NCBI GenBank assembly: GCA_003168375.1
Contig: PMSI01000003.1
Location: 930,001 to 994,000 of the forward strand
Origin: Vulcanimicrobiota bacterium
GTDB taxonomy: Bacteria > Vulcanimicrobiota > Vulcanimicrobiia > Vulcanimicrobiales > Vulcanimicrobiaceae
Length of the DNA stretch: 64,000 nt
Direction of reading: 5' to 3'
In this document: one piece after another, positions 1 through 64,000 of the stretch
Layout of the letters: every line of letters starts with the position of its first letter
Numbering within the stretch: the stretch's first letter is position 1
Program-made: the position numbers and the translations under genes
Notes under the pieces: model-generated
Told to the model about the DNA's origin: nothing
Database searches by the model: none
The model's input: only the letters and a program-made list of their open reading frames with translations

Positions 1-198
1 GTACGTCATCACGACGCCGCCGGAGTCGACCGGGCGGTTCACCAGCCGGGAGATGTACCACGCGACGACGACCTCGACGATGATGCTGGCCCAGCTCAGC
101 GCGAAGTTGCCCGGATAGGAGAGCGCGACGCGGCGGTCGCGCGCGAAGATCGCGCCGACTTTCGCCCAGCGCCCGCGGCGCTCAATCGTCGCGGTCAT
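1..198 (-). CDS. ABC-2 type transporter permease, N-terminal fragment (window edge)
   Basis: The reverse strand reads from an ATG at 198 to the window edge, giving 66 codons with no stop. The segment has a basic N-terminus (TIERRGRWAKVGAIFARDRR) and then a hydrophobic stretch (LSWASIIVEVVVAWYISRLV), as expected for the cytoplasmic lead and first membrane helix of an ABC-2 permease. The start lies inside the last 17 bases of the ATPase gene 182-1192, so the two are translationally coupled and very likely form one exporter in the inner membrane. The rest of the gene is outside the window, so the transported substrate cannot be read directly. Confidence 0.75.
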   Translation of the reverse strand, partial: MTATIERRGRWAKVGAIFARDRRVALSYPGNFALSWASIIVEVVVAWYISRLVNRPVDSGGVVMTY

Positions 199-1192
199 TC
201 GTCATCTTCTTGAAAACGTCGACGGGTTCGGGCTCGAGCAGCCGGAAGTCGCGCAGCACGCTTCCATTCGCCGAGACCGCCCGCATCAGCGCGCCGAGCG
301 TCCCGTCGAGCTGGTCCATCTCGATCTGGACGTCGACGCCGCGCGGCGTGTGCTCGACGCGCAGATCGCGAAAGCCGGGAACGTTGCGGGTCCGCGCGAG
401 CAGCGCTTCGTCGACCTGATCGAGGCTGACGCGGTAACGCGCGATGGCGTGCATGTCGACGTCGAGTTCGCGCGGCGGACCGATCGCGACGATGCGGCCG
501 CGGTTCACGACCGCGACGCGATCGCACAGCTGCCACGCCTCTTCCAGCAGGTTGGTGGCGAGCACGACCGTCTTGCCGGCTTCGCCGACCAGCCGCTCGC
601 GGATCAGCGCGCGCAGATCTTCGGCGTGCACCGGGTCGACGGCACGCGTCGGTTCGTCGAAGAACAGGATCTGCGGATCCGCCATCAGTGCCCGCGCCAC
701 GGTCAGCCGGACGCGCATCCCCGACGAGTATCCGCCGAAGCGGCTGTCGAGGTGCTCGGTCAGGTCGACCAGCGCGACGCACTCTTCGATGCGACGGCGC
801 AGGCCGGCGCCGTGCAGGCCCACCAGGGCGCCGAAGAACTCCAGGTTCTGCCGCGCCGTCAGGCGGAAGTAGAAGCTACGCTCGTCGCTCGTGCACAGGC
901 CGATCCGGCGCTTCGCCTCGTACGGGTCGCTGATCACGTCGATGCCGTCGATCGTCAAGCGGCCCGCGTCCGGCACGATCAGCGTCGACAGCAGCTTCAG
1001 CAGCGTCGACTTGCCCGCGCCGTTGGGGCCCAGCAGACCGAAGAGTTCGCCGCGGCCGACGCTCAGCGAGACGTCGAAGAGTACCTGGCGCCGCGGCATG
1101 CCGTGGACGAACGAGCGCAGCATCGCTGCCGGACCGTGCGACGCGGGAAAAGACTTGTCGACGTGCTCCACCGTGAGCATCTGGTCCATCAT
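182..1192 (-). CDS. ABC transporter ATP-binding protein
   Basis: This 336-residue ATPase has a Walker A (LLGPNGAGKST), an ABC signature (YSSGMRVRLTVARALM), a Walker B (ILFFDEPT) and a switch region (VVLATNLLEEA). It looks like the DrrA/CcmA-type ATPases that pair with ABC-2 permeases, with about 80 extra C-terminal residues after the nucleotide-binding fold. It would power export from the cytoplasmic face. The permease start overlaps its 3' end by 17 bases. The divergent glycosyltransferase neighbour at 1267 suggests a glycan or glycolipid substrate, but drug or other lipid export cannot be excluded. Confidence 0.9.
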   Translation of the reverse strand: MMDQMLTVEHVDKSFPASHGPAAMLRSFVHGMPRRQVLFDVSLSVGRGELFGLLGPNGAGKSTLLKLLSTLIVPDAGRLTIDGIDVISDPYEAKRRIGLCTSDERSFYFRLTARQNLEFFGALVGLHGAGLRRRIEECVALVDLTEHLDSRFGGYSSGMRVRLTVARALMADPQILFFDEPTRAVDPVHAEDLRALIRERLVGEAGKTVVLATNLLEEAWQLCDRVAVVNRGRIVAIGPPRELDVDMHAIARYRVSLDQVDEALLARTRNVPGFRDLRVEHTPRGVDVQIEMDQLDGTLGALMRAVSANGSVLRDFRLLEPEPVDVFKKMTNDRDD

Positions 1193-1266
1193 GGCTCCCC
1201 GGGTTTTGCCCCGAAGGACGCGGGGAGTAACGGGTTGCCCGGTCGCTGCGCCGAACCGCGCCGCTC

Positions 1267-2388
1267 ATGCGCGTGATGCACGTCGCCGCCGATCTCGGCA
1301 CGTACGGGGCGGAGCGCTTCGTCGCGCAACTGCTCGAGCGTCTGTCCGAGCCCGGCCTCGAGCTCGCGGCGCTTACTTTGGCGGCGGCGCGCCCCGGCGA
1401 CGCCCCGGACCGCGTCACGCGCTTCTCCGCGGGCCGGCGCGGGCGGTTCGACGCGACGTTCGCGGCGCGAATGACCGCTGCGATGCGCACCTGGCGTCCC
1501 GACCTGGTCCACACGCACACGCACGCGGGCAAGTACTGGGGCCGCATCGCGGCGATCGCGGCCGGCGTCCCGGCGATCGTCCACACCGAGCACAACAGCG
1601 AGTTCGGCGCGCCGGCGCCGTTCTGGTGGCTGAACCGCCTGCTGCTGCGGCGGACCGACGCACTCGTCGCGGTCTCGGAGGCGCAGCGCGATCGCCTCGT
1701 CGCCGACGAGGGAGCCGACCGCGCGCGGATCACGGTCATCCCGAACGGGATCATCGTCGCGGAACCGGATCCCGCGGCTCGAGGCTGGGCCCGCGCCGCG
1801 CTCGGGGCCGCCGAGGACGAGCGGATTCTCCTCCACGTCGGACGGCTGAGCGCCGTGAAGAACCAGGCTCTGGCGATCGAGGCGCTGGCGCTGCTCCCCG
1901 GCCGCGTGCGGCTCGTGCTGGCGGGTGCCGGCCGCGACCGCGACGCGCTCGAGCGGCGCGCCGCCGATCTGGGCGTCGCCCTGCGGACGACGTTCCTCGG
2001 CTACCGTGACGACGCGGCGGCGCTGGTCGCGGGCGCGGACGTCGCGCTCGTCACCTCGCGCAACGAGGCGATGCCGCTGGCCGTCATCGAGGCGCTGCTC
2101 GCCGGCACGCCCGTCGTCTCGACGCCCTGGCGCGGCGCGGCCGAGATGCTCGGTGGCGGCGCGTACGGCGTGGTCGCGCCGGATTTCACCCCGGCCGGTT
2201 TCGCGGCTTCCGTGCGCGCGGTGCTGGACGATCCCGCGGGCTCCGCCGAGCGCGCCGTCGGCGCGGCGTCGTTCGCTCGCGCCGAGTACGACATCGATAC
2301 CGCGGCGCGGCGGCACCTCGCGCTTTACCGCGAGGTGATCTCCCGCAGCCGCTCCGCCAGCCGCGCCATCTCCGCGCCCCGGTCGTAG
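1267..2388 (+). CDS. GT4-family glycosyltransferase
   Basis: A 373-residue GT-B fold retaining glycosyltransferase. It begins with MRVMHVAADLGTYGAERFV, the typical N-terminal nucleotide-binding-like start of GT4 enzymes with a Gly-rich acceptor-side loop. The donor-binding half has LLHVGRLSAVKNQALAIEAL and the E-x7-E-type region (SRNEAMPLAVIEALLAGTPV). It would transfer a sugar from a nucleotide donor to a growing glycan at the cytoplasmic face. The gene runs convergently into the next GT4 gene (2325-3530), overlapping by 64 bases. Donor and acceptor cannot be told from sequence. Confidence 0.9.
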   Translation: MRVMHVAADLGTYGAERFVAQLLERLSEPGLELAALTLAAARPGDAPDRVTRFSAGRRGRFDATFAARMTAAMRTWRPDLVHTHTHAGKYWGRIAAIAAGVPAIVHTEHNSEFGAPAPFWWLNRLLLRRTDALVAVSEAQRDRLVADEGADRARITVIPNGIIVAEPDPAARGWARAALGAAEDERILLHVGRLSAVKNQALAIEALALLPGRVRLVLAGAGRDRDALERRAADLGVALRTTFLGYRDDAAALVAGADVALVTSRNEAMPLAVIEALLAGTPVVSTPWRGAAEMLGGGAYGVVAPDFTPAGFAASVRAVLDDPAGSAERAVGAASFARAEYDIDTAARRHLALYREVISRSRSASRAISAPRS

Positions 2389-3530
2389 TTCGCGCGGACG
2401 AAGGCCGGGCCGCTCGCGCGATAGCCTGCCGCTAGCGCCGGGTCGTCGAGCACGCGCCGGATCCCGGCCGCGAGCGCCGCGCCGTCGCCCGGCTCGACCG
2501 TCAGCCCCGCGCCGGAGCGCTCGACCAGGCGTTTCGCCTCGCCGGCGGCGCTGAGCACGATCGGCGTCCCGACCAGCATCGCGTCGAAGAGCTTCGTCGG
2601 CAGGCTGTCGGCGATCGTCGCGACCAGCGGGACGACGGTCAGCGCCGCGTCGGTCATCGCACGCAATGCGTCCGGGCGCGGCAGCGGTCCCGTGAAGACG
2701 ACGTTCGTCAGCGCTTCGTCGCGGGCGCGGGCGCGCAGACGGTTCGCGTCGGCGCCGTCCCCGATCATCATGAAGCGGATCGAAGCCTCGGCCCGCAGCG
2801 CCGCCGCCGCGTCGAGCACGACGTCGAGCCCCGTCGCCAAGCCCATGTTGCCGACGTACACGATGTCGCGGACCCCCGGCAGGGCGTCGTAGGGCGGCCG
2901 GTCCGAGGCTTCGATCGCGTCGAACCCGTTCGGCGTCAAGGCGATCTTCGCGGCGGGAACGCCGCGCGCGGCGATCTCGGCGGCCGCGGTCTCGGTCACC
3001 GGCGTGATCAGGGTCGCCCGCGCATAGAGCGCATCGGCGACCCGGCCGACGACGCGCGCCAGCGTGGAATCCGCCGCCCACGCGCCCATCTTCACGGCGA
3101 CGTCGGGAAAGACGTCGCGGATGTCGACGATCAGCGGCGCGCGGTGGGCGAAAGCGCCGAGCAACGCCGGGGCGGCGAGGGTGATCGGCGGCGACGAGAC
3201 GATCACCAGATCGTAGCGCTCGCGCTCGGTCGCCATTCGAAGCGCGATCCCCGCCGCGACGGAGAGCCAGTTCAGGATCCTGCCGCCCGGCAGCGCTCGC
3301 CCGGCATACGTCCACACGCGCTCGACGGTGACGTCCCCAGAGACCTCGACGAGATGGCCCCGCCCGCGGTACGCGGTCTGAATCTCTCCTTGCGGAAACG
3401 ACGGCATCCCGGTGTAGACCCGAACCTCGTGCCCCGCGGCGGCCAAAGCCTGCGCCATCGCGGCGACCCGGTTGGCCGCGGCGCACGGCTCGGGCGCAAA
3501 GAATTGAGAGACGAGCGCGATCCTGCTCAC
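2325..3530 (-). CDS. GT4-family glycosyltransferase
   Basis: About 401 residues from a GTG at 3530 (VSRIALVSQFFAPEPCAAAN). An in-frame ATG at 3560 would add ten residues (MRPLHGYSVA) that do not fit the family, so the GTG is preferred. The N-terminal half resembles WbuB-like enzymes (QFFAPEPCAAANRVAAMA). The C-terminal donor domain carries IVYVGNMGLATGLDVVLDAA and a LPTKLFDAMLVGTPIVLSA segment where the E-x7-E motif is usually found. It is likely an EPS or O-antigen glycosyltransferase acting on lipid-linked intermediates. The 3' end overlaps the convergent gene 1267-2388. Confidence 0.88.
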   Translation of the reverse strand: MSRIALVSQFFAPEPCAAANRVAAMAQALAAAGHEVRVYTGMPSFPQGEIQTAYRGRGHLVEVSGDVTVERVWTYAGRALPGGRILNWLSVAAGIALRMATERERYDLVIVSSPPITLAAPALLGAFAHRAPLIVDIRDVFPDVAVKMGAWAADSTLARVVGRVADALYARATLITPVTETAAAEIAARGVPAAKIALTPNGFDAIEASDRPPYDALPGVRDIVYVGNMGLATGLDVVLDAAAALRAEASIRFMMIGDGADANRLRARARDEALTNVVFTGPLPRPDALRAMTDAALTVVPLVATIADSLPTKLFDAMLVGTPIVLSAAGEAKRLVERSGAGLTVEPGDGAALAAGIRRVLDDPALAAGYRASGPAFVRANYDRGAEMARLAERLREITSR

Positions 3531-3619
3531 CGCAACGCTGTACCCATGGAGGGGACGCACGGTTGCTTTTCGGCCGCCAACAGGTTAGACGGTTCCTTGC
3601 TCGGGGAAACGCGGTTGTT

Positions 3620-4374
3620 GTGCGGTTGGAACGGATTTCGATCGAGCGCCTGGCCGACTTCGATGAGCTCGTTCCGGAATGGGACGCGCGCTGGCGGCGA
3701 AACTCGCCGGCGGCGGGATGAGCTCCCGCGAGTTCGCGCCCTCACCGTGCTGCGCGATCGACCTGCCTACCGACTGGACCGCGTTCCTCGCGACGCTGAG
3801 CAAACCGACGCGACGGGCAACGCTCCGGCCGTTCAAAGTGCTCGACGAGCAGCTTCCGGGCTGGCGGGCAAGCAGCGCCACCGCGGCCGACGTGACGTCG
3901 CACGTCGACGCGGCGCTCGACGTGAACGGCCTGCGCTGGGGCATGACCGCTGCGCGCCGTGCGAAATACCGGCGGCTGTTTCTGGCCGCGTTCGCGCGCG
4001 GTTGCGCGCGCATCGACGTGATCTGGGACGGTACGCGACCGATCGCCGCGGGCGTCTCGTTCCTCGATCTCGAGCGCGGCACGTGCGGCCTGTACCTGGT
4101 GGGCTACGATCCCGAGTACGCGCGCTTCAGTCCCGGGAAGGCGGTGCTCGCGACACTCGTTCGGGAGGCGATAGCGCTCGGCTGCCGCACCTTCGACTTC
4201 ATGGGCGGCGGTGAGTCGTACAAACAGTCGTACGCGACGCGGGAAAGCGCGAACGCGCACTACGCCCTGCGCCGGCGCGGCGCGCGCGCCGCGCTCCTGG
4301 CGGCGGTGCAACCCGGGTATGCGGCGATGCGCTACGCGCTCGTTCGCTTGACGACGCCGCGCCGCGCGGCATGA
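3620..4374 (+). pseudogene. BioF2/FemAB-like N-acyltransferase, internally deleted and out of frame
   Basis: From a GTG at 3620 the frame reads VRLERISIERLADFDELVPEWD and stops at a TGA at 3719-3721. This matches the start of the intact paralog downstream (LELIRIDDLAGFDALRGAWDD). In a different frame, an open stretch from ATG 3679 to 4374 (231 residues) matches the last 230 or so residues of that paralog, including CAIDLPTDW, LSKPTRR, FSPGKAVL and TFDFMGGGESYKQSYATRE. About 115 codons are therefore missing at roughly 3680, with a frame change. The C-terminal part might still be translated from ATG 3679, but the N-terminal half of the fold would be lacking. The last four bases overlap the paralog's start. 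Confidence 0.75.
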
Positions 4375-5480
4375 ACCTCGCCGCCGCTCCGCGCAGCCTG
4401 GAACTGATCCGGATCGACGACCTCGCGGGTTTCGACGCCTTGCGTGGCGCGTGGGACGATCTGCGCCGCGCGGATCCGTACGCCTCGGTGTTCCTCTCGT
4501 CGGCGTGGCTGCGCGCGTTTCTCGCGGTGAGCCCGCTGCCGTGGAGCATTCTGGCACTGCGCGACGGCGGCCGCCTCGTCGCCGCGCTGCCGATCTCGCT
4601 ACGCGGTTCGCCGCATCCCAAACTGCCGATCGCGCGGCAGCTCACCTTCGCCAGCGCGCCCTTCGCCGACTATCAAGGGATGCTCTGCCGCCCCGCTGAC
4701 GAGCCGGAAGCGATCGAGCGATTCGCCGACGCGCTGAGCGCGACGCCGTGGGACATCGCGAGCTTCACCGACGTCCTCGATCCGCGCTTCGCGGCGATCG
4801 TCGAGCGGCTCCGCGACGGCGGTGCGACGCTCGAGGAGTCCGAAACCACGCCATGCAGCGCGATCGACCTTCCTTCGGACTGGACCGAACTCTTGGCACG
4901 GCTCAGCAAGCCGACGCGGCGCAGCACGCTGCGCCCGATGAAGATGATCGCCGAGAGCCTGCCGAACTGGCGCGCGACCGCCGCGACGGCCGCCGACGTC
5001 GACGCGCACATCGAAGCGCTCCTCGACCTCAACGCGCTGCGCTGGGGCACCACGGCCGACCGCAACGACAAGTATCGCCGGCTCTTTCGCGCGACGTTCG
5101 CCGCCGGCTGCCTGCGGATCAACGTGCTGTGGGACGGCAACCACGCGTTCGCCGGAAGCGCGGCCTTCGTCGATCCGGAACGCGGCGTGTACGCCGACTA
5201 CTTGCTCGGACACGATCCCACGTACGGACGGTTCAGCCCCGGGAAGGCGATCCTCGGGACGTGCATTCAAGAAGCGATCGACGGCGGGTTTCGCACGTTC
5301 GACTTCATGCGCGGCGGTGAGGCGTACAAAGGTTCGTACGCGACCCGCGAGACGCACAACCGGCACTTCGCCCTGGCGCGCGGCAGCGCGCGAGCGCGCC
5401 TGCTGCGGCTCCTGCAGCCGCTCTACGACGCGGTGCGCGCAGCAGCCGTGCGCATCCGCACGCGGCGCCCCGCCCCCTGA
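4371..5480 (+). CDS. BioF2-like / FemAB-type GNAT acyltransferase
   Basis: A 369-residue protein with two tandem GNAT-like halves, as in CelD/BioF2-like proteins of polysaccharide clusters. The N-terminal half carries the PYASVFLSSAWLRAFLAV motif, which is typical of the family (position of an arriving acceptor). The C-terminal half has LNALRWGTT, FSPGKAILGTCIQEAIDGG and FDFMRGGEAYKGSYATRE, the family's acyl-CoA-side signature. Such proteins are thought to N- or O-acylate sugars of a surface glycan in the cytoplasm. The start ATG overlaps the stop of the truncated copy (ATGA). The acyl donor and target sugar are unknown. Confidence 0.8.
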   Translation: MNLAAAPRSLELIRIDDLAGFDALRGAWDDLRRADPYASVFLSSAWLRAFLAVSPLPWSILALRDGGRLVAALPISLRGSPHPKLPIARQLTFASAPFADYQGMLCRPADEPEAIERFADALSATPWDIASFTDVLDPRFAAIVERLRDGGATLEESETTPCSAIDLPSDWTELLARLSKPTRRSTLRPMKMIAESLPNWRATAATAADVDAHIEALLDLNALRWGTTADRNDKYRRLFRATFAAGCLRINVLWDGNHAFAGSAAFVDPERGVYADYLLGHDPTYGRFSPGKAILGTCIQEAIDGGFRTFDFMRGGEAYKGSYATRETHNRHFALARGSARARLLRLLQPLYDAVRAAAVRIRTRRPAP

Positions 5481-5488
5481 GCGGGCCG

Positions 5489-6544
5489 GTGCGCATTCTG
5501 CAGCTCGCGAGCTTCTACGGAACGACGGCGGGCGGGTTCGTACCGCTGATCGACGCGTTGGCGCGCGCGCTCGTCGCGCGCGGCGATGAGGTCGCGCTCG
5601 TCGCGCCGCGCGTCGCGGATGCCACCTGGCACCCCGCGGCGCGGGCGGCCGGGATCGAGCTGCACCTGGTCGACGATGCGGCGGACGCCGTGCGGTTCGC
5701 GCGCGCCTGGCGCCCCGACATCGCGCACGTGCACTTCGCCGATTGGGCGACGCACGCGACGACGGCGCTCTGGACGTCGCGCGCGCGGATTCTGTGGCAC
5801 ATCCACTCCAGCGTCACGGCGCACGAGAACGGCCGCGCCGAACGCACGGCGCGCACCTTCGCCAAGTACCGCCTGATCGGGTCGCGCGTCGAGCGGTTCG
5901 TCGCCGTCTCCGCGGCGATTCGCGACGAAGTCGTGCGGAACGGTGCCCCGCGCCGGCGCGTCGCGCTCGTCACCAACGCCGTCGACGCGACGCGCTTTCG
6001 GCCGCCGTCGCGCGCGGAGCGCGACGCGGCACGCGCAACGCTGGGTCTGGGCGATCGCCCCGCGATCCTCTTCTTCGGCCGCGACCCGCGCATCAAAGGC
6101 GCCGACGTCCTCACCGATGCGCTGAGCGATCTCGAGCATCCGGTCGTGATCGCGGTCGCGACGCCGGCGGACGCGCGCGAACTGCTCGCGCGCCGCGCGG
6201 ACGTGATCGCGATCGAGCGCACCGACGACGTCGTGCCGCTGCTCTGGGCGGCCGATGCGCTCGCGATGCCGAGCCGCGCCGAAGGTTTCGGGCTCGTCCT
6301 GCGCGAGGCCGTGCTGAGCGGGTTGCCGGCGGCGGCGAGCGACCTGCCCGCGCTCCGGGAAACGGCGGCCGGCAGCGCGTCGGTGCACTTCGCCACGCCC
6401 GAGGACGCGCAAGCGTTCGGCTCCGCGCTGGGCGCCGCGCTCGCGACGCCCCACGGCGGCGATGAGGGCGCACCGCGAACGGACGACAGTCTCGCGCGCT
6501 GGGCGAGCGAGGTACTGGCGCTCTACCGCGCCGGGCGTTCCTGA
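5489..6544 (+). CDS. GT4-family glycosyltransferase
   Basis: A 351-residue GT4-type enzyme starting at GTG 5489, eight bases after the preceding stop, so in one operon with the acyltransferase. The N-terminus (VRILQLASFYGTTAGGFVPL) and the donor half (ILFFGRDPRIKGADVLTDAL; MPSRAEGFGLVLREAVLSGL) are classic. The E-x7-E pair is visible in SRAEGFGLVLREAV. It transfers a hexose-type unit during glycan assembly at the cytoplasmic membrane face. The 3' end overlaps the convergent methyltransferase gene by 22 bases. Confidence 0.9.
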   Translation: MRILQLASFYGTTAGGFVPLIDALARALVARGDEVALVAPRVADATWHPAARAAGIELHLVDDAADAVRFARAWRPDIAHVHFADWATHATTALWTSRARILWHIHSSVTAHENGRAERTARTFAKYRLIGSRVERFVAVSAAIRDEVVRNGAPRRRVALVTNAVDATRFRPPSRAERDAARATLGLGDRPAILFFGRDPRIKGADVLTDALSDLEHPVVIAVATPADARELLARRADVIAIERTDDVVPLLWAADALAMPSRAEGFGLVLREAVLSGLPAAASDLPALRETAAGSASVHFATPEDAQAFGSALGAALATPHGGDEGAPRTDDSLARWASEVLALYRAGRS

Positions 6545-7284
6545 CGCTTCGGGGTCAGCCAGAAATGCGCGTTCACGACGCTCCCGGCCGACACGGCGGC
6601 CAGCCGCAGTCGCGAGCGCAGTGAGCGCGCCGGAGCCGGTTCGCGCGTGACCGCCGTCGCGAGGCCGAGGCGGTCGAACTCGCGCTGCCACGTCTTGGCG
6701 CTCATGAAGCAGACGCCGGTTCCGGCGGTGTTCGCGCCCAAGCGCGCGACCACCGGGGCGAGCGCCTTGCTCGAGGTCAGCCGGAACACGACGTGGCTGG
6801 GAAGGTTGTCGACGAGCGCGCCGTTGTAGGTGATCTCGGAGACGGCGATCCGGCCGGCGGACGTGAGCATCAAGGCCGCTTGGCGCAGGCTCTCGCGCTG
6901 CAGCCGCCGCGTGTCGGCGTAGCTCGTTCCGATGAAATGGTGCAGCGCGAAGTTGAAGAACGCGACGTCGAACCGCTCGGCCGGGAAGATGGCCTGTAGG
7001 TCCGTCGCCGAACCGAGCACCAGCCGCTTGCGCGGATTCTCGGCGTTCGCGTAGAGCAGCAGATCCGCATTGTCGAGCACGACGCCGGTGCACTCCGGGA
7101 ACTCCGTGAGGACGCGGTCGGCGAAGAATCCCTTCCCGCCGCCGATGTCGAGGAAGCTGAACCGGCCGTCCGGGAAGTCGCCCCGAATCCGCGCGGCGAT
7201 CGCGGCGAACGCGGCGTCGCTGACGTAGTCGTGATCGAACGTCGCGAGCGCACTATCGGCCAGCTTCTTGACACTCATCCCCAA
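6523..7284 (-). CDS. class I SAM-dependent methyltransferase
   Basis: A 253-residue protein with motif I in FSFLDIGGGKGFFADRVL, an acidic post-I residue (VVLDNAD) and a motif IV-like segment FDVAFFNFALHHF. This is a Rossmann-fold methyltransferase with a C-terminal cap. Its place among glycosyltransferases suggests methylation of a sugar or lipid-linked intermediate. A second possible start, two codons in (ATG at 7278), is equally plausible. The 48 bases to the divergent gene at 7333 leave little room for two separate promoters. Confidence 0.85.
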   Translation of the reverse strand: MGMSVKKLADSALATFDHDYVSDAAFAAIAARIRGDFPDGRFSFLDIGGGKGFFADRVLTEFPECTGVVLDNADLLLYANAENPRKRLVLGSATDLQAIFPAERFDVAFFNFALHHFIGTSYADTRRLQRESLRQAALMLTSAGRIAVSEITYNGALVDNLPSHVVFRLTSSKALAPVVARLGANTAGTGVCFMSAKTWQREFDRLGLATAVTREPAPARSLRSRLRLAAVSAGSVVNAHFWLTPKRQERPAR

Positions 7285-7332
7285 CTGCGTTCGCGCCGAT
7301 GACCGGCGCCACCCCGCGGCGAATACCCGACC

Positions 7333-8286
7333 ATGCCGCTAACGACGCTCGATGCACTGCTCCCGCTGCTGCGGTGCCCCGTGTGCGCGTCGCCGCTCGC
7401 TGAGAAGGGCCTGCGCTGCACGAATCCGCAGTGCAAACAGGCGAGCACGCCGTTTCACGTCGCCGGAGGCCAGCCCGTCCTGGTTGACGCGAGCGATTCG
7501 ATCCTGGATCCCGCCGCGGTCGTCCCCGCAGCGCCGCGCCAAGTGCGTGGACTGCGCGCGCTCGCGAGCGCCTTCGGGCCCAAGAACCGCGTCGCGCCGC
7601 GGATCGCGCAGCTGATCGCGGACGAGATGCGCCACGTCACCGGACGCCGTCCGATCGTGCTCGTCATCGGCGGCGGCACGGTGGGAAGCGGGCTCGAGAG
7701 CCTGTACGACGCGCCCGGCCACGACGTCGCAGCGTTCGACATCTTCCCCTCACCGAACACGCAGTTCGTTGCCGACGGACATCGCATTCCGCTCGCCGAC
7801 GCCTCGGTCGACGCCGTCGTCGTGCAGGCCGTGCTCGAGCACGTGCTCGACCCGTGGCGCGTCGCCGCCGAGATCCATCGCGTGCTGCGGCCGGGCGGCG
7901 TCGTCTACGCCGACACGCCGTTCCTGCAGCACGTGCACGAAGGCCCCCATGACTTCACGCGTTTCACCGAGAGCGGTCACCGCTGGCTGTTCCGGCACTT
8001 CACGCTGATCGAATCCGGCGTCGTCGCCGGCCCCGGCGAACAACTGGTGTGGTCGCTGAGCCAGGCGACGCGCACGATCGTTCCCGTGCGAGGCGCCGCA
8101 GCCGCCGTGCGGCTGGCGGTCCGGCCGTTCGCCGCGCTGATCGATCGGTTCGGTTCCCGCGCGCACGCCGTCGACGGCGCGTCGAGCGTCTACTTCTACG
8201 GCCGCCGGGCCGACGCACCGATCGCGCCGCGCGAGATGCTGGTTCACTACAGCGGCGCACAGCACCCGATCAGCCGGACGGTGTAG
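7333..8286 (+). CDS. methyltransferase with N-terminal zinc ribbon
   Basis: A 317-residue protein. Residues about 12-35 form a zinc ribbon (LRCPVCASPL...LRCTNPQC) of the Trm112p-like type found at the start of many SAM methyltransferases. A methyltransferase type 11 domain follows: VLVIGGGTVGSGLESLY as motif I, FDIFPSPNTQFVADGHRIP and DAVVVQAVLEHVLDPWRVAAE as the post-I and IV regions. The small substrate is unknown, with sugar or lipid modification likely from context. The next gene starts four bases after its stop, so they are co-transcribed. Confidence 0.85.
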   Translation: MPLTTLDALLPLLRCPVCASPLAEKGLRCTNPQCKQASTPFHVAGGQPVLVDASDSILDPAAVVPAAPRQVRGLRALASAFGPKNRVAPRIAQLIADEMRHVTGRRPIVLVIGGGTVGSGLESLYDAPGHDVAAFDIFPSPNTQFVADGHRIPLADASVDAVVVQAVLEHVLDPWRVAAEIHRVLRPGGVVYADTPFLQHVHEGPHDFTRFTESGHRWLFRHFTLIESGVVAGPGEQLVWSLSQATRTIVPVRGAAAAVRLAVRPFAALIDRFGSRAHAVDGASSVYFYGRRADAPIAPREMLVHYSGAQHPISRTV

Positions 8287-8290
8287 ACCT

Positions 8291-9556
8291 ATGGTCACGT
8301 CGCCCTCGAACGCGCGGCTCCGCATCGCCGCGGCAAGCGTTGCAATCGTCGTCCTCTACGGCGCCCAGGTGTGGGCGGCGAAGGCCTCGGGCAGCGACCC
8401 CCACGCCGTCCACGCGCTGGTCATGATCGTAACCGGGTTGCTGCAGAGCGCCGCGCTGCTGCAGCTGTACCGCGACGCCGGCCGGAGCTCCGCGCGGTCG
8501 ATCGTGCTCGCCGTTGTGCCCGCGGCGATCGCGCTGCTCGTCCTGTCGGCGCTTGCGCCGAATACGGACGACGACGCGGCAGCGTACGTCGCGTACGCGA
8601 AGCTGCCGGCGTTCGCGCAAGCCTACGCACCCTCGCCCGTCGCGATCTCGAGTCCCGGTTTCGAGCGCGTCGCAAGCACGTGGCCGCAGTTGCCGCCGCT
8701 CGTCTACGGGCCGCTCTGGCTCGCCGTCGACCGCGCCCTGGTCGGCTGGGCGCCGAGCTTTGCGGCGGCGCTCGGAATCCTGCGCGCGGTGAACGTCGTG
8801 CTGCTCGGCGCGCTGGTACTGGGCCTCCGGCGCGCGGGGTGTAATGCGGCGACGCTGGCCGTGACCGCGCTCAATCCGATGCTGTGGTTCTATTTCGTCG
8901 TCCAGGCCCACAACGATCTCGGACCGCTCGTGCTCGTCGTCGCCGGGACGGCGATCGCTCGGACGCGGCCGCTGCTCGGGGCGCTTGTGGCGGGTGCCGC
9001 GGCGCTGATCAAGATCGTCTTCGTCGCGATCGCGATCCTCGCATACGCCGGTCGCCGCGCGTGGCCGCAGACGTTGGCCTACGCCGCCGCCTCGCTCGCC
9101 GTCACGGCGGTCGTGTCGTGGGTCTTCGGCGGCGCGGCCTACCTGCACGCGATGACCGAGGTCGGCCACATGCAAATCGCGACGCGCGCAGACCTTCCGC
9201 ACCTATTCGCAGCGTCGCTGCACGCTGTGCTCGCCGCGATCGCGGCGGCGGCGATCGTGGCCGCCGTCGCCCGCAACGCCTTCGTGGCGCCGGCGGCCTA
9301 TAGCTTCAGCGCGATCAGCACGATCGTCTATCCGTGGTACCTGGGGTGGTGCATTCCGTATGCCGTCCGCATTCCGACGTTCACCGGCGTCTTCTTCGTC
9401 TCGCTCCCGGCGATCGCGCACCTGATCGACCCGCATTTCTCACTCTCGCCGGCGCGTTCGTTCGCGCTGCTGGTGCCGTACTACGCGGTCGTGATCGTGC
9501 TCGTAGCGCGAAGCATCGTGAACGCCCGGCGAACCCCGCTCAACGCACCAGAATAG
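8291..9556 (+). CDS. integral membrane GT-C-type glycosyltransferase
   Basis: A 421-residue polytopic protein with roughly ten to eleven hydrophobic helices. After the second or third helix a loop carries the acidic motif APNTDDDAAAYVAY, where GT-C enzymes such as the DUF2029/GT87 mannosyltransferases place the catalytic acid that acts on polyprenyl-phosphate donors. Later loops contain YGPLWL and NPMLWFYFVVQAHND, also typical of that family. It probably adds a sugar on the periplasmic side of the membrane. The 3' end overlaps the convergent secreted protein gene by 17 bases. Confidence 0.75.
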   Translation: MVTSPSNARLRIAAASVAIVVLYGAQVWAAKASGSDPHAVHALVMIVTGLLQSAALLQLYRDAGRSSARSIVLAVVPAAIALLVLSALAPNTDDDAAAYVAYAKLPAFAQAYAPSPVAISSPGFERVASTWPQLPPLVYGPLWLAVDRALVGWAPSFAAALGILRAVNVVLLGALVLGLRRAGCNAATLAVTALNPMLWFYFVVQAHNDLGPLVLVVAGTAIARTRPLLGALVAGAAALIKIVFVAIAILAYAGRRAWPQTLAYAAASLAVTAVVSWVFGGAAYLHAMTEVGHMQIATRADLPHLFAASLHAVLAAIAAAAIVAAVARNAFVAPAAYSFSAISTIVYPWYLGWCIPYAVRIPTFTGVFFVSLPAIAHLIDPHFSLSPARSFALLVPYYAVVIVLVARSIVNARRTPLNAPE

Positions 9557-10838
9557 CGGCCGTCTCCGGGCCGAGCGAATTCGGCGCGCCGCTCTCCACG
9601 CGCGCGCGGCCGCCGTGATAGAGGCTCTGAGGGTCGAGCGCCACGTGGTTCGCGTACGCCACCGCAAGCCGGGGGATCGAGGCTGCCGAACGGAACGATG
9701 CGTTTACGACGGCGGCGCACGGCCCGATCGACCGCGCCGCGATGGCGCACTCGCCGAACTCGCGCACGTAGACGCCGTCGCGGCGCAGATCGTCGATCGA
9801 CGACGGCGTCGCGCGTGGCGCCAGCGGCACGAGCTCGATCTCGGGATAGAGCGACTCGCCGTCGGACTGCTTGACCGCCATGAGGTAGACCGAGTAGCGG
9901 GGATCGTACGTCAGGAGCCAGGCGGCGTACGCATAGGTCCGGTGCGGCGGGGTCGTGTCGCCGGTGGGAAAGCAGACCGCGCTCTTGCCGTGCGACATCA
10001 CGTTCAACAGCGCGTTCTCCTCGCGGCGGAATTTGTCGTTGCGATCGGAGTACAGGTAGTTGCCGCTGTTGTTGAAGCAGCCTTCCTGCTGTTCGGACAT
10101 GACGAAGGGCAGGTCGAGGAACCGGCCGTCGTACGCGGGCCCCGTGCCGCGCGGATCGCCACCGTTGATCATCAGCGGCTTTCCCGCCGCCTTGAGCATC
10201 GCCGACTCGCCGGCGATCCACTGCTCGTCGCTGCGGATCTCGACGCCGAACGCGCTGAATGAATAGTACAGGTTCGAGCCCAGCTTGCCGTCGATGCCGG
10301 TGAAGGGACTCCCGGAATCGTCCGCTTCGAAGCCGTCGAGCAGCGGCGAATGGCGTAGGATCTCCGCGGTCGTCGCGGCGTACGCGCGCCACGCGACCGG
10401 CGACGTGACGTTGAAGATCTCCTGGTACTGAAAATAGGGATTGAAGTACTTCCGCACGCGCGCGCCCGTCGCGTCGTGGATGAACGCGCGTTCGTCGCTC
10501 GCGACCAGGTCCGCGATCGGGCCACCGCAGCGGCCGGACGGCGGCACGAACGGCGGCGGGCAGTGCGTCGCGTACGTCGGGTCCGTATACGCGATCGCCA
10601 TGCGCCCCCCGGCGCGCTTGAACCGGTCGGCGTGTTCGGCGGTGTAGCCGTCGTCTTCGACGATGTCGACGTGCGCCGCCATGTATGCTGCCGGGACGTC
10701 GGCGTTGAAGTCGTTGAGCCCGTAGTACGCCTGAACGCGAACGTGGGGCACGAGCCGCCACGCCGCCGGATCCGGACGCGGCGACGCCGCCGTGCCGAGG
10801 ACGACGGCGCCGAGCGCGAGGCACCGGCGAAGCTGCAT
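9540..10838 (-). CDS. secreted glycosidase-like protein (paralog 1 of 3)
   Basis: A 432-residue protein with an N-terminal signal peptide (LRRCLALGAVVLGTAA). The body is probably a TIM-barrel glycoside hydrolase-like domain. It opens with VQAYYGLNDFN and HVDIVEDDGYTAEHADRFKR, continues with the strongly acidic LLDGFEADDSGSPFTG, then LMINGGDPRGTGPAYDG, and ends in a beta-rich stretch closing with TAAILVR. The same order recurs in 14032-16023 and, more diverged, in 10885-13872. I cannot assign a CAZy family with certainty. Location in the EPS locus suggests trimming or editing of the exported glycan. Confidence 0.7.
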   Translation of the reverse strand: MQLRRCLALGAVVLGTAASPRPDPAAWRLVPHVRVQAYYGLNDFNADVPAAYMAAHVDIVEDDGYTAEHADRFKRAGGRMAIAYTDPTYATHCPPPFVPPSGRCGGPIADLVASDERAFIHDATGARVRKYFNPYFQYQEIFNVTSPVAWRAYAATTAEILRHSPLLDGFEADDSGSPFTGIDGKLGSNLYYSFSAFGVEIRSDEQWIAGESAMLKAAGKPLMINGGDPRGTGPAYDGRFLDLPFVMSEQQEGCFNNSGNYLYSDRNDKFRREENALLNVMSHGKSAVCFPTGDTTPPHRTYAYAAWLLTYDPRYSVYLMAVKQSDGESLYPEIELVPLAPRATPSSIDDLRRDGVYVREFGECAIAARSIGPCAAVVNASFRSAASIPRLAVAYANHVALDPQSLYHGGRARVESGAPNSLGPETAAILVR

Positions 10839-10884
10839 GTCGGAGTCCTTGTACCCGCGCCGGACTCCGGCCTGGCAGCCCGGC

Positions 10885-13872
10885 CTACTGTTTCAGGATC
10901 ACCGCCGTCATCGGTTGCAGCGTCGTGGGAAGCGTCGTGGTCCACGTCGCGCTGCCGCCGGCGTCGGCAGGCAGGTTGTCCAGCACCAAGGCGCTGGAGT
11001 AGCTATGCGCCAGCGTCGGTATCGTCACGACCCCGCCGCTCGTATAGTCGCTCGACTCCGGATTCAGCACGACCGCGCAACGGCCGATGCTCGAGCCGTT
11101 CTGATAGCACTGGGCGAACTCGCGCCGGAAGGCGCCGCCCGCCGGCGAGCCTCCTGCCGTGTGGCCATCGGCGATCTGCAGCGTCGTGATATCCGTGCCG
11201 GTCGCGGTCTGGTACGGCTGCGTCGGCACGATATTGTACTCGGCGACGAGACCGTCGAAGTTCCCGTCTCCGTCGGTCATGAACGGATCCCCGTTGCCGG
11301 GATCGATCTGGTTCCAGGCGAGCGTGTAGCGCGGATCGTAGATGAGCCAAAGGCCGCCGAGATTGTAGATTCGGTCTCCGACCGGGTCGAACGTGCAGCC
11401 GCTGCTCCCGTACGAGCAACCCGTGTAGTCGTCGATCAGCGCGAACTTCTGAAGGCTTTGCACCAGCAAGATGTTATCGGCGATCGGGATGAACGTGTAC
11501 TTCTCATTTTGTTGGTTCAGGTTCTTACGGCCGCTGAGCGTGACGAAGGCGCCTTCCACCTCGCCGCCGAGGACGCACGGTGATTGCAGCATTGCGGTAA
11601 CGGACGCCTTTTGTGCCGGACCGTTCGTCGAGTCGAGCGCATCCCACGACGGGCCGTTGAAGATCACCGGCTTCGACGCCTTGCACGCCATGGCGATCAT
11701 GTCGTTCCGGTATGTCGTCGCCCCGAGCGAATCGTACTCGGCCGACGTCGCGCCGAACGTGAAGAGGAAGTCGGTATAGAGCGGACTTCCGTCGTCCATC
11801 CAGGTGACGTCGAAGAAGCTATTCGCACTGGTCACGCCGGACGTGTACGTCGCGTAGGCGGATTGGGCGTGCGACGAGCCCATATACGGCGCTTCCTTGT
11901 AGAGGAACGTACTGCTGGTACTGCAGGTACCGCCGGACCAGCCGTGCAGTCGCGCTCCGGCCGGAGCGGCGTAGCACGCAGGCGCGCTGCTGGTCGTCGC
12001 CCCCGACGCGTGCTGCCAAGCGGAATCGTCCGAGCTCAGCGCCGTGCCGAGCGGCGTGCCGCAGGAGCCCGGCGTGTTCTGGCTCGTCGGTCCGAACGGC
12101 GAGTTGCAAGTGTAGATCAAGACGGGATCCGTGTACCACATCGCGTGGCTGCCGCCCGAGGCGCGGAAGCTTGCGGCGAGCGAGTAGTCCGTGCCCTGCG
12201 TGACGGCCCAGTCGACGTGGCGCAGCATGTACTGGAGCGACACGCCGCTGTTCTTCCCCGGCTCGTAGTACGCGGCGGTGAGGATGTGCGCCGGACCGCT
12301 CTGCGACGCCGTCCACGAACTCGTGCCGTAGTGGGAAGAGATGTGGCCGGCGGAGAGCGCGTGATCGTAGATCGCGACCTCATCGAGCGTCCCGTTGAAC
12401 ACGCTGCGCGTCGTCGACTGCGTCGCACCCAGCGCCAAGCCATATGTGCTGATCCCGGAGTAGCTGACGTTGCCCGTCGCGCTCGTCGTCACGTTCTGCG
12501 AGCCGTTGACGTAGATCCTGGCGGTGGTTCCGTCGAACGTCGCGACGACGTGGTAGATCGTGCCCGCGGAGAGCGTCGTAGAGCCCGTCAGACTGACCGA
12601 GGATGGAGTTCCGGTCGAACTCATAGCGAAGACGAACGCGTTCGAGGCCGAGATCTGGAGCGAGTACGCCTGCCCCGTCTGAGGACCGTACGAGACCAAG
12701 TCGACGGTGCCTCCGCTGTTCACCGCCGTCTCCTTGACCCAGGCCTCGATCGAAAGCGCGGTGGGCTGCAGCAGGGTGTTCTGCGGCACCGTCGCGATCG
12801 AGTTCGCACTCCAGCTGCCGCCCGGGAACGTCGCGGCTGTATCCGCGCTGTTGGAGAGTAAGCCGGTTGCCCGCTTCGTTATCCCGCTGCCGTACGAGCC
12901 GTTGATGCGGTTGTTGGTCGCGTCGTACATCTTCGCGCCGGCGTCGTCCAGACGGTAGTACGCGGACGGATTGTCGGTCATGACCTGCAGCGCGTACGGA
13001 TCGTCGGGGAAACTCATCGCGGCAGCGTAGTGGCTCGCCGCCTGCGTCGAGGTCAGCGCTGCGTTGAAGATCGAGACATCGTCGATCGTTCCGTTGAAGA
13101 GGACGCGCGACGTGCTCTGGCTTTCGCCGATCGACAGGCCATACGACCCGATCCCCGCGTACGAAATCGCCGAGCCGCCGGTGAACGATCCGTCGAGCAC
13201 GCCGTTGACGTAGAGGTTCGCGTTCGAGCCGTCGTACGTCGCAACCACGTGATACGCGGCTCCCGGCGTCAGCACCGTCGAGCCGACCGCCTGGGCTGTC
13301 CCCGCGCCGCCCGAGGTCTTGAGCCACACCTCGAGCGTGTTCGACGAGGTGAGCTGGAGCGTATACCCTTGACCGCCGCTTTGGGACCCGTACGAAACCA
13401 GGTCGACGGTGCCGCCGCTGTTGACCACGTTCTCCGAGACCCATGCCTCGATCGACACGCTCGTCGGCTGCAGCGTGCTGCTTTGCGCCACGGTCGCGAT
13501 GCCGTTCGCACTCCACGCACCACCTGGGAACGCCGCCGCGGGATCGATCGTGTTCGGAACCAGCGACGTCGCGCCGCGCGTCACCGCAGAGCCGTAGGTG
13601 CCGTTCAATCCGTTGGGGCCGGAATCAACCATCGTCGAACCCGTGTCGTCGAGACGGTAGAACGCGACAGGGTGATCCAGAATGACCGCGTTCGGGTATG
13701 CCGCCTCATTGATCGTACGCGGCCTGCGGTGAGCGCCGACAGGACCGCCAGCGCCTTGCGAACCCGCCGTCGGCGGCAGTGCGCGCATCGAGTGACCACG
13801 GCCACACGCCGTCAGCTCAAGCGCAAGCGCAAGCACCAGTACCGCTCCAGAGAGCGTACGCGCAAATCGCAT
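10885..13872 (-). CDS. lipoprotein with two LamG-type domains and a glycosidase-like domain (paralog 2 of 3)
   Basis: The preferred start is the ATG at 13872, which gives MRFARTLSGAVLVLALALEL followed by a lipobox-like TAC and about 995 residues. An upstream ATG at 13917 would bury the signal peptide. Two concanavalin-like LamG/jelly-roll domains follow, each recognisable by YRLDD near its start, SIEAWV in the core and the pair YHVVATYDGSNANLYVNG / YHVVATFDGTTARIYVNG. The remaining 450 residues (from AHILTAAYYEPGKN) resemble the two neighbouring paralogs, with FDVTWMDDG, WLIYDPRYT and TAVILKQ at the end. It is probably a surface-anchored carbohydrate-binding and cleaving protein. Confidence 0.75.
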   Translation of the reverse strand: MRFARTLSGAVLVLALALELTACGRGHSMRALPPTAGSQGAGGPVGAHRRPRTINEAAYPNAVILDHPVAFYRLDDTGSTMVDSGPNGLNGTYGSAVTRGATSLVPNTIDPAAAFPGGAWSANGIATVAQSSTLQPTSVSIEAWVSENVVNSGGTVDLVSYGSQSGGQGYTLQLTSSNTLEVWLKTSGGAGTAQAVGSTVLTPGAAYHVVATYDGSNANLYVNGVLDGSFTGGSAISYAGIGSYGLSIGESQSTSRVLFNGTIDDVSIFNAALTSTQAASHYAAAMSFPDDPYALQVMTDNPSAYYRLDDAGAKMYDATNNRINGSYGSGITKRATGLLSNSADTAATFPGGSWSANSIATVPQNTLLQPTALSIEAWVKETAVNSGGTVDLVSYGPQTGQAYSLQISASNAFVFAMSSTGTPSSVSLTGSTTLSAGTIYHVVATFDGTTARIYVNGSQNVTTSATGNVSYSGISTYGLALGATQSTTRSVFNGTLDEVAIYDHALSAGHISSHYGTSSWTASQSGPAHILTAAYYEPGKNSGVSLQYMLRHVDWAVTQGTDYSLAASFRASGGSHAMWYTDPVLIYTCNSPFGPTSQNTPGSCGTPLGTALSSDDSAWQHASGATTSSAPACYAAPAGARLHGWSGGTCSTSSTFLYKEAPYMGSSHAQSAYATYTSGVTSANSFFDVTWMDDGSPLYTDFLFTFGATSAEYDSLGATTYRNDMIAMACKASKPVIFNGPSWDALDSTNGPAQKASVTAMLQSPCVLGGEVEGAFVTLSGRKNLNQQNEKYTFIPIADNILLVQSLQKFALIDDYTGCSYGSSGCTFDPVGDRIYNLGGLWLIYDPRYTLAWNQIDPGNGDPFMTDGDGNFDGLVAEYNIVPTQPYQTATGTDITTLQIADGHTAGGSPAGGAFRREFAQCYQNGSSIGRCAVVLNPESSDYTSGGVVTIPTLAHSYSSALVLDNLPADAGGSATWTTTLPTTLQPMTAVILKQ

Positions 13873-14031
13873 CTCGAACACCCCGCTCGACGTAGAAGAT
13901 TGCGCGACTATTAGCACTCGTGAGAGCAGCCTACACCACGCGGTTTCACCATACGCCGCTCCGGCGCCGTAGTCAAGCGTTTCGCAATACCATCGCTGCG
14001 CACGCGATCGCGTGACGCGCGGCCGGCGAAA

Positions 14032-16023
14032 CTAGCGAACTAGGATTACCGCCGTCTCCGGGCCGAGCGAGGTTACCGGTCCGCCGACGACGTTCGCCTT
14101 GCCGCCGTGATAGATGCTCTGCGGGTCGAGGACGACGTGCTGGCCGTAGGCGATCGAGAGCGCCGGCAGCGCGGCCGACGCGGTGGCCGACGAGTTGACG
14201 ACCGCGGCGCACGGGCCGATTGGTTGCGCCGCCACGGCGCACGCGCCGAACTCGCGCACGTAGACGCCGCCGCGCCGCAGCTGCCCGATATCGGTTGCGG
14301 TGACGCCGGGCTGCCCTGGCACGAGCTGCGTCTCGGGCCAGAGCGCGATCCCGTCGGAGAGCGGTACGTCCGTCTCGTACGCGGAGTACGTCGGGTCGTA
14401 CGTCAGCAGCCATGCCGCGTACGCATAGAGACGATGCGCCGGGGAGCCGTCACCCGTCGGATAGACGACGGCGAGCTTGTGATGTGACATGACGCTGATC
14501 AGCGCGTTCTCTTCGAGCTGGAACTTGTTGTTGACGTCGCTGTACAGGTAGCCGCCGCCGTTGTTGAACGATCCTTCGAATTGCTGGCCGTAGACGGACG
14601 GCAGGTCGAGAAACGTCCCGCCGTAAGCAGGCCCCGTGCCGCGCGGGTCGCCGCCGTTGATCATCACCTGCTTGCCGGCCGCGGCGAGCATCGCGCTCTC
14701 ACCGGCGATGTACTGCGCGTCGCCCGCGATCTCGACGCCGAAGGCGTTGAAGCCGTAATAGAGGTTCGAGCCCAGAACGTTGTCCGGACCGGTGAACGGG
14801 CTGCCGGAGTCGTCGGCCTCGAAGCCGTCGAGCAGCGGCGATGCCGCTAGGATCGACGCCGTCCAGCGCGCGTACGCCGCGCGCGCCGAAGGTGCGGCGA
14901 CGTTGAAGATCTCTTGGTACTGGAAATAGGCGCCCCCATAGCGGTTCACCCGAGCCCCGTTCACGTCGTGGATGTACGCAGACTCGTCGCCCGCGATCGG
15001 GCCCGTCATCGGTCCGCTGCAGCGCCCGGCGGGCGGCACGAACGGCGCGGGGCAGTGCACGTCGAACGACGGGTCGGTGTAAGCGATCGCCATCTTTCCG
15101 CCGGCGCGTTTGAACGCGTCGGCGTGCACGGCCGTGTAGCCGTCGTCCTCGACGATGTCGACGTGCGCCGCCATGAACGCGGCCGGTACGTCGACGTTGA
15201 TGTTGTTGAGCCCGTAGTACGCGTGCGTGCGCACGTGGTCCGGGAAACTGCCCGCCGCAGATGCCGCCGCGATCGTGAGCGTCGCCGCGGGTGCGGCGAT
15301 CGAGGTCCCGGTCACCGTCGCGACGACGTGCACGGCCGAGACCGCTGCGGAACCGTTGTACGCGATCGTCGCGCTATCGTTCGGCGACGCCAGCACCGTC
15401 GTCGAAAGCACTGTCGCGCCGGAATGGTCGTCGCTGCTGAGCACGAGCGCGCTCGCGTACGGCTCGGGACCGACGATGGTGAAGCCGGCGGCGTCGATCG
15501 CCTTCACGACAACCGGGATCTGCGCGGCCGCGCCGGCGGTCGCGGTGGCGGCGCCGAGCGTGATCGCAAGCTTCGCCGGGACACCGCCGAACGCGATCGA
15601 GACGACGTTCTGCTGGCCCGCGACGACGTTCGTCGTCGTCGCTCCGGTCGCAAGCAGATTGCCGGCGGCGTTCGGCTGGTCGAAGAGCCGCGCCGAGATC
15701 GACTGCTGACCCGTCGACAGCTGAAGCGTGATGCTGCACATCGTCGTGCAGTTCACGGTCTGCTGCTGCGCGCCGTACACGATCGTCGCCGATTTCGTTC
15801 CGGCCGACACGTACCGCACGCGGCGCGCCGCGCTGCTGCTGCTGCTCGCACTTGGGATCGCGATCGTGAGCACCAGCGACGCGGGCGCAGTGCCCGCAGT
15901 CGTTCCGCCGCTCGGCGCGACCGGCGGCATCGCCGACGAGCCGCCGCCGCCACCACAGCCGGCCGCGAACGTCGCGGCGAGGCAAAGCGAAAATACGCTG
16001 GCGTAACGACGAGTCGCGCCCAT
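14032..16023 (-). CDS. lipoprotein with Ig-like N-terminus and glycosidase-like domain (paralog 3 of 3)
   Basis: The ATG at 16023 gives MGATRRYASVFSLCLAATFA, then a Gly-rich lipobox region (GCGGGGGSS). The upstream ATG at 16056 is less likely. Residues about 50-270 are beta-rich and Thr/Ala-rich, with repeats of the type NLLATGATTTNVVAGQQNVV, which resemble Ig-like or stalk modules of extracellular lipoproteins. The C-terminal 400 residues match 9540-10838 closely, including DIVEDDGYTAVHADAFKRAG, LLDGFEADDSGSPFTG and MINGGDPRGTGPAY. It was probably produced by duplication with a new N-terminal module. Function is inferred to be surface glycan processing. Confidence 0.75.
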   Translation of the reverse strand: MGATRRYASVFSLCLAATFAAGCGGGGGSSAMPPVAPSGGTTAGTAPASLVLTIAIPSASSSSSAARRVRYVSAGTKSATIVYGAQQQTVNCTTMCSITLQLSTGQQSISARLFDQPNAAGNLLATGATTTNVVAGQQNVVSIAFGGVPAKLAITLGAATATAGAAAQIPVVVKAIDAAGFTIVGPEPYASALVLSSDDHSGATVLSTTVLASPNDSATIAYNGSAAVSAVHVVATVTGTSIAAPAATLTIAAASAAGSFPDHVRTHAYYGLNNINVDVPAAFMAAHVDIVEDDGYTAVHADAFKRAGGKMAIAYTDPSFDVHCPAPFVPPAGRCSGPMTGPIAGDESAYIHDVNGARVNRYGGAYFQYQEIFNVAAPSARAAYARWTASILAASPLLDGFEADDSGSPFTGPDNVLGSNLYYGFNAFGVEIAGDAQYIAGESAMLAAAGKQVMINGGDPRGTGPAYGGTFLDLPSVYGQQFEGSFNNGGGYLYSDVNNKFQLEENALISVMSHHKLAVVYPTGDGSPAHRLYAYAAWLLTYDPTYSAYETDVPLSDGIALWPETQLVPGQPGVTATDIGQLRRGGVYVREFGACAVAAQPIGPCAAVVNSSATASAALPALSIAYGQHVVLDPQSIYHGGKANVVGGPVTSLGPETAVILVR

Positions 16024-16050
16024 CAAGGACCCCCGAGCAAGCGGTGCTGC

Positions 16051-16075
16051 CACCATCCCTCGACGAGCTCAGGAC
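16051..16075. repeat. degenerate dispersed repeat (CCTTCGACAAGCTCAGG type)
   Basis: The sequence CATCCCTCGACGAGCTCAGG matches the dispersed repeat family with a few changes. It lies between the starts of paralog 3 (16023) and the stop of the gene at 16111. Confidence 0.5.
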
Positions 16076-16110
16076 AGTGCGTCCCGGCAGACCGTTGGTG
16101 GCAGTACCTT

Positions 16111-17658
16111 CTATCGGTGGTCCGGAGCCGGTGCTTGAGGCGTCGATGCGCGATGTGACGCGGAACGGCGCAGCCCGCGCGCGATGCGGTCGCGCAGCGC
16201 ACGGACGGCGCGCCCCACGTTGCGGAGATCGCGATACGTGCGCTTGCCGTCGACGACGAGCGTGTCGCCTGCGAAGCTGATCGTGTGGAAGCCGTCGGCG
16301 AAGCGGCCGGGCGGCGGTTCGAGCCGCCGGACGACGGTCTCGCGATAGCCGGTCGGGCTCAGCGCATCGACACGCGCGACGACCACCGCGCCGCCGTACG
16401 TGCGCGAACAATCTTGACCGGTTCGATACAAAACACCGTCGACGACGAACGGCGGACCGGCCGGTCGCGCGCACGCGACGTCGACGACGATGGGGTTGAG
16501 CGGATGCGCCGTCCACGGCCCGCGCGGCGCGGGCGCATGAAACGCGTGCAGCGCGAGGTTCGCGCCCGTCGCCGTGCGCGTGGCGAACGCCCACCAGCGG
16601 CCCTCGTGCGCGAACAGCGTCGTGTCGACGCCGTCGAAGCCCGGCAGCAGCGCGCTCTCGCGCTCCCACCGGTCCGGAAACGCGACGCAGCGATACAGCG
16701 CGACCTCGTTCGCAGCGCAGCTCTCCGGCATCAGGTAGAGCTCGCCGTCGATCTCGACCGGGAAGGGGTAGCTGAGATGCACGGCGGTCTCGAGCGCGCG
16801 CGTGCGCCGCACGACGCGATCGGCGCCGTCGAGCACGAGGGCGTCGATCACGCCGCGGTTGCGCACGTAGTTGAAGTCCTCGAGGAACAGCACACGCTGT
16901 CCGTCGCGCTCGACTACGAACGGATCCGCGACGAACGTGCGGTGCGGCGGATCGTCGAGCCAGCGCACGTCGAGCACCGATCCGTCGAGCAGTGCGCGCG
17001 GGCCGCCCGGCGCGAAGCCGACGTTCCACTGATCGACCGTGAAAAACGCATCGCGCATCCCGCTCGCGAAGCGCGCGCCGAGTGCGGTGAGCAAGGCCAC
17101 GCGATGCGGCGGACGCGCACGCGCCGCTGGAGCGCTCGCCGGGACGGCGGGCACGTCGATCCCGTCGCGCAGCGCGGCGACGAACGTCGCCGCCCAGCGC
17201 GCCGCTTCGCCGAGCGCGAGGCGCAGCAGCGTCGGATACCACATCGGGATGCCGAACCGCCCGCTGCGCAAAATCTCGGTAACGGCGCCGCGTCGCCGCT
17301 CGAGCACGATCGTGACGGTGGCGTCGCCGCGCACGATCTCGGTTGCGAACGGCAGCGCAGCGCCGGAGTCTTCGCCGAGACGGAACGACCAGACGCCCTG
17401 CGGGGGATCGGCGGCGAAGGCGTGCGCGGTGAAGTTGAGGATCGCGTCACAGCCGGCGAGATCGCTGCGGTCGACGTCGACCGGCGCGGTCGCGAGAGCC
17501 GGCCCGGCGAGCCGCGCGTCGAATCCGCGCGGCGGCGTCGCGGCACCCGGAACGTCGACGATGCGCACCTCGACCGCGTCCAGCGCGCGAAGCGCGTCGA
17601 TCGCGCGGCGCTGCCAGTCCGGGACCAGCCTCGCCGTCACCGCGACGGCGATCTTCAC
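16111..17658 (-). CDS. glucosamine-inositolphosphorylceramide-transferase-like protein
   Basis: The start is a GTG at 17658, whose GTGA overlaps the stop of the upstream ligase gene; the open frame continues upstream only as antisense-like noise. The 515-residue product has an N-terminal formyltransferase-like Rossmann region (VKIAVAVTARLVPDWQRRAI). It is followed by a five-bladed propeller-like domain with FVADPFVVERDGQRVLFLED, HLSYPFPVEIDGELYLMPES and WWAFATRT. Bacterial proteins with this arrangement are annotated as glucosamine inositolphosphorylceramide transferase family. They sit in polysaccharide loci and are presumed sugar or glycan transferases. The exact reaction is not known. Confidence 0.75.
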   Translation of the reverse strand: MKIAVAVTARLVPDWQRRAIDALRALDAVEVRIVDVPGAATPPRGFDARLAGPALATAPVDVDRSDLAGCDAILNFTAHAFAADPPQGVWSFRLGEDSGAALPFATEIVRGDATVTIVLERRRGAVTEILRSGRFGIPMWYPTLLRLALGEAARWAATFVAALRDGIDVPAVPASAPAARARPPHRVALLTALGARFASGMRDAFFTVDQWNVGFAPGGPRALLDGSVLDVRWLDDPPHRTFVADPFVVERDGQRVLFLEDFNYVRNRGVIDALVLDGADRVVRRTRALETAVHLSYPFPVEIDGELYLMPESCAANEVALYRCVAFPDRWERESALLPGFDGVDTTLFAHEGRWWAFATRTATGANLALHAFHAPAPRGPWTAHPLNPIVVDVACARPAGPPFVVDGVLYRTGQDCSRTYGGAVVVARVDALSPTGYRETVVRRLEPPPGRFADGFHTISFAGDTLVVDGKRTYRDLRNVGRAVRALRDRIARGLRRSASHRASTPQAPAPDHR

Positions 17659-19082
17659 GCGCCGATCGCTCTGTGTGCCGGCCGCGGAACATACGGTTCG
17701 GGTCGGGCGGCCGGGACGGCAGCCGGCGCGCGCATGCGCACCGCGGTGCGCAGCTGGGCGATGGTCACGAGGACGAGCCACACGTACTTGTACGACTCGA
17801 GATCGATGAAGAACCCGACGAACACGAGCGCGCACAGCGCCGCGGTGAGCGCGACGCGGATGTCCCAGAGACGGTCCAGCCGGGGGACGACGCGCAGCAT
17901 CAGAAACGCGGCGACGAACGCGGCGACGTAGAAGCCGAGACCGATGAAACCGAGCTCGACCGCGACGTGCAACGGCGTGTTGTGCGGGGTGATGACCCAG
18001 CCGCTCGGGTGCGCCTGATAGACGCGCAGGAAGTTCGAGTCCAGCGCGTCGATCGCGCCGGCTGTTCCCCAGCCGAAGAACGGCTTTTGCTGAATCGACG
18101 TCCAGGCGACGTGCCAGAGGGACGCGCGCCCTGCGCCCCCGGTGACGAAGGCCTCGGCCATGCGCTGGCCGATCGCGGGAACCAGCAGCGGGACGGTGAT
18201 GAGGACGGGTAGCGCGATGAGCGCGCCGACGATGCGATGGCGCGACAAGGCGATGACGACCGCGACCACGATCACGCTGCCCAGCAGCGCCTCGCGCGAC
18301 AGGCTGATCAGCACGCCGCCGAGGAGGATCGCGAGCGCGACCAGCGCCCCGAAGATCACCGCCGGCCGCCGCGAGGACGTGAGGGTGACGAACGCGAGCG
18401 CGATCGGCGCGAGCAGTGAGTTCGCAAAGTGGTTCGGATCGATCGTGCGATCGCCGATCGTGATCATGAGCCGGCCGAAGTCGCCGGTCATCTGCGGCGA
18501 GGTATGGATCACATACATACCGTACACACTCGCCGCGACGCCGCCGAGCACGATGAACATGCAGATGGTGCGCAAATCGTGCTCGTCGACCGGCGCGACC
18601 GACAGCACGGCGTAGAGCAGCACCAGTGACGCGAGCGTCTGCGTGAGGAGTGACGCTGCGGGAACGTCCGGGCTCCACATGATGCCCATCAACGTCCAGA
18701 GCAGAAAACCGATCCAGATCCAGAGCGCGCGCGGCGGCGCCGACGAGCGCCGCATGACGAACGCGTGCGCCCCGATCGCAACGACCGCGAGGATGCCGAG
18801 CAGCTTCGTCAGGGTGCCGCTTCCGCCGATTTTCAGCATGTTGTCGAACGGCACGAGCATGACGTAGAGCCCGTACGGAAAGATGTACGGCCAGCGCAGC
18901 GCGACCCAAATCAGCACCGGCGACGCCAAGAATCCGGCGAGCAGCAGCGCTAGGCGCAGGTCGCCGAGGCCGATCTGCACGGCGATCCCCGCCACGACGG
19001 CCGCGAGAACGACGGACCCCAGCAGCAGCTGGGTCCGCCGGCTGCTCAGATCAGGATGCGGTAACGAAATGGAGGGGATCAC
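17655..19082 (-). CDS. O-antigen ligase / polymerase family membrane protein
   Basis: A 475-residue protein with about eleven to twelve hydrophobic helices and one large periplasmic loop between residues about 310 and 370. That loop contains FFGWGTAGAIDALDSNFL and HNTPLHVAVELGFIGL, the H-N-x(5-7)-E-x-G signature of the Wzy_C/WaaL superfamily. It would polymerise or ligate lipid-linked glycan on the periplasmic side. The start overlaps the preceding dehydrogenase's 3' end by 32 bases and the end overlaps the next gene by four, so it is one operon. Polymerase and ligase cannot be separated by sequence alone. Confidence 0.85.
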   Translation of the reverse strand: MIPSISLPHPDLSSRRTQLLLGSVVLAAVVAGIAVQIGLGDLRLALLLAGFLASPVLIWVALRWPYIFPYGLYVMLVPFDNMLKIGGSGTLTKLLGILAVVAIGAHAFVMRRSSAPPRALWIWIGFLLWTLMGIMWSPDVPAASLLTQTLASLVLLYAVLSVAPVDEHDLRTICMFIVLGGVAASVYGMYVIHTSPQMTGDFGRLMITIGDRTIDPNHFANSLLAPIALAFVTLTSSRRPAVIFGALVALAILLGGVLISLSREALLGSVIVVAVVIALSRHRIVGALIALPVLITVPLLVPAIGQRMAEAFVTGGAGRASLWHVAWTSIQQKPFFGWGTAGAIDALDSNFLRVYQAHPSGWVITPHNTPLHVAVELGFIGLGFYVAAFVAAFLMLRVVPRLDRLWDIRVALTAALCALVFVGFFIDLESYKYVWLVLVTIAQLRTAVRMRAPAAVPAARPEPYVPRPAHRAIGA

Positions 19083-20334
19083 GGCGCTTTCCGCCGAGCG
19101 TGTAGACGTCGTACCCGGCCGCCGCCCAGCGCGCCGCCGGGAGGAAGGCGCGCGTATCGATCAGCAGCCGGCGCCGCAGCAGCGGCGCGATCGCGACCGG
19201 ATCGATCGCCGCGAACGCGTCGTGCCCGACCATCAGCACCAGCGCGTCAGCGCCGCGCACGGCGTCCTCGAGCGACGCCGCGAGCTCGCCGCGATAGCGT
19301 TCCGCGACCGGATCGTAGACGCGTGTCAGGTACCCGCGCTCGCGCAGCAGCTCCTCGACGCGCTCGGTCGGCGACTCGCGCGTGTCGTCGACGTTGGCCT
19401 TGTACGCGGCGCCGAGGATCGCGACGATCGCGCCGTCGCGCGCCGCGACGTGCTCGACGATGCGGCGCACCACGACATGCGGCATGCGCTCGTTGATGCG
19501 CCGCGCCGTCTGGATCAGCTCGGTGACGAACGGGTTCGCGTTGGAGAGGAAGTGCGGATCCACGGGGATGCAGTGGCCGCCGACGCCGGGCCCGGGCGAA
19601 AGGATGTTCACGCGCGGGTGCTGGTTCGCCAGCGCGATCGCTTCGTGTGCGTCGACGCCGAGCTCTTCGCTGAGCAGCGCGAGCTCGTTCGCGAAGGCGA
19701 TGTTGATGTCGCGATACGTGTTCTCGATGACTTTCACCAGCTCGGCAGTCATCGTGTCGGTCGTGTTGATCGCGCCGCTAGTGAAGCTGGCGTAGAGCGC
19801 GCGCGCCTGCTCCGCGTCGCCGGGCTTGCGTCCGCCGACGACGCGCGCGTTCTCGCGCAGCTCCTTGACGATCGCGCCGGGGATCACGCGCTCGGGGCAG
19901 TGCGCGATCGCGACGGAGTCGGGGTCGACGCCCGCCGCGCGCAAGGCCGGGACGACGACACGATCCATCGTGCCGGGCGGCACGGTAGACTCGACGATCA
20001 GCAGGTCGCCCGGATTCAGCACCGCCGCGACGGCGGCCGAGGCGGACTGCACGAACGAGAGGTCGGGCTTGTGGTCGATCGTCGGGGTCGGCACGCACAG
20101 GACGTAGGCCTGCGAGCCGGCCGGAATCTCCGACGACAGCGTGAGCTTCTTGCTGCGGAGCGCCTTGACCACGAGGGCGCGGACCGGTTTCTCCTTGACG
20201 TGCGCGGCGCCGTCCGCGAGCGCACGGAGCACCCGCGGATCAACGTCGTATCCGACGACGTCATGCCCGGCGAGCGCCATCATCGCGGCGGTCGGCAGCC
20301 CGATGTAGCCCAGACCAACAACACAAACGTTCAT
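19051..20334 (-). CDS. wecC: nucleotide-sugar dehydrogenase (UDP-ManNAc dehydrogenase-like)
   Basis: The ATG at 20334 is chosen because ATGA overlaps the preceding stop; an in-frame upstream ATG would add four residues. The 427-residue product has the NAD-binding GLGYIGLPTAAMMALAGHDV, the GPGVGGHCIPVDPHFL stretch with the catalytic cysteine, and the C-terminal UDP-binding domain with ILGAAYKANVDDTRESP. The IGLPTA form of the first motif points to the WecC type, which oxidises UDP-N-acetylmannosamine to its uronate. It supplies an acidic sugar for the glycan built by this operon. Substrate specificity is inferred. Confidence 0.88.
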   Translation of the reverse strand: MNVCVVGLGYIGLPTAAMMALAGHDVVGYDVDPRVLRALADGAAHVKEKPVRALVVKALRSKKLTLSSEIPAGSQAYVLCVPTPTIDHKPDLSFVQSASAAVAAVLNPGDLLIVESTVPPGTMDRVVVPALRAAGVDPDSVAIAHCPERVIPGAIVKELRENARVVGGRKPGDAEQARALYASFTSGAINTTDTMTAELVKVIENTYRDINIAFANELALLSEELGVDAHEAIALANQHPRVNILSPGPGVGGHCIPVDPHFLSNANPFVTELIQTARRINERMPHVVVRRIVEHVAARDGAIVAILGAAYKANVDDTRESPTERVEELLRERGYLTRVYDPVAERYRGELAASLEDAVRGADALVLMVGHDAFAAIDPVAIAPLLRRRLLIDTRAFLPAARWAAAGYDVYTLGGKRRDPLHFVTAS

Positions 20335-21623
20335 CCCTGACCCCATGCCGCGTCGCCGCCCTCCGTGGTGCGTGCGTCTTCGTTGCTAGACCTACCCGAA
20401 GCTCGGTCGAGCGTAACGGAAGCGGGGGTCGCGATCAGCCGCGCCAGCTCGCGGGCCACCGTCACCACGTCGAACTCCGCGCGCACACGCGCATGCGCCG
20501 CATCCGCCAGCCCCGCCCGCAACGCGGGGTCGGCGGCGAGCTCGCGCAGCGCGCCGGCGATCGCCGCGATGTCGCCCTGCGGCACGACGCGACCGCAGCC
20601 GTCGTCGACCAATTCGGTGATGCTGCCGGTCGCAGTCGTGAGCACCGGGAGCCCGAGTGCCATCGCCTCCATCAACGCGACCGGGATGCCTTCCATCACG
20701 CCGCCCGCCAGCTCGAGGCTGGTCAGCGCCATGGCGTCGTAGCGGCCGGCCCGGATCTCGTCGAGCAACGCGTCGTGTCCCACATAACCACGGAACGTCA
20801 CGGCATCGCCCAGCTGCAGCTCGCGCACCAGCGCCTCGAGATTGTCGCGCAGATCCCCGTCACCGGCCAGCGTCAGACGCACGTCGGTGCCCCCAGAGCG
20901 CACCGCCGCGACCGCTCGCAGCAGGTCGGCATGGCCTTTTTTTCGGACGAGATTTGCCGCGCACAGGAGCGCGAACGGCGTGCCGGCGTGCCGCGTTGGC
21001 GCGGCGGGCGCCGTCTCGGGCACGTCGACGCCGACGTGCAGCACGCTGATGCGGGCGGGGGCGATGTCGGGGACGGCGGCGAGCAGGTCGAGCCGGCCGC
21101 GCGCGGAGATCGCCCGCACGAATCGCGCCGAGCGGAGCTTGAGCGCCAGCGCATTCTCCTCGTAGATGTCCCACAGGTGCGCGGTGCTGCTCCACGGGAT
21201 CCCCGCGACCGCCGCCGCGACGAACGCGACCGTCGCCGGCGTCGAAAGCCAATAGGAGTGGACGTGATCGAAGCGGCCGCGCCGCAGCGCGGTGCCGACC
21301 GCGAGGCCGAGCGGGATCACGGCGAGGTTCTTGAGCTTCACCCCCGGCCGTCCGCGCGCGAACGCGACCGACGCGATCGCGCGGGCGCTCGCCGCCGGCC
21401 GCGTCGCGAGGGCGGTGAGCGCGCCGGCGAGCGTCGCGATCGAGATCAACCCGAGCCGGTGCACGTCGGCCGGGATGTCGCGGTAGCCCGGCGTGCGCTC
21501 GCGCGGCGAGGTCGGGAACACCGCGACGCCGCCGGTGTGCGGCGCGAACGCGCGAAGTTCGCGGTCGAGGTACGCTTCCTGGGGGCCGTACGGATACTTC
21601 GCCGCGACGATGGCGACGCGCAT
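20331..21623 (-). CDS. GT4-family glycosyltransferase
   Basis: A 430-residue GT4 enzyme. N-terminal MRVAIVAAKYPYGPQEAYLD and the donor half with LLCAANLVRKKGHADLLRAV and GVMEGIPVALMEAMALGLPV show a complete GT-B fold with the E-x7-E pair. The C-terminus has an unusual Ser/Thr-rich extension (TLDRASGRSSNEDARTTEGG). It lies eight bases after the sugar transferase and overlaps the dehydrogenase by four bases. It probably adds the second or third sugar of the repeat unit. Confidence 0.88.
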   Translation of the reverse strand: MRVAIVAAKYPYGPQEAYLDRELRAFAPHTGGVAVFPTSPRERTPGYRDIPADVHRLGLISIATLAGALTALATRPAASARAIASVAFARGRPGVKLKNLAVIPLGLAVGTALRRGRFDHVHSYWLSTPATVAFVAAAVAGIPWSSTAHLWDIYEENALALKLRSARFVRAISARGRLDLLAAVPDIAPARISVLHVGVDVPETAPAAPTRHAGTPFALLCAANLVRKKGHADLLRAVAAVRSGGTDVRLTLAGDGDLRDNLEALVRELQLGDAVTFRGYVGHDALLDEIRAGRYDAMALTSLELAGGVMEGIPVALMEAMALGLPVLTTATGSITELVDDGCGRVVPQGDIAAIAGALRELAADPALRAGLADAAHARVRAEFDVVTVARELARLIATPASVTLDRASGRSSNEDARTTEGGDAAWGQG

Positions 21624-21631
21624 GCCTCGGT

Positions 21632-23056
21632 CTATGCGGCCCGGTGGAAGAGGACCTCGGCGGCGGTCTTGAGGCAGACGGCGACGTCCATGAACAAGGA
21701 CCAGTTCTCGACGTAGAAGAGATCGCCGCGCAGCTTGGCGGGGACGTCGTCGAAGCCGACGACGCGTTTCCCGTAGACCTGAGCCCAGCCGGTGATCCCC
21801 GGCGAGACCAGGTGGCGTTCGGCGTAGCGGGGGTACTGCTGGACGAACTGGTCGACGAAGACCGGCCGCTCGGGACGCGGGCCGACGATCGACATCTCAC
21901 CGCGCAGGACGTTGATCAGTTGCGGCAGCTCGTCGAGCGAGGTGCGGCGGATGAACTTGCCGACCCGGGTGACGCGAACGTCGCCGACGATAGCCAGCTT
22001 GGCGCCGTCTTTTTCAGCGTCCATCCCCATCGAGCGGAACTTCAGCATGTTGAAGGTCTTGCCGTCGCGGCCGACCCGCTCCTGACGGAACATCACCGGC
22101 TCGCCGTCTTCAAGCGAGATCGCGACGGCGACCAGCAGCATGATCGGGGCGGCCAGCAAGAGGCCGATCGAGGCGATCGTGAGGTCGAAGAGGCGCTTCC
22201 CCATCCGCGCGCCGGGCTGCGTGGCACGCAACGGCCTGGCGACGATCAGGGCCTGCTTACCGATCGAGTCCATCTCGAGGGCGTAGGAGTGCACGCGGAT
22301 CCGCGGCGGGGCGAAGGCGATCATCATGCCGTGGCGCTCGGCGGCGGCCAGCACCTGCGGCATCATCGAGGGGGCCAGGATCTCGGTGAAGACCAGCGTG
22401 TCGCAGCCCCATTGCGCGGCTTGGTTGAACCAGGGCTGCGCCTCGACCGCCTCGGCGGTCAGCGTGCCGAGCCCGTCGATGTCCGGGACCGCCAGGCGGA
22501 AGACGCGGCCGTTCGGCAACGCCCGCATCGCGTCTTCGGCGAAATCGAGCCGCGACGGGTGGCCGACGACGGCGATCCGGCGCGGGTGGAGCATCGTCAG
22601 GGCGTCGCGGACGCGGTGGGCGAGCGCGCGGGCCGAGCCGACCAGCACGATCGCGAACAGCAGGGTGAAGATCGTGACGACCCGCGAGGTCGAGATCTGC
22701 GGGAAGATCGAGAAAAAGATCATGACCGGCGCCGAGGCAAGCGCGAGCGCGGCGACGGCGTGGTAGAGCTCGTCCCGGACCGACATCGCGAACGAGCGCT
22801 GATAGAGCCCGAGCTGCCAGAACACCAGGACCGAGAGCACCGCGGTGAGGATCGCCGGCACGAAGATCTGCCGCATCAGGACTTCCGGCATCCAGAAATG
22901 GCGGACGAACAGTCCGGCCAAGTAGGTGGCGGTCAGGAACAGGACGGCGTCGGAAGCGACCAGCGCGGTCACCCAAGCGGCCGAAAACGAATGCACCCCC
23001 GGCTTGGCATCAGCGTGGGGGAGAGCGGCGATTTCCTGTTCCAGAGCGACGGCCAT
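21632..23056 (-). CDS. undecaprenyl-phosphate sugar phosphotransferase (WbaP/WcaJ type)
   Basis: A 474-residue initiating transferase. Residues about 28-145 hold four to five hydrophobic helices, a CoA-binding-like Rossmann domain follows (IAVVGHPSRLDFAEDAMRAL), and the C-terminal 190 residues form the bacterial sugar transferase domain. That domain shows KRLFDLTIASIGLLLAAPIM, FRQERVGRDGKTFNMLKFRS, RRTSLDELPQLINVLRGEMS and VGPRPERP. It moves a sugar-1-phosphate from UDP-sugar to undecaprenyl phosphate and begins each repeat unit. This is the first gene of the five-gene minus-strand operon down to 16111. Confidence 0.92.
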   Translation of the reverse strand: MAVALEQEIAALPHADAKPGVHSFSAAWVTALVASDAVLFLTATYLAGLFVRHFWMPEVLMRQIFVPAILTAVLSVLVFWQLGLYQRSFAMSVRDELYHAVAALALASAPVMIFFSIFPQISTSRVVTIFTLLFAIVLVGSARALAHRVRDALTMLHPRRIAVVGHPSRLDFAEDAMRALPNGRVFRLAVPDIDGLGTLTAEAVEAQPWFNQAAQWGCDTLVFTEILAPSMMPQVLAAAERHGMMIAFAPPRIRVHSYALEMDSIGKQALIVARPLRATQPGARMGKRLFDLTIASIGLLLAAPIMLLVAVAISLEDGEPVMFRQERVGRDGKTFNMLKFRSMGMDAEKDGAKLAIVGDVRVTRVGKFIRRTSLDELPQLINVLRGEMSIVGPRPERPVFVDQFVQQYPRYAERHLVSPGITGWAQVYGKRVVGFDDVPAKLRGDLFYVENWSLFMDVAVCLKTAAEVLFHRAA

Positions 23057-23311
23057 GTGGGTGCGATCCTTGCGACGGCGTGTGCGCTTCGGTGCGCTTC
23101 CATATGGTCGCCATTATCGCAGGGGCCTAGTTGAAGCTGACGTCCCGAATACGGGCATCCTTTGGGCCCAGGTACTGGGACGTTTTCAGCCGTCAGACCC
23201 CGGGTCGAAAGCCCTGGCACTACCCCTAGGAATTGGGGGGTTCAATGGGCCCCCTGAGCGTGAGCGGGGTCACTCCACGCCGGGCAAGGATCGCTCTTCG
23301 GGTCGCTCACG

Positions 23312-23332
23312 CTTCGACAAGCTCAGGGTGAC
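23312..23332 (-). repeat. dispersed repeat copy, CTTCGACAAGCTCAGGGTGA
   Basis: Exact core of the dispersed family in reverse orientation to the two copies that follow. Together with 23373-23393 it could form a long-range inverted repeat. Confidence 0.8.
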
Positions 23333-23372
23333 GTTTCGGCGCCGGGCCGCCCATCCTGGGCAGACGCCGACC

Positions 23373-23393
23373 GTCACCCTGAGCTTGTCGAAG
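23373..23393 (+). repeat. dispersed repeat copy, GTCACCCTGAGCTTGTCGAA
   Basis: Tandem with the next copy, two bases apart. Opposite orientation to 23312-23332. Confidence 0.8.
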
Positions 23394-23395
23394 TT

Positions 23396-23420
23396 GTCAC
23401 CCTGAGCTTGTCGAAGGGTC
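23396..23420 (+). repeat. dispersed repeat copy, ends at the stop of the small membrane protein gene
   Basis: GTCACCCTGAGCTTGTCGAA followed by GGGTC. It abuts the stop codon of the gene 23421-23588. Confidence 0.8.
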
Positions 23421-23588
23421 TTAGTTTCCGAGGCCGTGAGCGACCAGCCAGCCGATCACGGAGCAGTCGACCATCGCCAGGGCGATGAGGCCGAACATCA
23501 GCATCTCGACCGCGTTGAGCCGGCCGGCAGGCGTCCGTCTGGACGTGGCGCGCACACGGGGACGGCGCGCTGGAAAACCCAAGTGCAT
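23421..23588 (-). CDS. small single-pass membrane protein
   Basis: The ATG at 23588 is preceded by GAGAGGA eight bases upstream, a good ribosome site. A longer in-frame reading from 23672 lacks one. The 55-residue product has a basic N-terminus (FPARRPRVRATSRRTPAGR) and one hydrophobic helix (MLMFGLIALAMVDCSVIGWL). I do not recognise the family. It is inferred to be a small inner-membrane protein of unknown role. Confidence 0.55.
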   Translation of the reverse strand: MHLGFPARRPRVRATSRRTPAGRLNAVEMLMFGLIALAMVDCSVIGWLVAHGLGN

Positions 23589-23717
23589 GGGAAAATCCTC
23601 TCGCGAAGCTCGTTGCGGCGGCCGCCGGTAATCTTCAAGATCGGCAGGACACCGCCACAACGTTAGCGCCACTGAGCCCCGTCCGGTTCGGTGTGACGCA
23701 GGTCAGTCGGGCCCGAT

Positions 23718-23740
23718 GTCACCCTGAGCTTGTCGAAGGG
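23718..23740 (+). repeat. dispersed repeat copy upstream of 23786 gene
   Basis: GTCACCCTGAGCTTGTCGAA then GGG. It sits in the leader of the next gene, 46 bases before the ATG. Confidence 0.8.
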
Positions 23741-23785
23741 TGCGCGCGCCAAGGGACCGAGCGCGCGGTGCGGTATCGATCACGT

Positions 23786-24202
23786 ATGCCGATCCGCTTA
23801 CGTCTTGGCGCATTCGCCCTGTCCGGTTGTCTGCTGGCACCATCGTTGGCGGGCGCGCAAGCGATGCCGTTCAACCAGATCATGACGGCGCTCAACGGCG
23901 TGCATCAGTTCTCGGAGGTCGCGCTCTCGCCGGACGGGCGCTTCTTCGCGTTCGTCGAGTCGGTAGGCGACCGTACCGCGACACGCGTCGCGACGACCGC
24001 GTTGCCCGGGCTCTCCTCCGGCATATCGTGCCTGCCGCGGCGAACCTGCGACACCAGCGACAAGATCACGCCGACCGGTACGATCACGGAATTCGCAATT
24101 CCGACCGCGCTCTCGGGTCCGGTTCTCATCGCCGCCGGGCCCAGCAACACGATCTGGTTCACGGAGGGGAGCTCCAACAAGATCGGCGTGCTCTACTTGT
24201 AA
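23786..24202 (+). CDS. secreted protein, apparent fusion of S9-peptidase and streptogramin-lyase-like fragments
   Basis: 138 residues from ATG 23786. Residues 1-26 form a signal peptide ending in SLAGAQA. Residues about 28-60 (FNQIMTALNGVHQFSEVALS, then PDGRFFAFVES) resemble the very beginning of S9-family peptidase propellers. Residues about 90-138 (ITPTGTITEFAIPT, then AAGPSNTIWFTEGSSNKIG) match a single blade of a Vgb-type virginiamycin B lyase propeller like that at 55925-57601. Neither domain is complete, so this looks like a deletion fusion of two secreted propeller genes. It is open from start to stop and may be expressed; catalytic function is unlikely. Confidence 0.55.
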   Translation: MPIRLRLGAFALSGCLLAPSLAGAQAMPFNQIMTALNGVHQFSEVALSPDGRFFAFVESVGDRTATRVATTALPGLSSGISCLPRRTCDTSDKITPTGTITEFAIPTALSGPVLIAAGPSNTIWFTEGSSNKIGVLYL

Positions 24203-24403
24203 GAGCCCCGCAACGCTATCGCCCCTGCGACAAACCGCCGTCGTCCCGGGGTGTAGGCGATCCGGGGTGCCTGTGGGATCGCGAGAACAACGGCGGTTGT
24301 CGCGGCCGGCCTTAGACTGGCCCGGCTACGTGAGGCTAACGCCATAGTGCCTCAAAACTGCCGTGCAGTCTAGAATGTCAAATGACCCACGAGAACCGTG
24401 CGG

Positions 24404-25876
24404 CTATATCGCAGAATCTTTCGCAGACCGATCGAGCAAGCCGCGCCGAGCAGCGGCCGCCACCAGCTCGCCCTTGCTCCTTACCTCGAACTTTCGGAAC
24501 AGTGCGTGCACGAGATTCCGCGCCGTCTTCCACGAGCCACCGCGCAGCGCTGCAATCTCTTTGTACGTCTTGCCTTCCGCTACGAGATCGAGGATATCAA
24601 CCTGGCCGGAGCTCAGTTTGAGCTTCGTCTCTCGCTCGAATGTGACGACTTCGGATGCAAGCCAATACCGCGGCACATCAGCGAGCGCGGCTCGCATGTA
24701 GTCGACGTAGCGCAATTCGCCCGTGAGGTTCGCAAGACGATACGCTACGAGGCACGCACGTCTGCGTAATCCGGAAGCGTCGAACGTTGCAAATGAAGCC
24801 TCGAACAGCCGAATAGCGGCTTTCTTTTCCCCTAATGCCGCAAGCAGCGCAGCATCCACCGAGTTTTCCAAAGCGACGAGGCGGTTTTCCGCAGCGACCT
24901 TACGCGGGATCGGCGCGACGACATCCCGATACTGTTGAATCAACCGACCTGCGGCTGCATGCGCCCCAACATTGATGAGTTCTTCGGCAAGGGCCAGTGG
25001 TACTTGTCGAATGTCGGCAGACAGGTGGTAGAGGCTCACGGTCTCGTAAAGTTGCTGAGCGCGAGTTACGAATTCGAGTTGCGCCTGCTTCTCGCCAATC
25101 GATCCGAACAAAGCCGCCATCCTGCACTGTGCCATCAAAACGTAACCGGGCTCTCGAGAGGCGCCTTCCGCGACGCGAACCCAGTCACGTGCTGCAGAGC
25201 TGTCGCCATTAAGCTCACACATCACCGACGCATTGAGAGCTGTCCAGAAACGTGGCCTGCTCAGGCCACTTGACGTCCAATCAAACGATCGGATTCGGAC
25301 TTCCACATCCGGCCAGTCGTTTGTCTGCAATAGTTCTGGACACACCGATGCCAGTCCCTGTAGAACGTTAGCCTCAACGAACCTATCGCGGTGCTTGCAG
25401 CGGTCAATGCAAGCTAGGGCCGCTCGAAATGCGTTTCCTGACGCAAGGAAGTCGCTACGCGCATATGCCTGCCAACCGAGATATTCTTGCGCACGCGCAT
25501 GGATAATGTCGGCGCTAGTCGGAACCGACAAGAAGAGCTCTTCTGCCTCATCCATCCGTCCCTGAGTGTATCGCACGATGCCGTAGTTCAGAGAGACCTC
25601 GGCTCGAACGGTCTCGTGCAGTTCTCGTTTTTCCGCGTGGGCACGCTCGAGTATTGCCACGCCGCGTGGAATTTGCCCAAGCCGGACGTATGCTGCGCCG
25701 AGCAGCATCTGAGCCGAAACGAACTCGTCCGCGGAAAGAGGCGTATACGCGCATCCCCGCAATGCGTCTATTGCCTTGTCCGGAAGGCCCAACCGTAGCA
25801 GGACGCGCGCTCGAAGTAACGCGACCTCGAAGCGCGCCATCTCGCTAGCGGGATGCACCGCTTCGCATAAGCTCAT
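24404..25876 (-). CDS. LuxR-family regulator with TPR-like N-terminal domain
   Basis: 490 residues from the first ATG (25876). The first 400 residues are helical with TPR-like pairs (ARVLLRLGLPDKAIDALRGC, VAILERAHAEKRELHETVRA, RMDEAEELFLSV). The C-terminal 65 residues are a LuxR-type helix-turn-helix (VDILDLVAEGKTYKEIAALR, then KTARNLVHALFRKFEVRSKG). The reading frame stays open and coding-like upstream to a TAA at 25994 (GRTSISDARRAFFQGDFERC), but offers no ATG, GTG or TTG there, so the true start is uncertain. Base composition is lower in GC than the flanks. It probably senses a small molecule or peptide through the TPR region. Confidence 0.8.
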   Translation of the reverse strand: MSLCEAVHPASEMARFEVALLRARVLLRLGLPDKAIDALRGCAYTPLSADEFVSAQMLLGAAYVRLGQIPRGVAILERAHAEKRELHETVRAEVSLNYGIVRYTQGRMDEAEELFLSVPTSADIIHARAQEYLGWQAYARSDFLASGNAFRAALACIDRCKHRDRFVEANVLQGLASVCPELLQTNDWPDVEVRIRSFDWTSSGLSRPRFWTALNASVMCELNGDSSAARDWVRVAEGASREPGYVLMAQCRMAALFGSIGEKQAQLEFVTRAQQLYETVSLYHLSADIRQVPLALAEELINVGAHAAAGRLIQQYRDVVAPIPRKVAAENRLVALENSVDAALLAALGEKKAAIRLFEASFATFDASGLRRRACLVAYRLANLTGELRYVDYMRAALADVPRYWLASEVVTFERETKLKLSSGQVDILDLVAEGKTYKEIAALRGGSWKTARNLVHALFRKFEVRSKGELVAAAARRGLLDRSAKDSAI

Positions 25877-26061
25877 GCATCGTTCGAAATCGCCTTGAAA
25901 AAACGCGCGGCGCGCATCCGAAATCGAAGTCCGACCGGCGCTTCGTTCACCCAGATTCGGAACTGTGCCACCTCCACACCGAAGAGGCGCTGGTTAAGCG
26001 GACGCTAAGAGCGCTCGACCAGCCTCTTCGTGAGGGTTCGGCGCGGAAACCGCGGCTCCGC

Positions 26062-26193
26062 CTATGAGCCTTCAGCCGGCGGAACGAAGTCGGACGCGGT
26101 CGGAGCACTGGTCGACGTATTGACGCCCGTCGCTTGCGGGGACAACAGCGCCGCCGCGAGGAGGACCGCGGCGAAAAACGGTGCGAGATTCAC
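26062..26193 (-). CDS. putative small secreted peptide (43 residues) upstream of the LuxR regulator
   Basis: The reverse strand has a GTG at 26193 preceded by AAAGGGTGG with five to six bases spacing. It encodes VNLAPFFAAVLLAAALLSPQ followed by ATGVNTSTSAPTASDFVPPA and EGS, then TAG. This is a short N-terminus, a hydrophobic core and a probable cleavage near SPQA, leaving a polar tail of about 22 residues. Third codon positions are strongly G/C, as in real genes here. It points the same way as the TPR-LuxR regulator, 185 bases upstream of that gene's first ATG. A precursor of a signalling peptide is possible but unproven. Confidence 0.5.
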   Translation of the reverse strand: MNLAPFFAAVLLAAALLSPQATGVNTSTSAPTASDFVPPAEGS

Positions 26194-26289
26194 AGGTTCC
26201 ACCCTTTCGGCACGTTAGTGCCTGGACTGAACCGGGTGTCATATGACCCTGGTTCACCCAGGCGCTTCGGCGCCGTTAGGCAGCAACCA

Positions 26290-29200
26290 TCATGCGGTGA
26301 CCCACGGGTCACCCGGCAGGAGGCTCAGCTGGCCCGGTGGCCCGGCGTCGAGTGCCGGCCTCGGGGCTGTTGCGAGTTCGATGAAGCGGCAGACGCCGTT
26401 TGCGATGCGGACGTCTTCGACGGAGCCGCAGCGGTGGGTGCGCAGCGCCGGGCTGCCGACCAGGACGGCGAGCGCGCGTGCTCGGGAGATCGCCACGTTG
26501 AAGCGCTGGCGGTCGAAGACGAAGCTCACGCCGCGCGACGCATCCTCCGGCGTCGATGCGGCAGTTGCGAAGAATACTACGTACGCCTCGCGGCCTTGGA
26601 ACTTGTCGACGGTGCCAACCTGGACGCCGGCGCAGGCCGCCCGAGAGGCGAGCTCACGCCTGATGCAGAGCACGTGCGCGTTATACGGCGTTACCACGAT
26701 GATGTCGGCCGCCGTCATCGGGCGCGTCCGGCCTTCGACGTCGGTGACGGTGCCGTGCAGCAGCGTTTCGATCTCGTCGGCGATCCGGCGTGCCTCCTGC
26801 GGCGATTTCTGCGCGTTGAACTCATGCGACACCGGAAGATACCGCAGGCCCGTGCCGGAGAGCCCCGTGCTCGCGACGTTCTGGCGCTGGCGACCCGGGG
26901 CCGACTTGAGCTTCCCTTCGTAGAGCAGCCCCGAAATAAAGCTGCAGACGTCGGGATGCATGCGGTAGCTGTCGGTCAGCAGGATCCCGCGGTCGGGCGG
27001 GACGGGACGCAGCTCTCCGCCGAGCAGATGTTCCAGCACCGATGCGCCGACGTCGCCGGGGTGCTCGGTGTGCGTGACTTGCGCCAACTGCAATGGATCG
27101 CCGAGCAAGACGACGTTGCGCGCCGACGTCATTACGGCGATCGCGGCCGGCAGCGAGACCTGCCCTGCCTCGTCGATGAAGAGGTAGTCCAGGCGCTGGT
27201 CCATCGCGTTGGGACCGAACGCCCATGCCGTGCCTGCGAACAGGTGCGCGTCGAACGTCGCGAGCGGCGCGTCCTCGCTGATGAAGTGCGTGCCCGTGTA
27301 TTCCGTGTCGGGGTCGCCCTTCTTGGACTTCTTCACACCCGCGAACGAGACGCCGCGCACGGCCGCGACCCTCTCGACCTCGTCGAGCAAGTTGTGGATC
27401 GCCTTGTGGCTGTTCGCCGTGACGCCGACCGTCTTGCCGCGCTCGATCAGATCGACGATCAGCCGCGCCCCGATATACGTTTTTCCGGCACCCGGCGGAC
27501 CCTGGACGAACAGATAGCTCTCGTCGAGCGCGTCCGAGGTCGCGCGGATCGAATCTTCGTCGACCGTCACGGGCTGGATCGAGCTGCCGGCGACGCGGCC
27601 GGCCAAACGCGGCGTCGCGCGGGTCAAGACGTCGTACGCGGCGCGGTAACGACAGGGCCCCTCGGCGAGCAACGCTTCGGCGAAGCGCGCGATTGCGTCG
27701 AGCACCGAACTCGCCGGGATGATGCCGCGCAGGGTGATCGCCGGTGGAAGCGGCACGTCCTTGAGCGAGGGACCGCGCTTCAGCATCAGGCGGCCGAAGT
27801 CGTCGCCGTCCTCGATCTGGGTGATCTTCCCGGCGTCGGCCTTCGTGTGCGCGTCGTAGCACTCGTCTTTCCCGACTTTGTGGAGCTGCGCCGGGAAGCG
27901 GAACGCGTACTCCAGCGATTGCTTCAGCGGCAACGGCGCGCCGACAAGCTCGAGGCCGACGATCGTCTCGGCGTCGTCCTTGAGCTGGTCGGGATCTTCC
28001 TGATACGTGGCGCAGCGGTCGTGAAAGCGCCACCACACGGGCTTGTCCTCGCGCCAGTGGTACTCCAGCATGTGCCGCGCGAGAAAGAACGGCCGCACGC
28101 CGTCGAAGCGCGGGTCGTCGCTCTCCGGGTCGAAATCCTCCGGGATGCGTTCCTCGAGCCGCCGGATGAGATCACCGTGCGGAATCTTGCGTTCTTTGAT
28201 CTCCGCGGCGGGCTTGCCGGCGTACGGCGGGATCTCTACGCCGAGCTGTGCGGCGGCCTGTGCGCGCAACTCCAGCAGCCACGTGCGTAGCCCGTACGTC
28301 GAGACGCAGTCGTACTTGTTGTACGTCTCGAGGTCGTCGAGCAGCGCGTCTTTGCGGTGGGCGGCGTCACCGCGGGAGGCCAGCCACGCTTCGAACTGCA
28401 GGATCGACTCGTCGCCACCTTTCACGCCGGACGCATCGCCGCGCTTCCCGTAGTACTCCTCGATCTTCTTGATCGAGTAGCTCGGCTGGCCCACGACCAG
28501 CGCCTGGCGCACGACGCGGTACAGATCGACCAGCACCTCTTCGCGCAGGATCACGTCGACTTCGGCTTCGCGCGTCGCGTGTCGCAGCGCCAGCTTCTGC
28601 AGCGCCGTCTTCTCGTACGAGGCGTAGTGGTAGATGTGCATCGCAGGGTACTGTTCGCGACGCGCCATGACGAAGTCGATGAACGCTTCGAACGCGCGCT
28701 TCTCGGCGAGCCGATCGCTCGACGGCCGCTCGGATCGATCGCAGCCCCAGAACGGTTCGAAGTGATCGTCGTCGGCCGTGTAGACGCCGAACAGATACTC
28801 AAGCCCCGTGCCGATGTCGTAGTACGGGTCGCCTTCCATGTCGAAGAACACGTCGCCGGGCGAGGTTTCGGGCAGCAGGCAGAAACCGCGGTGGTTTTCG
28901 ACCGCGTCGGCGATGAACTCGTAGCGGTACGGATTCGGATCGTGCGCGGCGAGCGCGCTGCGCTGCTCGCCCTGCAGGCGCGCCTGGCGGCGGAGCTTTT
29001 CGAACGTCGGCGCGACCATCTTCTCGGGGCGGTCGACATCGGGCGCGATCGCGAGCGCGGCCAGCGTCGTGATCCCGGCGCCGTTGAGCCGGCCGGTTTG
29101 GAGGCGCGTGATGCTGGCGACTTCGCTGAGGTGGTCGTCCTTCTTCCGCCGCGCCGCGCAGGTGGGATCCCACACGCACAGACTGCAATGGCTCACCGGC

Positions 29201-29826
29201 AACGGATACGTCGCCGCGTCATCGCCCAGCCGCTGCAGAAAGCGCGCTTTGACGTCGCGGTAGTACGCGGCGAAATCCTCGACGCGGAACGTGTGCCGCT
29301 CGCCGTTGCCCAGGATCACGTGCATCGAGCGCGACGCTGCGCCTTGCACGCGCGCGACGTGTTCGCTGTAGTAGCAGAGCTGCAGCAAGAAATACGGCTC
29401 GGTGTGGCGCGCGAGCTTGGTGTCCTCGACCTCGTAGTGCCAGTCCCAGCGCCCGCCCTCGAGCCGCTCGTCGATGCGGCGCAGGAAGTCGGCGTGGCCG
29501 ACCCAGACGCCGTCGAAGAACGTCGCCTGGTAGATGATGCGCGCACCGGACCACATCGCGGCTTCGGTCGCCTCCGCGGCGGCCCAGAGATCGCGGGTGC
29601 GCTCGATCGTGACGACGTCGTAGCCGTCGTCGCCGAGCTTCTCGAGGTAGGTGCGCTCGTGCTGCTCGCCCAGCTGCGCCAGGAGCTCCGCTTGGCCCGG
29701 GCGATCTTGCGGCCGCGCCAGGCCGTCGCGCAGCACGGCCAGATCGAGCGCCGTGAGGTGTTCGCAGGCGAGGAAGTTGTTGAGATCGGTCGCGGAGAGG
29801 ACGGTGGCGTTATCGAGCAGTTGCAA
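26290..29826 (-). CDS. TM0106-family RecB-like nuclease fused to UPF1-like superfamily 1 helicase
   Basis: The start chosen is a TTG at 29826 with AAGGAG eight bases upstream; frames reaching further upstream run through unlikely sequence. The product has 1178 residues. The N-terminus (LSATDLNNFLACEHLTALDL) and a later CSLCVWDPTC cluster supply four cysteines that fit the Fe-S-type RecB-like nuclease of the TM0106 family. An RNase H-like exonuclease segment follows (DVFFDMEGDPYYDIGTGLEY). The C-terminal half is a helicase with GPPGAGKTYIGARLI, FIDEAGQVSLPAAIAV, LLGDPLQLAQVTH and a final VGTVDKFQGREAYVVFF and SRARALAVLVGS. Role is inferred to be DNA repair or defence. Confidence 0.88.
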   Translation of the reverse strand: MQLLDNATVLSATDLNNFLACEHLTALDLAVLRDGLARPQDRPGQAELLAQLGEQHERTYLEKLGDDGYDVVTIERTRDLWAAAEATEAAMWSGARIIYQATFFDGVWVGHADFLRRIDERLEGGRWDWHYEVEDTKLARHTEPYFLLQLCYYSEHVARVQGAASRSMHVILGNGERHTFRVEDFAAYYRDVKARFLQRLGDDAATYPLPVSHCSLCVWDPTCAARRKKDDHLSEVASITRLQTGRLNGAGITTLAALAIAPDVDRPEKMVAPTFEKLRRQARLQGEQRSALAAHDPNPYRYEFIADAVENHRGFCLLPETSPGDVFFDMEGDPYYDIGTGLEYLFGVYTADDDHFEPFWGCDRSERPSSDRLAEKRAFEAFIDFVMARREQYPAMHIYHYASYEKTALQKLALRHATREAEVDVILREEVLVDLYRVVRQALVVGQPSYSIKKIEEYYGKRGDASGVKGGDESILQFEAWLASRGDAAHRKDALLDDLETYNKYDCVSTYGLRTWLLELRAQAAAQLGVEIPPYAGKPAAEIKERKIPHGDLIRRLEERIPEDFDPESDDPRFDGVRPFFLARHMLEYHWREDKPVWWRFHDRCATYQEDPDQLKDDAETIVGLELVGAPLPLKQSLEYAFRFPAQLHKVGKDECYDAHTKADAGKITQIEDGDDFGRLMLKRGPSLKDVPLPPAITLRGIIPASSVLDAIARFAEALLAEGPCRYRAAYDVLTRATPRLAGRVAGSSIQPVTVDEDSIRATSDALDESYLFVQGPPGAGKTYIGARLIVDLIERGKTVGVTANSHKAIHNLLDEVERVAAVRGVSFAGVKKSKKGDPDTEYTGTHFISEDAPLATFDAHLFAGTAWAFGPNAMDQRLDYLFIDEAGQVSLPAAIAVMTSARNVVLLGDPLQLAQVTHTEHPGDVGASVLEHLLGGELRPVPPDRGILLTDSYRMHPDVCSFISGLLYEGKLKSAPGRQRQNVASTGLSGTGLRYLPVSHEFNAQKSPQEARRIADEIETLLHGTVTDVEGRTRPMTAADIIVVTPYNAHVLCIRRELASRAACAGVQVGTVDKFQGREAYVVFFATAASTPEDASRGVSFVFDRQRFNVAISRARALAVLVGSPALRTHRCGSVEDVRIANGVCRFIELATAPRPALDAGPPGQLSLLPGDPWVTA

Positions 29827-29943
29827 GGACCAGGCTCCTTCAGGGCCTGACTGTATCGGCTCAGGGGGCCACCAGGGTGGCACACTGGTGAGCCGCCGGC
29901 TGAGTGCGGGTCCTCGTGAGTTCAACCCGGAAGGGCCGCCGAC

Positions 29944-30705
29944 ATGTACGAGAAGCAGATCGCGCGCGCCATCGCCGTCGTCGCGTTGGCACTTGCGCCG
30001 CTCGCGGCCGTCGCCGACGCCCCTTCGGCGGCAACGCCGCTGAAAATTGAGAGGCTGACGGCGCAGCAGCTCACCAGCATGCCCGGTTCCACGGTCCTCG
30101 TACTGCAGACCGGACGCAAGGCCTCGCTCCAAACCTTACGCATCGAACACACGGCCAGGCTAGCACGCTTCGCCAACGCCGGGACGCTGGCACTGCAACT
30201 GCGTGGCAAAATGAGTGGCTCCTCCGCTCCGGGCTACGTGATGGTCCCGATGAAGCTCGATCCGCACGGCGCTGCCGACTATCAAGCGTTCTGCGGGACC
30301 GTGATCGCCAGCGGATGCCTCTATTTTCCAGGCCCGACGGGATACTTTTCGCATCTGCCCGGACAAGACCAGAACCTGCTCTTCGACTACGATCCGCTCA
30401 TCACCGATCCCGGCGTGTGCAAGTCACAGGGCGGCATCATCCAAACGAACAATTCGCCGGCCGGTTGTGCCTACGGATATCCGTACACCTACACGTCGCA
30501 GTTCAACCCGGGGCCGGTGAAACCCGGACAGCAAATCGGGTCCTTCATCAAATCCACGCAGACGTGCACGCCGCCGGTGACGGTGATCGTCGATCACAAG
30601 GGCGCGATCGTCATGCAGGGCAATTTCGCCGCGTCGAACTTCAACGTCGTCACACCCTCGACGTTGACGTGCGTCGTGCGCGTTTCGGTGCCGCCGCTGT
30701 CATAG
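29944..30705 (+). CDS. secreted protein of unknown function
   Basis: 253 residues starting MYEKQIARAIAVVALALAPL, with a signal peptide cleaved near AVADA. The mature part has six cysteines (in AFCGTVIASGCLYF, GVCKSQGG, GCAYGYP, QTCTPP and LTCVVRV), suggesting disulfide bonds in the periplasm or outside. I recognise no domain. It is divergent from the TM0106 gene with a 117-base gap and convergent with the next gene. Confidence 0.75.
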   Translation: MYEKQIARAIAVVALALAPLAAVADAPSAATPLKIERLTAQQLTSMPGSTVLVLQTGRKASLQTLRIEHTARLARFANAGTLALQLRGKMSGSSAPGYVMVPMKLDPHGAADYQAFCGTVIASGCLYFPGPTGYFSHLPGQDQNLLFDYDPLITDPGVCKSQGGIIQTNNSPAGCAYGYPYTYTSQFNPGPVKPGQQIGSFIKSTQTCTPPVTVIVDHKGAIVMQGNFAASNFNVVTPSTLTCVVRVSVPPLS

Positions 30706-30714
30706 GCGCGGGGG

Positions 30715-31443
30715 CTATCGCTGGCGGAAGTTCGTCACCGAGACCTGGTACGCGTCCGTCGCCTTGTCGTAGTGCACGCTGTAGCGCGTCGGATACAGGC
30801 CGTGCTGGTGGACGGAGGCGGGCTGCGGATACGCCCCGGTCTTGTCCTGGTTCTTCAGGATCCACGCCTTGGTGAACATCACCTCGAAGAAGGCCAGCTC
30901 GCCGTTCCAGTAGCCGATGATCGGCGAGACCGTGAACTTTCCTTTGTTGAACTCGGGCGCGCTGCCCAGGATGTCGTGCATTCCCATCCCCGGCACGTAT
31001 CCGGGCGCGAGGATTCCGCCGGGCGGCAAGATCGCTTTCGCCGGCATCACCTTACCGAGCGGCGAGCTCGGGACGATGCCGCCGCGGACTTTCTCAGTGA
31101 TCGTGTAGAAGTGCACGTCGAAATGCGGCAGGGTGTAGACGTGGTCGGGCTCGTGACCCGTTGGATGCCACTGCAGGTTCGCACTCTGCACGAGGCCGGC
31201 GCCGGTCATCGGGAACGGCGCTTCGGAGCGCTTCGCGGGCGTCCCCTTCACCGCCGCGGCCGGGATCGTGAGGCCGATCGCGACGATCGCGTTCTTGGCA
31301 TCGCGCGTCACGTACGGTTTTGCGCCCGAATCGGTCCACGGCACCGGCGCCGACATGTCCATCGCCGCACCGGCGAGTACCGGCCCCACAACGAGACCAG
31401 CAGTAAAACACCCCGCGGCAATAGCGGCGCCGATTCGTGACAT
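30715..31443 (-). CDS. secreted DUF5602/TTHB210-like protein
   Basis: The second of two close ATGs (31443) has GGAGG six bases upstream, so it is preferred over 31449, which has no spacing. The 242-residue product has a signal peptide (MSRIGAAIAAGCFTAGLVVG). It contains HTLP-like YTLPHFDVHFYTITEKVRGG and HEPDHVYTLPHFDVHFY, the His-rich pattern of the DUF5602/TTHB210-like family. The C-terminus has QHGLYPTRYSVHYDKATDAY. Family function is unknown. It lies next to a tyrosinase pair, and the histidines could bind metal, but that is inference. Confidence 0.65.
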   Translation of the reverse strand: MSRIGAAIAAGCFTAGLVVGPVLAGAAMDMSAPVPWTDSGAKPYVTRDAKNAIVAIGLTIPAAAVKGTPAKRSEAPFPMTGAGLVQSANLQWHPTGHEPDHVYTLPHFDVHFYTITEKVRGGIVPSSPLGKVMPAKAILPPGGILAPGYVPGMGMHDILGSAPEFNKGKFTVSPIIGYWNGELAFFEVMFTKAWILKNQDKTGAYPQPASVHQHGLYPTRYSVHYDKATDAYQVSVTNFRQR

Positions 31444-31520
31444 TCGCATCCTCCAAGACCAGTACGGTAACCCTACCGGGAGATACGACGAACCCCGCCC
31501 CGAACCCCTACCTGCCCGCG

Positions 31521-31937
31521 TTAGTGCGGGGCGTCGAGGGTTGCGCTCTTCACCTTCGCGTCGGCGCCGGCGTCGGAGACGAAGCGCAGGTGCAGCGTGC
31601 CGTTGCGCATCGCGCGGCGCAGCGCGTCGGTGCCGGTCAGCACGATCGTCGCGTCGTGCGTGGTGGCGCTCTCGGAGGCGGCGTAGCCGACATAGCGCGG
31701 ATCGCTGTCGCCGGCGAACGGCTTCTGCGAGCCGTCGTCGACGTACACGCGGACGACGCCGTGCGCTTGCAGACCTTGGAGATGCAGCGTCAGCGTCGAC
31801 GCGGCGCGGCCGGCGAGGACGTCGGCGGCGTTGTGGGTGATCGTCGGCTTCACGCTCATTCCGCATGCGGACGCGAGCGAGACCGATGCGGCCAGCGCCA
31901 CGAAGAGCACCGGCAGCATCGGCCTCACGAGGTTCAC
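31521..31937 (-). CDS. secreted beta-domain protein, tyrosinase companion (PPO KFDV-like)
   Basis: 138 residues with a signal peptide (MLPVLFVALAASVSLASACG). The mature part is beta-rich: VVRVYVDDGSQKPFAGDSDP, then RYVGYAASES, and a helix plus strand LRRAMRNGTLHLRFVSD. In plant polyphenol oxidases the C-terminal KFDV domain has a similar order (a short DE..., a K-x-FAG stretch, a helix, then a strand pair). Resemblance is by eye and modest. The gene lies 21 bases after the tyrosinase stop, so it is co-transcribed. It may cap or chaperone the tyrosinase. Confidence 0.6.
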   Translation of the reverse strand: MNLVRPMLPVLFVALAASVSLASACGMSVKPTITHNAADVLAGRAASTLTLHLQGLQAHGVVRVYVDDGSQKPFAGDSDPRYVGYAASESATTHDATIVLTGTDALRRAMRNGTLHLRFVSDAGADAKVKSATLDAPH

Positions 31938-31958
31938 GTACCTATTCTACCACAATCG

Positions 31959-33395
31959 TCAGAACGCCACGATGTGCGCTTGCGCGGCGCGCAGTGGTAC
32001 CGGTGCGAACTGCCGCCCGCCGACCTGCGCCGAGAGCGTGAGTTTCGGCGCCGCGTTCGCCGCGAACATCCGCTCCGCGACCGCGGTGACCTCCACGACC
32101 GCGCTGGCATGGATCGGGTGCATCGACGTACCGTCGGGCGAGTCGGGGACGATCGCCAGATAGCCGATGACCTGGCCGTCGGATCGGATGTCGATGATCC
32201 CGCTCACCCCTTGCGGAATGGTGATGTTCTGGAATCCGATCGCGATGCGCTGCCCGGCGCGCGCCGAGGCGAGCACCTTGCTGCGCTGTTCGGGCAAGAC
32301 GCGGAAGACCGGATCGGGCCCGGGGATCGTGAACGGGGGCAACTGCTGGTAGATGACCGGCGCGGTGCGCAGCGGGAACGGGCGGAACGTATGCAGCGGG
32401 CCGATCGTGAAGTGCGGGAACGGCGTGTGCAGCACGAGCCCGCCGGTGTAGTTATAGCGCAGCTGCGCGGTGTGATCGAGCACGTCGGACGGTTTGATCG
32501 AGACCCAGTTCTTGTTCTCGTCGTAGAACGGCCACGCGGTGCTTCCGAAATAGCCCGGCGGCGGATTCGGACGCGCCGGTGTGAGATCGTCTTTCCAGTG
32601 CGCCCAGACGCGATCGACGTTGCAATGGTGCGCGTAGAAGATCGGATCTTGTGCGGCAGTCGAGAACGCGCCCATGTCGCCGCCGACCATCACGTGAACG
32701 TAGCCGTGCGGCTGGTTTTCGACCGCGCCGCCGCTGCCCGGGTTGCCGCCGAACGGATCCCAGCCGGTCAGCGCAAAGATCGCGCTCATCGTCGCCGCAT
32801 TCACGCCCGCCGCCGGCAGCGGCGTGCTCGCGCCGAGAGCGCGCGTGCCGTTGTACAGCGAGTTCGAGGACGAACCCGGCGTGGTGAATCCCGACGGCAT
32901 GACGAGATGCGCGGGATTGTCCCAATCCCAGTACGGCAACCGGAACGTCGGATCGCCGATCAGCTTGCCCAGGATCTTCTCGTGGAAGTACAGATAGGCG
33001 CGGTGCCACAGGAAGAACGTCCACTTGTAGTGGATGCCGCCGCCCGGCGCCATCATGCCGTCGCCGCAACCGCCGCACCACCAGCCGTGAATGTTGGCCT
33101 GCGCTCGGAACGAACGTCCGTCGGTCGCCGGCAGCGCACGCATCGCGGCGTACGCGCTCTGCAACTTGGTGAGATACGCGGCGCTGAGCGCGTAGGCGCT
33201 CGGACGCGTCTGGATCGCACGCGAATCGCCGGCCCAGGGGGTCGGGGGTCCCGGCGGAGTCGGCGGTGCGCAATGCAGCGGAACCGTCGCCGACGCCGAG
33301 CGCGGCAGCCCGGCGAGCACGGCCGACCCGCCGGCCGCAGCAGAAAGTCGAAGGAAACGCTCCCGGCCCAGGCCGGAACGGCGAGACTGGTCCAT
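31959..33395 (-). CDS. tyrosinase family copper oxidase
   Basis: 478 residues. The N-terminus (RRSGLGRERFLRLSAAAGGS) is arginine-rich and then hydrophobic, and could be a Tat signal. CuA ligands are H103, H122 and H131 (HYKWTFFLWHRAYLYFHEKI). CuB ligands are H230, H234 and H256/H257 (HGYVHVMVGGDMG; DPIFYAHHCNVDRVWAHW). This is the complete type-3 copper set of tyrosinases and polyphenol oxidases, which oxidise phenols to quinones. A 180-residue beta-rich C-terminal extension follows the catalytic domain, as in plant polyphenol oxidases. Physiological substrate is unknown. Confidence 0.92.
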   Translation of the reverse strand: MDQSRRSGLGRERFLRLSAAAGGSAVLAGLPRSASATVPLHCAPPTPPGPPTPWAGDSRAIQTRPSAYALSAAYLTKLQSAYAAMRALPATDGRSFRAQANIHGWWCGGCGDGMMAPGGGIHYKWTFFLWHRAYLYFHEKILGKLIGDPTFRLPYWDWDNPAHLVMPSGFTTPGSSSNSLYNGTRALGASTPLPAAGVNAATMSAIFALTGWDPFGGNPGSGGAVENQPHGYVHVMVGGDMGAFSTAAQDPIFYAHHCNVDRVWAHWKDDLTPARPNPPPGYFGSTAWPFYDENKNWVSIKPSDVLDHTAQLRYNYTGGLVLHTPFPHFTIGPLHTFRPFPLRTAPVIYQQLPPFTIPGPDPVFRVLPEQRSKVLASARAGQRIAIGFQNITIPQGVSGIIDIRSDGQVIGYLAIVPDSPDGTSMHPIHASAVVEVTAVAERMFAANAAPKLTLSAQVGGRQFAPVPLRAAQAHIVAF

Positions 33396-33620
33396 GCTGG
33401 CACCTCCGAAGCAGGGGACGGAGGGCCTTGGCCGGAGACACTACCAAGCCCTGGCTGGCTCGTGCGCGCGGCGTCACACCGAAGGACGGAAATCGCCAAC
33501 TGCAGCGAATCGCGAGACTGCCGTAGCCGACCTACGCAGCGAAGTAATCCTCCGCGAAAGCACCGCCGCAGTCATGGTGTCACCCTGACGCATCCCGCCG
33601 GTGTCACCATGTACGCTAGT

Positions 33621-33643
33621 GTCACCCTGAGCCTGTCGAAGGG
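33621..33643 (+). repeat. dispersed repeat copy before cycloisomerase gene
   Basis: GTCACCCTGAGCCTGTCGAA then GGG (one change from the other copies). Two shorter GTGTCACC motifs precede it at about 33578 and 33601, so the stretch looks like partial tandem copies. Confidence 0.75.
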
Positions 33644-33676
33644 CGACACCGCCACAACGTTTCTCTCGAAGGAACC

Positions 33677-34819
33677 ATGACCGAACCCATCGACCTCAAA
33701 ATAGCCAGCGTCGAAACCTTCCCCGTCGCACTACCAACGCTAGCGAACTTCGCGGTAAGCGGCGGCAGCGTAGCACGAGCCGGCGAACCATCGATCCGCG
33801 TGCTGGTGAAGGTCACCGCCGACGACGGCACCTTCGGCTGGGGCGAAGCAACCCCAATCCCATCCTGGACCTACGAGACCCTCGAATCCATCACGTCAAC
33901 AATAGATCGCTATCTAGCCCCGGTCGCAATCGGGATCCCGGTGTGGGACCTCGACCACCTAACCCGCGCCTTCGACCGCGCAATCAACCGCGGCTTCTCG
34001 ATTGGCATGCCGCTCGCCAAAGCCGCCATCGACGTCGCCGTGCACGACCTCCTCGGCAAAGCGCTCGGCCTCCCGGTGTACGCGCTCCTCGGCGGCAAAC
34101 GCGTCGACCGGATCCCACTCGGCTGGATCGTCTCAACCGAAGGCCCCGGCGGCGCAGAAGCCTCGGTGCAGGAAGGCCGCGGCCGCGGCTATCGCGCGTT
34201 CAAGGTGAAAGTCGGTCTGCACGGCGAGCGTGACGACGTGCGCACCGTCGAGCGCGTGCGCGCCGCCGCCGGCGACGACGCGTTCCTCTGGGTCGACGCC
34301 AACCAGGCCTACTCCGTCGACACCGCCCTGCGCGTCGCCCACGAGCTGGAACGCCTCAACGTCGCCGCATTCGAACAACCCCTCCCGGCGAACGACGTCG
34401 ACGGCCTGCGCCGCGTGCGCGAGCGCTCGGCGATCCCGGTCGCACTCGACGAATCGCTGCGCCACCCGACCGACCTGGCGACGTTCGTGAAACTCGGCGC
34501 GATCGACATCGCGATCGCCAAGGTCCAGCGCAACGGCGGCCTCACGCTCTCGCGCCGCCTCTGCCAGTACGCGCTCGACTCCGGCCTACGCCTAATGGGT
34601 TCCGGCCTCACCGATTCCGACATCGGTCTCGCCGCATCGCTGCACCTGTTCGCAGCGTTCGGCATCGACACACCGGTCGACCTCAACGGCCGCCAGTTCA
34701 TCGAGAGCAGCTACGCCCGCGAGACCGTGCACGTCGCCCACGGCGAAGCCGACATCCCCGATCGCCCCGGTCTCGGGATCGACGTCGACGAAGAGTGGCT
34801 ATTGCAGCATCTACGTTGA
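33677..34819 (+). CDS. muconate cycloisomerase-like enolase superfamily enzyme
   Basis: 380 residues. Enolase-superfamily N-terminal capping domain (VKVTADDGTFGWGEATPIPS) and barrel with K176/K178 in KVKVG, D207 in VDANQ, E233 in FEQPL, D258 in ALDES and K282 in IAKVQRNGG. This is the catalytic set of the muconate-lactonising-enzyme subgroup, which includes cycloisomerases, o-succinylbenzoate synthase and dipeptide epimerases; the substrate is not certain. The start follows GAAGGAACC. The first third uses A-ending codons more than its neighbours. A broken copy of codons about 155-265 lies at 36697-37010. Confidence 0.88.
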   Translation: MTEPIDLKIASVETFPVALPTLANFAVSGGSVARAGEPSIRVLVKVTADDGTFGWGEATPIPSWTYETLESITSTIDRYLAPVAIGIPVWDLDHLTRAFDRAINRGFSIGMPLAKAAIDVAVHDLLGKALGLPVYALLGGKRVDRIPLGWIVSTEGPGGAEASVQEGRGRGYRAFKVKVGLHGERDDVRTVERVRAAAGDDAFLWVDANQAYSVDTALRVAHELERLNVAAFEQPLPANDVDGLRRVRERSAIPVALDESLRHPTDLATFVKLGAIDIAIAKVQRNGGLTLSRRLCQYALDSGLRLMGSGLTDSDIGLAASLHLFAAFGIDTPVDLNGRQFIESSYARETVHVAHGEADIPDRPGLGIDVDEEWLLQHLR

Positions 34820-34988
34820 ACCACCAGCTTTTGTTAGGCGTCTGCAAAGAAGCGGCTGGCATCCTCTCAGCCGCAGGTTCCTCCGCACTGAAGTTCAACC
34901 TCACGGACAGATCCGACACTACCAGGATGTGCCGCTTTTTTTTTGGGCCGCCTCGTCTTACGCCATTGAGCGAAGGGGAAAATCAAGA

Positions 34989-35417
34989 ATGTCTATCCGC
35001 TTTCTCGCCGCAGCGGCGAGCGCCGCGTTCCTGTTAGGTGCCGCGACGGCTTGTTCCAGCGACAAGGGTCCGGTTGCTGTCGATACCGTGCAGCTCGCCA
35101 AAGATAACGGCAGCGGCAGCCACGGCGACGTCGTCACGGAATTCCACCCGAACGATGGCCCGGTGCACTGCGTGGCCACGCTCAACAAACCCGAAAACGG
35201 CACGAAGCTTCACTTCGACTTCATCGCCGTCGACGCGGCGGGAGCGAAAAACCAGAAAATCATAGGCGTCGACCTGACCACCGACGCGGTCGAAAATGTC
35301 GCCGACGGTCACTTCTCCTTGCCGAAGCCGTGGCCGGTTGGGAAATATCAGTGCGTAGTCACCCTCAACGGCAAACCGGCGAAGACCGTGGACTACGAGG
35401 TCACCGCGGCTTCATAG
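34989..35417 (+). CDS. small secreted lipoprotein of unknown function
   Basis: The ATG at 34989 gives 142 residues: MSIRFLAAAASAAFLLGAAT followed by the lipobox ACSSD. An AAGGGGA lies upstream. An in-frame start at 34929 would place 20 unlikely residues before the signal. The mature domain is beta-rich, with HCVATLNKPENGTKLHFDFI and KYQCVVTLNGKPAKTVDYEV, which resembles an Ig-like fold with two cysteines. No family is recognised. A strong terminator follows at 35467. Confidence 0.7.
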   Translation: MSIRFLAAAASAAFLLGAATACSSDKGPVAVDTVQLAKDNGSGSHGDVVTEFHPNDGPVHCVATLNKPENGTKLHFDFIAVDAAGAKNQKIIGVDLTTDAVENVADGHFSLPKPWPVGKYQCVVTLNGKPAKTVDYEVTAAS

Positions 35418-35466
35418 CCGGAGACCCGCCGCTTCGGAACCTGGGTAGCGCCAGGGTGAGCACATC

Positions 35467-35498
35467 AAAAACCCTCGAGATACGACTCGAGGGTTTTT
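35467..35498. terminator. rho-independent terminator
   Basis: A perfect 13-bp stem, AAAAACCCTCGAG paired with CTCGAGGGTTTTT, with a six-base loop. The T tract follows directly on the + strand. It can end transcription of 34989-35417, and the A tract makes it potentially bidirectional. Confidence 0.9.
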
Positions 35499-35519
35499 GA
35501 TTGTAGGGTACACGGTGCT

Positions 35520-35942
35520 ATGAGCAAGAAATCTACGGCAATCGAAATCATCCGACCGCTCGCTGTCGGAATCGGCATCTTCGCAGCGACCGCCGCGATC
35601 GGCGCCGCCCAAGTCGCCAACCCGTGCGCGCCGGCCATGCCGCCCACCGCTTCGAATTGGAGCACATTCGACCCGACCTACAACAGCGTCGACGTCTGGC
35701 AGAGCACCTGGGACACGGGAGCCTACGACCGCAACCACGAGCTGCTCGGTACCGTCGGCAAGTTCACGGCGAACCGCCTCACGATCACGAGCGTTCAGGG
35801 CGACACGATGATCGTCGACCTCAAAGAAGGTACCGTGATCCGCCCGACCGGCACGACGCCGAGCGCCGGCCAGCGCGTCGCAATATTCGGATACTGGAGC
35901 AACGGCACGTTCATCGCGAACCGCATCATCTTGCACGGCTGA
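35520..35942 (+). CDS. secreted small DUF5666-like beta-barrel protein
   Basis: 140 residues with a signal peptide or uncleaved anchor (IIRPLAVGIGIFAATAAIGA). The mature part has GKFTANRLTITSVQGDTMIV, DLKEGTVIRPTG and AGQRVAIFGYWSNGTFIANR. That pattern (a value in the function of oxidation or context, then GQRVAV-G-W-NG-F-A-RI) resembles DUF5666-type OB-like repeats of secreted proteins. It follows the terminator immediately, so it has its own promoter in the short gap. Function unknown. Confidence 0.65.
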   Translation: MSKKSTAIEIIRPLAVGIGIFAATAAIGAAQVANPCAPAMPPTASNWSTFDPTYNSVDVWQSTWDTGAYDRNHELLGTVGKFTANRLTITSVQGDTMIVDLKEGTVIRPTGTTPSAGQRVAIFGYWSNGTFIANRIILHG

Positions 35943-35968
35943 TCGACGCGATCGCAACGGCAATCAAC

Positions 35969-35997
35969 TTGCCGAACATACGTACGAGTGCTACAAT
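35969..35997 (+). promoter_or_regulatory. sigma-70-type promoter
   Basis: TTGCCG at 35969-35974, 17-base spacer, TACAAT at 35992-35997, embedded in unusually AT-rich sequence. It points at the HTH gene starting at 36073 or 36091. Confidence 0.6.
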
Positions 35998-36090
35998 AAT
36001 CGTACGCGCGACACGCGCATGACAACATAGCGACTCGGCCGGTGCGCGAACACCGACCGAGTCCGTCACCCGATGGAGATTGGTCCACCG

Positions 36091-36390
36091 ATGACAACCA
36101 CCCGATTCGGCGCGCCCGCGTCGAATACCCGGGCGTACCGCTACACGCGGCCTGCGTATGCCACCCCCGGAGCGCTCGCGTTCCGCCTCACCCGCCTCGT
36201 TTGGCTGACCGCCCGCTTCGCCCGTCGCGAGCTCGTGACCATCGACGATTACCGCCGCCGGTTCGGTATGTCGCTTCGCTCGTTCCACCGTGACGTCGGC
36301 ATACTGCGCCAAGCCGGCTTCGAGATCGAACCGGTCGTGAAGCGCACCTACCGCACGGTCTGCTTCACCTTCGATTCGGATTGCGCGTAG
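36091..36390 (+). CDS. small HTH protein
   Basis: 99 residues from ATG 36091 or 105 from ATG 36073; neither has a clear ribosome site. Residues about 40-85 (LVWLTARFARRELVTIDDYR, then RFGMSLRSFHRDVGILRQAG) form an HTH of the DeoR/WYL-regulator type, where the protein first scans an ordered helix pair and then inserts a recognition helix with FHRDVGILR. There is no effector domain, so it may be a stand-alone DNA-binding protein or a truncated WYL-type regulator. A promoter lies 76-94 bases upstream. Confidence 0.6.
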   Translation: MTTTRFGAPASNTRAYRYTRPAYATPGALAFRLTRLVWLTARFARRELVTIDDYRRRFGMSLRSFHRDVGILRQAGFEIEPVVKRTYRTVCFTFDSDCA

Positions 36391-36696
36391 CGCCCTCGAG
36401 GATGCAACGCCTCGGAGGATGCAAATCCCTCGAATGAAACCGGCACGCACCGTCATACGGCTCATCTGCCTTGGCAGCACCCCTCGTCCTCGACGATCCC
36501 GCGCTCCTTGCCGAATACCGCAGCCGTTTCGGCGCCCCGACAGAAACATTTCGCTGAGAGGCAAGAACGCTGCGCCGCACAAGGCGCTACATCGACGCAG
36601 ACCTTGCGCGGGAAACTACCGCCGGTGCCTCCGCCTGATGGATTCAGATCTCGAGTAATGCCGACATTCGAACGTCGGGCAGGTCGCATCGAACTA
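36391..36696. other. no gene seen; degraded flank of island
   Basis: Short open frames only, without coding-like composition or recognisable motifs. A small direct repeat (CTCGAGGATGCAACG / CTCGGAGGATGCAAA) lies at 36395-36425. This and the following relic look like decayed sequence at the island's left edge. Confidence 0.5.
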
Positions 36697-37010
36697 GGGC
36701 GGCGGCGCGGAAGCCTCGATAGGGAAGGCCGCGGTGGCGGCGGCGGCTACAGCGCGTTGCAGGTGAACGTCGGCCCGCACGGCGAGCGCGACGACCTGCG
36801 CACCGTCGAGCGCGTGCGCGCTGCTACCGGCAACGCGTTCCCGTAGGCCGACGCCAACCAGCTTACTCCGTCGACACCGCCCTACGCGTCGCGCGCGACT
36901 TGGAATGCCTCAACGTCCCCGCATTCGGAACTACCGCTCCCTTCAAACGACGTCGACGGTCCCCGCGCGCGCTCGGCGACCCCCTTCGCGCTCGACGTCG
37001 CTGCGCCGCC
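36697..37010 (+). pseudogene. decayed internal copy of the cycloisomerase gene
   Basis: The DNA follows bases 34144-34466 of the cycloisomerase gene. Shared stretches include GGAAGGCCGCGG, CACGGCGAGCG, CTGCGCACCGTCGAGCGCGT against GTGCGCACCGTCGAGCGCGT, GACGCCAACCA and TCCGTCGACACCGCCCT. The Trp codon region TTCCTCTGG has become TTCCCGTAG, a stop. Bases are missing in GCCAACCAGGCCTACTCC and elsewhere, breaking the frame. Both ends of the gene are absent. It is a non-functional fragment, 1.9 kb downstream of the parent gene. Confidence 0.85.
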
Positions 37011-37091
37011 AGTTTCCTGGAATGTCCACTTGACGCCGCAACCCATCGCGCGACACCGGGAAGCGCGGACCCCGAATCGGCCCGGGCCACG

Positions 37092-38402
37092 ATGGTTGAC
37101 CTCAAAGCCCGTTGGGATTGGGAATTTGATCTTCCGGAGAGTGCCAGGACGTTGGCACTACGCTCCGCGAAGCTTCGTAGTTGTATGGGTTGGCTTCGCA
37201 ACAAGACAGCAACTGTAGTAGATCTGTTTGCCGGTACGGGCGGAATGGGTCTCGCGACTCTATTGACCGACGAGCTTCGAGATCGCGCGCGCATTGTACA
37301 CGTGGCAGAGCTGGACAACGACTACGTCGATACGATACGACTAAACTACTCGTACTTCGGGGCGCATATTGGCTCAGCAGAACAGTTGCCTAAAACGATC
37401 AAACCCGTAGACGTAAGTAGCCGACCCGCTCTCGAAGAGCTCGACAAGATCAGCAGACGGGTCGGCGGAGTTACACTACTGTTGGCAGGTCCGCCGTGTC
37501 AGGGCTTTTCCAAAGCAAATAGCATCTCGCGCGCACGAACCAACCCCAAGAACCTCCTTGCGCTGGACACCGTGGATTGCGTAAAGGCCGCAATGCCCCA
37601 GATCGCCATCATCGAGAACGTTCCGGGAATTCAGACCATTCGATCGGCGAAGCGGACGTCTCTTTCGGTTTCGGAACACATTGAACACGAGCTAACATCG
37701 CTCGGGTACTACACGCATACAGTCTTGCTGGATGCGGCTGACTACGGCGTCCCGCAGCATCGACTGCGATCCTTCACGATCGCAATTAGCCACTCGATCT
37801 TGGATGCCTACGATAAGACGCAACTCATTCCTAAGCCGCGCTACGGTCCGGGCCGACGCTTCCCTTTCCGCACAGTGCGCGATGCGTTCGAGGACCTCCC
37901 ATCCCTCGAGAACGGCTCGAGTCGTACAATGTCGACGTACGCCCGGCGCGCAACCACTTCGCTTCAGCGCGAGTTGCGCCGCTACTCAACTACTCTTTTT
38001 GACCATGTTACCACTCGGCACGCCCCATACGTGCTGGACCGTTACGCCGCGATCCCCCCCGGCGGAAATTGGAAATCGATTCGGCGTCGCCTTCGCAATT
38101 ATGCGGCTCCGGATAACACGCACACCAACATCTACCATCGGCTCGATCCGACAAGACCTTCGCGAACGATCGGGAACTTCCGGAAGGCTATGACCATTCA
38201 TCCATGGGAACATCGCGGCTTGTCACTTCGCGAGGCTGCAAGGCTTCAGTCGTTGCCGGACTGGCTTCGGTTTTTCGGTGACACTCCCGAGGTCTATCGT
38301 GGTCAGCTGCGTGGCCTGGGCGCTCGGCAACAGCAAGTTGGTAATGCGGTTTGCTTTCAGTTGACTCGCTATCTCATTTCTCACTTATTTAAAGATGCTT
38401 AG
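37092..38402 (+). CDS. DNA (cytosine-5) methyltransferase, cassette A
   Basis: 436 residues from ATG 37092; the open frame upstream only covers the relic. Motif I DLFAGTGG (44-51), motif IV LAGPPCQGFS with catalytic C136, motif VI IIENVPG (174-180), motif VIII DYGVPQHRLRSF and a C-terminal QQVGNAV are all present. It should methylate cytosine C5 in a short target and protect host DNA. A 148-base gap, the largest in the cassette, separates it from the GHKL ATPase. No good ribosome site is visible before 37092, so a later start such as ATG at 37185 is possible but would leave little before motif I. Confidence 0.92.
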   Translation: MVDLKARWDWEFDLPESARTLALRSAKLRSCMGWLRNKTATVVDLFAGTGGMGLATLLTDELRDRARIVHVAELDNDYVDTIRLNYSYFGAHIGSAEQLPKTIKPVDVSSRPALEELDKISRRVGGVTLLLAGPPCQGFSKANSISRARTNPKNLLALDTVDCVKAAMPQIAIIENVPGIQTIRSAKRTSLSVSEHIEHELTSLGYYTHTVLLDAADYGVPQHRLRSFTIAISHSILDAYDKTQLIPKPRYGPGRRFPFRTVRDAFEDLPSLENGSSRTMSTYARRATTSLQRELRRYSTTLFDHVTTRHAPYVLDRYAAIPPGGNWKSIRRRLRNYAAPDNTHTNIYHRLDPTRPSRTIGNFRKAMTIHPWEHRGLSLREAARLQSLPDWLRFFGDTPEVYRGQLRGLGARQQQVGNAVCFQLTRYLISHLFKDA

Positions 38403-38550
38403 GGCAGGAACAATCTGACGCTACGCCACCGTCGGTTCGGGCGCACACAGACACTTTCAACTGCTACACCACGAGTCCAAAGAGGATGCAACGGGTGAAC
38501 AGCGTGCAGCTTTTTCCAGTCTCCTTTCAGATTTCTGCGCAGCAGCCCTG

Positions 38551-40020
38551 ATGACTCGCCTTGTTCATCCGCCGGCCGCTTCTGCAATGATGCAGTCGCT
38601 GCGTGCGATCGGCTACTCATTTGACACCGCCCTCGCCGACATCGTCGACAACAGCATCTCCGCAAGAGCCACCCACATCGACATCAGATTTCGCGCCGAT
38701 CCGGCATACCTGGCGATCATCGACAATGGCCAAGGTATGACACAGGAGACGCTAATTGCTGCCATGAGGCATGGCGCCTTCGGCCCTGAAGGGATGCGTG
38801 ACGCAGCCGATCTAGGACGCTACGGACTCGGGCTTAAGACGGCCTCTCTATCTCAGTGCCGTCGATTTACGGTTGTTTCTCTGGCGGCGGGGGCCCTCAG
38901 CGCGGCTAGATGGGACCTGGACGAAGTCGAGGCGGCTGACGATTGGGTCCTAGAAGTCCTATCGGCCGAAGAAGCTGCGGTGGTTCCACACGCCGCGAAT
39001 CTAATGGAGCTCGGTAGCGGCACGGTCGTGCTCTGGGAGAATTTTGATCGGGCCACGGCTGGCGAGGCAAGTCCTGCCGCTGCGCTAGAGCGCCTTGTCG
39101 ATGAGAGCCGTGACCATCTTGCGCTGATTTTTCATCGATTTCTCCATCCGGATGTCCCGGGGCCTGGCGTCCAACTCGCGATCAATTCATTACCGATCGC
39201 GCCAATCGACCCGTTCCTTTCGGGCAATCGCTACACCGAACGGCTTCCGGAAGAGGCGGTTCAACTTGAAGGACAGACGATTCGGATTCAGCCATTTATT
39301 CTGCCTCATTTATCGCACATCACGCCGGCGGAGCTCCAAGCGGTTGGCAGCAAGGATCTCCTGCGGCAGACGCAGGGTTTTTACGTCTATCGAAATCGAC
39401 GGCTGATCATCTCGGGCACATGGTTTCGCCTCATCCGGCACGATGAGCTATCAAAGCTCGCGCGGGTGCGGATCGACATACCGAACGCTTTGGATCACTT
39501 ATGGAGCCTCGACGTAAAAAAATCCACGGCTACACCTCCCGAGCAGGTCCGTGCCGTGTTGAAACGCATTATAGACCGCATTGCGGATCGTAGCCACAAC
39601 GTCTTTCGTGAGCGGCGGCGTCGCGTCAGAGCATTAACCATAACGCATCTCTGGGAGCGGGTCCGAGTCCGCGGCGGCCTCGCGTATCAACTAAATCGCC
39701 TTCACCCCGCGATTGAGGAAACGCTGGACTCCTTGCCGGCTGACCAGCGCCTAAAGGTGCAGCAACTCCTTCGACTCATCGAGCTCGGCTTGCCGGCAGA
39801 TTCGATATATTCCGACATGGCATCAGACGAGGTAGTACACCCTGATTCTCCCGAGGTTCGTCAGGAGCTGCTGCAGCAGGTTACCAACTGGCTGAGCACC
39901 GCCGGTGACAATCTTACGATCCGGGAACATCTGCTCGCCGCGCTTCCGGCGCTCGAGCCCTTCAGCATGTACCCGCGAGTCACCAAGAGCATCATCGAGG
40001 AGCTCACAAATGCTAACTGA
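38551..40020 (+). CDS. MORC/MutL-like GHKL ATPase, cassette A
   Basis: 489 residues. The Bergerat fold is clear: N-box ALADIVDNSISA (27-38), IIDNGQGM (56-63) and GRYGLGLKTAS (89-99). A second domain of the S5/transducer type follows, with GFYVYRNRRLIISGTWFRL as in MORC and Hsp90-like ATPases. ATP binding should drive dimer closure around DNA. Prokaryotic MORC-like ATPases are known from restriction-modification-type operons together with Z1, nuclease and methyltransferase genes, as here. The 3' end overlaps the Z1 gene by 11 bases. Confidence 0.88.
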   Translation: MTRLVHPPAASAMMQSLRAIGYSFDTALADIVDNSISARATHIDIRFRADPAYLAIIDNGQGMTQETLIAAMRHGAFGPEGMRDAADLGRYGLGLKTASLSQCRRFTVVSLAAGALSAARWDLDEVEAADDWVLEVLSAEEAAVVPHAANLMELGSGTVVLWENFDRATAGEASPAAALERLVDESRDHLALIFHRFLHPDVPGPGVQLAINSLPIAPIDPFLSGNRYTERLPEEAVQLEGQTIRIQPFILPHLSHITPAELQAVGSKDLLRQTQGFYVYRNRRLIISGTWFRLIRHDELSKLARVRIDIPNALDHLWSLDVKKSTATPPEQVRAVLKRIIDRIADRSHNVFRERRRRVRALTITHLWERVRVRGGLAYQLNRLHPAIEETLDSLPADQRLKVQQLLRLIELGLPADSIYSDMASDEVVHPDSPEVRQELLQQVTNWLSTAGDNLTIREHLLAALPALEPFSMYPRVTKSIIEELTNAN

Positions 40021-42724
40021 GCATGCGCGCAATCTGGAAATCGCCGTGCTTGCCACGCTTCCGGCTGTACCCCGTCCCACGGAAAACGCAATCCTGGAAC
40101 GCGCCGCCTCGCTGCGCACCGTGTTTTTCGTATCCGACGCGGAATTCGGATCAGTCTTGAAGACGCTCCACGAGCAACTCGTTATTACAATGGAGCTCGG
40201 TACGTACATAACGGCGGAGCATCGCCCCTGGCTAAACGACCGAAGGGCAAGTCTCACCCCGTTCTACTGGGAGCGCTTTCGCAACTTTCTCATTACCCGC
40301 CTCCGCTGGCCCCCCTTGGTCGTAAATTCATTGGACCGCGTCGCCGATGACATTCTCGATCTTGCTGGGGATCCGGAGCGTGATGGAGACTGGGCACGAA
40401 AAGGCCTCATCGTTGGCGATGTCCAGTCGGGCAAAACGGCGACCTATACCGCTCTATGCTGCAAGGCCGCAGATGCTGGCTTCCGTCTCATCATCTTGCT
40501 CACAGGCACTATAGAGAATCTCCGCAGGCAGACGCAGGAGCGGCTCGATGAAGGCTTCGTCGGACGTGATAGCCTTGAGATGCTCCAGACAAAGGGGAAG
40601 ATCGCTGGTAAGGACCTCAAGATCGGCGTCGGCCTTCTCAACGGCCGTCGTTTCGCAACAGTCTTCACGTCGCGCTCGAACGATTTTAGCATCAGGATCG
40701 CGCGCCAACTCGGGTTTTCAGTTGCGGACCACCGCGAGCCGATTCTGCTCGTTGTTAAGAAGAACACGAGGATACTCGAGAACCTTGGTGCCTGGCTCGA
40801 GATCTTCAATGCGGATACCGACGGTAAGATCAAGACACCTCTACTGCTCATAGACGATGAAGCCGACTCAGCATCGATAAACACCAACCCGCTGGCAGAC
40901 GAAGCGACACGAACGAATCGGGAAATCCGCAAGCTTCTGAGGCTTTTTCAGAGATCATCATACGTAGGGGTTACCGCCACGCCGTTCGCCAACGTCTTCA
41001 TTCAACCGGATACCGATGACGACGTCGGCGGCGACCTATTCCCACGCGATTTCATATACAGCCTAGAGGCCCCCGATAACTACATGGGCCCGAAGGCCGT
41101 CTTCGAGGACGATGGCGACGTTTTTCTTCGCCACTTTGACGACGCCGACCCTTCGTTGCCGCTGTCTCACAAGGCGGACCTGGTGGTCACGCGACTGCCC
41201 CAAAGCCTCCTGGACGCGGTTCACAGTTTCTTGCTCTCCACCACCATCCGGGACCTCCGCGGGGAAGGCCAGACTCACCGGTCGATGCTGGTAAATGTGA
41301 GTCGCTTTACGCGCGTACAGGATCAAGTTGCCTCCCTTCTCGACGCCGAGCTGCGTGAGATGAAGCGTGAGCTGCGGCTCTATGCGGAACTTTCAATGCA
41401 CGAGGCTCTGTCAGCATCGGAGCATCTTACTGCGCTCCATGGCCTGTGGTTTGCGGACTATGACACGACGGAGACCTCGTGGGAGTCTATACAGAAGGCG
41501 CTCCACTCGTCCGTCGAACCAATCGTGGTCGTCGCAGTTAATCAGCGAACCGGAGCAGCGAGTCTCGACTACAAGACTCATCGAGATGCCGGACTGCGCG
41601 TAATCGCGGTGGGAGGAAATAGTCTCTCCCGAGGACTTACACTCGAAGGACTGAGTACGAGCTACTTCCATCGAAACTCCCAAATGTACGACACCCTCTT
41701 ACAGATGGGCCGCTGGTTCGGCTATCGCCTAACCTATGGCGACCTTTGCAGGCTCTGGCTGACGGAGGATGCGGCGGGCTGGTACACACACATCACAAAC
41801 GCAACGTTAGAGCTGCGCGCAGAGCTCAAAAAAATGCGTCGCCTCGGGCTTACGCCAAACGACTTTGGACTCAAGGTACGGGCGCACCCCGATTCGCTCA
41901 TCGTAACGGCGCGCAACAAAATGCGGTCGGCGCGAGACTTCGTGCACTATGTGTCGCTAAGCGGCATGGGGCTTGAAACGGTCCGCCTTCGATCCGGTGC
42001 AGAAGTAAATACCAATAACTACGCGGTCGCAACGAAGTTCATCGAAGCTGTCAAGCTTGCGGGCTCCACCGCTTCTTCCGCTCGGAATTGGCACTTCTGG
42101 CGCAATGTACCCAAGACGCTCGTAGCAACGTTTCTCTCGGACTTCTATAGCGATCCGCTAAATTTCAACTTTCAACTCGACGCGATCGCCGAGTTTCTCG
42201 GTGAGACAGACGAGCAACTGCTCGACAAATGGGATGTGGCGCTCGTAAGCATTACGTCGGGGCGACACGGCGCTGAGATGTTCGCCGGATTGCCGATCAA
42301 TCCAGTGGATAGACGGCTTGTTATTGTTTCGGAGTCTGGATCAATACTGATCTCGGGAAGCAAAGCTCGTGTCGGTGCCGGCGGCGATGAGCGAGAAGGG
42401 ATCGACGAGGCCGCCCTTGAGCTGATTCGCAAGGAATACGGGGCCGGCTATGTTCCAGGTTCTGCGTATCGCGACGTTCGTAGGAACCCGTTGCTGCTGA
42501 TCTACCTGATTCGCGGATATACGGGTGCAAAGGACGCACGGATACCGTTTCGGCCCGGCGACGTTCCACTAGTCGCGCTCGGCCTCAGCTTTCCGCGCTT
42601 CAACGATCACGATGTTAACAGGCGGGCAAAATACAAGATCAATGTCGTCGAATGGCGCAATCGCTTCCAGAGTGACCTCGAAGACGACGATGACGTGGCG
42701 ATCGACGATCATGACCCCGATTGA
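40010..42724 (+). CDS. Z1-domain superfamily 2 ATPase, cassette A
   Basis: 904 residues from ATG 40010, with GAGGAG seven bases upstream and an 11-base overlap with the ATPase gene. Walker A is IVGDVQSGKT (136-143), Walker B is LLIDDEADS (282-287), motif III is GVTATPF (320-326). The Z1-specific helicase end is GGNSLSRGLTLEG (535-547) followed by QMGRWFGYR (565-573). Z1 proteins are defence-associated SF2 ATPases believed to translocate on DNA. It is likely the motor that brings the nuclease subunits to unmodified DNA. Confidence 0.92.
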   Translation: MLTEHARNLEIAVLATLPAVPRPTENAILERAASLRTVFFVSDAEFGSVLKTLHEQLVITMELGTYITAEHRPWLNDRRASLTPFYWERFRNFLITRLRWPPLVVNSLDRVADDILDLAGDPERDGDWARKGLIVGDVQSGKTATYTALCCKAADAGFRLIILLTGTIENLRRQTQERLDEGFVGRDSLEMLQTKGKIAGKDLKIGVGLLNGRRFATVFTSRSNDFSIRIARQLGFSVADHREPILLVVKKNTRILENLGAWLEIFNADTDGKIKTPLLLIDDEADSASINTNPLADEATRTNREIRKLLRLFQRSSYVGVTATPFANVFIQPDTDDDVGGDLFPRDFIYSLEAPDNYMGPKAVFEDDGDVFLRHFDDADPSLPLSHKADLVVTRLPQSLLDAVHSFLLSTTIRDLRGEGQTHRSMLVNVSRFTRVQDQVASLLDAELREMKRELRLYAELSMHEALSASEHLTALHGLWFADYDTTETSWESIQKALHSSVEPIVVVAVNQRTGAASLDYKTHRDAGLRVIAVGGNSLSRGLTLEGLSTSYFHRNSQMYDTLLQMGRWFGYRLTYGDLCRLWLTEDAAGWYTHITNATLELRAELKKMRRLGLTPNDFGLKVRAHPDSLIVTARNKMRSARDFVHYVSLSGMGLETVRLRSGAEVNTNNYAVATKFIEAVKLAGSTASSARNWHFWRNVPKTLVATFLSDFYSDPLNFNFQLDAIAEFLGETDEQLLDKWDVALVSITSGRHGAEMFAGLPINPVDRRLVIVSESGSILISGSKARVGAGGDEREGIDEAALELIRKEYGAGYVPGSAYRDVRRNPLLLIYLIRGYTGAKDARIPFRPGDVPLVALGLSFPRFNDHDVNRRAKYKINVVEWRNRFQSDLEDDDDVAIDDHDPD

Positions 42725-43667
42725 ACATGCCTGGCTGGCCCTCGAGACAATGGCCGAGTTCGGCGGCGCTCGAAGGCTCGGTGCTGAATCGCGGCACGAC
42801 TTCTACGCCCTGCTTGACGCGGAGGGTCGCCGTGGTTTGCTCTTGATTTCGACGGCACGCCCACCAAACCCGCCCGCCTTCGACGCCGTCCACATCTCAA
42901 TAGGTGAACGTTCGGATTCCCGTTGGTCTCTTACCATCCGGCTTAACGTTCCGGGCCTAAGCAGCGTGTTCGCAGAATTGTGTCAGAGCATCGCGAATAG
43001 CAGCGAAGGCATCGCAAATGCGGATGTTCCCTCATTCGTTGTCTCGCGGTTAATCAAGTGGCGCGAGCTGCTCGATGCGGCATCCGCCGGCACACTTGGG
43101 CTGCAAGCCCTGCGAGGGCTGGTTGGCGAGCTGATCGTCATGCGGGAATGCCTTAGGATCGTGGATCCACCCGCCGTTGTCGACGGCTGGCTCGGGCCAT
43201 CAGGTGCGCCGCAAGACTTCGCTTTGCCCGGCGCCCTCTTGGAGGCAAAGGCCATCAGGCCGACAGCTGTCTCGATCCCCATAAGCTCCGTAGCACAACT
43301 CGACGTCGCTCCAGGTGTCAGGCTATTCCTCGCCGTCGTTACCCTTGCATCGCTCCAAGGGGAAGCCGTCGACACATTCTCGGCGGCAAGCCTTGTCTTG
43401 GACTTGAGATCGCGCTTAAAGGCGTTTCCGGTCGCCTCCGCTGAATTCGATGCCCGACTTCGACGCGTCGGCTACGACGATCTGCCTGCTTACGACGCAA
43501 GTCAGTTCCGAATCGACGCGATTCGATACTATCAAATCCTTCCTGACTTCCCCATGATCCGTCGATCGCAACTTCCCGACGGGATCCTAGAGGCGAGGTA
43601 CGACCTATCATACGCCGCATGCGGCCCGTTCGAGGTGTCGCTGGAGGACGGCCTGCTTGGACATTGA
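42711..43667 (+). CDS. PD-(D/E)XK motif protein (DUF4420-like), cassette A
   Basis: 318 residues from ATG 42711, overlapping the Z1 gene by 14 bases. The nuclease core can be read as RGLVGELIVMREC (E140), then PQDFALPGALLEAKAI with D169 and E178-x-K180. This is the D-x(8)-E-x-K arrangement of the DUF4420/PD-(D/E)XK family next to Z1 genes. The C-terminal half is mixed and family-specific. It is expected to be the DNA-cleaving subunit of the cassette. No gene for a separate specificity subunit is seen. Confidence 0.85.
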   Translation: MTPIEHAWLALETMAEFGGARRLGAESRHDFYALLDAEGRRGLLLISTARPPNPPAFDAVHISIGERSDSRWSLTIRLNVPGLSSVFAELCQSIANSSEGIANADVPSFVVSRLIKWRELLDAASAGTLGLQALRGLVGELIVMRECLRIVDPPAVVDGWLGPSGAPQDFALPGALLEAKAIRPTAVSIPISSVAQLDVAPGVRLFLAVVTLASLQGEAVDTFSAASLVLDLRSRLKAFPVASAEFDARLRRVGYDDLPAYDASQFRIDAIRYYQILPDFPMIRRSQLPDGILEARYDLSYAACGPFEVSLEDGLLGH

Positions 43668-45729
43668 CGACTTCCGCGCCGACTTCCTGAATCAAGTCGC
43701 TGTTTGCGCAGCCGCCGACTCAGACTTCACGCATTCTGCTTTCGTTCAGGTCGCCCTAGAACACCTCGAGGAAGCTGGCGAAGTTGCTGACTTCCAAGCC
43801 TCGTATTTTCGCGGCCTCGTGTCCCGGCACGCGGTCGCCATTGATGGATACTCATTTGACAAGGCTGATGGGTCGTTGCGTGTTTTTCTGGCGGACCCTG
43901 GCCTTTCTGCACTCGAAACGCTCACTCAGACCAGCGCCCGCGCCCTATTCGGCCGCCTCCGCGCCTTTGTCGAAGACGCGTTTAGCGGCTTGCTCGAAGA
44001 TGCCATTGACGACAATTCGCCGGCCCGGGCAGCTGCCGATGACCTGAAAGACTTTGCGCCGACGGTGTCTAGGATCCGCGCATATCTCCTCACTGATGCG
44101 CTACTCAGCTTGCGCGTAAAAGACTGGCCAGAGGAACAGTTACGCAACGTCCCGGTTGAGTTCCACATCTGGGACATCAATCGCTTCTTCAGAGCATTCA
44201 GCTCCCGCACTGGGCAAGATGAATTGCTCGTCGACTTTGCTAGCGCTGCTCCGCCAGGCATACCGTGCCTGGACGCGAGCAGCGTCGACAGCCCCTACGC
44301 CGCGTATCTTTGCGTAATCCCCGGATCAACGCTAGCCGACATCTACGATCAATATGGAAGCCGCCTGCTCGAAGGGAACGTCCGTTCATTTCTGAGCACG
44401 AGGGGTCGCATAAATAGTGGGATCCGTCGCACGGTCCTCACAGAGCCGTCTATGTTCTTCGCCTATAACAACGGGATCGCGGCGACGGCCAGCGCCGTCG
44501 AGATCGTACGTGGACCGGATGGCGCGTTCATTACAACGGCTCGGGATCTCCAGATCGTGAACGGCGGACAGACCACGGCATCTCTGGCGGCTGCGCGAAG
44601 AATGGATAAAGGCGACTTGCAGGCGACGTACGTGCCGATGAAGCTTTCCGTCATCGATCCCACGGCGTCCGGAGAAATGATCCCCCGGATCTCGAGGTTT
44701 GCGAACAGCCAAAATGCGGTAAGCCAGGCAGACTTTTTTTCGAATCATGAGTTTCATCGCCAGCTAGAGCGCCTTTCTCGCCGCCTTTGGGCTCCAGCAA
44801 GACCTGGGTCGCAACATGAAACTCGTTGGTTTTATGAGCGGGCACGGGGCCAGTATTTGAATGCCACTGTTGAGATGACCCTCGCCGAACGCAGACGCTT
44901 CGTAGAAATGAACCCACGGGAACAAGTAATCACCAAGACCGACCTTGCGAAAGCCGAAAACTCGTGGGGACAGTTACCACATATTGTAAGTCGCGGTGCG
45001 CAAAGTAGCTTTCTATACTTTGCAGGCACGATAACGGACCAGTGGAATAAAGCTCGCGACGATTTCCACGAGGAATATTTTCGCCTGGCCGCAGCTCGCG
45101 TCATTCTCTTTCGAACGACGGAACACGTCGTCTCCAGACAGCCTTGGTATTCAGGAGGTTATCGCGCAAACATAGTTACATATGCTATTGCTCGGCTTTC
45201 GCATGAAATCTCGAGAGCAGCGATCGGCGCCCTGAACTTTAGGTCTGTGTGGCAACAGCAACGACTGTCCGATGTCCTTTGCGATCAATTGGCCCTTACG
45301 GCCGAAGCAATCTATGCGGTGATCACGAATCCTGTAGCAGGGCGTCAGAATGTCACACAGTGGTGCAAGCGCGAGGAATGCTGGCTGAGCGTGAAGGCAG
45401 CTGCAGCACCGCTTCTGCCAGCGTTCATGGCTGAACTAGTCCCTCCAACTGAAGTAAGGGCGCATGACCGCACGGCACGAATGCAGCAACAGATGGACTC
45501 TGGTATCGATGCCCAAACGCTAGTCGTACAAATTGGGAACGAGTATTGGAGTCAATTGTTATCGTGGTGCAGGACGCGGCGCTTCGTTACGGCCGAAGAA
45601 GAGCGGATGCTTCGCATCGCCGCCGGTCATAGCACCGGCTTGCCGAATGAGAAGCAGAGCAAGCGACTCCTTCAACTGGTCGAGCGCTGCAAGAATGAAG
45701 GATTTCTAGAGGGCGGCGAGCGAGCCTAA
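43657..45729 (+). CDS. AIPR (abortive infection phage resistance) protein, cassette A
   Basis: 690 residues from a TTG at 43657 with GGAGGA eight to nine bases upstream and an 11-base overlap with the nuclease gene. The AIPR domain is marked by MFFAYNNGIAATASAVEI, QIVNGGQTTASLAAARR (NGGQTT at 302-307) and RISRFANSQNAVSQADFFS. AIPR proteins were named from phage abortive infection in lactococci and often close MORC-Z1-nuclease operons. Molecular activity is not known. It ends 20 bases before the convergent Vsr gene. Confidence 0.9.
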   Translation: MDIDDFRADFLNQVAVCAAADSDFTHSAFVQVALEHLEEAGEVADFQASYFRGLVSRHAVAIDGYSFDKADGSLRVFLADPGLSALETLTQTSARALFGRLRAFVEDAFSGLLEDAIDDNSPARAAADDLKDFAPTVSRIRAYLLTDALLSLRVKDWPEEQLRNVPVEFHIWDINRFFRAFSSRTGQDELLVDFASAAPPGIPCLDASSVDSPYAAYLCVIPGSTLADIYDQYGSRLLEGNVRSFLSTRGRINSGIRRTVLTEPSMFFAYNNGIAATASAVEIVRGPDGAFITTARDLQIVNGGQTTASLAAARRMDKGDLQATYVPMKLSVIDPTASGEMIPRISRFANSQNAVSQADFFSNHEFHRQLERLSRRLWAPARPGSQHETRWFYERARGQYLNATVEMTLAERRRFVEMNPREQVITKTDLAKAENSWGQLPHIVSRGAQSSFLYFAGTITDQWNKARDDFHEEYFRLAAARVILFRTTEHVVSRQPWYSGGYRANIVTYAIARLSHEISRAAIGALNFRSVWQQQRLSDVLCDQLALTAEAIYAVITNPVAGRQNVTQWCKREECWLSVKAAAAPLLPAFMAELVPPTEVRAHDRTARMQQQMDSGIDAQTLVVQIGNEYWSQLLSWCRTRRFVTAEEERMLRIAAGHSTGLPNEKQSKRLLQLVERCKNEGFLEGGERA

Positions 45730-45749
45730 AGCCTTGTAAGCACGGAGGT

Positions 45750-46181
45750 TCACCCGGAGCGGAGCTGCCGTACGCGGCGCACTATTCGGTCGACTGCGCC
45801 GACGACATCAGCACGAATTTCGCATTCCCACACAGCCATCGTTCCATACCCCAGCCTCCGAAGGGACCGCCGTTGTCGCACGTCTCGCTTGGCGTTTTGG
45901 ATAAGCTTTGGCACCCAATATTCTCGATTGGTCCTTGGGATGACGGAACGGCTGCAGCCCGCGTGTTGGTGCCAAAAGCAGCCTTGGACGAAGACACATA
46001 ACAATTTGGAAAGAATCAGGTCCGGCCTTCCTGGGAGGTCATGAACATTTTGGAGCGGCCGGAACCCGCGTCGGCGTAGCAGTTCGTAAACACGCATTTC
46101 GGGGACGGTCCCGTGCCCGCGAATGCGCCGCATATTCTCAGAGCGATTCATACAGTTCAACGAATCAGAAGCGGAGAGCAA
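45750..46181 (-). CDS. vsr: very short patch repair (Vsr) endonuclease
   Basis: 143 residues from ATG 46181; an inner ATG at 46151 fits the usual family start better. Family motifs are NMRRIRGHGTVPEMRV, LPGRPDLIL with the catalytic Asp, FVQGCFWHQHAGC with the zinc/active His-Cys set, REYWVPKL and WECEIR. Vsr nicks T:G mismatches made by deamination of 5-methylcytosine at methyltransferase sites. Its presence fits two C5-methyltransferases in this island. It lies downstream of cassette B, on the same strand, and convergent to cassette A, so either could be its partner. Confidence 0.92.
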   Translation of the reverse strand: MLSASDSLNCMNRSENMRRIRGHGTVPEMRVYELLRRRGFRPLQNVHDLPGRPDLILSKLLCVFVQGCFWHQHAGCSRSVIPRTNREYWVPKLIQNAKRDVRQRRSLRRLGYGTMAVWECEIRADVVGAVDRIVRRVRQLRSG

Positions 46182-46185
46182 CGAG

Positions 46186-46362
46186 GTGAGTAAACTAAGA
46201 GAAGATCGGCTTCTGCAGGGCTTGTGTCCCGAGTGCGGGCGTGAAGCCCGTGGCGACGCGACGAAGCTTGGGCCGGCGTGCCTCGCAAGGAAAGCCGAAG
46301 CTTCCCGCCGTTCCCGTCGGTTACAATCTCAACGTAGCGGAGCGACCACCGAGCCCGCATAA
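46186..46362 (+). CDS. tiny CxxC protein, divergent from Vsr
   Basis: 58 residues from GTG 46186 with GGAGAG seven bases upstream. The product is VSKLREDRLLQGLCPECGRE, then ARGDATKLGPACLARKAEA and a basic tail SRRSRRLQSQR. CPEC plus a single later Cys in a basic context resembles small zinc-ribbon proteins of phage and mobile DNA, though only three cysteines are seen. It begins five bases from the Vsr start, in the opposite direction. Function is unknown. Confidence 0.5.
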   Translation: MSKLREDRLLQGLCPECGREARGDATKLGPACLARKAEASRRSRRLQSQRSGATTEPA

Positions 46363-46535
46363 GCCTCTCGTAAGATCTGAGTCCGTGCTGGGCGGTCATA
46401 CCACCCAGGCACATCTCAAGAGATCAATCATCTCTTAGCCATTGCTTCGTTTGGCTTCGGAATGAGGGTCAGCGACCCTGTTCGCACGCCAATCATGAAG
46501 CACGTTAAAGTAGTCCGTGTCTTCTGCTACCTCAA

Positions 46536-47285
46536 TCAGATTGCAGTCACCCTGAGGCGGCTGGAGATGATGTCGCTTAGTAGTTCATCAGCGTCGCTTG
46601 AATTCAAGCAGTCAAGTAGCCTCGCTCCCCCTATTGAATTGATCTCTTTCATGAGCCTACGAAAGACTGCCCGGTCAAAGAGTATCTTGCTGCCTTCGTA
46701 CGAATCGATAAGCTTGCGCAGAATGGCCCCGAAAAGTTCTTCAGACTGTGCGGTTGTTGGACGTTCGACAAGGTTTGCTCGCACATCGGCCCGGAACAAG
46801 AACACTCTCAGTGCCAGATCTAACTCAACCGACTCAACTCGAGAGCACAGATACGACAACCACCAGAGCCGCGACGCGACGTTATCTCGTTCTGCCTGTC
46901 GCTTGTCGCGGGCGAAAAAGTGCTTGTGGATATGAGCCACCGCCGATTCTCGATCAAGCGGCATCGGCCATCGCCGCCGTGCATGTTCCAAGAACACTGT
47001 ATGACTTAGAAACGCCCACAAGCGCTCGTCCCGCGCCTCATATGGACTCACGGCTGACATTGCCAAGTACACAACACGGCAGTTCTCCACCTCGAAGAGT
47101 TCGCTCCCGACTGGGTCCTTCAGATTGCCCGCCAGTGCGTCATCGATGACTAAGTCGCATTCGAACGAGTACGAACCGTCAACCAGTAATTCATCGAACG
47201 CTCCACCTCGGTACTTTTCGACATTCGCGGTTACGGAGCGCCGAAGCTCCTCCAGCGCGTTCGATCGAAGGAGTCGGACCTTCAC
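46536..47285 (-). CDS. DUF6339-like protein, cassette B
   Basis: 249 residues, fully overlapping style with its neighbour (ATGA, four bases). The centre carries DERLWAFLSHTVFLEHARRR, IHKHFFARDKRQAERDNVAS and RLWWLSYLCSR, a pattern I associate with DUF6339 proteins of bacterial methyltransferase-GHKL operons. It is mainly helical with no catalytic motif visible. As the last gene of cassette B it may be an effector or adaptor. The family assignment is by eye. Confidence 0.65.
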   Translation of the reverse strand: MKVRLLRSNALEELRRSVTANVEKYRGGAFDELLVDGSYSFECDLVIDDALAGNLKDPVGSELFEVENCRVVYLAMSAVSPYEARDERLWAFLSHTVFLEHARRRWPMPLDRESAVAHIHKHFFARDKRQAERDNVASRLWWLSYLCSRVESVELDLALRVFLFRADVRANLVERPTTAQSEELFGAILRKLIDSYEGSKILFDRAVFRRLMKEINSIGGARLLDCLNSSDADELLSDIISSRLRVTAI

Positions 47286-48121
47286 GCCGCCCCAGCGTCG
47301 CCGAAAAAGTACGTATCAATAAGTGCGAATGGTTGCTTCATGAGCCGCTGCGCGATCCGCGATTCATCCTCACTTTCTATTTGGCTGCCAACGTCTGTGC
47401 AACGCTGCCGAAAGATCCCCGCCCATCTATATTCGTCGTAATCTGCTGTCTGCCGAAGAAGGCTGACACATTGCATCACAGCTGCAAAATAGATAGAATT
47501 CAGAAGAATTGCCTGGTTCTGCGGGCTGTTACGCGCAACGTCTATTCGCGCCTTGAGGCTCGGGCTCGCCGCGATCCGAACCTTATCGTAGGCAGCATCT
47601 ATGCGCCACTCGAAATCCAACAGGGACTCATCCTTTACTAAGACAAATGCAGAACTGATTGGCCGGTACGATTCGCGATCGATGTACACGGATTGGGGCT
47701 GATCTAACGCAATAACGGACCCCCGCTTGAAATTGAAGGGACCGGTACCAAACTCGGAGTTGATCCAGTCGCATACGTATCCAGAAATATCCGCGATGGC
47801 GACGACGTAGGGATAGATTCCGACGTCTCCGCGCAGCGAGCCACCCCCGAATTGACAAGAGAAAGAGGGTTCCGCGTCGAGTACTGCCTTTCTCAGATAT
47901 GTGTCGCGACACGAGAAAACAACTACGTATCTCGCGAGTCCCTCTTCAATAAGATCCCTGATTGCCGGCACGCTCAGCGCAAAATGTACGTCTGCCAGCA
48001 CCTCTGAACCGTTGGTCGCTTGGCGCAGCTGCACGGAAGCCTGAATTTCCCCGTCGACATAGTCGTTGACGCCCGGGCGAAGAACGGGATATGGGAAAGC
48101 GCGGAGAACGTCAAACTGCAT
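47282..48121 (-). CDS. unrecognised protein, cassette B
   Basis: 279 residues from ATG 48121 (MQFDVLRAFPYPVLRPGVND), which overlaps the ATPase gene end by 11 bases. The open frame reaches 48166 but the extra 15 residues do not look like protein. The N-terminal half is beta-rich (QASVQLRQATNGSEVLADVH, VVVFSCRDTYLRKAVL). The C-terminal half is helical (YFAAVMQCVSLLRQTADYDE). I know of no named domain. Strict coupling to the ATPase and DUF6339 genes suggests a subunit of the same complex, perhaps a sensor or structural piece. Confidence 0.7.
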   Translation of the reverse strand: MQFDVLRAFPYPVLRPGVNDYVDGEIQASVQLRQATNGSEVLADVHFALSVPAIRDLIEEGLARYVVVFSCRDTYLRKAVLDAEPSFSCQFGGGSLRGDVGIYPYVVAIADISGYVCDWINSEFGTGPFNFKRGSVIALDQPQSVYIDRESYRPISSAFVLVKDESLLDFEWRIDAAYDKVRIAASPSLKARIDVARNSPQNQAILLNSIYFAAVMQCVSLLRQTADYDEYRWAGIFRQRCTDVGSQIESEDESRIAQRLMKQPFALIDTYFFGDAGAA

Positions 48122-50042
48122 TGGCCACCACCCGCAACGTGCCATAGAATTCCTCGGGCAACTCAACCTCGATTACTGTACGAGCCCCGGCGGTTACTTC
48201 TAGGTGGTCGATGCACCCTTCGATGACTTTGCCCTCAGTCGCGGTCACTATCGGCAACGGATAGTTTACATCGGCTCCCGAATCCTCGAGCTGTATGCGA
48301 ACGTAGCCGGTTACGGTGCTGCTAAATGCGATTCGTCGACGCGTAGCTGTAAGCGGCACTGCGCGAACGTTTTGCAGCGCGATCGCCGAGTTGCTTGACC
48401 GCTTCGACGAAGTCGCGCCGCCGTGTTCGCCAGGCGCGTCGCCCCCCGAAGCGTCGTTTCCTCCAAGAGCCCCCCACCCGCCAGTTCCGTGGCCTCGTCC
48501 GGGGCCTTGTCCGTCTCCTTCGGCTTCGGAATCACTGCCCGACTCGTCATCCCGCGGAGCATCGGCGCCAGCATCTGCAGCGATCGGCTTTACTCTGAGG
48601 GGTCTCGCTCGAATGATGATCGCGCCGCTCGGATTCTCGTCCTTCCGCTGATCTTTGCCTTCCTCCGCTTCATCAGCAAAGTAGTCAGCCAATTCGCTTA
48701 GATCGGTCTGCTCCGACACGGGATCCTGCGCGTACCGCCTAAGCATCTCTCTCACCCACACCGAAAGCTCTCGTAGCGCCGTCCGTCCCTGCGTACGCTT
48801 ATCCGGCGGCAAACGATCAGGTTCGAACGCGTCGTGCCGGGGCGGTTCCATAGCACGCAGCAGTGCCAAGCCCTTTTGGCTTTTACACTCGAGTAGCGCC
48901 ACAAAGTCTTTGAAATCGCTGAACCGCCGCAGCCCAGGGAATTCCTCCGTGATCAACATGCCGTTTCGCAGCACGGCTACGCGCTTAGGCAGCCCCGAGC
49001 GTACAATGAGCCTTAACTCACACTCACCTAAGTGCTGATTCTCGGTTCTTGCAATAACGACACTATTGTCACTCAGAGCGCTAATATACCCAGCGACATT
49101 TTGAAACTTCTCCGGCTCGCCATCCTCTTCGTTTACGGCACGTTGCAGACCCTTATTGGTCAATAACCCACTTAACGTTGTCGCACTGATCGCGTGTGCG
49201 CCCTGAATCTGTACCTCCAACTCGCCCCGCAGGATCGCGCCGAAAAAGTTCTCGACGATATTGGCCGCGAGGACATCCTGCCAGTTGCCGGCTTCGTCGA
49301 ACGCGACGATGCTAAGCGTTGTACCGGCGAATCCTTCGAGTGAGTTGTCGGTCCCCGCTCGACGCAACCATTCCGGTACGATATCCGGACGTCCGATCAC
49401 CGGTTGGCATTGCTTTCGAACACCCCAAAAGCCCGTGCCACGTCGAGTTTTTCCGTCATCGCCAACGTGTGACATAAGAACGGCTTTGCCCTGAACGTAG
49501 TGATGCCAGCGCCCCCCTCCATCGGCCCAGACGGTAGAAAGAAAGACCGTCCGGAGCGCTGATACTGTATACGGCGCGAATTTTCCAATCCCGTATGAAC
49601 CGCTAGAAGTCTCCGCTTTTCGACTCTGACCGGTGGCCTTCATCATGGCGAAAAACGGCGTGCCGTTTTCGCACGGCCCCCTAACGCCCGTTGTGTTTGA
49701 GTCGGCTATCTGCAAAATATTGACGTATGCCTTTTTTAGCAACTTCTGCGCCAGAGCAAAGAACTTGACAGCCCTTTCGTTTTCGTCGGTACGTGCCGAG
49801 TCAACACAGTGATCAACTGCCCGACGGAGGGATTCTATGTCCGGGATGTCTTGCGACCGAACTCGGCGCAATTGAATGTCGATCTTTGCCGGGGCATTTA
49901 TCATGGCGTCGATGGTGTTTTGAGGAACTTCACGCCCGAGGTGCTGAAACGGGTTTCCCGTGAAATGCTCGATGCCCGGATCATTGAAGCCGTCCCATTG
50001 ACCGGATGTGTCGACCGGAAACTCAAATCCAACTTCAGACAT
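48111..50042 (-). CDS. GHKL ATPase, cassette B
   Basis: 643 residues. Bergerat motifs are REVPQNTIDA (37-46), ILQIADSNTTGVRG (109-122) and GSYGIGKFAPYTVS (148-161). The N-box pattern Q-N-x3-D-A and the long insert before motif II differ from cassette A's ATPase, so the two are not close paralogs. A low-complexity Gly/Asp/Ser linker spans about residues 495-555 (GDGQGPGRGHGTGGWGALGG). A beta-rich domain ends the protein. It overlaps the methyltransferase 2 gene by eight bases. It probably couples ATP-dependent closure to DNA recognition. Confidence 0.85.
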   Translation of the reverse strand: MSEVGFEFPVDTSGQWDGFNDPGIEHFTGNPFQHLGREVPQNTIDAMINAPAKIDIQLRRVRSQDIPDIESLRRAVDHCVDSARTDENERAVKFFALAQKLLKKAYVNILQIADSNTTGVRGPCENGTPFFAMMKATGQSRKAETSSGSYGIGKFAPYTVSALRTVFLSTVWADGGGRWHHYVQGKAVLMSHVGDDGKTRRGTGFWGVRKQCQPVIGRPDIVPEWLRRAGTDNSLEGFAGTTLSIVAFDEAGNWQDVLAANIVENFFGAILRGELEVQIQGAHAISATTLSGLLTNKGLQRAVNEEDGEPEKFQNVAGYISALSDNSVVIARTENQHLGECELRLIVRSGLPKRVAVLRNGMLITEEFPGLRRFSDFKDFVALLECKSQKGLALLRAMEPPRHDAFEPDRLPPDKRTQGRTALRELSVWVREMLRRYAQDPVSEQTDLSELADYFADEAEEGKDQRKDENPSGAIIIRARPLRVKPIAADAGADAPRDDESGSDSEAEGDGQGPGRGHGTGGWGALGGNDASGGDAPGEHGGATSSKRSSNSAIALQNVRAVPLTATRRRIAFSSTVTGYVRIQLEDSGADVNYPLPIVTATEGKVIEGCIDHLEVTAGARTVIEVELPEEFYGTLRVVANAV

Positions 50043-51064
50043 CGAACGCTTCGCGCGTCAGTTTGTCACTGACCTTTGCCGCAAGTAGCCTTGCAATCGG
50101 AACCGTCACTGCATTTCCAACCTGCGTATAGCGCTTCGTGCGCGGAACGTTGCTGGGGAACGCAAAATCGTCGGGAAAGCCTTGGAGCTTCAAACACTCC
50201 TGCTCCGTCAGCTTCCGAAGCCCCCGGGTATTCATTATGAATGGCACGTTGTGCCCTCCAAGTCCCATGTTCGCGGTAAGCGTCGGACAGACGCCGGGCG
50301 CTTTTGCCCGGACCTGGTACTTTCGTAATTGGTACACGCATTTCTTGTCGAGAACCGCTTCGCTGATCATTTTCGCGTAACGGTTTTCGCCATGAAGATA
50401 GTAGTCGTCGCTCACATCGGCGTCGAAGCCAATGTAGCGACTCAAGTCTTTTGGCTCTAGATTCCGCTCCTCAGGAAATGAAAAGCGGCCATTGCTGAAA
50501 TGCTGTGTCGAAAACGCTACCATGAACAGACGCACGCGCTGCTGCGGCAGGGACGTCAAGGCAAACGCGCTCAGTTCCCGACAATTATCTGGTCTGAACC
50601 AGTACCCGGCACGCTTAATCGCGGTCTCTAATTCAAGAAACCACGCTCCCCCCTCGCCATAGCGAATGAATGGGGCGTTTTCGAGCACGAGAACCTTAGG
50701 TCGGCGATCCTTGAATGCTTCGACGATCCGGATAATTTCGAAAAACAGCCTGCCACGCGGATCAGCGAAGCCACGTCGTGCTCCCGCCTGCGAGAAACTT
50801 TGACACGGAAAACCGGCGTGAAGAACATCGACCGGCTCAAGGTCCTGCGTTTTGACGTCCAGATCTGCAACGCTTTGTTGCAGTAAGGTAACACCGCTAA
50901 AGTTATGTCGATAAGTCGCACACGCGAACTCATCCAACTCGACCGCCCACGACGTCTCTAAACCCGCGTCCTTGAACCCCAAGCAGAAGCCGCCGATTCC
51001 TGAAAAAAGGGCTCCGCACTTTATGTTTATTTGGAAACCACCCTTTTGTGAAACTCGTATTCAT
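50035..51064 (-). pseudogene. DNA (cytosine-5) methyltransferase, cassette B, with apparent N-terminal frameshift
   Basis: The main frame gives motif I CGALFSGIGGFCLGF, motif IV AGFPCQSFS with catalytic Cys, ENAPF, LPQQRVRLFMVAF and QVGNAVTVPIA, a full C5-methyltransferase. This frame has no ATG, GTG or TTG upstream of motif I before a stop at 51061-51063. The ATG at 51064 is one frame off. Removing one A from the AAAA run (51044-51047 on the given strand as TTTT) gives MNTSFTKGGFQINIKCGALF, a normal start. It is therefore a one-base insertion, real, phase-variable or a sequencing error. The TTG at 50982 would cut through motif I. Confidence 0.8.
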
Positions 51065-51423
51065 GGACGCCATCCAGAGCTGGTGTCCGTGCTCGTAAAT
51101 GTTGACGCTGAGTGACGCAAATTCCTCGGTGAATCACACGCGAGCGAGGTTGCGCGAGCGACGGCGTCCCGAAATTGCGGCGGTGCGGCGTATCATCTAG
51201 CGACTACGCGCGGCGACGAAAATAGCGTATCTGATCGCACTAGCAGGCTTTCTCGCGAAGGTGGCCGTGGCCCACCCCAAGCGAAAACAGAGCTTGGCGC
51301 GGGCATTGTTTGGCGCGGAATTGGCCAAGCGCCCGAGGATGCTCGGACAGACGTGTCACAACTATCGGGACCTCAGGAGCAACTCGAAATGGACGGCCAA
51401 GGGTCTGGGTCCGTCGCAAGCTC
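51065..51423. other. no gene seen; right flank of cassette B
   Basis: About 360 bases upstream of methyltransferase 2 with no coding-like frame and no repeat that I can see. It should include the cassette B promoter on the minus strand. Confidence 0.5.
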
Positions 51424-51705
51424 CTAAGCCCCTGTCAAACGGTATTTCGGTCGTTTCGGCGCCACAGGCCAACGCATTTGCTCAACGCGTCCGTCACGAA
51501 TGAGCGCGTGAAGAATCGAGTACGTTAGGTAGTGGTCCTGGGCATCGAGATTAAGCGCAAGGCCAGCGACCGTCTCGATATCGATATTGCCTAGGCCTCG
51601 CCCAGTGGGCGAGCACTCTTCGTTAGGTTTCATCGAATCGATGACGTGAGTTTTGAGTCGTTCAATGAGGGCGCTACCAGCTGTCTCATATTGCTGCATG
51701 GACAT
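51424..51705 (-). CDS. small hypothetical protein, possible winged-helix
   Basis: The open frame begins at 51852, but coding-like sequence starts around three nearby ATGs at 51708, 51705 and 51699, with CGGAGC just upstream. The ATG at 51705 gives 93 residues: MSMQQYETAGSALIERLKTH, then GNIDIETVAGLALNLDAQDH, YLTYSILHALIRDGRVEQMR and a basic end PKRPKYRLTGA. The last segment resembles a winged helix (helix, helix, wing). Lower GC ties it to the island. Family unknown. Confidence 0.5.
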   Translation of the reverse strand: MSMQQYETAGSALIERLKTHVIDSMKPNEECSPTGRGLGNIDIETVAGLALNLDAQDHYLTYSILHALIRDGRVEQMRWPVAPKRPKYRLTGA

Positions 51706-51891
51706 CATGCTCCGAATAAAGGGCCGGCGTTCCCGTTGTTCGATCGACCCTCCTTGTCTAGCTTGAACCGTCGGCGGGCGAGAATCCTTAAGAGGCGTGC
51801 CCGGCTCCGCGCTTGTGGATCTTTCGATGTGCGACCTTTGACGGCAATACAATGCGGGACTGCTGACAAGATAGGAATCGAGGCAACAATG

Positions 51892-52326
51892 CTACCGCTC
51901 GGACGCAACGCCTTGGCGACAACGCTCCAGAGCGCCTTGAACCGCGACGCGGAGCGCGAGACCGGTCTCTTCCTCGTAGGCTTGCTCCAGCAATGGCACA
52001 CACCATTCGGCTCTCAACATCCCGAGGTCCCTGATCAGCCTAAGACGGGCCGCTTCGTCCAGTGAGCCAGAGCGCGGTTCGAACGGCGTAGTCCAGCGGC
52101 GTCCGAAGCCGGGCGCCGTCGCCACCGCCGCTTCGACCTCGGCTTTGACGATGGTCGCGCGTGGTGCGGTCGCAGCGACGGGGACCGGTTCACTGACGAC
52201 GCCCTCTTCCATCTCAGAGTCCCGCGCAGAGTCATCCGATGGGGCCGCGCTGCTGCGTCGGCTGAGCACGACAAAGGCGATGACCAGAACCACGATGATT
52301 GCGGCAACGAAGAGGATCTCCGTCAT
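51892..52326 (-). CDS. membrane-anchored protein with HEAT-like end
   Basis: 144 residues from ATG 52326, two bases after the stop of the DUF11 gene. One N-terminal helix (EILFVAAIIVVLVIAFVVLS) is followed by a charged linker of about 70 residues. The C-terminal 50 residues (AARLRLIRDLGMLRAEWCVP, LLEQAYEEETGLALRVAVQG) read as a single HEAT-like helical pair. It is probably anchored in the inner membrane with the HEAT part in the cytoplasm. Close coupling to the DUF11 protein suggests a common complex. Function unknown. Confidence 0.7.
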   Translation of the reverse strand: MTEILFVAAIIVVLVIAFVVLSRRSSAAPSDDSARDSEMEEGVVSEPVPVAATAPRATIVKAEVEAAVATAPGFGRRWTTPFEPRSGSLDEAARLRLIRDLGMLRAEWCVPLLEQAYEEETGLALRVAVQGALERCRQGVASER

Positions 52327-52328
52327 CG

Positions 52329-55300
52329 CTAGGCCGGTACGTTCCGCTGGGCGACGAGGTCGCGCAGCACGTTTTCGCGTTCTACTTCGAGCTCGACATC
52401 GCCGGGCTCGTGCAGCGCGGTTTCGAACTCTGTCGGCGAGAATTCCGCCAGCTCCCAGAACGCCCGCACGACCGCTTCGCGATACGGCGAGAAATCCGCG
52501 ACGACGACACCGTCGCGTTCGAGCGACGTGCCTATCAGCATCGCCGCGGCGAGCCATGGCACCGCGGTGACGAGCTTCGCTCGGCCCAAGGTCTCTCCGG
52601 CCACCGCCAGCGTACGCGGCTCGACGGAGCTCACGAGCCGCAATCCGGCGCGGTCTGGCTCCTTTTGGCCGCGCTCGGTGCGCAGCGCGGCGATCACGGC
52701 CTCGAGCGACGCCCGGAACTGCGGCGTCTCCAAGTCGTCCTGCGCGAGCGGGACGTCGGGCAGCCGCAGCTTCAAGAACAGCCGGTCCACGAGCTCGCTC
52801 AGCAGCGCGGTGTGTTGCCGCAGTCGCGCGGTGGCCTCCGGTGCTTCCGCGGTGTCGGGGAAGAGCGCGCGTATGATCATTAGGTGCGCGATCAAGCCTT
52901 CGAACCGCGCTTCTTCGAGGTAGTTCACGATCCAGTCGAGACGGTCTTCCGGGAGGCTGAGGTAGAGGGCAGTTGGGGTTTCGATCGCGTCGGGTTCACC
53001 CTTCGACAGGCTCAGGGTGACATCGGGACGGGTGACATCGGGATGGGTGACATCGGGGGTGGTGGTGGGGCTGCTGTTGACAGCACCATCCGGGGCGCTC
53101 CCGGAACTGAGGGCTTCGGCGTTGCGTCGAGATGCGCCGCGCGTCCCGGTGACGTCGCGTGGTAGTGCGCCACGCACCGGCTGCGCCGGAGGCAGCTCGA
53201 TGTATGCTGTTTGCTCGCCGGGGGCGAGGGCGCGGCGGCCGTTGGCGAAGGTTGGGCCGGCTGCGGCGTCGAGGACCGAGAACGGCAGCGCCGGGTCGAC
53301 GATCGGGAGGGCGGAGGCGGAGCGGACGCGGAGCGGTTCTGCTCGGACGATCATCTCGGGGACTTCGTCCCAGGTTACGTGGGCTCGGGTTTCGATCGAT
53401 GTGCCGGGTGGGAGCGGCGTGTTGACGATCATGCTGAGTTGCACGACGACTTCGGCGCCGGAGGTGACGTCGCCGAGGGTGAGGCCGTTGGCGGCGAGGA
53501 GCGGCGAGGTGCCGGCGAAGTCGAGTAGCGGGAGGTCGTTCACCATCGTGCTGCCTGGGGCGTAGACGGTGTGGAGCGGCGTGTCGATGCGGGCGTTGAG
53601 GCGCTTTGCGGGGCCGTCGCCGGAGTTGCGCAGCGCCAGCGTGTAGACGATCTCCTGGCCGGAGTCGATCGTCTCCATCGGGTGCGACGTCAGCGTCGCG
53701 CCTTCTTCGAACGCGGGCTCTGCGTGCGTCGTCAGCGATACCGCATCCAGCGACAGGGGCACGACGTTGCTGCCGGTGAGGCGCGCGTTGACCTGCAGCA
53801 CCTCGCCGTCGGCGGCGGTTCCGAGCAGCCGCAGATGCACCGTCGCCTCGCGCGTCGCTTGCGCGGGGACTTCGCCGAACACGACGCTCTCCGCATCGCG
53901 CGAGGCGTTGTCGACGCTCTCCAGCCGCAGCTCTTCGGGCAGTTGCAGCCGCACGCGCACGTCCTTGCCGCGATCGGTACCGTCGTTGTGCACGGTGAGC
54001 CGGCACGCCATCGTCCGGTTCGGGCGCAGCACCTCGCCGCTCTCCGCCACCAGCTTCGAGCTCTTCGCGGAGAACCGCGGCCGCGACGCGATCGTGTGCT
54101 GTGCCGAGCCGAGGTCGATCTCGCCGAGCTGCTTCGTGCGCAGCGCGGCGCGCAGGTGCAAGTGCGACTGATCCTCCACGATCGCCGCGACGCGCGCTTC
54201 GACGCTCAGCCGACGCGGCGCGTTCGGTTCCACCGTGTCGAGGTGGATCGAGCGGTCGTCGGCGAGCGCGACCTCGGCATCGTTCTCGGTCACGCGCAGG
54301 TTCTCGAGCGCCTCATCCACTTCGAGGCGCACGCGCGCGTCGGTTGCGACGTCGGCGCCCATGTTCTCCAGGTGGATCGTGAACTTCGCCGCATCGCCCG
54401 GGACGAGCCGGCGCGGCGTCTCCCGCTCGACGCGGTTGAACGCGCTCGGGAACGCCGGCGTGGAGCGGACGGTCAGCGTGCGGGCGAACGCGCGATGGGT
54501 CTTCTGCCAGTCGATCCGCGCCTCGAGCGGGAGCTCCTGACCGTGCGCGCTCGGCGAGCGCACCATGCCCGCCAGCGACACCTCGACCGAACGTCCCGGC
54601 TCGACGTCGCCGAGTTCGAACACGCCCGGCTCGCGGTCGGCGTCGACCCCCGGCGCGCCGTCGACGGCGCGCGAGCCGGCGCTGTACGCGATCCCGTCGG
54701 GCAGCTTGATCCGCACGCGCACGTTCTTCGCTCGCGCCGTCCCGGCGTTGCGCAGGTGCACGACCACGCGCACGCGCTGACCCGGCACCACCTCGTCCTC
54801 GGTCTCGACGCGGAAGCTCGTGTCCTCGCCGTCGAACGACGGTTTCGAGGGAACCTTCAGCGTCACCTGACTGAGCCCGAACTCCGGCAGCTCCTGCGTG
54901 CACACGGCGCCTTGCGCGATCACTGCAGTGTTGTCGTCGAGCGTCGGGTCGATCCGCACGCGGTAGCCGACGTCGAGCGTCGCGCCCGGGCCGAGCACCG
55001 GCGCGACGATCGTCGGCGCGGTTAGCCCGAGCGGCTCGATCTCCGAGAGCCCGGCGCGCGGGCGGCCGTCGACCACCGCGCTGTGGGGCACGTAGGTCGA
55101 ATTGGCGGGGACCGGCAGCAGCACCATCACGTCGTGCGCGCTGCTCTGGCCCGAGTTGTGGATCTGCGCGCGCAGGTTCAGCTCGGCGCCCGGCACCAGC
55201 TCGCGCACCGGCGTCAGCGACAGCTTCGTGTTGGCGCTCTTGAGCGTCGGCTTGCTGCGCACGAGCAGCCGCACGACGTTCGAGCCGATCACCGGCACCT

Positions 55301-55691
55301 CGAACGACGCCAGCGCCGCCTGCAGCCCGATCTGCGTCCCGTTCTCGATCGTCGGCGCGACGCTGTACGCCAGCGAGATGCGCCGCTCGCCGCCGGCCGG
55401 GACTTCTCCCAGCTTCGCACCGGCGCTCTGGAGCAGCGAGGTCAGCCCGCCCTGCTCGTCGATCTCGACGCCGTCGATCTGCGCGCTGCCGACCAGGTAC
55501 GTCAGCCCCTCGGGCAACCGGAACCGCACGCGGAACCCGGTCGCCGTCCCACCGCCCAGGTTCCGGAAGGTGAAGCTCGCGTGGATGGTCTGCCCGGGCT
55601 CGACGATACGACTCGGCGAGACGGTGAGCGTACGCAGGCCTTCCGGCAGCGGTGCGGAGCCGGGAGCGAAGACGGCCGTCAGCGTGCGCAT
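52329..55691 (-). CDS. DUF11-repeat protein
   Basis: 1120 residues without a signal peptide. Residues about 22-800 hold five to six DUF11-like Ig repeats, each with a start of the type IVEPGQTIHASFTFRNLGGG and a DG-x-x-L-G middle; examples are RVRFRLPEGLTYLVGSAQID, VRVRIKLPDGIAYSAGSRAV and VRLQLPEELRLESVDN. Residues about 885-905 are a short Thr-Pro-Asp repeat (TTTPDVTHPDVTRPDVTLSL), made by a repeat insertion. The last 180 residues are helical. DUF11 proteins usually decorate cell surfaces, but without a visible signal peptide the location is unclear. Confidence 0.8.
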   Translation of the reverse strand: MRTLTAVFAPGSAPLPEGLRTLTVSPSRIVEPGQTIHASFTFRNLGGGTATGFRVRFRLPEGLTYLVGSAQIDGVEIDEQGGLTSLLQSAGAKLGEVPAGGERRISLAYSVAPTIENGTQIGLQAALASFEVPVIGSNVVRLLVRSKPTLKSANTKLSLTPVRELVPGAELNLRAQIHNSGQSSAHDVMVLLPVPANSTYVPHSAVVDGRPRAGLSEIEPLGLTAPTIVAPVLGPGATLDVGYRVRIDPTLDDNTAVIAQGAVCTQELPEFGLSQVTLKVPSKPSFDGEDTSFRVETEDEVVPGQRVRVVVHLRNAGTARAKNVRVRIKLPDGIAYSAGSRAVDGAPGVDADREPGVFELGDVEPGRSVEVSLAGMVRSPSAHGQELPLEARIDWQKTHRAFARTLTVRSTPAFPSAFNRVERETPRRLVPGDAAKFTIHLENMGADVATDARVRLEVDEALENLRVTENDAEVALADDRSIHLDTVEPNAPRRLSVEARVAAIVEDQSHLHLRAALRTKQLGEIDLGSAQHTIASRPRFSAKSSKLVAESGEVLRPNRTMACRLTVHNDGTDRGKDVRVRLQLPEELRLESVDNASRDAESVVFGEVPAQATREATVHLRLLGTAADGEVLQVNARLTGSNVVPLSLDAVSLTTHAEPAFEEGATLTSHPMETIDSGQEIVYTLALRNSGDGPAKRLNARIDTPLHTVYAPGSTMVNDLPLLDFAGTSPLLAANGLTLGDVTSGAEVVVQLSMIVNTPLPPGTSIETRAHVTWDEVPEMIVRAEPLRVRSASALPIVDPALPFSVLDAAAGPTFANGRRALAPGEQTAYIELPPAQPVRGALPRDVTGTRGASRRNAEALSSGSAPDGAVNSSPTTTPDVTHPDVTRPDVTLSLSKGEPDAIETPTALYLSLPEDRLDWIVNYLEEARFEGLIAHLMIIRALFPDTAEAPEATARLRQHTALLSELVDRLFLKLRLPDVPLAQDDLETPQFRASLEAVIAALRTERGQKEPDRAGLRLVSSVEPRTLAVAGETLGRAKLVTAVPWLAAAMLIGTSLERDGVVVADFSPYREAVVRAFWELAEFSPTEFETALHEPGDVELEVERENVLRDLVAQRNVPA
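52997..53022 (-). repeat. dispersed repeat copy inside a coding sequence
   Basis: CACCCTTCGACAGGCTCAGG then GTGACA, in the reverse orientation. It lies inside the DUF11 gene and is translated as TLSLSKGE without breaking the frame. Confidence 0.85.
53015..53059. repeat. three tandem 15-bp repeats
   Basis: Three units of GGGTGACATCGGGAN (last two bases vary) follow the dispersed repeat directly. They encode the (T/R/H)PDV repeats of the DUF11 protein. The unit shares GGGTGACA with the end of the dispersed repeat. Confidence 0.85.
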
Positions 55692-55924
55692 TGTCCCGGA
55701 GACGTGCGAGCAAAGCCGCCCCGACCCTTCCGCCAGGAGCTACGCTGAGAGCACGATCTCTGTTCTGGCTCTTAACCTGGCCCGCCGACGCCGCTCGGGC
55801 CCGAGCCCCGCCTAGCCGAGGCGATGCAGAGAGACGAGCGCGCCGTTAGTGTACGACTCCGAACGGCGTCCATCGCTCGCCCGTTGAGAGGATGCGCAGC
55901 AGGCTTTGGGCGTCATCGAATAGG

Positions 55925-57601
55925 TCAGAGGATGATCTTGCCGACGATATTGCCGTAGGTGTCGACGTACCAGATGTTGCCGTCGCCGCCGATCGCGAAG
56001 TTGTACGGTTCTCCCCCGCGCGCCTGGATCGGCGCGAGCGGGAAGAACGACATGGTGCCTTTCGTCGAGATGCGGCCCACCGTGCCGCCGCCGGTGTTGT
56101 ACCAGACGGCACCGTCAGGGCCGGTGATGAGCCGACCGAGAGCGCTTGGCTGACCGCGCGGAAACGTCGTGTGGGCCCCGTCCGTCGTCATCCGATTGAT
56201 AGTGCCGATGAAATTGTCGATGTACCAGAGCGCTCCGTCCGGCCCGTTGGTGATCCCGAGTGGCCAGCTCACTGCGGTGGGCGAGGCCCCAGCGGTGTAC
56301 TCGCTCATCGTCCCCGCCATATCGACCCGCCCGATCTTCGAGCCGCCGTACTCGGAGAACCAGATCGCATTATCCGGTCCGGCCGTGAGGTTCTGCGTTT
56401 CCGAGCCGCCGGTCGGGATCGCAAAGTCGGTTTCCACGCCCGCGAGCGTGTAGCGCACGATCGCGTTCTGCGAGCCGTCGACCAGCCACAGGTTGTTGTC
56501 CGGTCCCGACACCATCTTGTACAACGAGCGGTTGTTGTACGGGATTTTCACTGAATGGCGCGTGATCGTGCCGGTGGGCGTGATCGAGTCGATCGCTTCG
56601 TCGAACGTCGCCAGGTCCGTGAACCAGATGTTCCCATCGGCGCCGACCGCGATCGCCCAAGGCTGCGCGTAACTCGGATTCTGCGCAGAGCCCAGGACCT
56701 TATACTCGGTGAACGCGCCGCTCGTCGTGACGCGGCCGATCCTCGGTCCGTACTGCTCGGTAAACCAGATGGCGCCGTCGGGACCTTTCACCAGGTCGAT
56801 CGGCGTTGAGTTCGCGGTTGGCAGCGTGTATTCCACGACCTGCGGCGCCGGCGCGAGCTGGCCGGTCGCCGGCTTTACCGCGCCGTTCGCAGGTACGCTC
56901 GCGGTGATCGGTGCGGTCGCGCTGTCGCCGCCGATCCACGCGCCATTGTAGGTCAGCGTCGGCGCGGGATCGCTCGGCGCATTCAGGGTCGCTGTCGTCA
57001 TCTTCGTGGCGCCCGACGTGTCGCCGTCGGTGACGACGATCGGGTTGTCGTAGCTGCCCGGTCCGACAATCGTGTTGCCATCGGCGTCGAGCGCGGAGAC
57101 GAGAACGGTAACCGTCGTCGTCGTGCTGACCGGCGGGTTCGGCTTGTCGAACGCGACTTTTAGAGACGCGACGACACCGTCGAACGTCACCGTGAGCGTG
57201 TTGGCTTTGCCTTCCACGACGGTCGTTGTCGCCTGGCCGGTCGCGAGCGTGTTGCCGCTGCCATCCGGCTTGTCGTTGAGACCGATCGCGAACGTGTCGA
57301 GACCGACCGTCGCCGGTACGCTGCCGACGCATTTCGAGCCGCTGCACGTCACGATGGTCCGTATCGTCGGGCCGCCGGCCCCCGTGACGTCGACCACCGC
57401 GGCTTTCGTCGATGGCGAAATGTACGCCGGCCGGCGCTTCGCGGAAGACGGCGTCGGCGACGGGATGAGGATCGAGATCGCGACCTGCACTTGGTGCGCA
57501 GATGTCTGTTGCCCGCTGCCCTGCGGAACGACGGAGGCGTGACCGCCGCCGCACCCGGCGAGCAGCAGCGCGGCAAGCGTGGTGCCGACGATCTTCTTCA
57601 C
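55925..57601 (-). CDS. streptogramin (virginiamycin B) lyase-like propeller lipoprotein
   Basis: 558 residues from a GTG at 57601 whose G is shared with the previous stop codon. N-terminus VKKIVGTTLAALLLAGCGGG is a lipoprotein signal. A beta-rich segment (residues about 30-260) comes first, close in style to paralog 3 of the EPS locus (GNTLATGQATTTVVEGKANT). Seven propeller blades follow, each of the GPDGAIWFTEQYGPRIGRVT type, including GPDNNLWLVDG, GPDNAIWFSEYGGSKIGRV, GPDGALWYIDN and GGDGNIWYVDT. The Vgb family opens the streptogramin B ring, but extracellular propellers of this type are common in soil bacteria and may have other roles. Confidence 0.82.
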   Translation of the reverse strand: MKKIVGTTLAALLLAGCGGGHASVVPQGSGQQTSAHQVQVAISILIPSPTPSSAKRRPAYISPSTKAAVVDVTGAGGPTIRTIVTCSGSKCVGSVPATVGLDTFAIGLNDKPDGSGNTLATGQATTTVVEGKANTLTVTFDGVVASLKVAFDKPNPPVSTTTTVTVLVSALDADGNTIVGPGSYDNPIVVTDGDTSGATKMTTATLNAPSDPAPTLTYNGAWIGGDSATAPITASVPANGAVKPATGQLAPAPQVVEYTLPTANSTPIDLVKGPDGAIWFTEQYGPRIGRVTTSGAFTEYKVLGSAQNPSYAQPWAIAVGADGNIWFTDLATFDEAIDSITPTGTITRHSVKIPYNNRSLYKMVSGPDNNLWLVDGSQNAIVRYTLAGVETDFAIPTGGSETQNLTAGPDNAIWFSEYGGSKIGRVDMAGTMSEYTAGASPTAVSWPLGITNGPDGALWYIDNFIGTINRMTTDGAHTTFPRGQPSALGRLITGPDGAVWYNTGGGTVGRISTKGTMSFFPLAPIQARGGEPYNFAIGGDGNIWYVDTYGNIVGKIIL

Positions 57602-58545
57602 TACTGCCCTCCGATCGTCAGCGAGGTGACGCTCACAGGCAGCGTCGTTTGCACGCCCCCGCCCCCGGTAAACGTGTACGAGCACATGCCAACGGCTACC
57701 GGCGTGATCGTGAAGTCTTTGAGCGATGTCGACGTGTCGGCGGCGGCGATCCCGTTGCAGGACGTGCCGCCGAGCGTAAACAGCCCGTTGTAACCGCTTT
57801 GCGTGACGGTGACCGTCTGAGCGTATGCGGCGCCGACGCCCTGCAGTTGCAACGCCGAGACGTTGACCGCGACTGGGGCAGGGGTTGGCGACGGGCTCGG
57901 TGTCGGCGTCGGCACGGTCAGCGCCGACTGCGTCGACACCAACGCGAGATCGTAGGTCACGCCCTGCTGAAAGGTCACCGCCGCGACGTTGCCGCCCGCG
58001 GGGATGCCGGAACTCGGCGAGCCCGGCCCGGCGATCGCGTTCCACCCCGCGGTCGCGTTCGACGGATCGAACAGCACCAGGTACTCACTTCCCCCGACCT
58101 GCGTCGTCGTCGCAATCATCGCGCCGAGCGAGGTTCCGAAGCTGACCGTCGGCGACGATTGCGCCGTGAAGTACGCGATTCCAGTCGGCGTGCTGCCAAG
58201 CGTGCGGACGAGGCGGCGGTCGCTCTGGAGCGCGGGCACCCCCGACGGCGGGCTCGCCGAGAGCGTGAGCGTCACGGTTGCTCCGATGCTCGCGGCCGGC
58301 AGCACGACGCTACCCGACAAACCGCCGGCGACCGGCGGGAGGATCACCGTCGTCGATCCGGCCGGAGAGACCGAGCCGGACGCTGTCGAGACGGCCGGCG
58401 GCCCGGGAGTGGGCGTCGCGGTCGGCGTCGGCGTCGGCGTGGAGGGCGGGACGCTAACCGGCGTCGATCCGCTTCCGCCCCCGCCACACCCGCTCAGTGC
58501 GAAAAAGCTCGCGCATATGAAAAAAGCCCCCACCCGTAACACCAC
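57601..58545 (-). CDS. lipoprotein with Pro-Thr linker
   Basis: 314 residues. VGAFFICASFFALSGCGGGG is a lipobox signal. A linker of Pro-Thr repeats (VPPSTPTPTPTATPTPGPP) follows, and then beta-rich sequence without recognised domain (GNVAAVTFQQGVTYDLALVS). A second Pro-rich spacer (VPTPTPSPSPTPAPV) splits the C-terminal domain. It is translationally coupled to the propeller lipoprotein by a one-base overlap. Presumably both sit on the cell surface. Confidence 0.75.
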   Translation of the reverse strand: MVLRVGAFFICASFFALSGCGGGGSGSTPVSVPPSTPTPTPTATPTPGPPAVSTASGSVSPAGSTTVILPPVAGGLSGSVVLPAASIGATVTLTLSASPPSGVPALQSDRRLVRTLGSTPTGIAYFTAQSSPTVSFGTSLGAMIATTTQVGGSEYLVLFDPSNATAGWNAIAGPGSPSSGIPAGGNVAAVTFQQGVTYDLALVSTQSALTVPTPTPSPSPTPAPVAVNVSALQLQGVGAAYAQTVTVTQSGYNGLFTLGGTSCNGIAAADTSTSLKDFTITPVAVGMCSYTFTGGGGVQTTLPVSVTSLTIGGQ

Positions 58546-58742
58546 GATGGCCCGCGTTCAGCGCAGGATGCTCATCCCCTCCGTGCGAGTCGACGTCGAA
58601 CGCCGCCGCGAGCTCGCAACCGTCCTTGGTCTCGCACACGTGCGGAAGCCTGCGGAGCCGAGTCGCTCCGACCCTGCCGCCAGGAGTTGCCCCAGACGAG
58701 GTTCCCCGGCGCGCCGCGCGAAGCCCACCACTGGACTGCTAC

Positions 58743-60011
58743 ATGGCCCACGACATTTTCATTTGTCACGCGCACGCGGACCTCAACACCGCCTCGGCCG
58801 CATGCGCGAAGCTGGAAGACGCTGGCGTGCGCTGTTGGATCGCTCCACGCGACGTCGATGCAGGCCCGTATGCGCGTCAGCTCGTGCATGCGATCACGAG
58901 CGCCAGCGCCGTCCTGCTGATTTTCTCTAACAATACGAATGCGTCGGAACACATCCTGCGCGAACTCGAGATCGCCTCGAAGCACCAGAAAGTGATCATT
59001 CCGTTTCGGATCGAGGACGTTCCACCGAACGAAGACCTCGAGTACTTCACGTTGCGCGTACACTGGCTCGACGCGCTCAGACCGCCGATGGAAATCCGGC
59101 TCGCCGAGCTGGTAGCCTTCGTGAAGCGATTGCTCGCAGCGAAGCCGGCGCTGACCGCTCCGGCGGTACCCGAGACGAAGCCCGCTTCGGATCTCATCGC
59201 AGCCGAGAAGCGCGAGGCCGAGGTGCCATGGTGGAAGACCCGTATCAGTGTGATCGGCGGTGCGGTCGCCGCTGCCGTCATCGTCATCGTCATCGTCATC
59301 GTGATCGCCATCGCGGCGCGGCGACCGTCGCACGTGGCCTTTCCTTACCGAACGTTCGTGCCGATCTCAGGCGGAAACCTGAGCGCACCTCTAGCGATCG
59401 ACCGCAGCATGCAGAATTGTCCGATGGATCGAGCGGACACGGCGGAGGACTTCAGTCATGGAGCGACTCAGTGGAGCAAGTTTCCCAGCGCTATACAGAT
59501 CACGCACGGCTTCCTTAGTGTGCGGCCGCAGAAAGGCCACTTTGCCATCCTCTTTCATGACGGCAAATTTCGCGGTGATGCGATCATCTGTGCAAACTCG
59601 GCGCCTATGGTCCCCACATGCCCCCGACGTCGGTCAATACAACGGGCGGCGTCCTTTTCTGGGACTATACTGCCCCGAAGGCCCACGATGACTTCTACGT
59701 TTTTGAGGGTGAACTATCCAGGAAGCTTCACGGCGTGGCACCGGAGCAACGACAAATGGATGCTCCTCCGCGGGCCAACGCATTCAAACGCTATCCGCAC
59801 GCAGACGGGGATATACAACTTCCTCGCGGTGCGAACCAGCGGACATACAGCGTCACTCTACGTCAACGGCATAAAGGTGGACACAATGAGCGGCAACCCG
59901 CCTGCCGGCGGCTGGTGGGGCGGCATCATCGCCGCACTCGGACCAGACGAAGAGCCCGACGCCGCGTGGAATTTCGGCGCATACGGTGTCGCACTGACCG
60001 GGTCTCGTTAG
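58743..60011 (+). CDS. TIR-domain protein with membrane helix and lectin-like domain (two compensating frameshifts)
   Basis: 422 residues as it stands. Residues 1-115 are a TIR domain (AHDIFICHAHADLNTASAAC, RCWIAPRDVDAGPYARQLVH, LRELEIASKHQKVIIPFRIE). A single transmembrane helix follows (IGGAVAAAVIVIVIVIVIAI). The C-terminal part reads like a concanavalin-type lectin domain. Between about 59612 and 59704 the open frame is nonsense, but the neighbouring frame reads MPPTSVNTTGGVLFWDYTA and HDDFYV. Adding one C to CCCC (59612-59615) and removing one T from TTTTT (59700-59704) joins them into one good domain. TIR domains of this type can be NADases or signalling scaffolds. Confidence 0.75.
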   Translation: MAHDIFICHAHADLNTASAACAKLEDAGVRCWIAPRDVDAGPYARQLVHAITSASAVLLIFSNNTNASEHILRELEIASKHQKVIIPFRIEDVPPNEDLEYFTLRVHWLDALRPPMEIRLAELVAFVKRLLAAKPALTAPAVPETKPASDLIAAEKREAEVPWWKTRISVIGGAVAAAVIVIVIVIVIAIAARRPSHVAFPYRTFVPISGGNLSAPLAIDRSMQNCPMDRADTAEDFSHGATQWSKFPSAIQITHGFLSVRPQKGHFAILFHDGKFRGDAIICANSAPMVPTCPRRRSIQRAASFSGTILPRRPTMTSTFLRVNYPGSFTAWHRSNDKWMLLRGPTHSNAIRTQTGIYNFLAVRTSGHTASLYVNGIKVDTMSGNPPAGGWWGGIIAALGPDEEPDAAWNFGAYGVALTGSR

Positions 60012-60160
60012 CGGACGAACTCGTCGCCGCGGTCGCACCGGCTGTTCGAAAGGGATTTACTGCGAGCGCCGGGACCGCGTCGACTTCGGCCCGAACCCGG
60101 TCAGTACGAGTTCGGACGCTTGGCGCTTGGTCGATGCAGAGCGCCGCTGGAGAACGGTCG

Positions 60161-60799
60161 ATGCGCAACGTGGTGTGGTCGGGATCTTTGATCGTGATGC
60201 TGACGACATGCCTGAGCGGCGGGGTCGCGACGGCGGACGAGTCGACGGGTCTCGGCGACAAAATCGGCGCGGCATTATCAGCCGTCAACTCGTATCAGGT
60301 CGACATCACATGGCCTGTCTACGATCGAAGTGGATCGCTCGTCGTCGTGCATGGGGTGGGCAGCCGATACCACGAGACAAGGCACCTCGGCGATACGACC
60401 GACTCCATCATGCTAGGGGCGACCCTTTACCAGCGCACCCGGACCGGCTGGCATAGGTTCATTTTGAACCCGAACGACTTCGCGACGCTCTCGAAACCGC
60501 CCGCGCTCCGTCGCAACGCCGAGCAGCTGCCGGACCGCATCGAAGATGGCATCACCGTCGGCGCAATGCGGACCGCAGCCACAACCGTGCTGCCGGATCT
60601 CGATCCGGTATCGAACACCCGCGGTCCCGGCGTGTGCACGTACGACAAGGGCACGTTCTTGCTCCGAGCCTGCACGTTCGACGAAGCCACGTTGCGTTAC
60701 TCACATTACGACGACCCGTCGCTGACGATCGAGGTCCCGGCCGCAGCGAAGGACGCGCCGGTCGTCAATCTGCCGCCGATCCTGCCGCCGTCCTCCTAG
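60161..60799 (+). CDS. secreted protein, possibly LolA-like
   Basis: 212 residues from ATG 60161 with GGAGA eight bases upstream. Signal peptide SLIVMLTTCLSGGVATA. The mature part (IGAALSAVNSYQVDITWPVY, DSIMLGATLYQRTRTGWHRF) reads like the start of a LolA/LolB-type lipid-binding half-barrel, where a short helix precedes long strands. C131-type and C138-type residues in VCTYDKGTFLLRACTFD could form a disulfide. The family call is tentative. It follows the TIR gene by 149 bases. Confidence 0.6.
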   Translation: MRNVVWSGSLIVMLTTCLSGGVATADESTGLGDKIGAALSAVNSYQVDITWPVYDRSGSLVVVHGVGSRYHETRHLGDTTDSIMLGATLYQRTRTGWHRFILNPNDFATLSKPPALRRNAEQLPDRIEDGITVGAMRTAATTVLPDLDPVSNTRGPGVCTYDKGTFLLRACTFDEATLRYSHYDDPSLTIEVPAAAKDAPVVNLPPILPPSS

Positions 60800-60848
60800 C
60801 AGTAACCGCTGTAAAAGCATAGAAACCTTCGGCGAAGAAGTAGCGCAG

Positions 60849-61868
60849 ATGACTTCTGCCGCCACGGTCAACCGGCAAGTTCTGTTGCGATCACGTCCGG
60901 ATGGGATTCCGCAGGCGGAGAACTTCCAGGTCGTTGAGGGGGCGGTGCCGAAGCCGGGCGAGGGCGAGGTGCTGGTGCGGAACCGGTTCCTCGGCGTCGA
61001 GCCGGCGATGCGCGGGTGGGTGAGCGCGGTCGCGAACTATGCCGAGCCGGTGGCGCTCGGCTCCGTGATGCGCTCGTTCGCGGCCGGTGAGGTCGTGCGT
61101 TCGCGCAACGCGGACTATGCGGCGGGCGATCAGGTCACGGGGATGTTCGGGTGGCAGGAGTACGCGCTCGCCGACGCGCGCGCGATCTCGCGGACCGTGC
61201 CGCGCGACGACATCCCGCTCTCCGCGTCGCTCGGCGTGCTGGGGCTGAACGGCCTCACCGCCTATTTCGCGCTGCTCGAGGTCGGTCAGCCGAAGCCCGG
61301 CGACACCGTGCTCGTTTCGACGGCGGCCGGTTCGGTCGGGTCGTGCGTCGGGCAGATCGCGAAGATCGTCGGCTGCCGCACCGTCGGCATCACGGGCGGC
61401 GCGCGCAAGACGCAATTGTGCCTTGACGAGTTCGGGTACGATGCCGCGATCGATTACAAGTCCGGCGTCGACCTCGGGGCCGCGATTGCGGCGGCCGCAC
61501 CGAAGGGCGTCGACGTCTACTTCGACAACACCGCCGGCGCGATCAGCGACACTGTGTATGCGCATCTCGCCGTCGGCGCGCGCATCGTGGTCTGCGGGAC
61601 GGCCTCGGTGTCGAGCTGGGATCCGTGGCCGATCGGGCCGCGCGTCGAACGGCACCTGCTCGTGAAGCGCGCGCGCATGCAAGGCTTCCTCGCCTTCGAC
61701 TACGCGGCGCGCTTCCCCGAAGCCGTCGCCCAGCTCAGCGCCTGGATTCGCGAGGGGCGCTTGCGCTACCGCGAGGAATTCCTCGACGGCATCGACGCCG
61801 CGCCCGACGCGATCGCCGGCCTCTACCGAGGCGAAAACCTCGGCCGCCGCCTCATTCGCCTGCCGTGA
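60849..61868 (+). CDS. NADP-dependent MDR-family oxidoreductase (LTB4 dehydrogenase/CurA-like)
   Basis: 339 residues. N-terminal LLRSRPDGIPQAENFQVVEG and VLVRNRFLGVEPAMRGWVS are typical of the zinc-independent MDR subfamily of LTB4 12-hydroxydehydrogenases and CurA. The NADP-binding Rossmann fold is LVSTAAGSVGSCVGQIAKIV. YFDNTAG and CGTASVSSW lie at the usual places, and the end is LYRGENLGRRLIRLP. It reduces enone double bonds of small molecules in the cytoplasm. The substrate cannot be named. The next gene starts two bases later, so they form an operon. Confidence 0.9.
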   Translation: MTSAATVNRQVLLRSRPDGIPQAENFQVVEGAVPKPGEGEVLVRNRFLGVEPAMRGWVSAVANYAEPVALGSVMRSFAAGEVVRSRNADYAAGDQVTGMFGWQEYALADARAISRTVPRDDIPLSASLGVLGLNGLTAYFALLEVGQPKPGDTVLVSTAAGSVGSCVGQIAKIVGCRTVGITGGARKTQLCLDEFGYDAAIDYKSGVDLGAAIAAAAPKGVDVYFDNTAGAISDTVYAHLAVGARIVVCGTASVSSWDPWPIGPRVERHLLVKRARMQGFLAFDYAARFPEAVAQLSAWIREGRLRYREEFLDGIDAAPDAIAGLYRGENLGRRLIRLP

Positions 61869-61870
61869 CC

Positions 61871-62593
61871 ATGCAGATCGCCGAAACGATCGCGCCGTCA
61901 GGCCACGTGCGCGCTGCAATCAACCTCGGGAATCCCGTCCTCGCGCAAAAAGATCCGCGCACCGGGCGGCCGCGCGGCGTCTCGGTGGACCTTGCTCGCG
62001 AGCTCGGTCGCCGCCTGGACATGCCGGTCGAACTGGTACCGTTCGACACAGCCGGCAGAGTGTTCGAGGCGCTGCAGCGGGATGCGTGGGACGTCGCCTT
62101 TCTTGCAATCGAGCCCGTTCGGGCCAACGAGATTACGTTCACTGCGCCGTACGTCATCCTTGAAGGCGTGTATCTCGTGCCCGAAGCATCGCCGCTGCGG
62201 ACGATCGACGACGTCGACCGCGCGGGCGCTCGTGTCGCCGTCGTGCGCGGAAGCGCGTACGACCTGTATCTGACTCGGAGCCTCAAGCACGCCCAGCTCG
62301 TCAGAGTCGCGACCGCGGCCGAAGCAACGGACGTCCTCGTACGCGATGGCTTGGACGCCGTCGCCGGAGTGAAACAGCCGATCGTCGCGTTCGCCGGCGC
62401 ACATCCGGGATTCCGCGTGATTCCTGGCCGGTTCATGTTCATCGAGCAAGCCGTCGGGATACCGAAGGCGCGCGACGCCGCCGCTCCCTACCTGCGCGCG
62501 TTCGTCGAGGAGATGAAAGCCTCCGGGTTCATCGCCCGAGCTCTCGCCGCCAGCGGCCAAGGCGACGCAACGGTGGCACCAGCGTCGAAATAG
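61871..62593 (+). CDS. periplasmic-binding-type (SBP_bac_3) protein without signal peptide
   Basis: 240 residues from ATG 61871; a GTG at 61865 would overlap the previous stop and add two residues. Substrate-binding family 3 motifs are visible: VRAAINLGNPVLAQKDPRTG, GVSVDLAREL, DVAFLAIEPVRANEITFTAP and YVILEGVYLVPEASPLRTID. No signal peptide or lipobox precedes it, so it would stay in the cytoplasm, unusual for this family. It resembles extracellular solute-binding proteins for amino acids. There are no permease or ATPase genes beside it. Confidence 0.8.
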   Translation: MQIAETIAPSGHVRAAINLGNPVLAQKDPRTGRPRGVSVDLARELGRRLDMPVELVPFDTAGRVFEALQRDAWDVAFLAIEPVRANEITFTAPYVILEGVYLVPEASPLRTIDDVDRAGARVAVVRGSAYDLYLTRSLKHAQLVRVATAAEATDVLVRDGLDAVAGVKQPIVAFAGAHPGFRVIPGRFMFIEQAVGIPKARDAAAPYLRAFVEEMKASGFIARALAASGQGDATVAPASK

Positions 62594-62617
62594 CTCCGCG
62601 GCGCGGTCTGTATCGTT

Positions 62618-62638
62618 GTCATCCTGAGCTTGACATGG
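62618..62638 (+). repeat. degenerate dispersed repeat at the end of DUF2075 gene
   Basis: GTCATCCTGAGCTTGACATG differs from the family in a few bases. It supplies the last codons and the stop of the gene at 62619-64000. Confidence 0.6.
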
Positions 62639-64000
62639 TCGGGCGGGCGAGCCGGCCTCTGACGTACTCGCGCGTCTCTGCGTCCGGGATGCAGACGTAG
62701 CAGCCTTGCAAGCCCCTTGTGAGCAGGACGCGGTACGTGTTCTTCACGCAGTCCGTGAACCGCGCGCCGGCGCGTGTCTTGACCGGACGGTCGTGTGACG
62801 CCGAGGGTTGGCCTACCCATTCGTCGCCCCGCCGCACGAGGTCGGGACCCCAGATCACGCCCGAGAAATCGAACTCGAAGCCTTGCGCAGTGTACACGCA
62901 GCCGACCTGATCGACACCGCCCGGATCGCTTGCCCAGAACGGGGCCGGAGGGATGCCCTTGCGCAGCTTCCTCGCCTCAGGCTTGGCATTCCACGGCCGA
63001 CGAAACCCGCCGAGCACGACGTCGTCAAGCAGATCGCCGTTCTCGTCGGGGTCCGACCAGGGCCAGCAGTAGCCCGCCATCAGTCGCGCCGTGTGACCTG
63101 CTGCAAGCTTCGTGCGGATGATCGCGTCGAGGTCCGTGGGATCTTCGAGCACGGCGAATTCGAACTGCTCGTCCTCGAGCCGCTCGACGCCGGTTTTCCG
63201 GATCTCGAGCGTCTGGTCGAGCCAATCGATGTATTCGTCGGAACCCGCGCAGCGGAACTGCGCCCGAAGGTCGATCTCCTCGCATCGCACGTCGTGGCGG
63301 ATAGCTGCCTCGCGGATCAGCGCCGCGCTCCCGACTTCGCCGGGTCGGACCGTTTGAAAATCGTCGATGAAGAACACCGAGACCTTCGCCACGTCGACGA
63401 GCTCATCGATCTGCGTTCGGTCCGACTTCTTAGCCGCCGGCGTAAATCGGTTGTTGCTGGTCGAACGAATGCGATGCGCTTCGTCGGCCAGCAAGACGTC
63501 GACGCCGTCAGCCGCGGTGGCGGAGTAGCTGTTGAAATACTTTACTTGCGCCTTACTGCGCGTGCCGAGGACACGCCAGATGTTCTGCGTGAACGCCTTG
63601 CTGCCGGTCGCGTGCTGCACATGGAGCCCGAATCGCGAAAGCGTCCCGAGCAGGTTGAGGGCGATGAGCGATTTCCCGGTGCCTGGGCCACCCTTCACCA
63701 GCACGACGGCCTTACCGGTCCTGCCCCGCTGCATCTTCCGCACGAGCGACAAAACCGCGTTGTACGCCACGACCTGCTCGTCGATGAGGCGATACGCCGG
63801 TTCGCCGGCGACGAGCGCCGCCGTATAGTCGAGGAGCTTCTTGCTCGGCGAATGCGGCGCGCTCAGCGCCTTCTCCATGATGCCGACGCCCTTGCCCCGG
63901 CCTACGTGGTGCCCCAAGAACGCGCCGAACCGGTCGGCATCGGAGTTGACGAAGAGCGGCGACCGCTCGAGCAGCTCCTGAAACTCCGCCCCACGCAAAA
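62619..64000 (-). CDS. DUF2075 (schlafen/helicase-like) protein, 5' part outside the window
   Basis: About 460 residues are visible and the frame is still open at the right edge. Walker A is VLVKGGPGTGKSLIALNLLG, Walker B is VDVLLADEAHRI, then VSVFFIDDFQTVRPGEVGSA and a sensor-like LRAQFRCAGSDEYIDWLDQT. The end is CVYTAQGFEFDFSGVIWG and NTYRVLLTRGLQGCYVCIPD. This is the DUF2075 ATPase/helicase domain, which in complete proteins is often preceded by a nuclease domain such as GIY-YIG. Its job is presumed nucleic-acid processing or defence. The N-terminal type cannot be told from here. Confidence 0.85.
   Translation of the reverse strand, partial: LRGAEFQELLERSPLFVNSDADRFGAFLGHHVGRGKGVGIMEKALSAPHSPSKKLLDYTAALVAGEPAYRLIDEQVVAYNAVLSLVRKMQRGRTGKAVVLVKGGPGTGKSLIALNLLGTLSRFGLHVQHATGSKAFTQNIWRVLGTRSKAQVKYFNSYSATAADGVDVLLADEAHRIRSTSNNRFTPAAKKSDRTQIDELVDVAKVSVFFIDDFQTVRPGEVGSAALIREAAIRHDVRCEEIDLRAQFRCAGSDEYIDWLDQTLEIRKTGVERLEDEQFEFAVLEDPTDLDAIIRTKLAAGHTARLMAGYCWPWSDPDENGDLLDDVVLGGFRRPWNAKPEARKLRKGIPPAPFWASDPGGVDQVGCVYTAQGFEFDFSGVIWGPDLVRRGDEWVGQPSASHDRPVKTRAGARFTDCVKNTYRVLLTRGLQGCYVCIPDAETREYVRGRLARPTMSSSG

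Follow-up and report, generated by a model that had tools for sequence, protein, structure and literature searches.

Predicted glycoside hydrolase barrels related to GHL15/GH168 are encoded at Wzy-type polysaccharide loci of the Eremiobacterota

What would three tandem genes for glycosidase-like, apparently secreted proteins do as the last genes of a Wzy-type polysaccharide operon? The window, a stretch of 64,000 nucleotides from a member of the Eremiobacterota (Vulcanimicrobiota), contains such a set on its minus strand (Table 1). The three products have in common a module of ~400 residues at the C-terminus and are differentiated by the export modules in front of it. Module identity is 67% between copies 1 and 3 and 34% between copies 1 and 2; the similarity is far beyond chance, as copies 3 and 2 score 614 and 53 bits against copy 1 within their own genome. 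Reading frames, identities and scores thus bear out the initial annotation, which described three tandem paralogous secreted glycosidase-like proteins with a common C-terminal module. They are paralogues but not equal duplicates, since a quick tree with long branches joins copies 1 and 3 as sisters and places copy 2 as an older paralogue. The motifs GFEADDSGSPFTG and NGGDPRGTGPAY are, as described, kept in the two closest copies (1 and 3), and both are absent from copy 2. The start of the proposed extent (9540-16023) holds; its end is an in-frame ATG, residue 12 of copy 3, and the longer call runs to 16056.

Table 1. Features of the window discussed in the text
Feature	Position	Strand	Remarks
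GT87-like protein	8291..9556	+	convergent; match below family cut-off
Copy 1	9540..10838	-	432 aa; signal-peptide-like start and barrel module
Copy 1, putative acid/base Glu252	10083-10085	-	aligned with GH168 acid/base
Copy 1, putative nucleophile Asp173	10320-10322	-	aligned with GH168 nucleophile
Copy 2	10885..13917	-	1010 aa from GTG; in-frame ATG at 13872; divergent barrel module
Copy 2, putative pair Asp708; Glu788	11794-11796; 11554-11556	-	aligned positions
Copy 3	14032..16056	-	674 aa; all-beta N-terminal region and barrel module; in-frame ATG at 16023
Copy 3, putative pair Asp415; Glu494	14812-14814; 14575-14577	-	aligned positions
GINT1_N-like glycosyltransferase	16111..17658	-	PF24793, 8.7e-36; domain 16330-16938; directly upstream of copy 3
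Wzy_C polymerase/O-antigen ligase family	17655..19082	-	PF04932, 3e-18
UDP-glucose/GDP-mannose dehydrogenase	19051..20346	-	family match
Glycosyltransferase, Glycos_transf_1/GT4 type	20331..21623	-	family match
Bacterial sugar transferase, initiating type	21632..23056	-	PF02397

Read by eye, the N-terminus of copy 1 is a signal-peptide-like start and nothing else, and lipobox-like cysteines occur at residue 38 of copy 2 and residue 34 of copy 3, suggesting that copy 2 is probably a lipoprotein, like copy 3. Copy 2 also contains two Laminin_G_3 stretches (PF13385, E 1.4e-48). One copy with a signal peptide alone and one with two LamG domains had been foreseen; an Ig-like lipoprotein stalk had been proposed for the third. 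The lipobox-like cysteine of copy 3 agrees with that proposal, and an Ig-like fold is plausible: the N-terminal part is predicted to be all-beta, where pLDDT is 74-86 for residues ~51-110 of the folded construct and mostly 33-65 elsewhere, and a Pfam search with the stalk returned no match.

The families of the neighboring genes confirm that the set lies in an EPS locus. The GINT1_N-like gene, for which we chose a GTG start at 17658 within a longer listed ORF, shares four bases at this start with the Wzy_C stop. On the plus strand, the genes between 1267 and 8286 encode a GT4, two acetyltransferases, a second GT4 and a methyltransferase, with the GT87-like gene coming last, and the same genome encodes an Omp85 protein and, about 2.2 kb to the left of the window, an OPX exporter. 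A scan for promoters and terminators gave 2 and 4 sites, compared with 1.2 and 5.3 in shuffled sequences.

The catalytic family had been considered not evident, and perhaps a new glycoside hydrolase; we reject the first part of this view, because fold and intermediate sequences place the module beside Pfam GHL15 and CAZy GH168. The anticipated TIM barrel is predicted confidently by AlphaFold2 (pLDDT 89.3, pTM 0.89) as a (beta/alpha)8 barrel with a C-terminal beta domain, in keeping with the (beta/alpha)8 barrel and short C-terminal beta region of the GHL15/GH168 fold. When the best 1000 Foldseek matches were rescored with VIA-align, rows 1-14 were all GH168-type chains (13 titled family 168, endo-1,3-fucanase or PbFucA, plus 9f9v), with Z 23.3-20.8 over 288-307 residues at 3.2-3.8 A. 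The first row outside GH168 has Z 15.8, and GH191 (15.7), PelA (14.6), GH114 (14.3) and Cwp19 (14.3) are among the lower matches. By Foldseek E-value, 9f9v is first, followed by GH31 and GH66 enzymes ahead of the remaining GH168 chains (9nhf at rank 23); the TM-scores of the GH31 and GH66 enzymes (0.40-0.49) lie below those of the GH168 chains (0.56-0.59). In a viral structure library the module matched generic barrels.

The module is thus akin to CAZy GH168 by fold and through intermediates, but not by direct sequence match. None of the three window proteins matched GHL15 (PF14885) up to E 1; neither Pfam nor NCBIfam gave a direct match for the module, and NCBIfam gave none for any of 26 family members; and among PDB sequences no GH168 chain appeared up to E 10, either with copy 1 (phmmer) or with a profile of 23 members, a PDB search with the 23-row module profile giving no match at all. 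A first scan found a GHL15 match at E <=1 in just two of 23 module-family members, one of them below the cut-off. Six family members other than the window copies exceed this cut-off (27 bits) with 27.6-34.4 bits, and another (L014) falls below it at 21.8 bits. The module profile aligns with three canonical GHL15 proteins at E 9.7e-5 (probability 58), and searches with these three find ten different PDB sequences of GH168 type, all at E <=8.3e-28 (best 2.6e-60). The kinship of the window module rests on such intermediates and on the predicted fold. Because the window copies score below the GHL15 cut-off, we do not call them GHL15 members; we regard the module as a predicted divergent sister family of GHL15/GH168.

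As far as seen, the family is restricted to the Eremiobacterota, where the module occurs in 53 of 149 genomes (138 matches) and is lacking from 96. A family survey, using a crude lipobox rule applied to stop-to-stop frames, showed variable, binding-type N-termini and an expanded copy number. Searches that reach close relatives only argue weakly against a phage origin (14 pattern stretches in viral contigs, none confirmed) and a plasmid origin (no relative confirmed in plasmids). Among the matches listed, the literature on Eremiobacterota (exo)polysaccharides contains nothing on these genes, as judged by titles and the beginnings of abstracts.

In the profile alignment (probability 58, columns read by hand), the module Asp at model position 152 falls on the nucleophile column of MeGH168 and the Glu at position 231 on the acid/base column. 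This pair is Asp167/Glu237 in MeGH168 (PMC12210190), and the FunA variants D206E and E264Q are inactive (PMC7401878). The Asp and Glu of FEADDSG had been suggested for the active site; the first Asp of its DD (Asp173 in copy 1) is indeed the putative nucleophile, but the Glu is not the candidate acid/base, which instead lies on barrel strand 6, as the Glu of an EGC(F/Y) motif. As the GH168 acid/base aligns with this Glu, NGGDPRGTGPAY, whose NG is conserved to differing extents (N 117/122, G 91/122), is rejected as a second catalytic motif. Residues were counted in 122 sequences (131 open frames matched, less nine with <250 model columns), one an edge duplicate, leaving 121 distinct sequences from 51 genomes; they derive from 86 fetched regions and the window, covering 52 of the 53 module genomes and missing one known copy (G007:C368). 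The nucleophile position holds Asp in 121 of the 122 (the exception is G072:C101), the acid/base position holds Glu in 112 and Asp in 10, and a cysteine pair in the C-terminal domain is present in all. Both catalytic positions are among the most conserved columns checked. A non-catalytic surface protein, binding EPS or serving a structural purpose, would suit the binding-type N-termini and multiplied copies, but the near-invariance of both positions across deeply divergent copies makes it very improbable. We infer that the module is catalytic and would act by a retaining mechanism.

On which polymer might it act? We examined the distance to Wzy genes in 34 of the 53 module genomes, picked mostly for strong or multiple copies, and used all of their 109 matches except a 24-column fragment in G071, 108 in total. 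Thirty of 66 module loci lie <=6 kb from a Wzy gene, compared with 1.15 expected if modules were uniformly spread over the genome; in 28 of these 30 the Wzy gene precedes the module on the same strand, and coupled loci occur in 27 of the 34 genomes. For the other 36 loci, some of them on short contigs, no Wzy gene lies that close. If 6 kb of contig is required on either flank, 38 loci remain, of which 22 are coupled: 18 of 23 in family f1 and 4 of 15 in family f3. On a quick tree with long branches, in which 20 rows carried no Wzy data, the coupled label (here <=13 kb) requires 24 changes, against 33.4 in shuffles. We also scanned the neighbors of hand-chosen loci, nine coupled and ten uncoupled, with 61 proteins taken from either set. 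The coupled loci encode glycosyltransferases, Wzy_C, a sugar transferase and a UDP-sugar dehydrogenase (among 25 of 49 families listed), while no EPS family occurs beside the uncoupled ones (among 25 of 77 families listed). As f3 is mostly uncoupled and no EPS family is among those listed for the uncoupled neighbors, part of the module family does another job or works in trans.

That mostly Wzy-distant placement of f3 is what one would expect of secreted depolymerases of foreign polysaccharides, serving nutrition or competition, and LamG domains are able to bind foreign glycans. Characterized marine GH168 enzymes do degrade external fucans (PMC12210190, PMC7401878). However, many copies are tied to biosynthesis operons with Wzy, an initiating transferase and glycosyltransferases, and the 25 of 49 families listed for the nine coupled loci include one ABC_tran but no sulfatase or glycan-utilization family, so that we consider this role unlikely.

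The window proteins are most likely retaining endo-glycosidases that, after export, trim the polysaccharide of the cell itself or remodel it. For the family, we put at roughly 60% the probability that the module is a retaining glycoside hydrolase barrel, sister to GHL15/GH168, acting in the envelope on the cell's own Wzy-made polysaccharide. Repeat-unit polymer would leave the Wzy polymerase of the neighboring pathway, and the module enzymes would cut the emerging polymer inside the chain, thereby setting its length, releasing it or remodeling it. The three copies would place the same catalyst at different spots: by the export routes that their N-termini suggest, copy 1 would be soluble, copy 3 lipid-anchored via its all-beta stalk, and copy 2 likewise attached by a lipid, with a pair of LamG domains of carbohydrate-binding type.

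The coupling is closest in two genomes of one genus (G016:C23, G050:C10), where Wzy_C and the module occupy a single 907-aa frame; in G031:C57 a GT2 and the module likewise share a frame. Start-like codons lie between both parts of each of these frames, so the parts may be translated separately. Long frames upstream of modules in G044:C44, G055:C122 and G122:C5 were judged by eye to be out-of-frame extensions. In the literature we found no Wzy fused to a glycoside hydrolase domain and, among the matches listed (mostly outside subscription journals), no link between GHL15 and Wzy; the new part is the genomic setting beside Wzy.

The shared frame with Wzy_C, whose Pfam family is named O-antigen ligase, is also consistent with a transglycosidase that cuts the nascent polymer and passes the enzyme-bound glycosyl group on to a different chain or an acceptor at the surface, by which the EPS would be anchored or cross-linked; lipid anchors and LamG domains would keep such an enzyme at the surface. 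The module pair is GH168-like, and FunA, a GH168 enzyme, transglycosylates to glycerol, methanol and L-fucose, though not to six other sugars tried (PMC7401878). Characterized GH168 enzymes, however, are hydrolases, and the sequence holds nothing to tell the two activities apart; we think transfer improbable. Similarly doubtful is a whole class of Wzy-coupled retaining transglycosidases, in one phylum, that would decide where and how new chains end, anchor or join, replacing or acting besides Wzz-type control. Under such a polymerase-coupled reading, a signal-like hydrophobic stretch at the Wzy_C-module junction would be an extra membrane pass or a cleavage site.

In a phylum that metagenomes have mostly brought to light, a large family without annotation can thus be assigned to a structural family, together with a putative catalytic pair that experiments can probe. 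A fold familiar from enzymes that degrade marine fucans recurs in linkage with the Wzy polymerase that makes the cell's own polysaccharide. If the module acts on this polymer, it would offer a route to control of chain length or release besides Wzz-type regulators; the frame shared by Wzy and module makes the coupling directly testable.

Among known systems, GHL15/GH168 (FunA/Fun168A, MeGH168, PbFucA) resembles the module in the barrel over ~300 residues, in the aligned catalytic Asp and Glu, and in a PE and an R-x-F/Y conserved in the C-terminal part. It differs in that the C-terminal cysteine pair is missing from the three aligned GHL15 proteins, and in that the module is tied to EPS biosynthesis genes, not fucan utilization. 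The PelA hydrolase domain, the GH114/GH191 galactosaminidases and Cwp19 are barrel glycosidases too, and some of them belong to machines for polysaccharide synthesis, but their structural similarity is clearly below that of GH168. PelA is part of a synthase-dependent system. Cwp19 is rejected as a GHL15 precedent, being a GHL10 protein (PMC5765458). WceF, the stewartan hydrolase of Pantoea stewartii, is a right-handed parallel beta-helix trimer, in contrast to the predicted barrel, which sets the module outside the WceF family; the available part of the source (PMC7949094) describes no polymerase fusion, whereas the module shares a frame with Wzy_C in one genus. WceF, however, is exported, as the module proteins would be, and is encoded in a Wzy-dependent EPS cluster, a setting also found for the window genes, and because its mutation lengthens the stewartan polymer (PMC7949094), WceF provides a precedent for the proposed role.

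Three tandem genes share a C-terminal module, as the initial annotation had stated; it spans about 400 residues, and the genes, on the minus strand, end a same-strand run of polysaccharide genes (see the table). Spacings are 46 and 114-159 bases, and copy 3, the first to be read, starts 54-87 bases past the preceding gene's stop, both ranges depending on the choice of start codons. The EPS setting is borne out by the transferase, dehydrogenase, Wzy_C and GINT1_N-like genes upstream, and the convergent plus-strand genes likewise encode glycosyl-, acetyl- and methyltransferases. Consistent with a Wzy-type locus in a cell with two membranes, the genome encodes an Omp85 protein and gives two OPX-type matches, of which one lies about 2.2 kb left of the window. 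The window also holds a tyrosinase-type gene (PF00264, 3.4e-34).

Features of the window, with putative catalytic pairs from profile alignment
Feature	Position	Strand	Description	Putative pair
Copy 1	9540-10838	-	Module gene, without lipobox-like Cys	Asp173/Glu252
Copy 2	10885-13917	-	Two Laminin_G_3 stretches, lipobox-like Cys, module	Asp708/Glu788
Copy 3	14032-16056	-	Lipobox-like Cys, all-beta N-terminal part (predicted), module	Asp415/Glu494
GINT1_N-like gene	16111-17658	-	Directly precedes copy 3	
Wzy_C gene	17655-19082	-	Upstream of module genes	
UDP-sugar dehydrogenase	19051-20346	-	Upstream of module genes	
GT4	20331-21623	-	Upstream of module genes	
Bacterial sugar transferase	21632-23056	-	Upstream of module genes	
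Tyrosinase-type gene	31959-33395	-		
Protein with copy 3-type N-terminal domain	55925-58045	-	All-beta domain ahead of virginiamycin-B-lyase-type domain	

Module identity is 67% between copies 1 and 3 and 34% between copies 1 and 2, and the two motifs quoted for the closest pair were found in copies 1 and 3 only. Pfam recovers both LamG domains of copy 2, and a lipobox-like cysteine near the start was read by eye in copies 2 and 3 but not copy 1. The Ig-like lipoprotein stalk proposed for copy 3 holds in part: the cysteine is there and the N-terminal part is predicted all-beta (pLDDT above 70 for only about 60 residues), but it has no Pfam match. This domain is a reusable stalk. It recurs in the window (36% identity) ahead of a virginiamycin-B-lyase-type domain (PF24684, 3.5e-62), and the genome has five more matches to it; a genome search found no further module copies.

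The initial annotation found the catalytic family not evident, and Pfam indeed gave no match for the module part of the three window proteins, but fold and intermediates place it beside GHL15 (PF14885) and the fucanase family GH168. The copy 1 model, built with 26 aligned family rows (mean pLDDT 89.3, pTM 0.89), has alternating strands and helices followed by a beta domain. When Foldseek's 1000 best chains were ranked by VIA-align, the top 14 were GH168-type (Z 23.3 to 20.8, 288-307 residues, 3.2-3.8 A); others followed from Z 15.8, namely alpha-galactosaminidase, GH36 and GH191, later PelA, GH114 and Cwp19. Ordered by E-value, Foldseek's list is headed by 9f9v (1.5e-12), GH31 and GH66 enzymes follow, and 9nhf has rank 23, although TM-scores are higher for GH168 (0.56-0.59) than for GH31/GH66 (0.40-0.49).

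A profile of three canonical GHL15 proteins of the phylum matched the GH168 chains 9nhf (named GHL15 by its depositors; 2.6e-60), 8rg3 (3.7e-59), 9jom (6.2e-52), 9f9v (8e-47) and 8ya6 (2.4e-37); GHL15 and GH168 therefore overlap as one family, and the module of the window copies stands beside it as a sister, known in fold but divergent in family. GHL15 was matched at E 1 or better by two of 23 family members scanned (family member L014 with 21.8 bits), and six other members, scanned as proteins and reached through a GHL15 search of 60 genomes, scored 27.6-34.4 bits, above the cut-off of 27. The comparison of the module profile with three GHL15 rows (E 9.7e-5, probability 58) supports kinship but is not proof on its own.

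The GH168 catalytic pair aligns with model Asp152 and Glu231. In MeGH168, Asp167 is the predicted nucleophile and Glu237 the acid/base, as given in PMC12210190 (paper and chain numbering differ by three, counted by hand); for FunA, PMC7401878 reports inactive D206E and E264Q variants and transglycosylation. Of 122 family sequences, 121 have Asp at position 152; at position 231, 112 have Glu and 10 have Asp. A cysteine pair (343, 353) is present in all 122 module sequences but absent from the three GHL15 rows.

The module occurs in 53 of 149 genomes of the phylum, all in three families (f1, f2, f3) of one class, and in none of 19 same-phylum genomes of other classes. A GTDB genome scan gave 24 loci, 19 labelled Eremiobacterota, Eremiobacteria or Eremiobacter; its patterns came from the 11 closest rows, so absence elsewhere is demonstrated for close relatives only. 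Most relatives are labelled Candidatus Eremiobacterota, a name for which NCBI taxonomy now gives Vulcanimicrobiota. Viral contigs and plasmids yielded no close relatives. Copies are frequently clustered, with up to nine per genome, and their N-termini vary: a crude rule gives a lipobox-like cysteine in 72 of 121 distinct copies, 32 have at least 200 residues between upstream stop and module, and 12 have a Pro/Thr-rich linker.

What makes the family of some interest is its repeated coupling to the Wzy polymerase. When 108 module matches in 34 genomes were grouped into 66 loci, 30 had a Wzy_C gene within 6 kb, where a uniform null predicts 1.15. In 28 of the 30 this gene lies upstream on the same strand, and 27 of the 34 genomes have one or more coupled loci. 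Among loci flanked on each side by 6 kb of contig or more, 22 of 38 are coupled (18/23 in f1/f2, 4/15 in f3), and a quick tree of 121 modules has coupled copies in both of its large parts. Nine coupled loci are flanked by EPS genes; their 61 neighbour proteins include Glyco_trans_1_4 (15), Wzy_C (9), DegT (5), Bac_transf (4), UDPG dehydrogenase (3) and GINT1_N (3). For ten uncoupled loci, no such family is among the 25 of 77 neighbour families listed. The module is repeatedly accompanied by GINT1_N-like genes, in the window as among these neighbours; their domain takes its name from a glucosamine inositolphosphorylceramide transferase.

Two genomes of the same genus have Wzy_C and module in a single 907-aa open frame (L039, 6910-9630, +; G016:C23, 53186-55906, -), with a hydrophobic stretch and then V-R-A-D, by eye a possible signal-peptidase site, where the two meet. 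In a third, GT2 and module share a 769-aa frame (L071, 137-2443, -). Start-like codons at these junctions mean that the two parts may be translated separately. At L057, the one of the three canonical GHL15 loci that was viewed in this respect, a GHL15 gene (89 bits; 1186-3539, +) in a further genome of the family is directly followed by a Wzy_C gene; the association with Wzy may predate the divergent module.

Most likely, the three copies are putative retaining endo-glycosidases that are exported and would act on polymer as it leaves the Wzy polymerase; each would be held at a different place through its own N-terminal part. The effect on the polymer may be release, shortening or re-attachment. 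Other uses of the family are also suggested, by the f3 copies that are uncoupled. A precedent in role, though not in fold, is the stewartan hydrolase WceF, encoded in the stewartan cluster, whose mutation gives a longer polymer according to PMC7949094.
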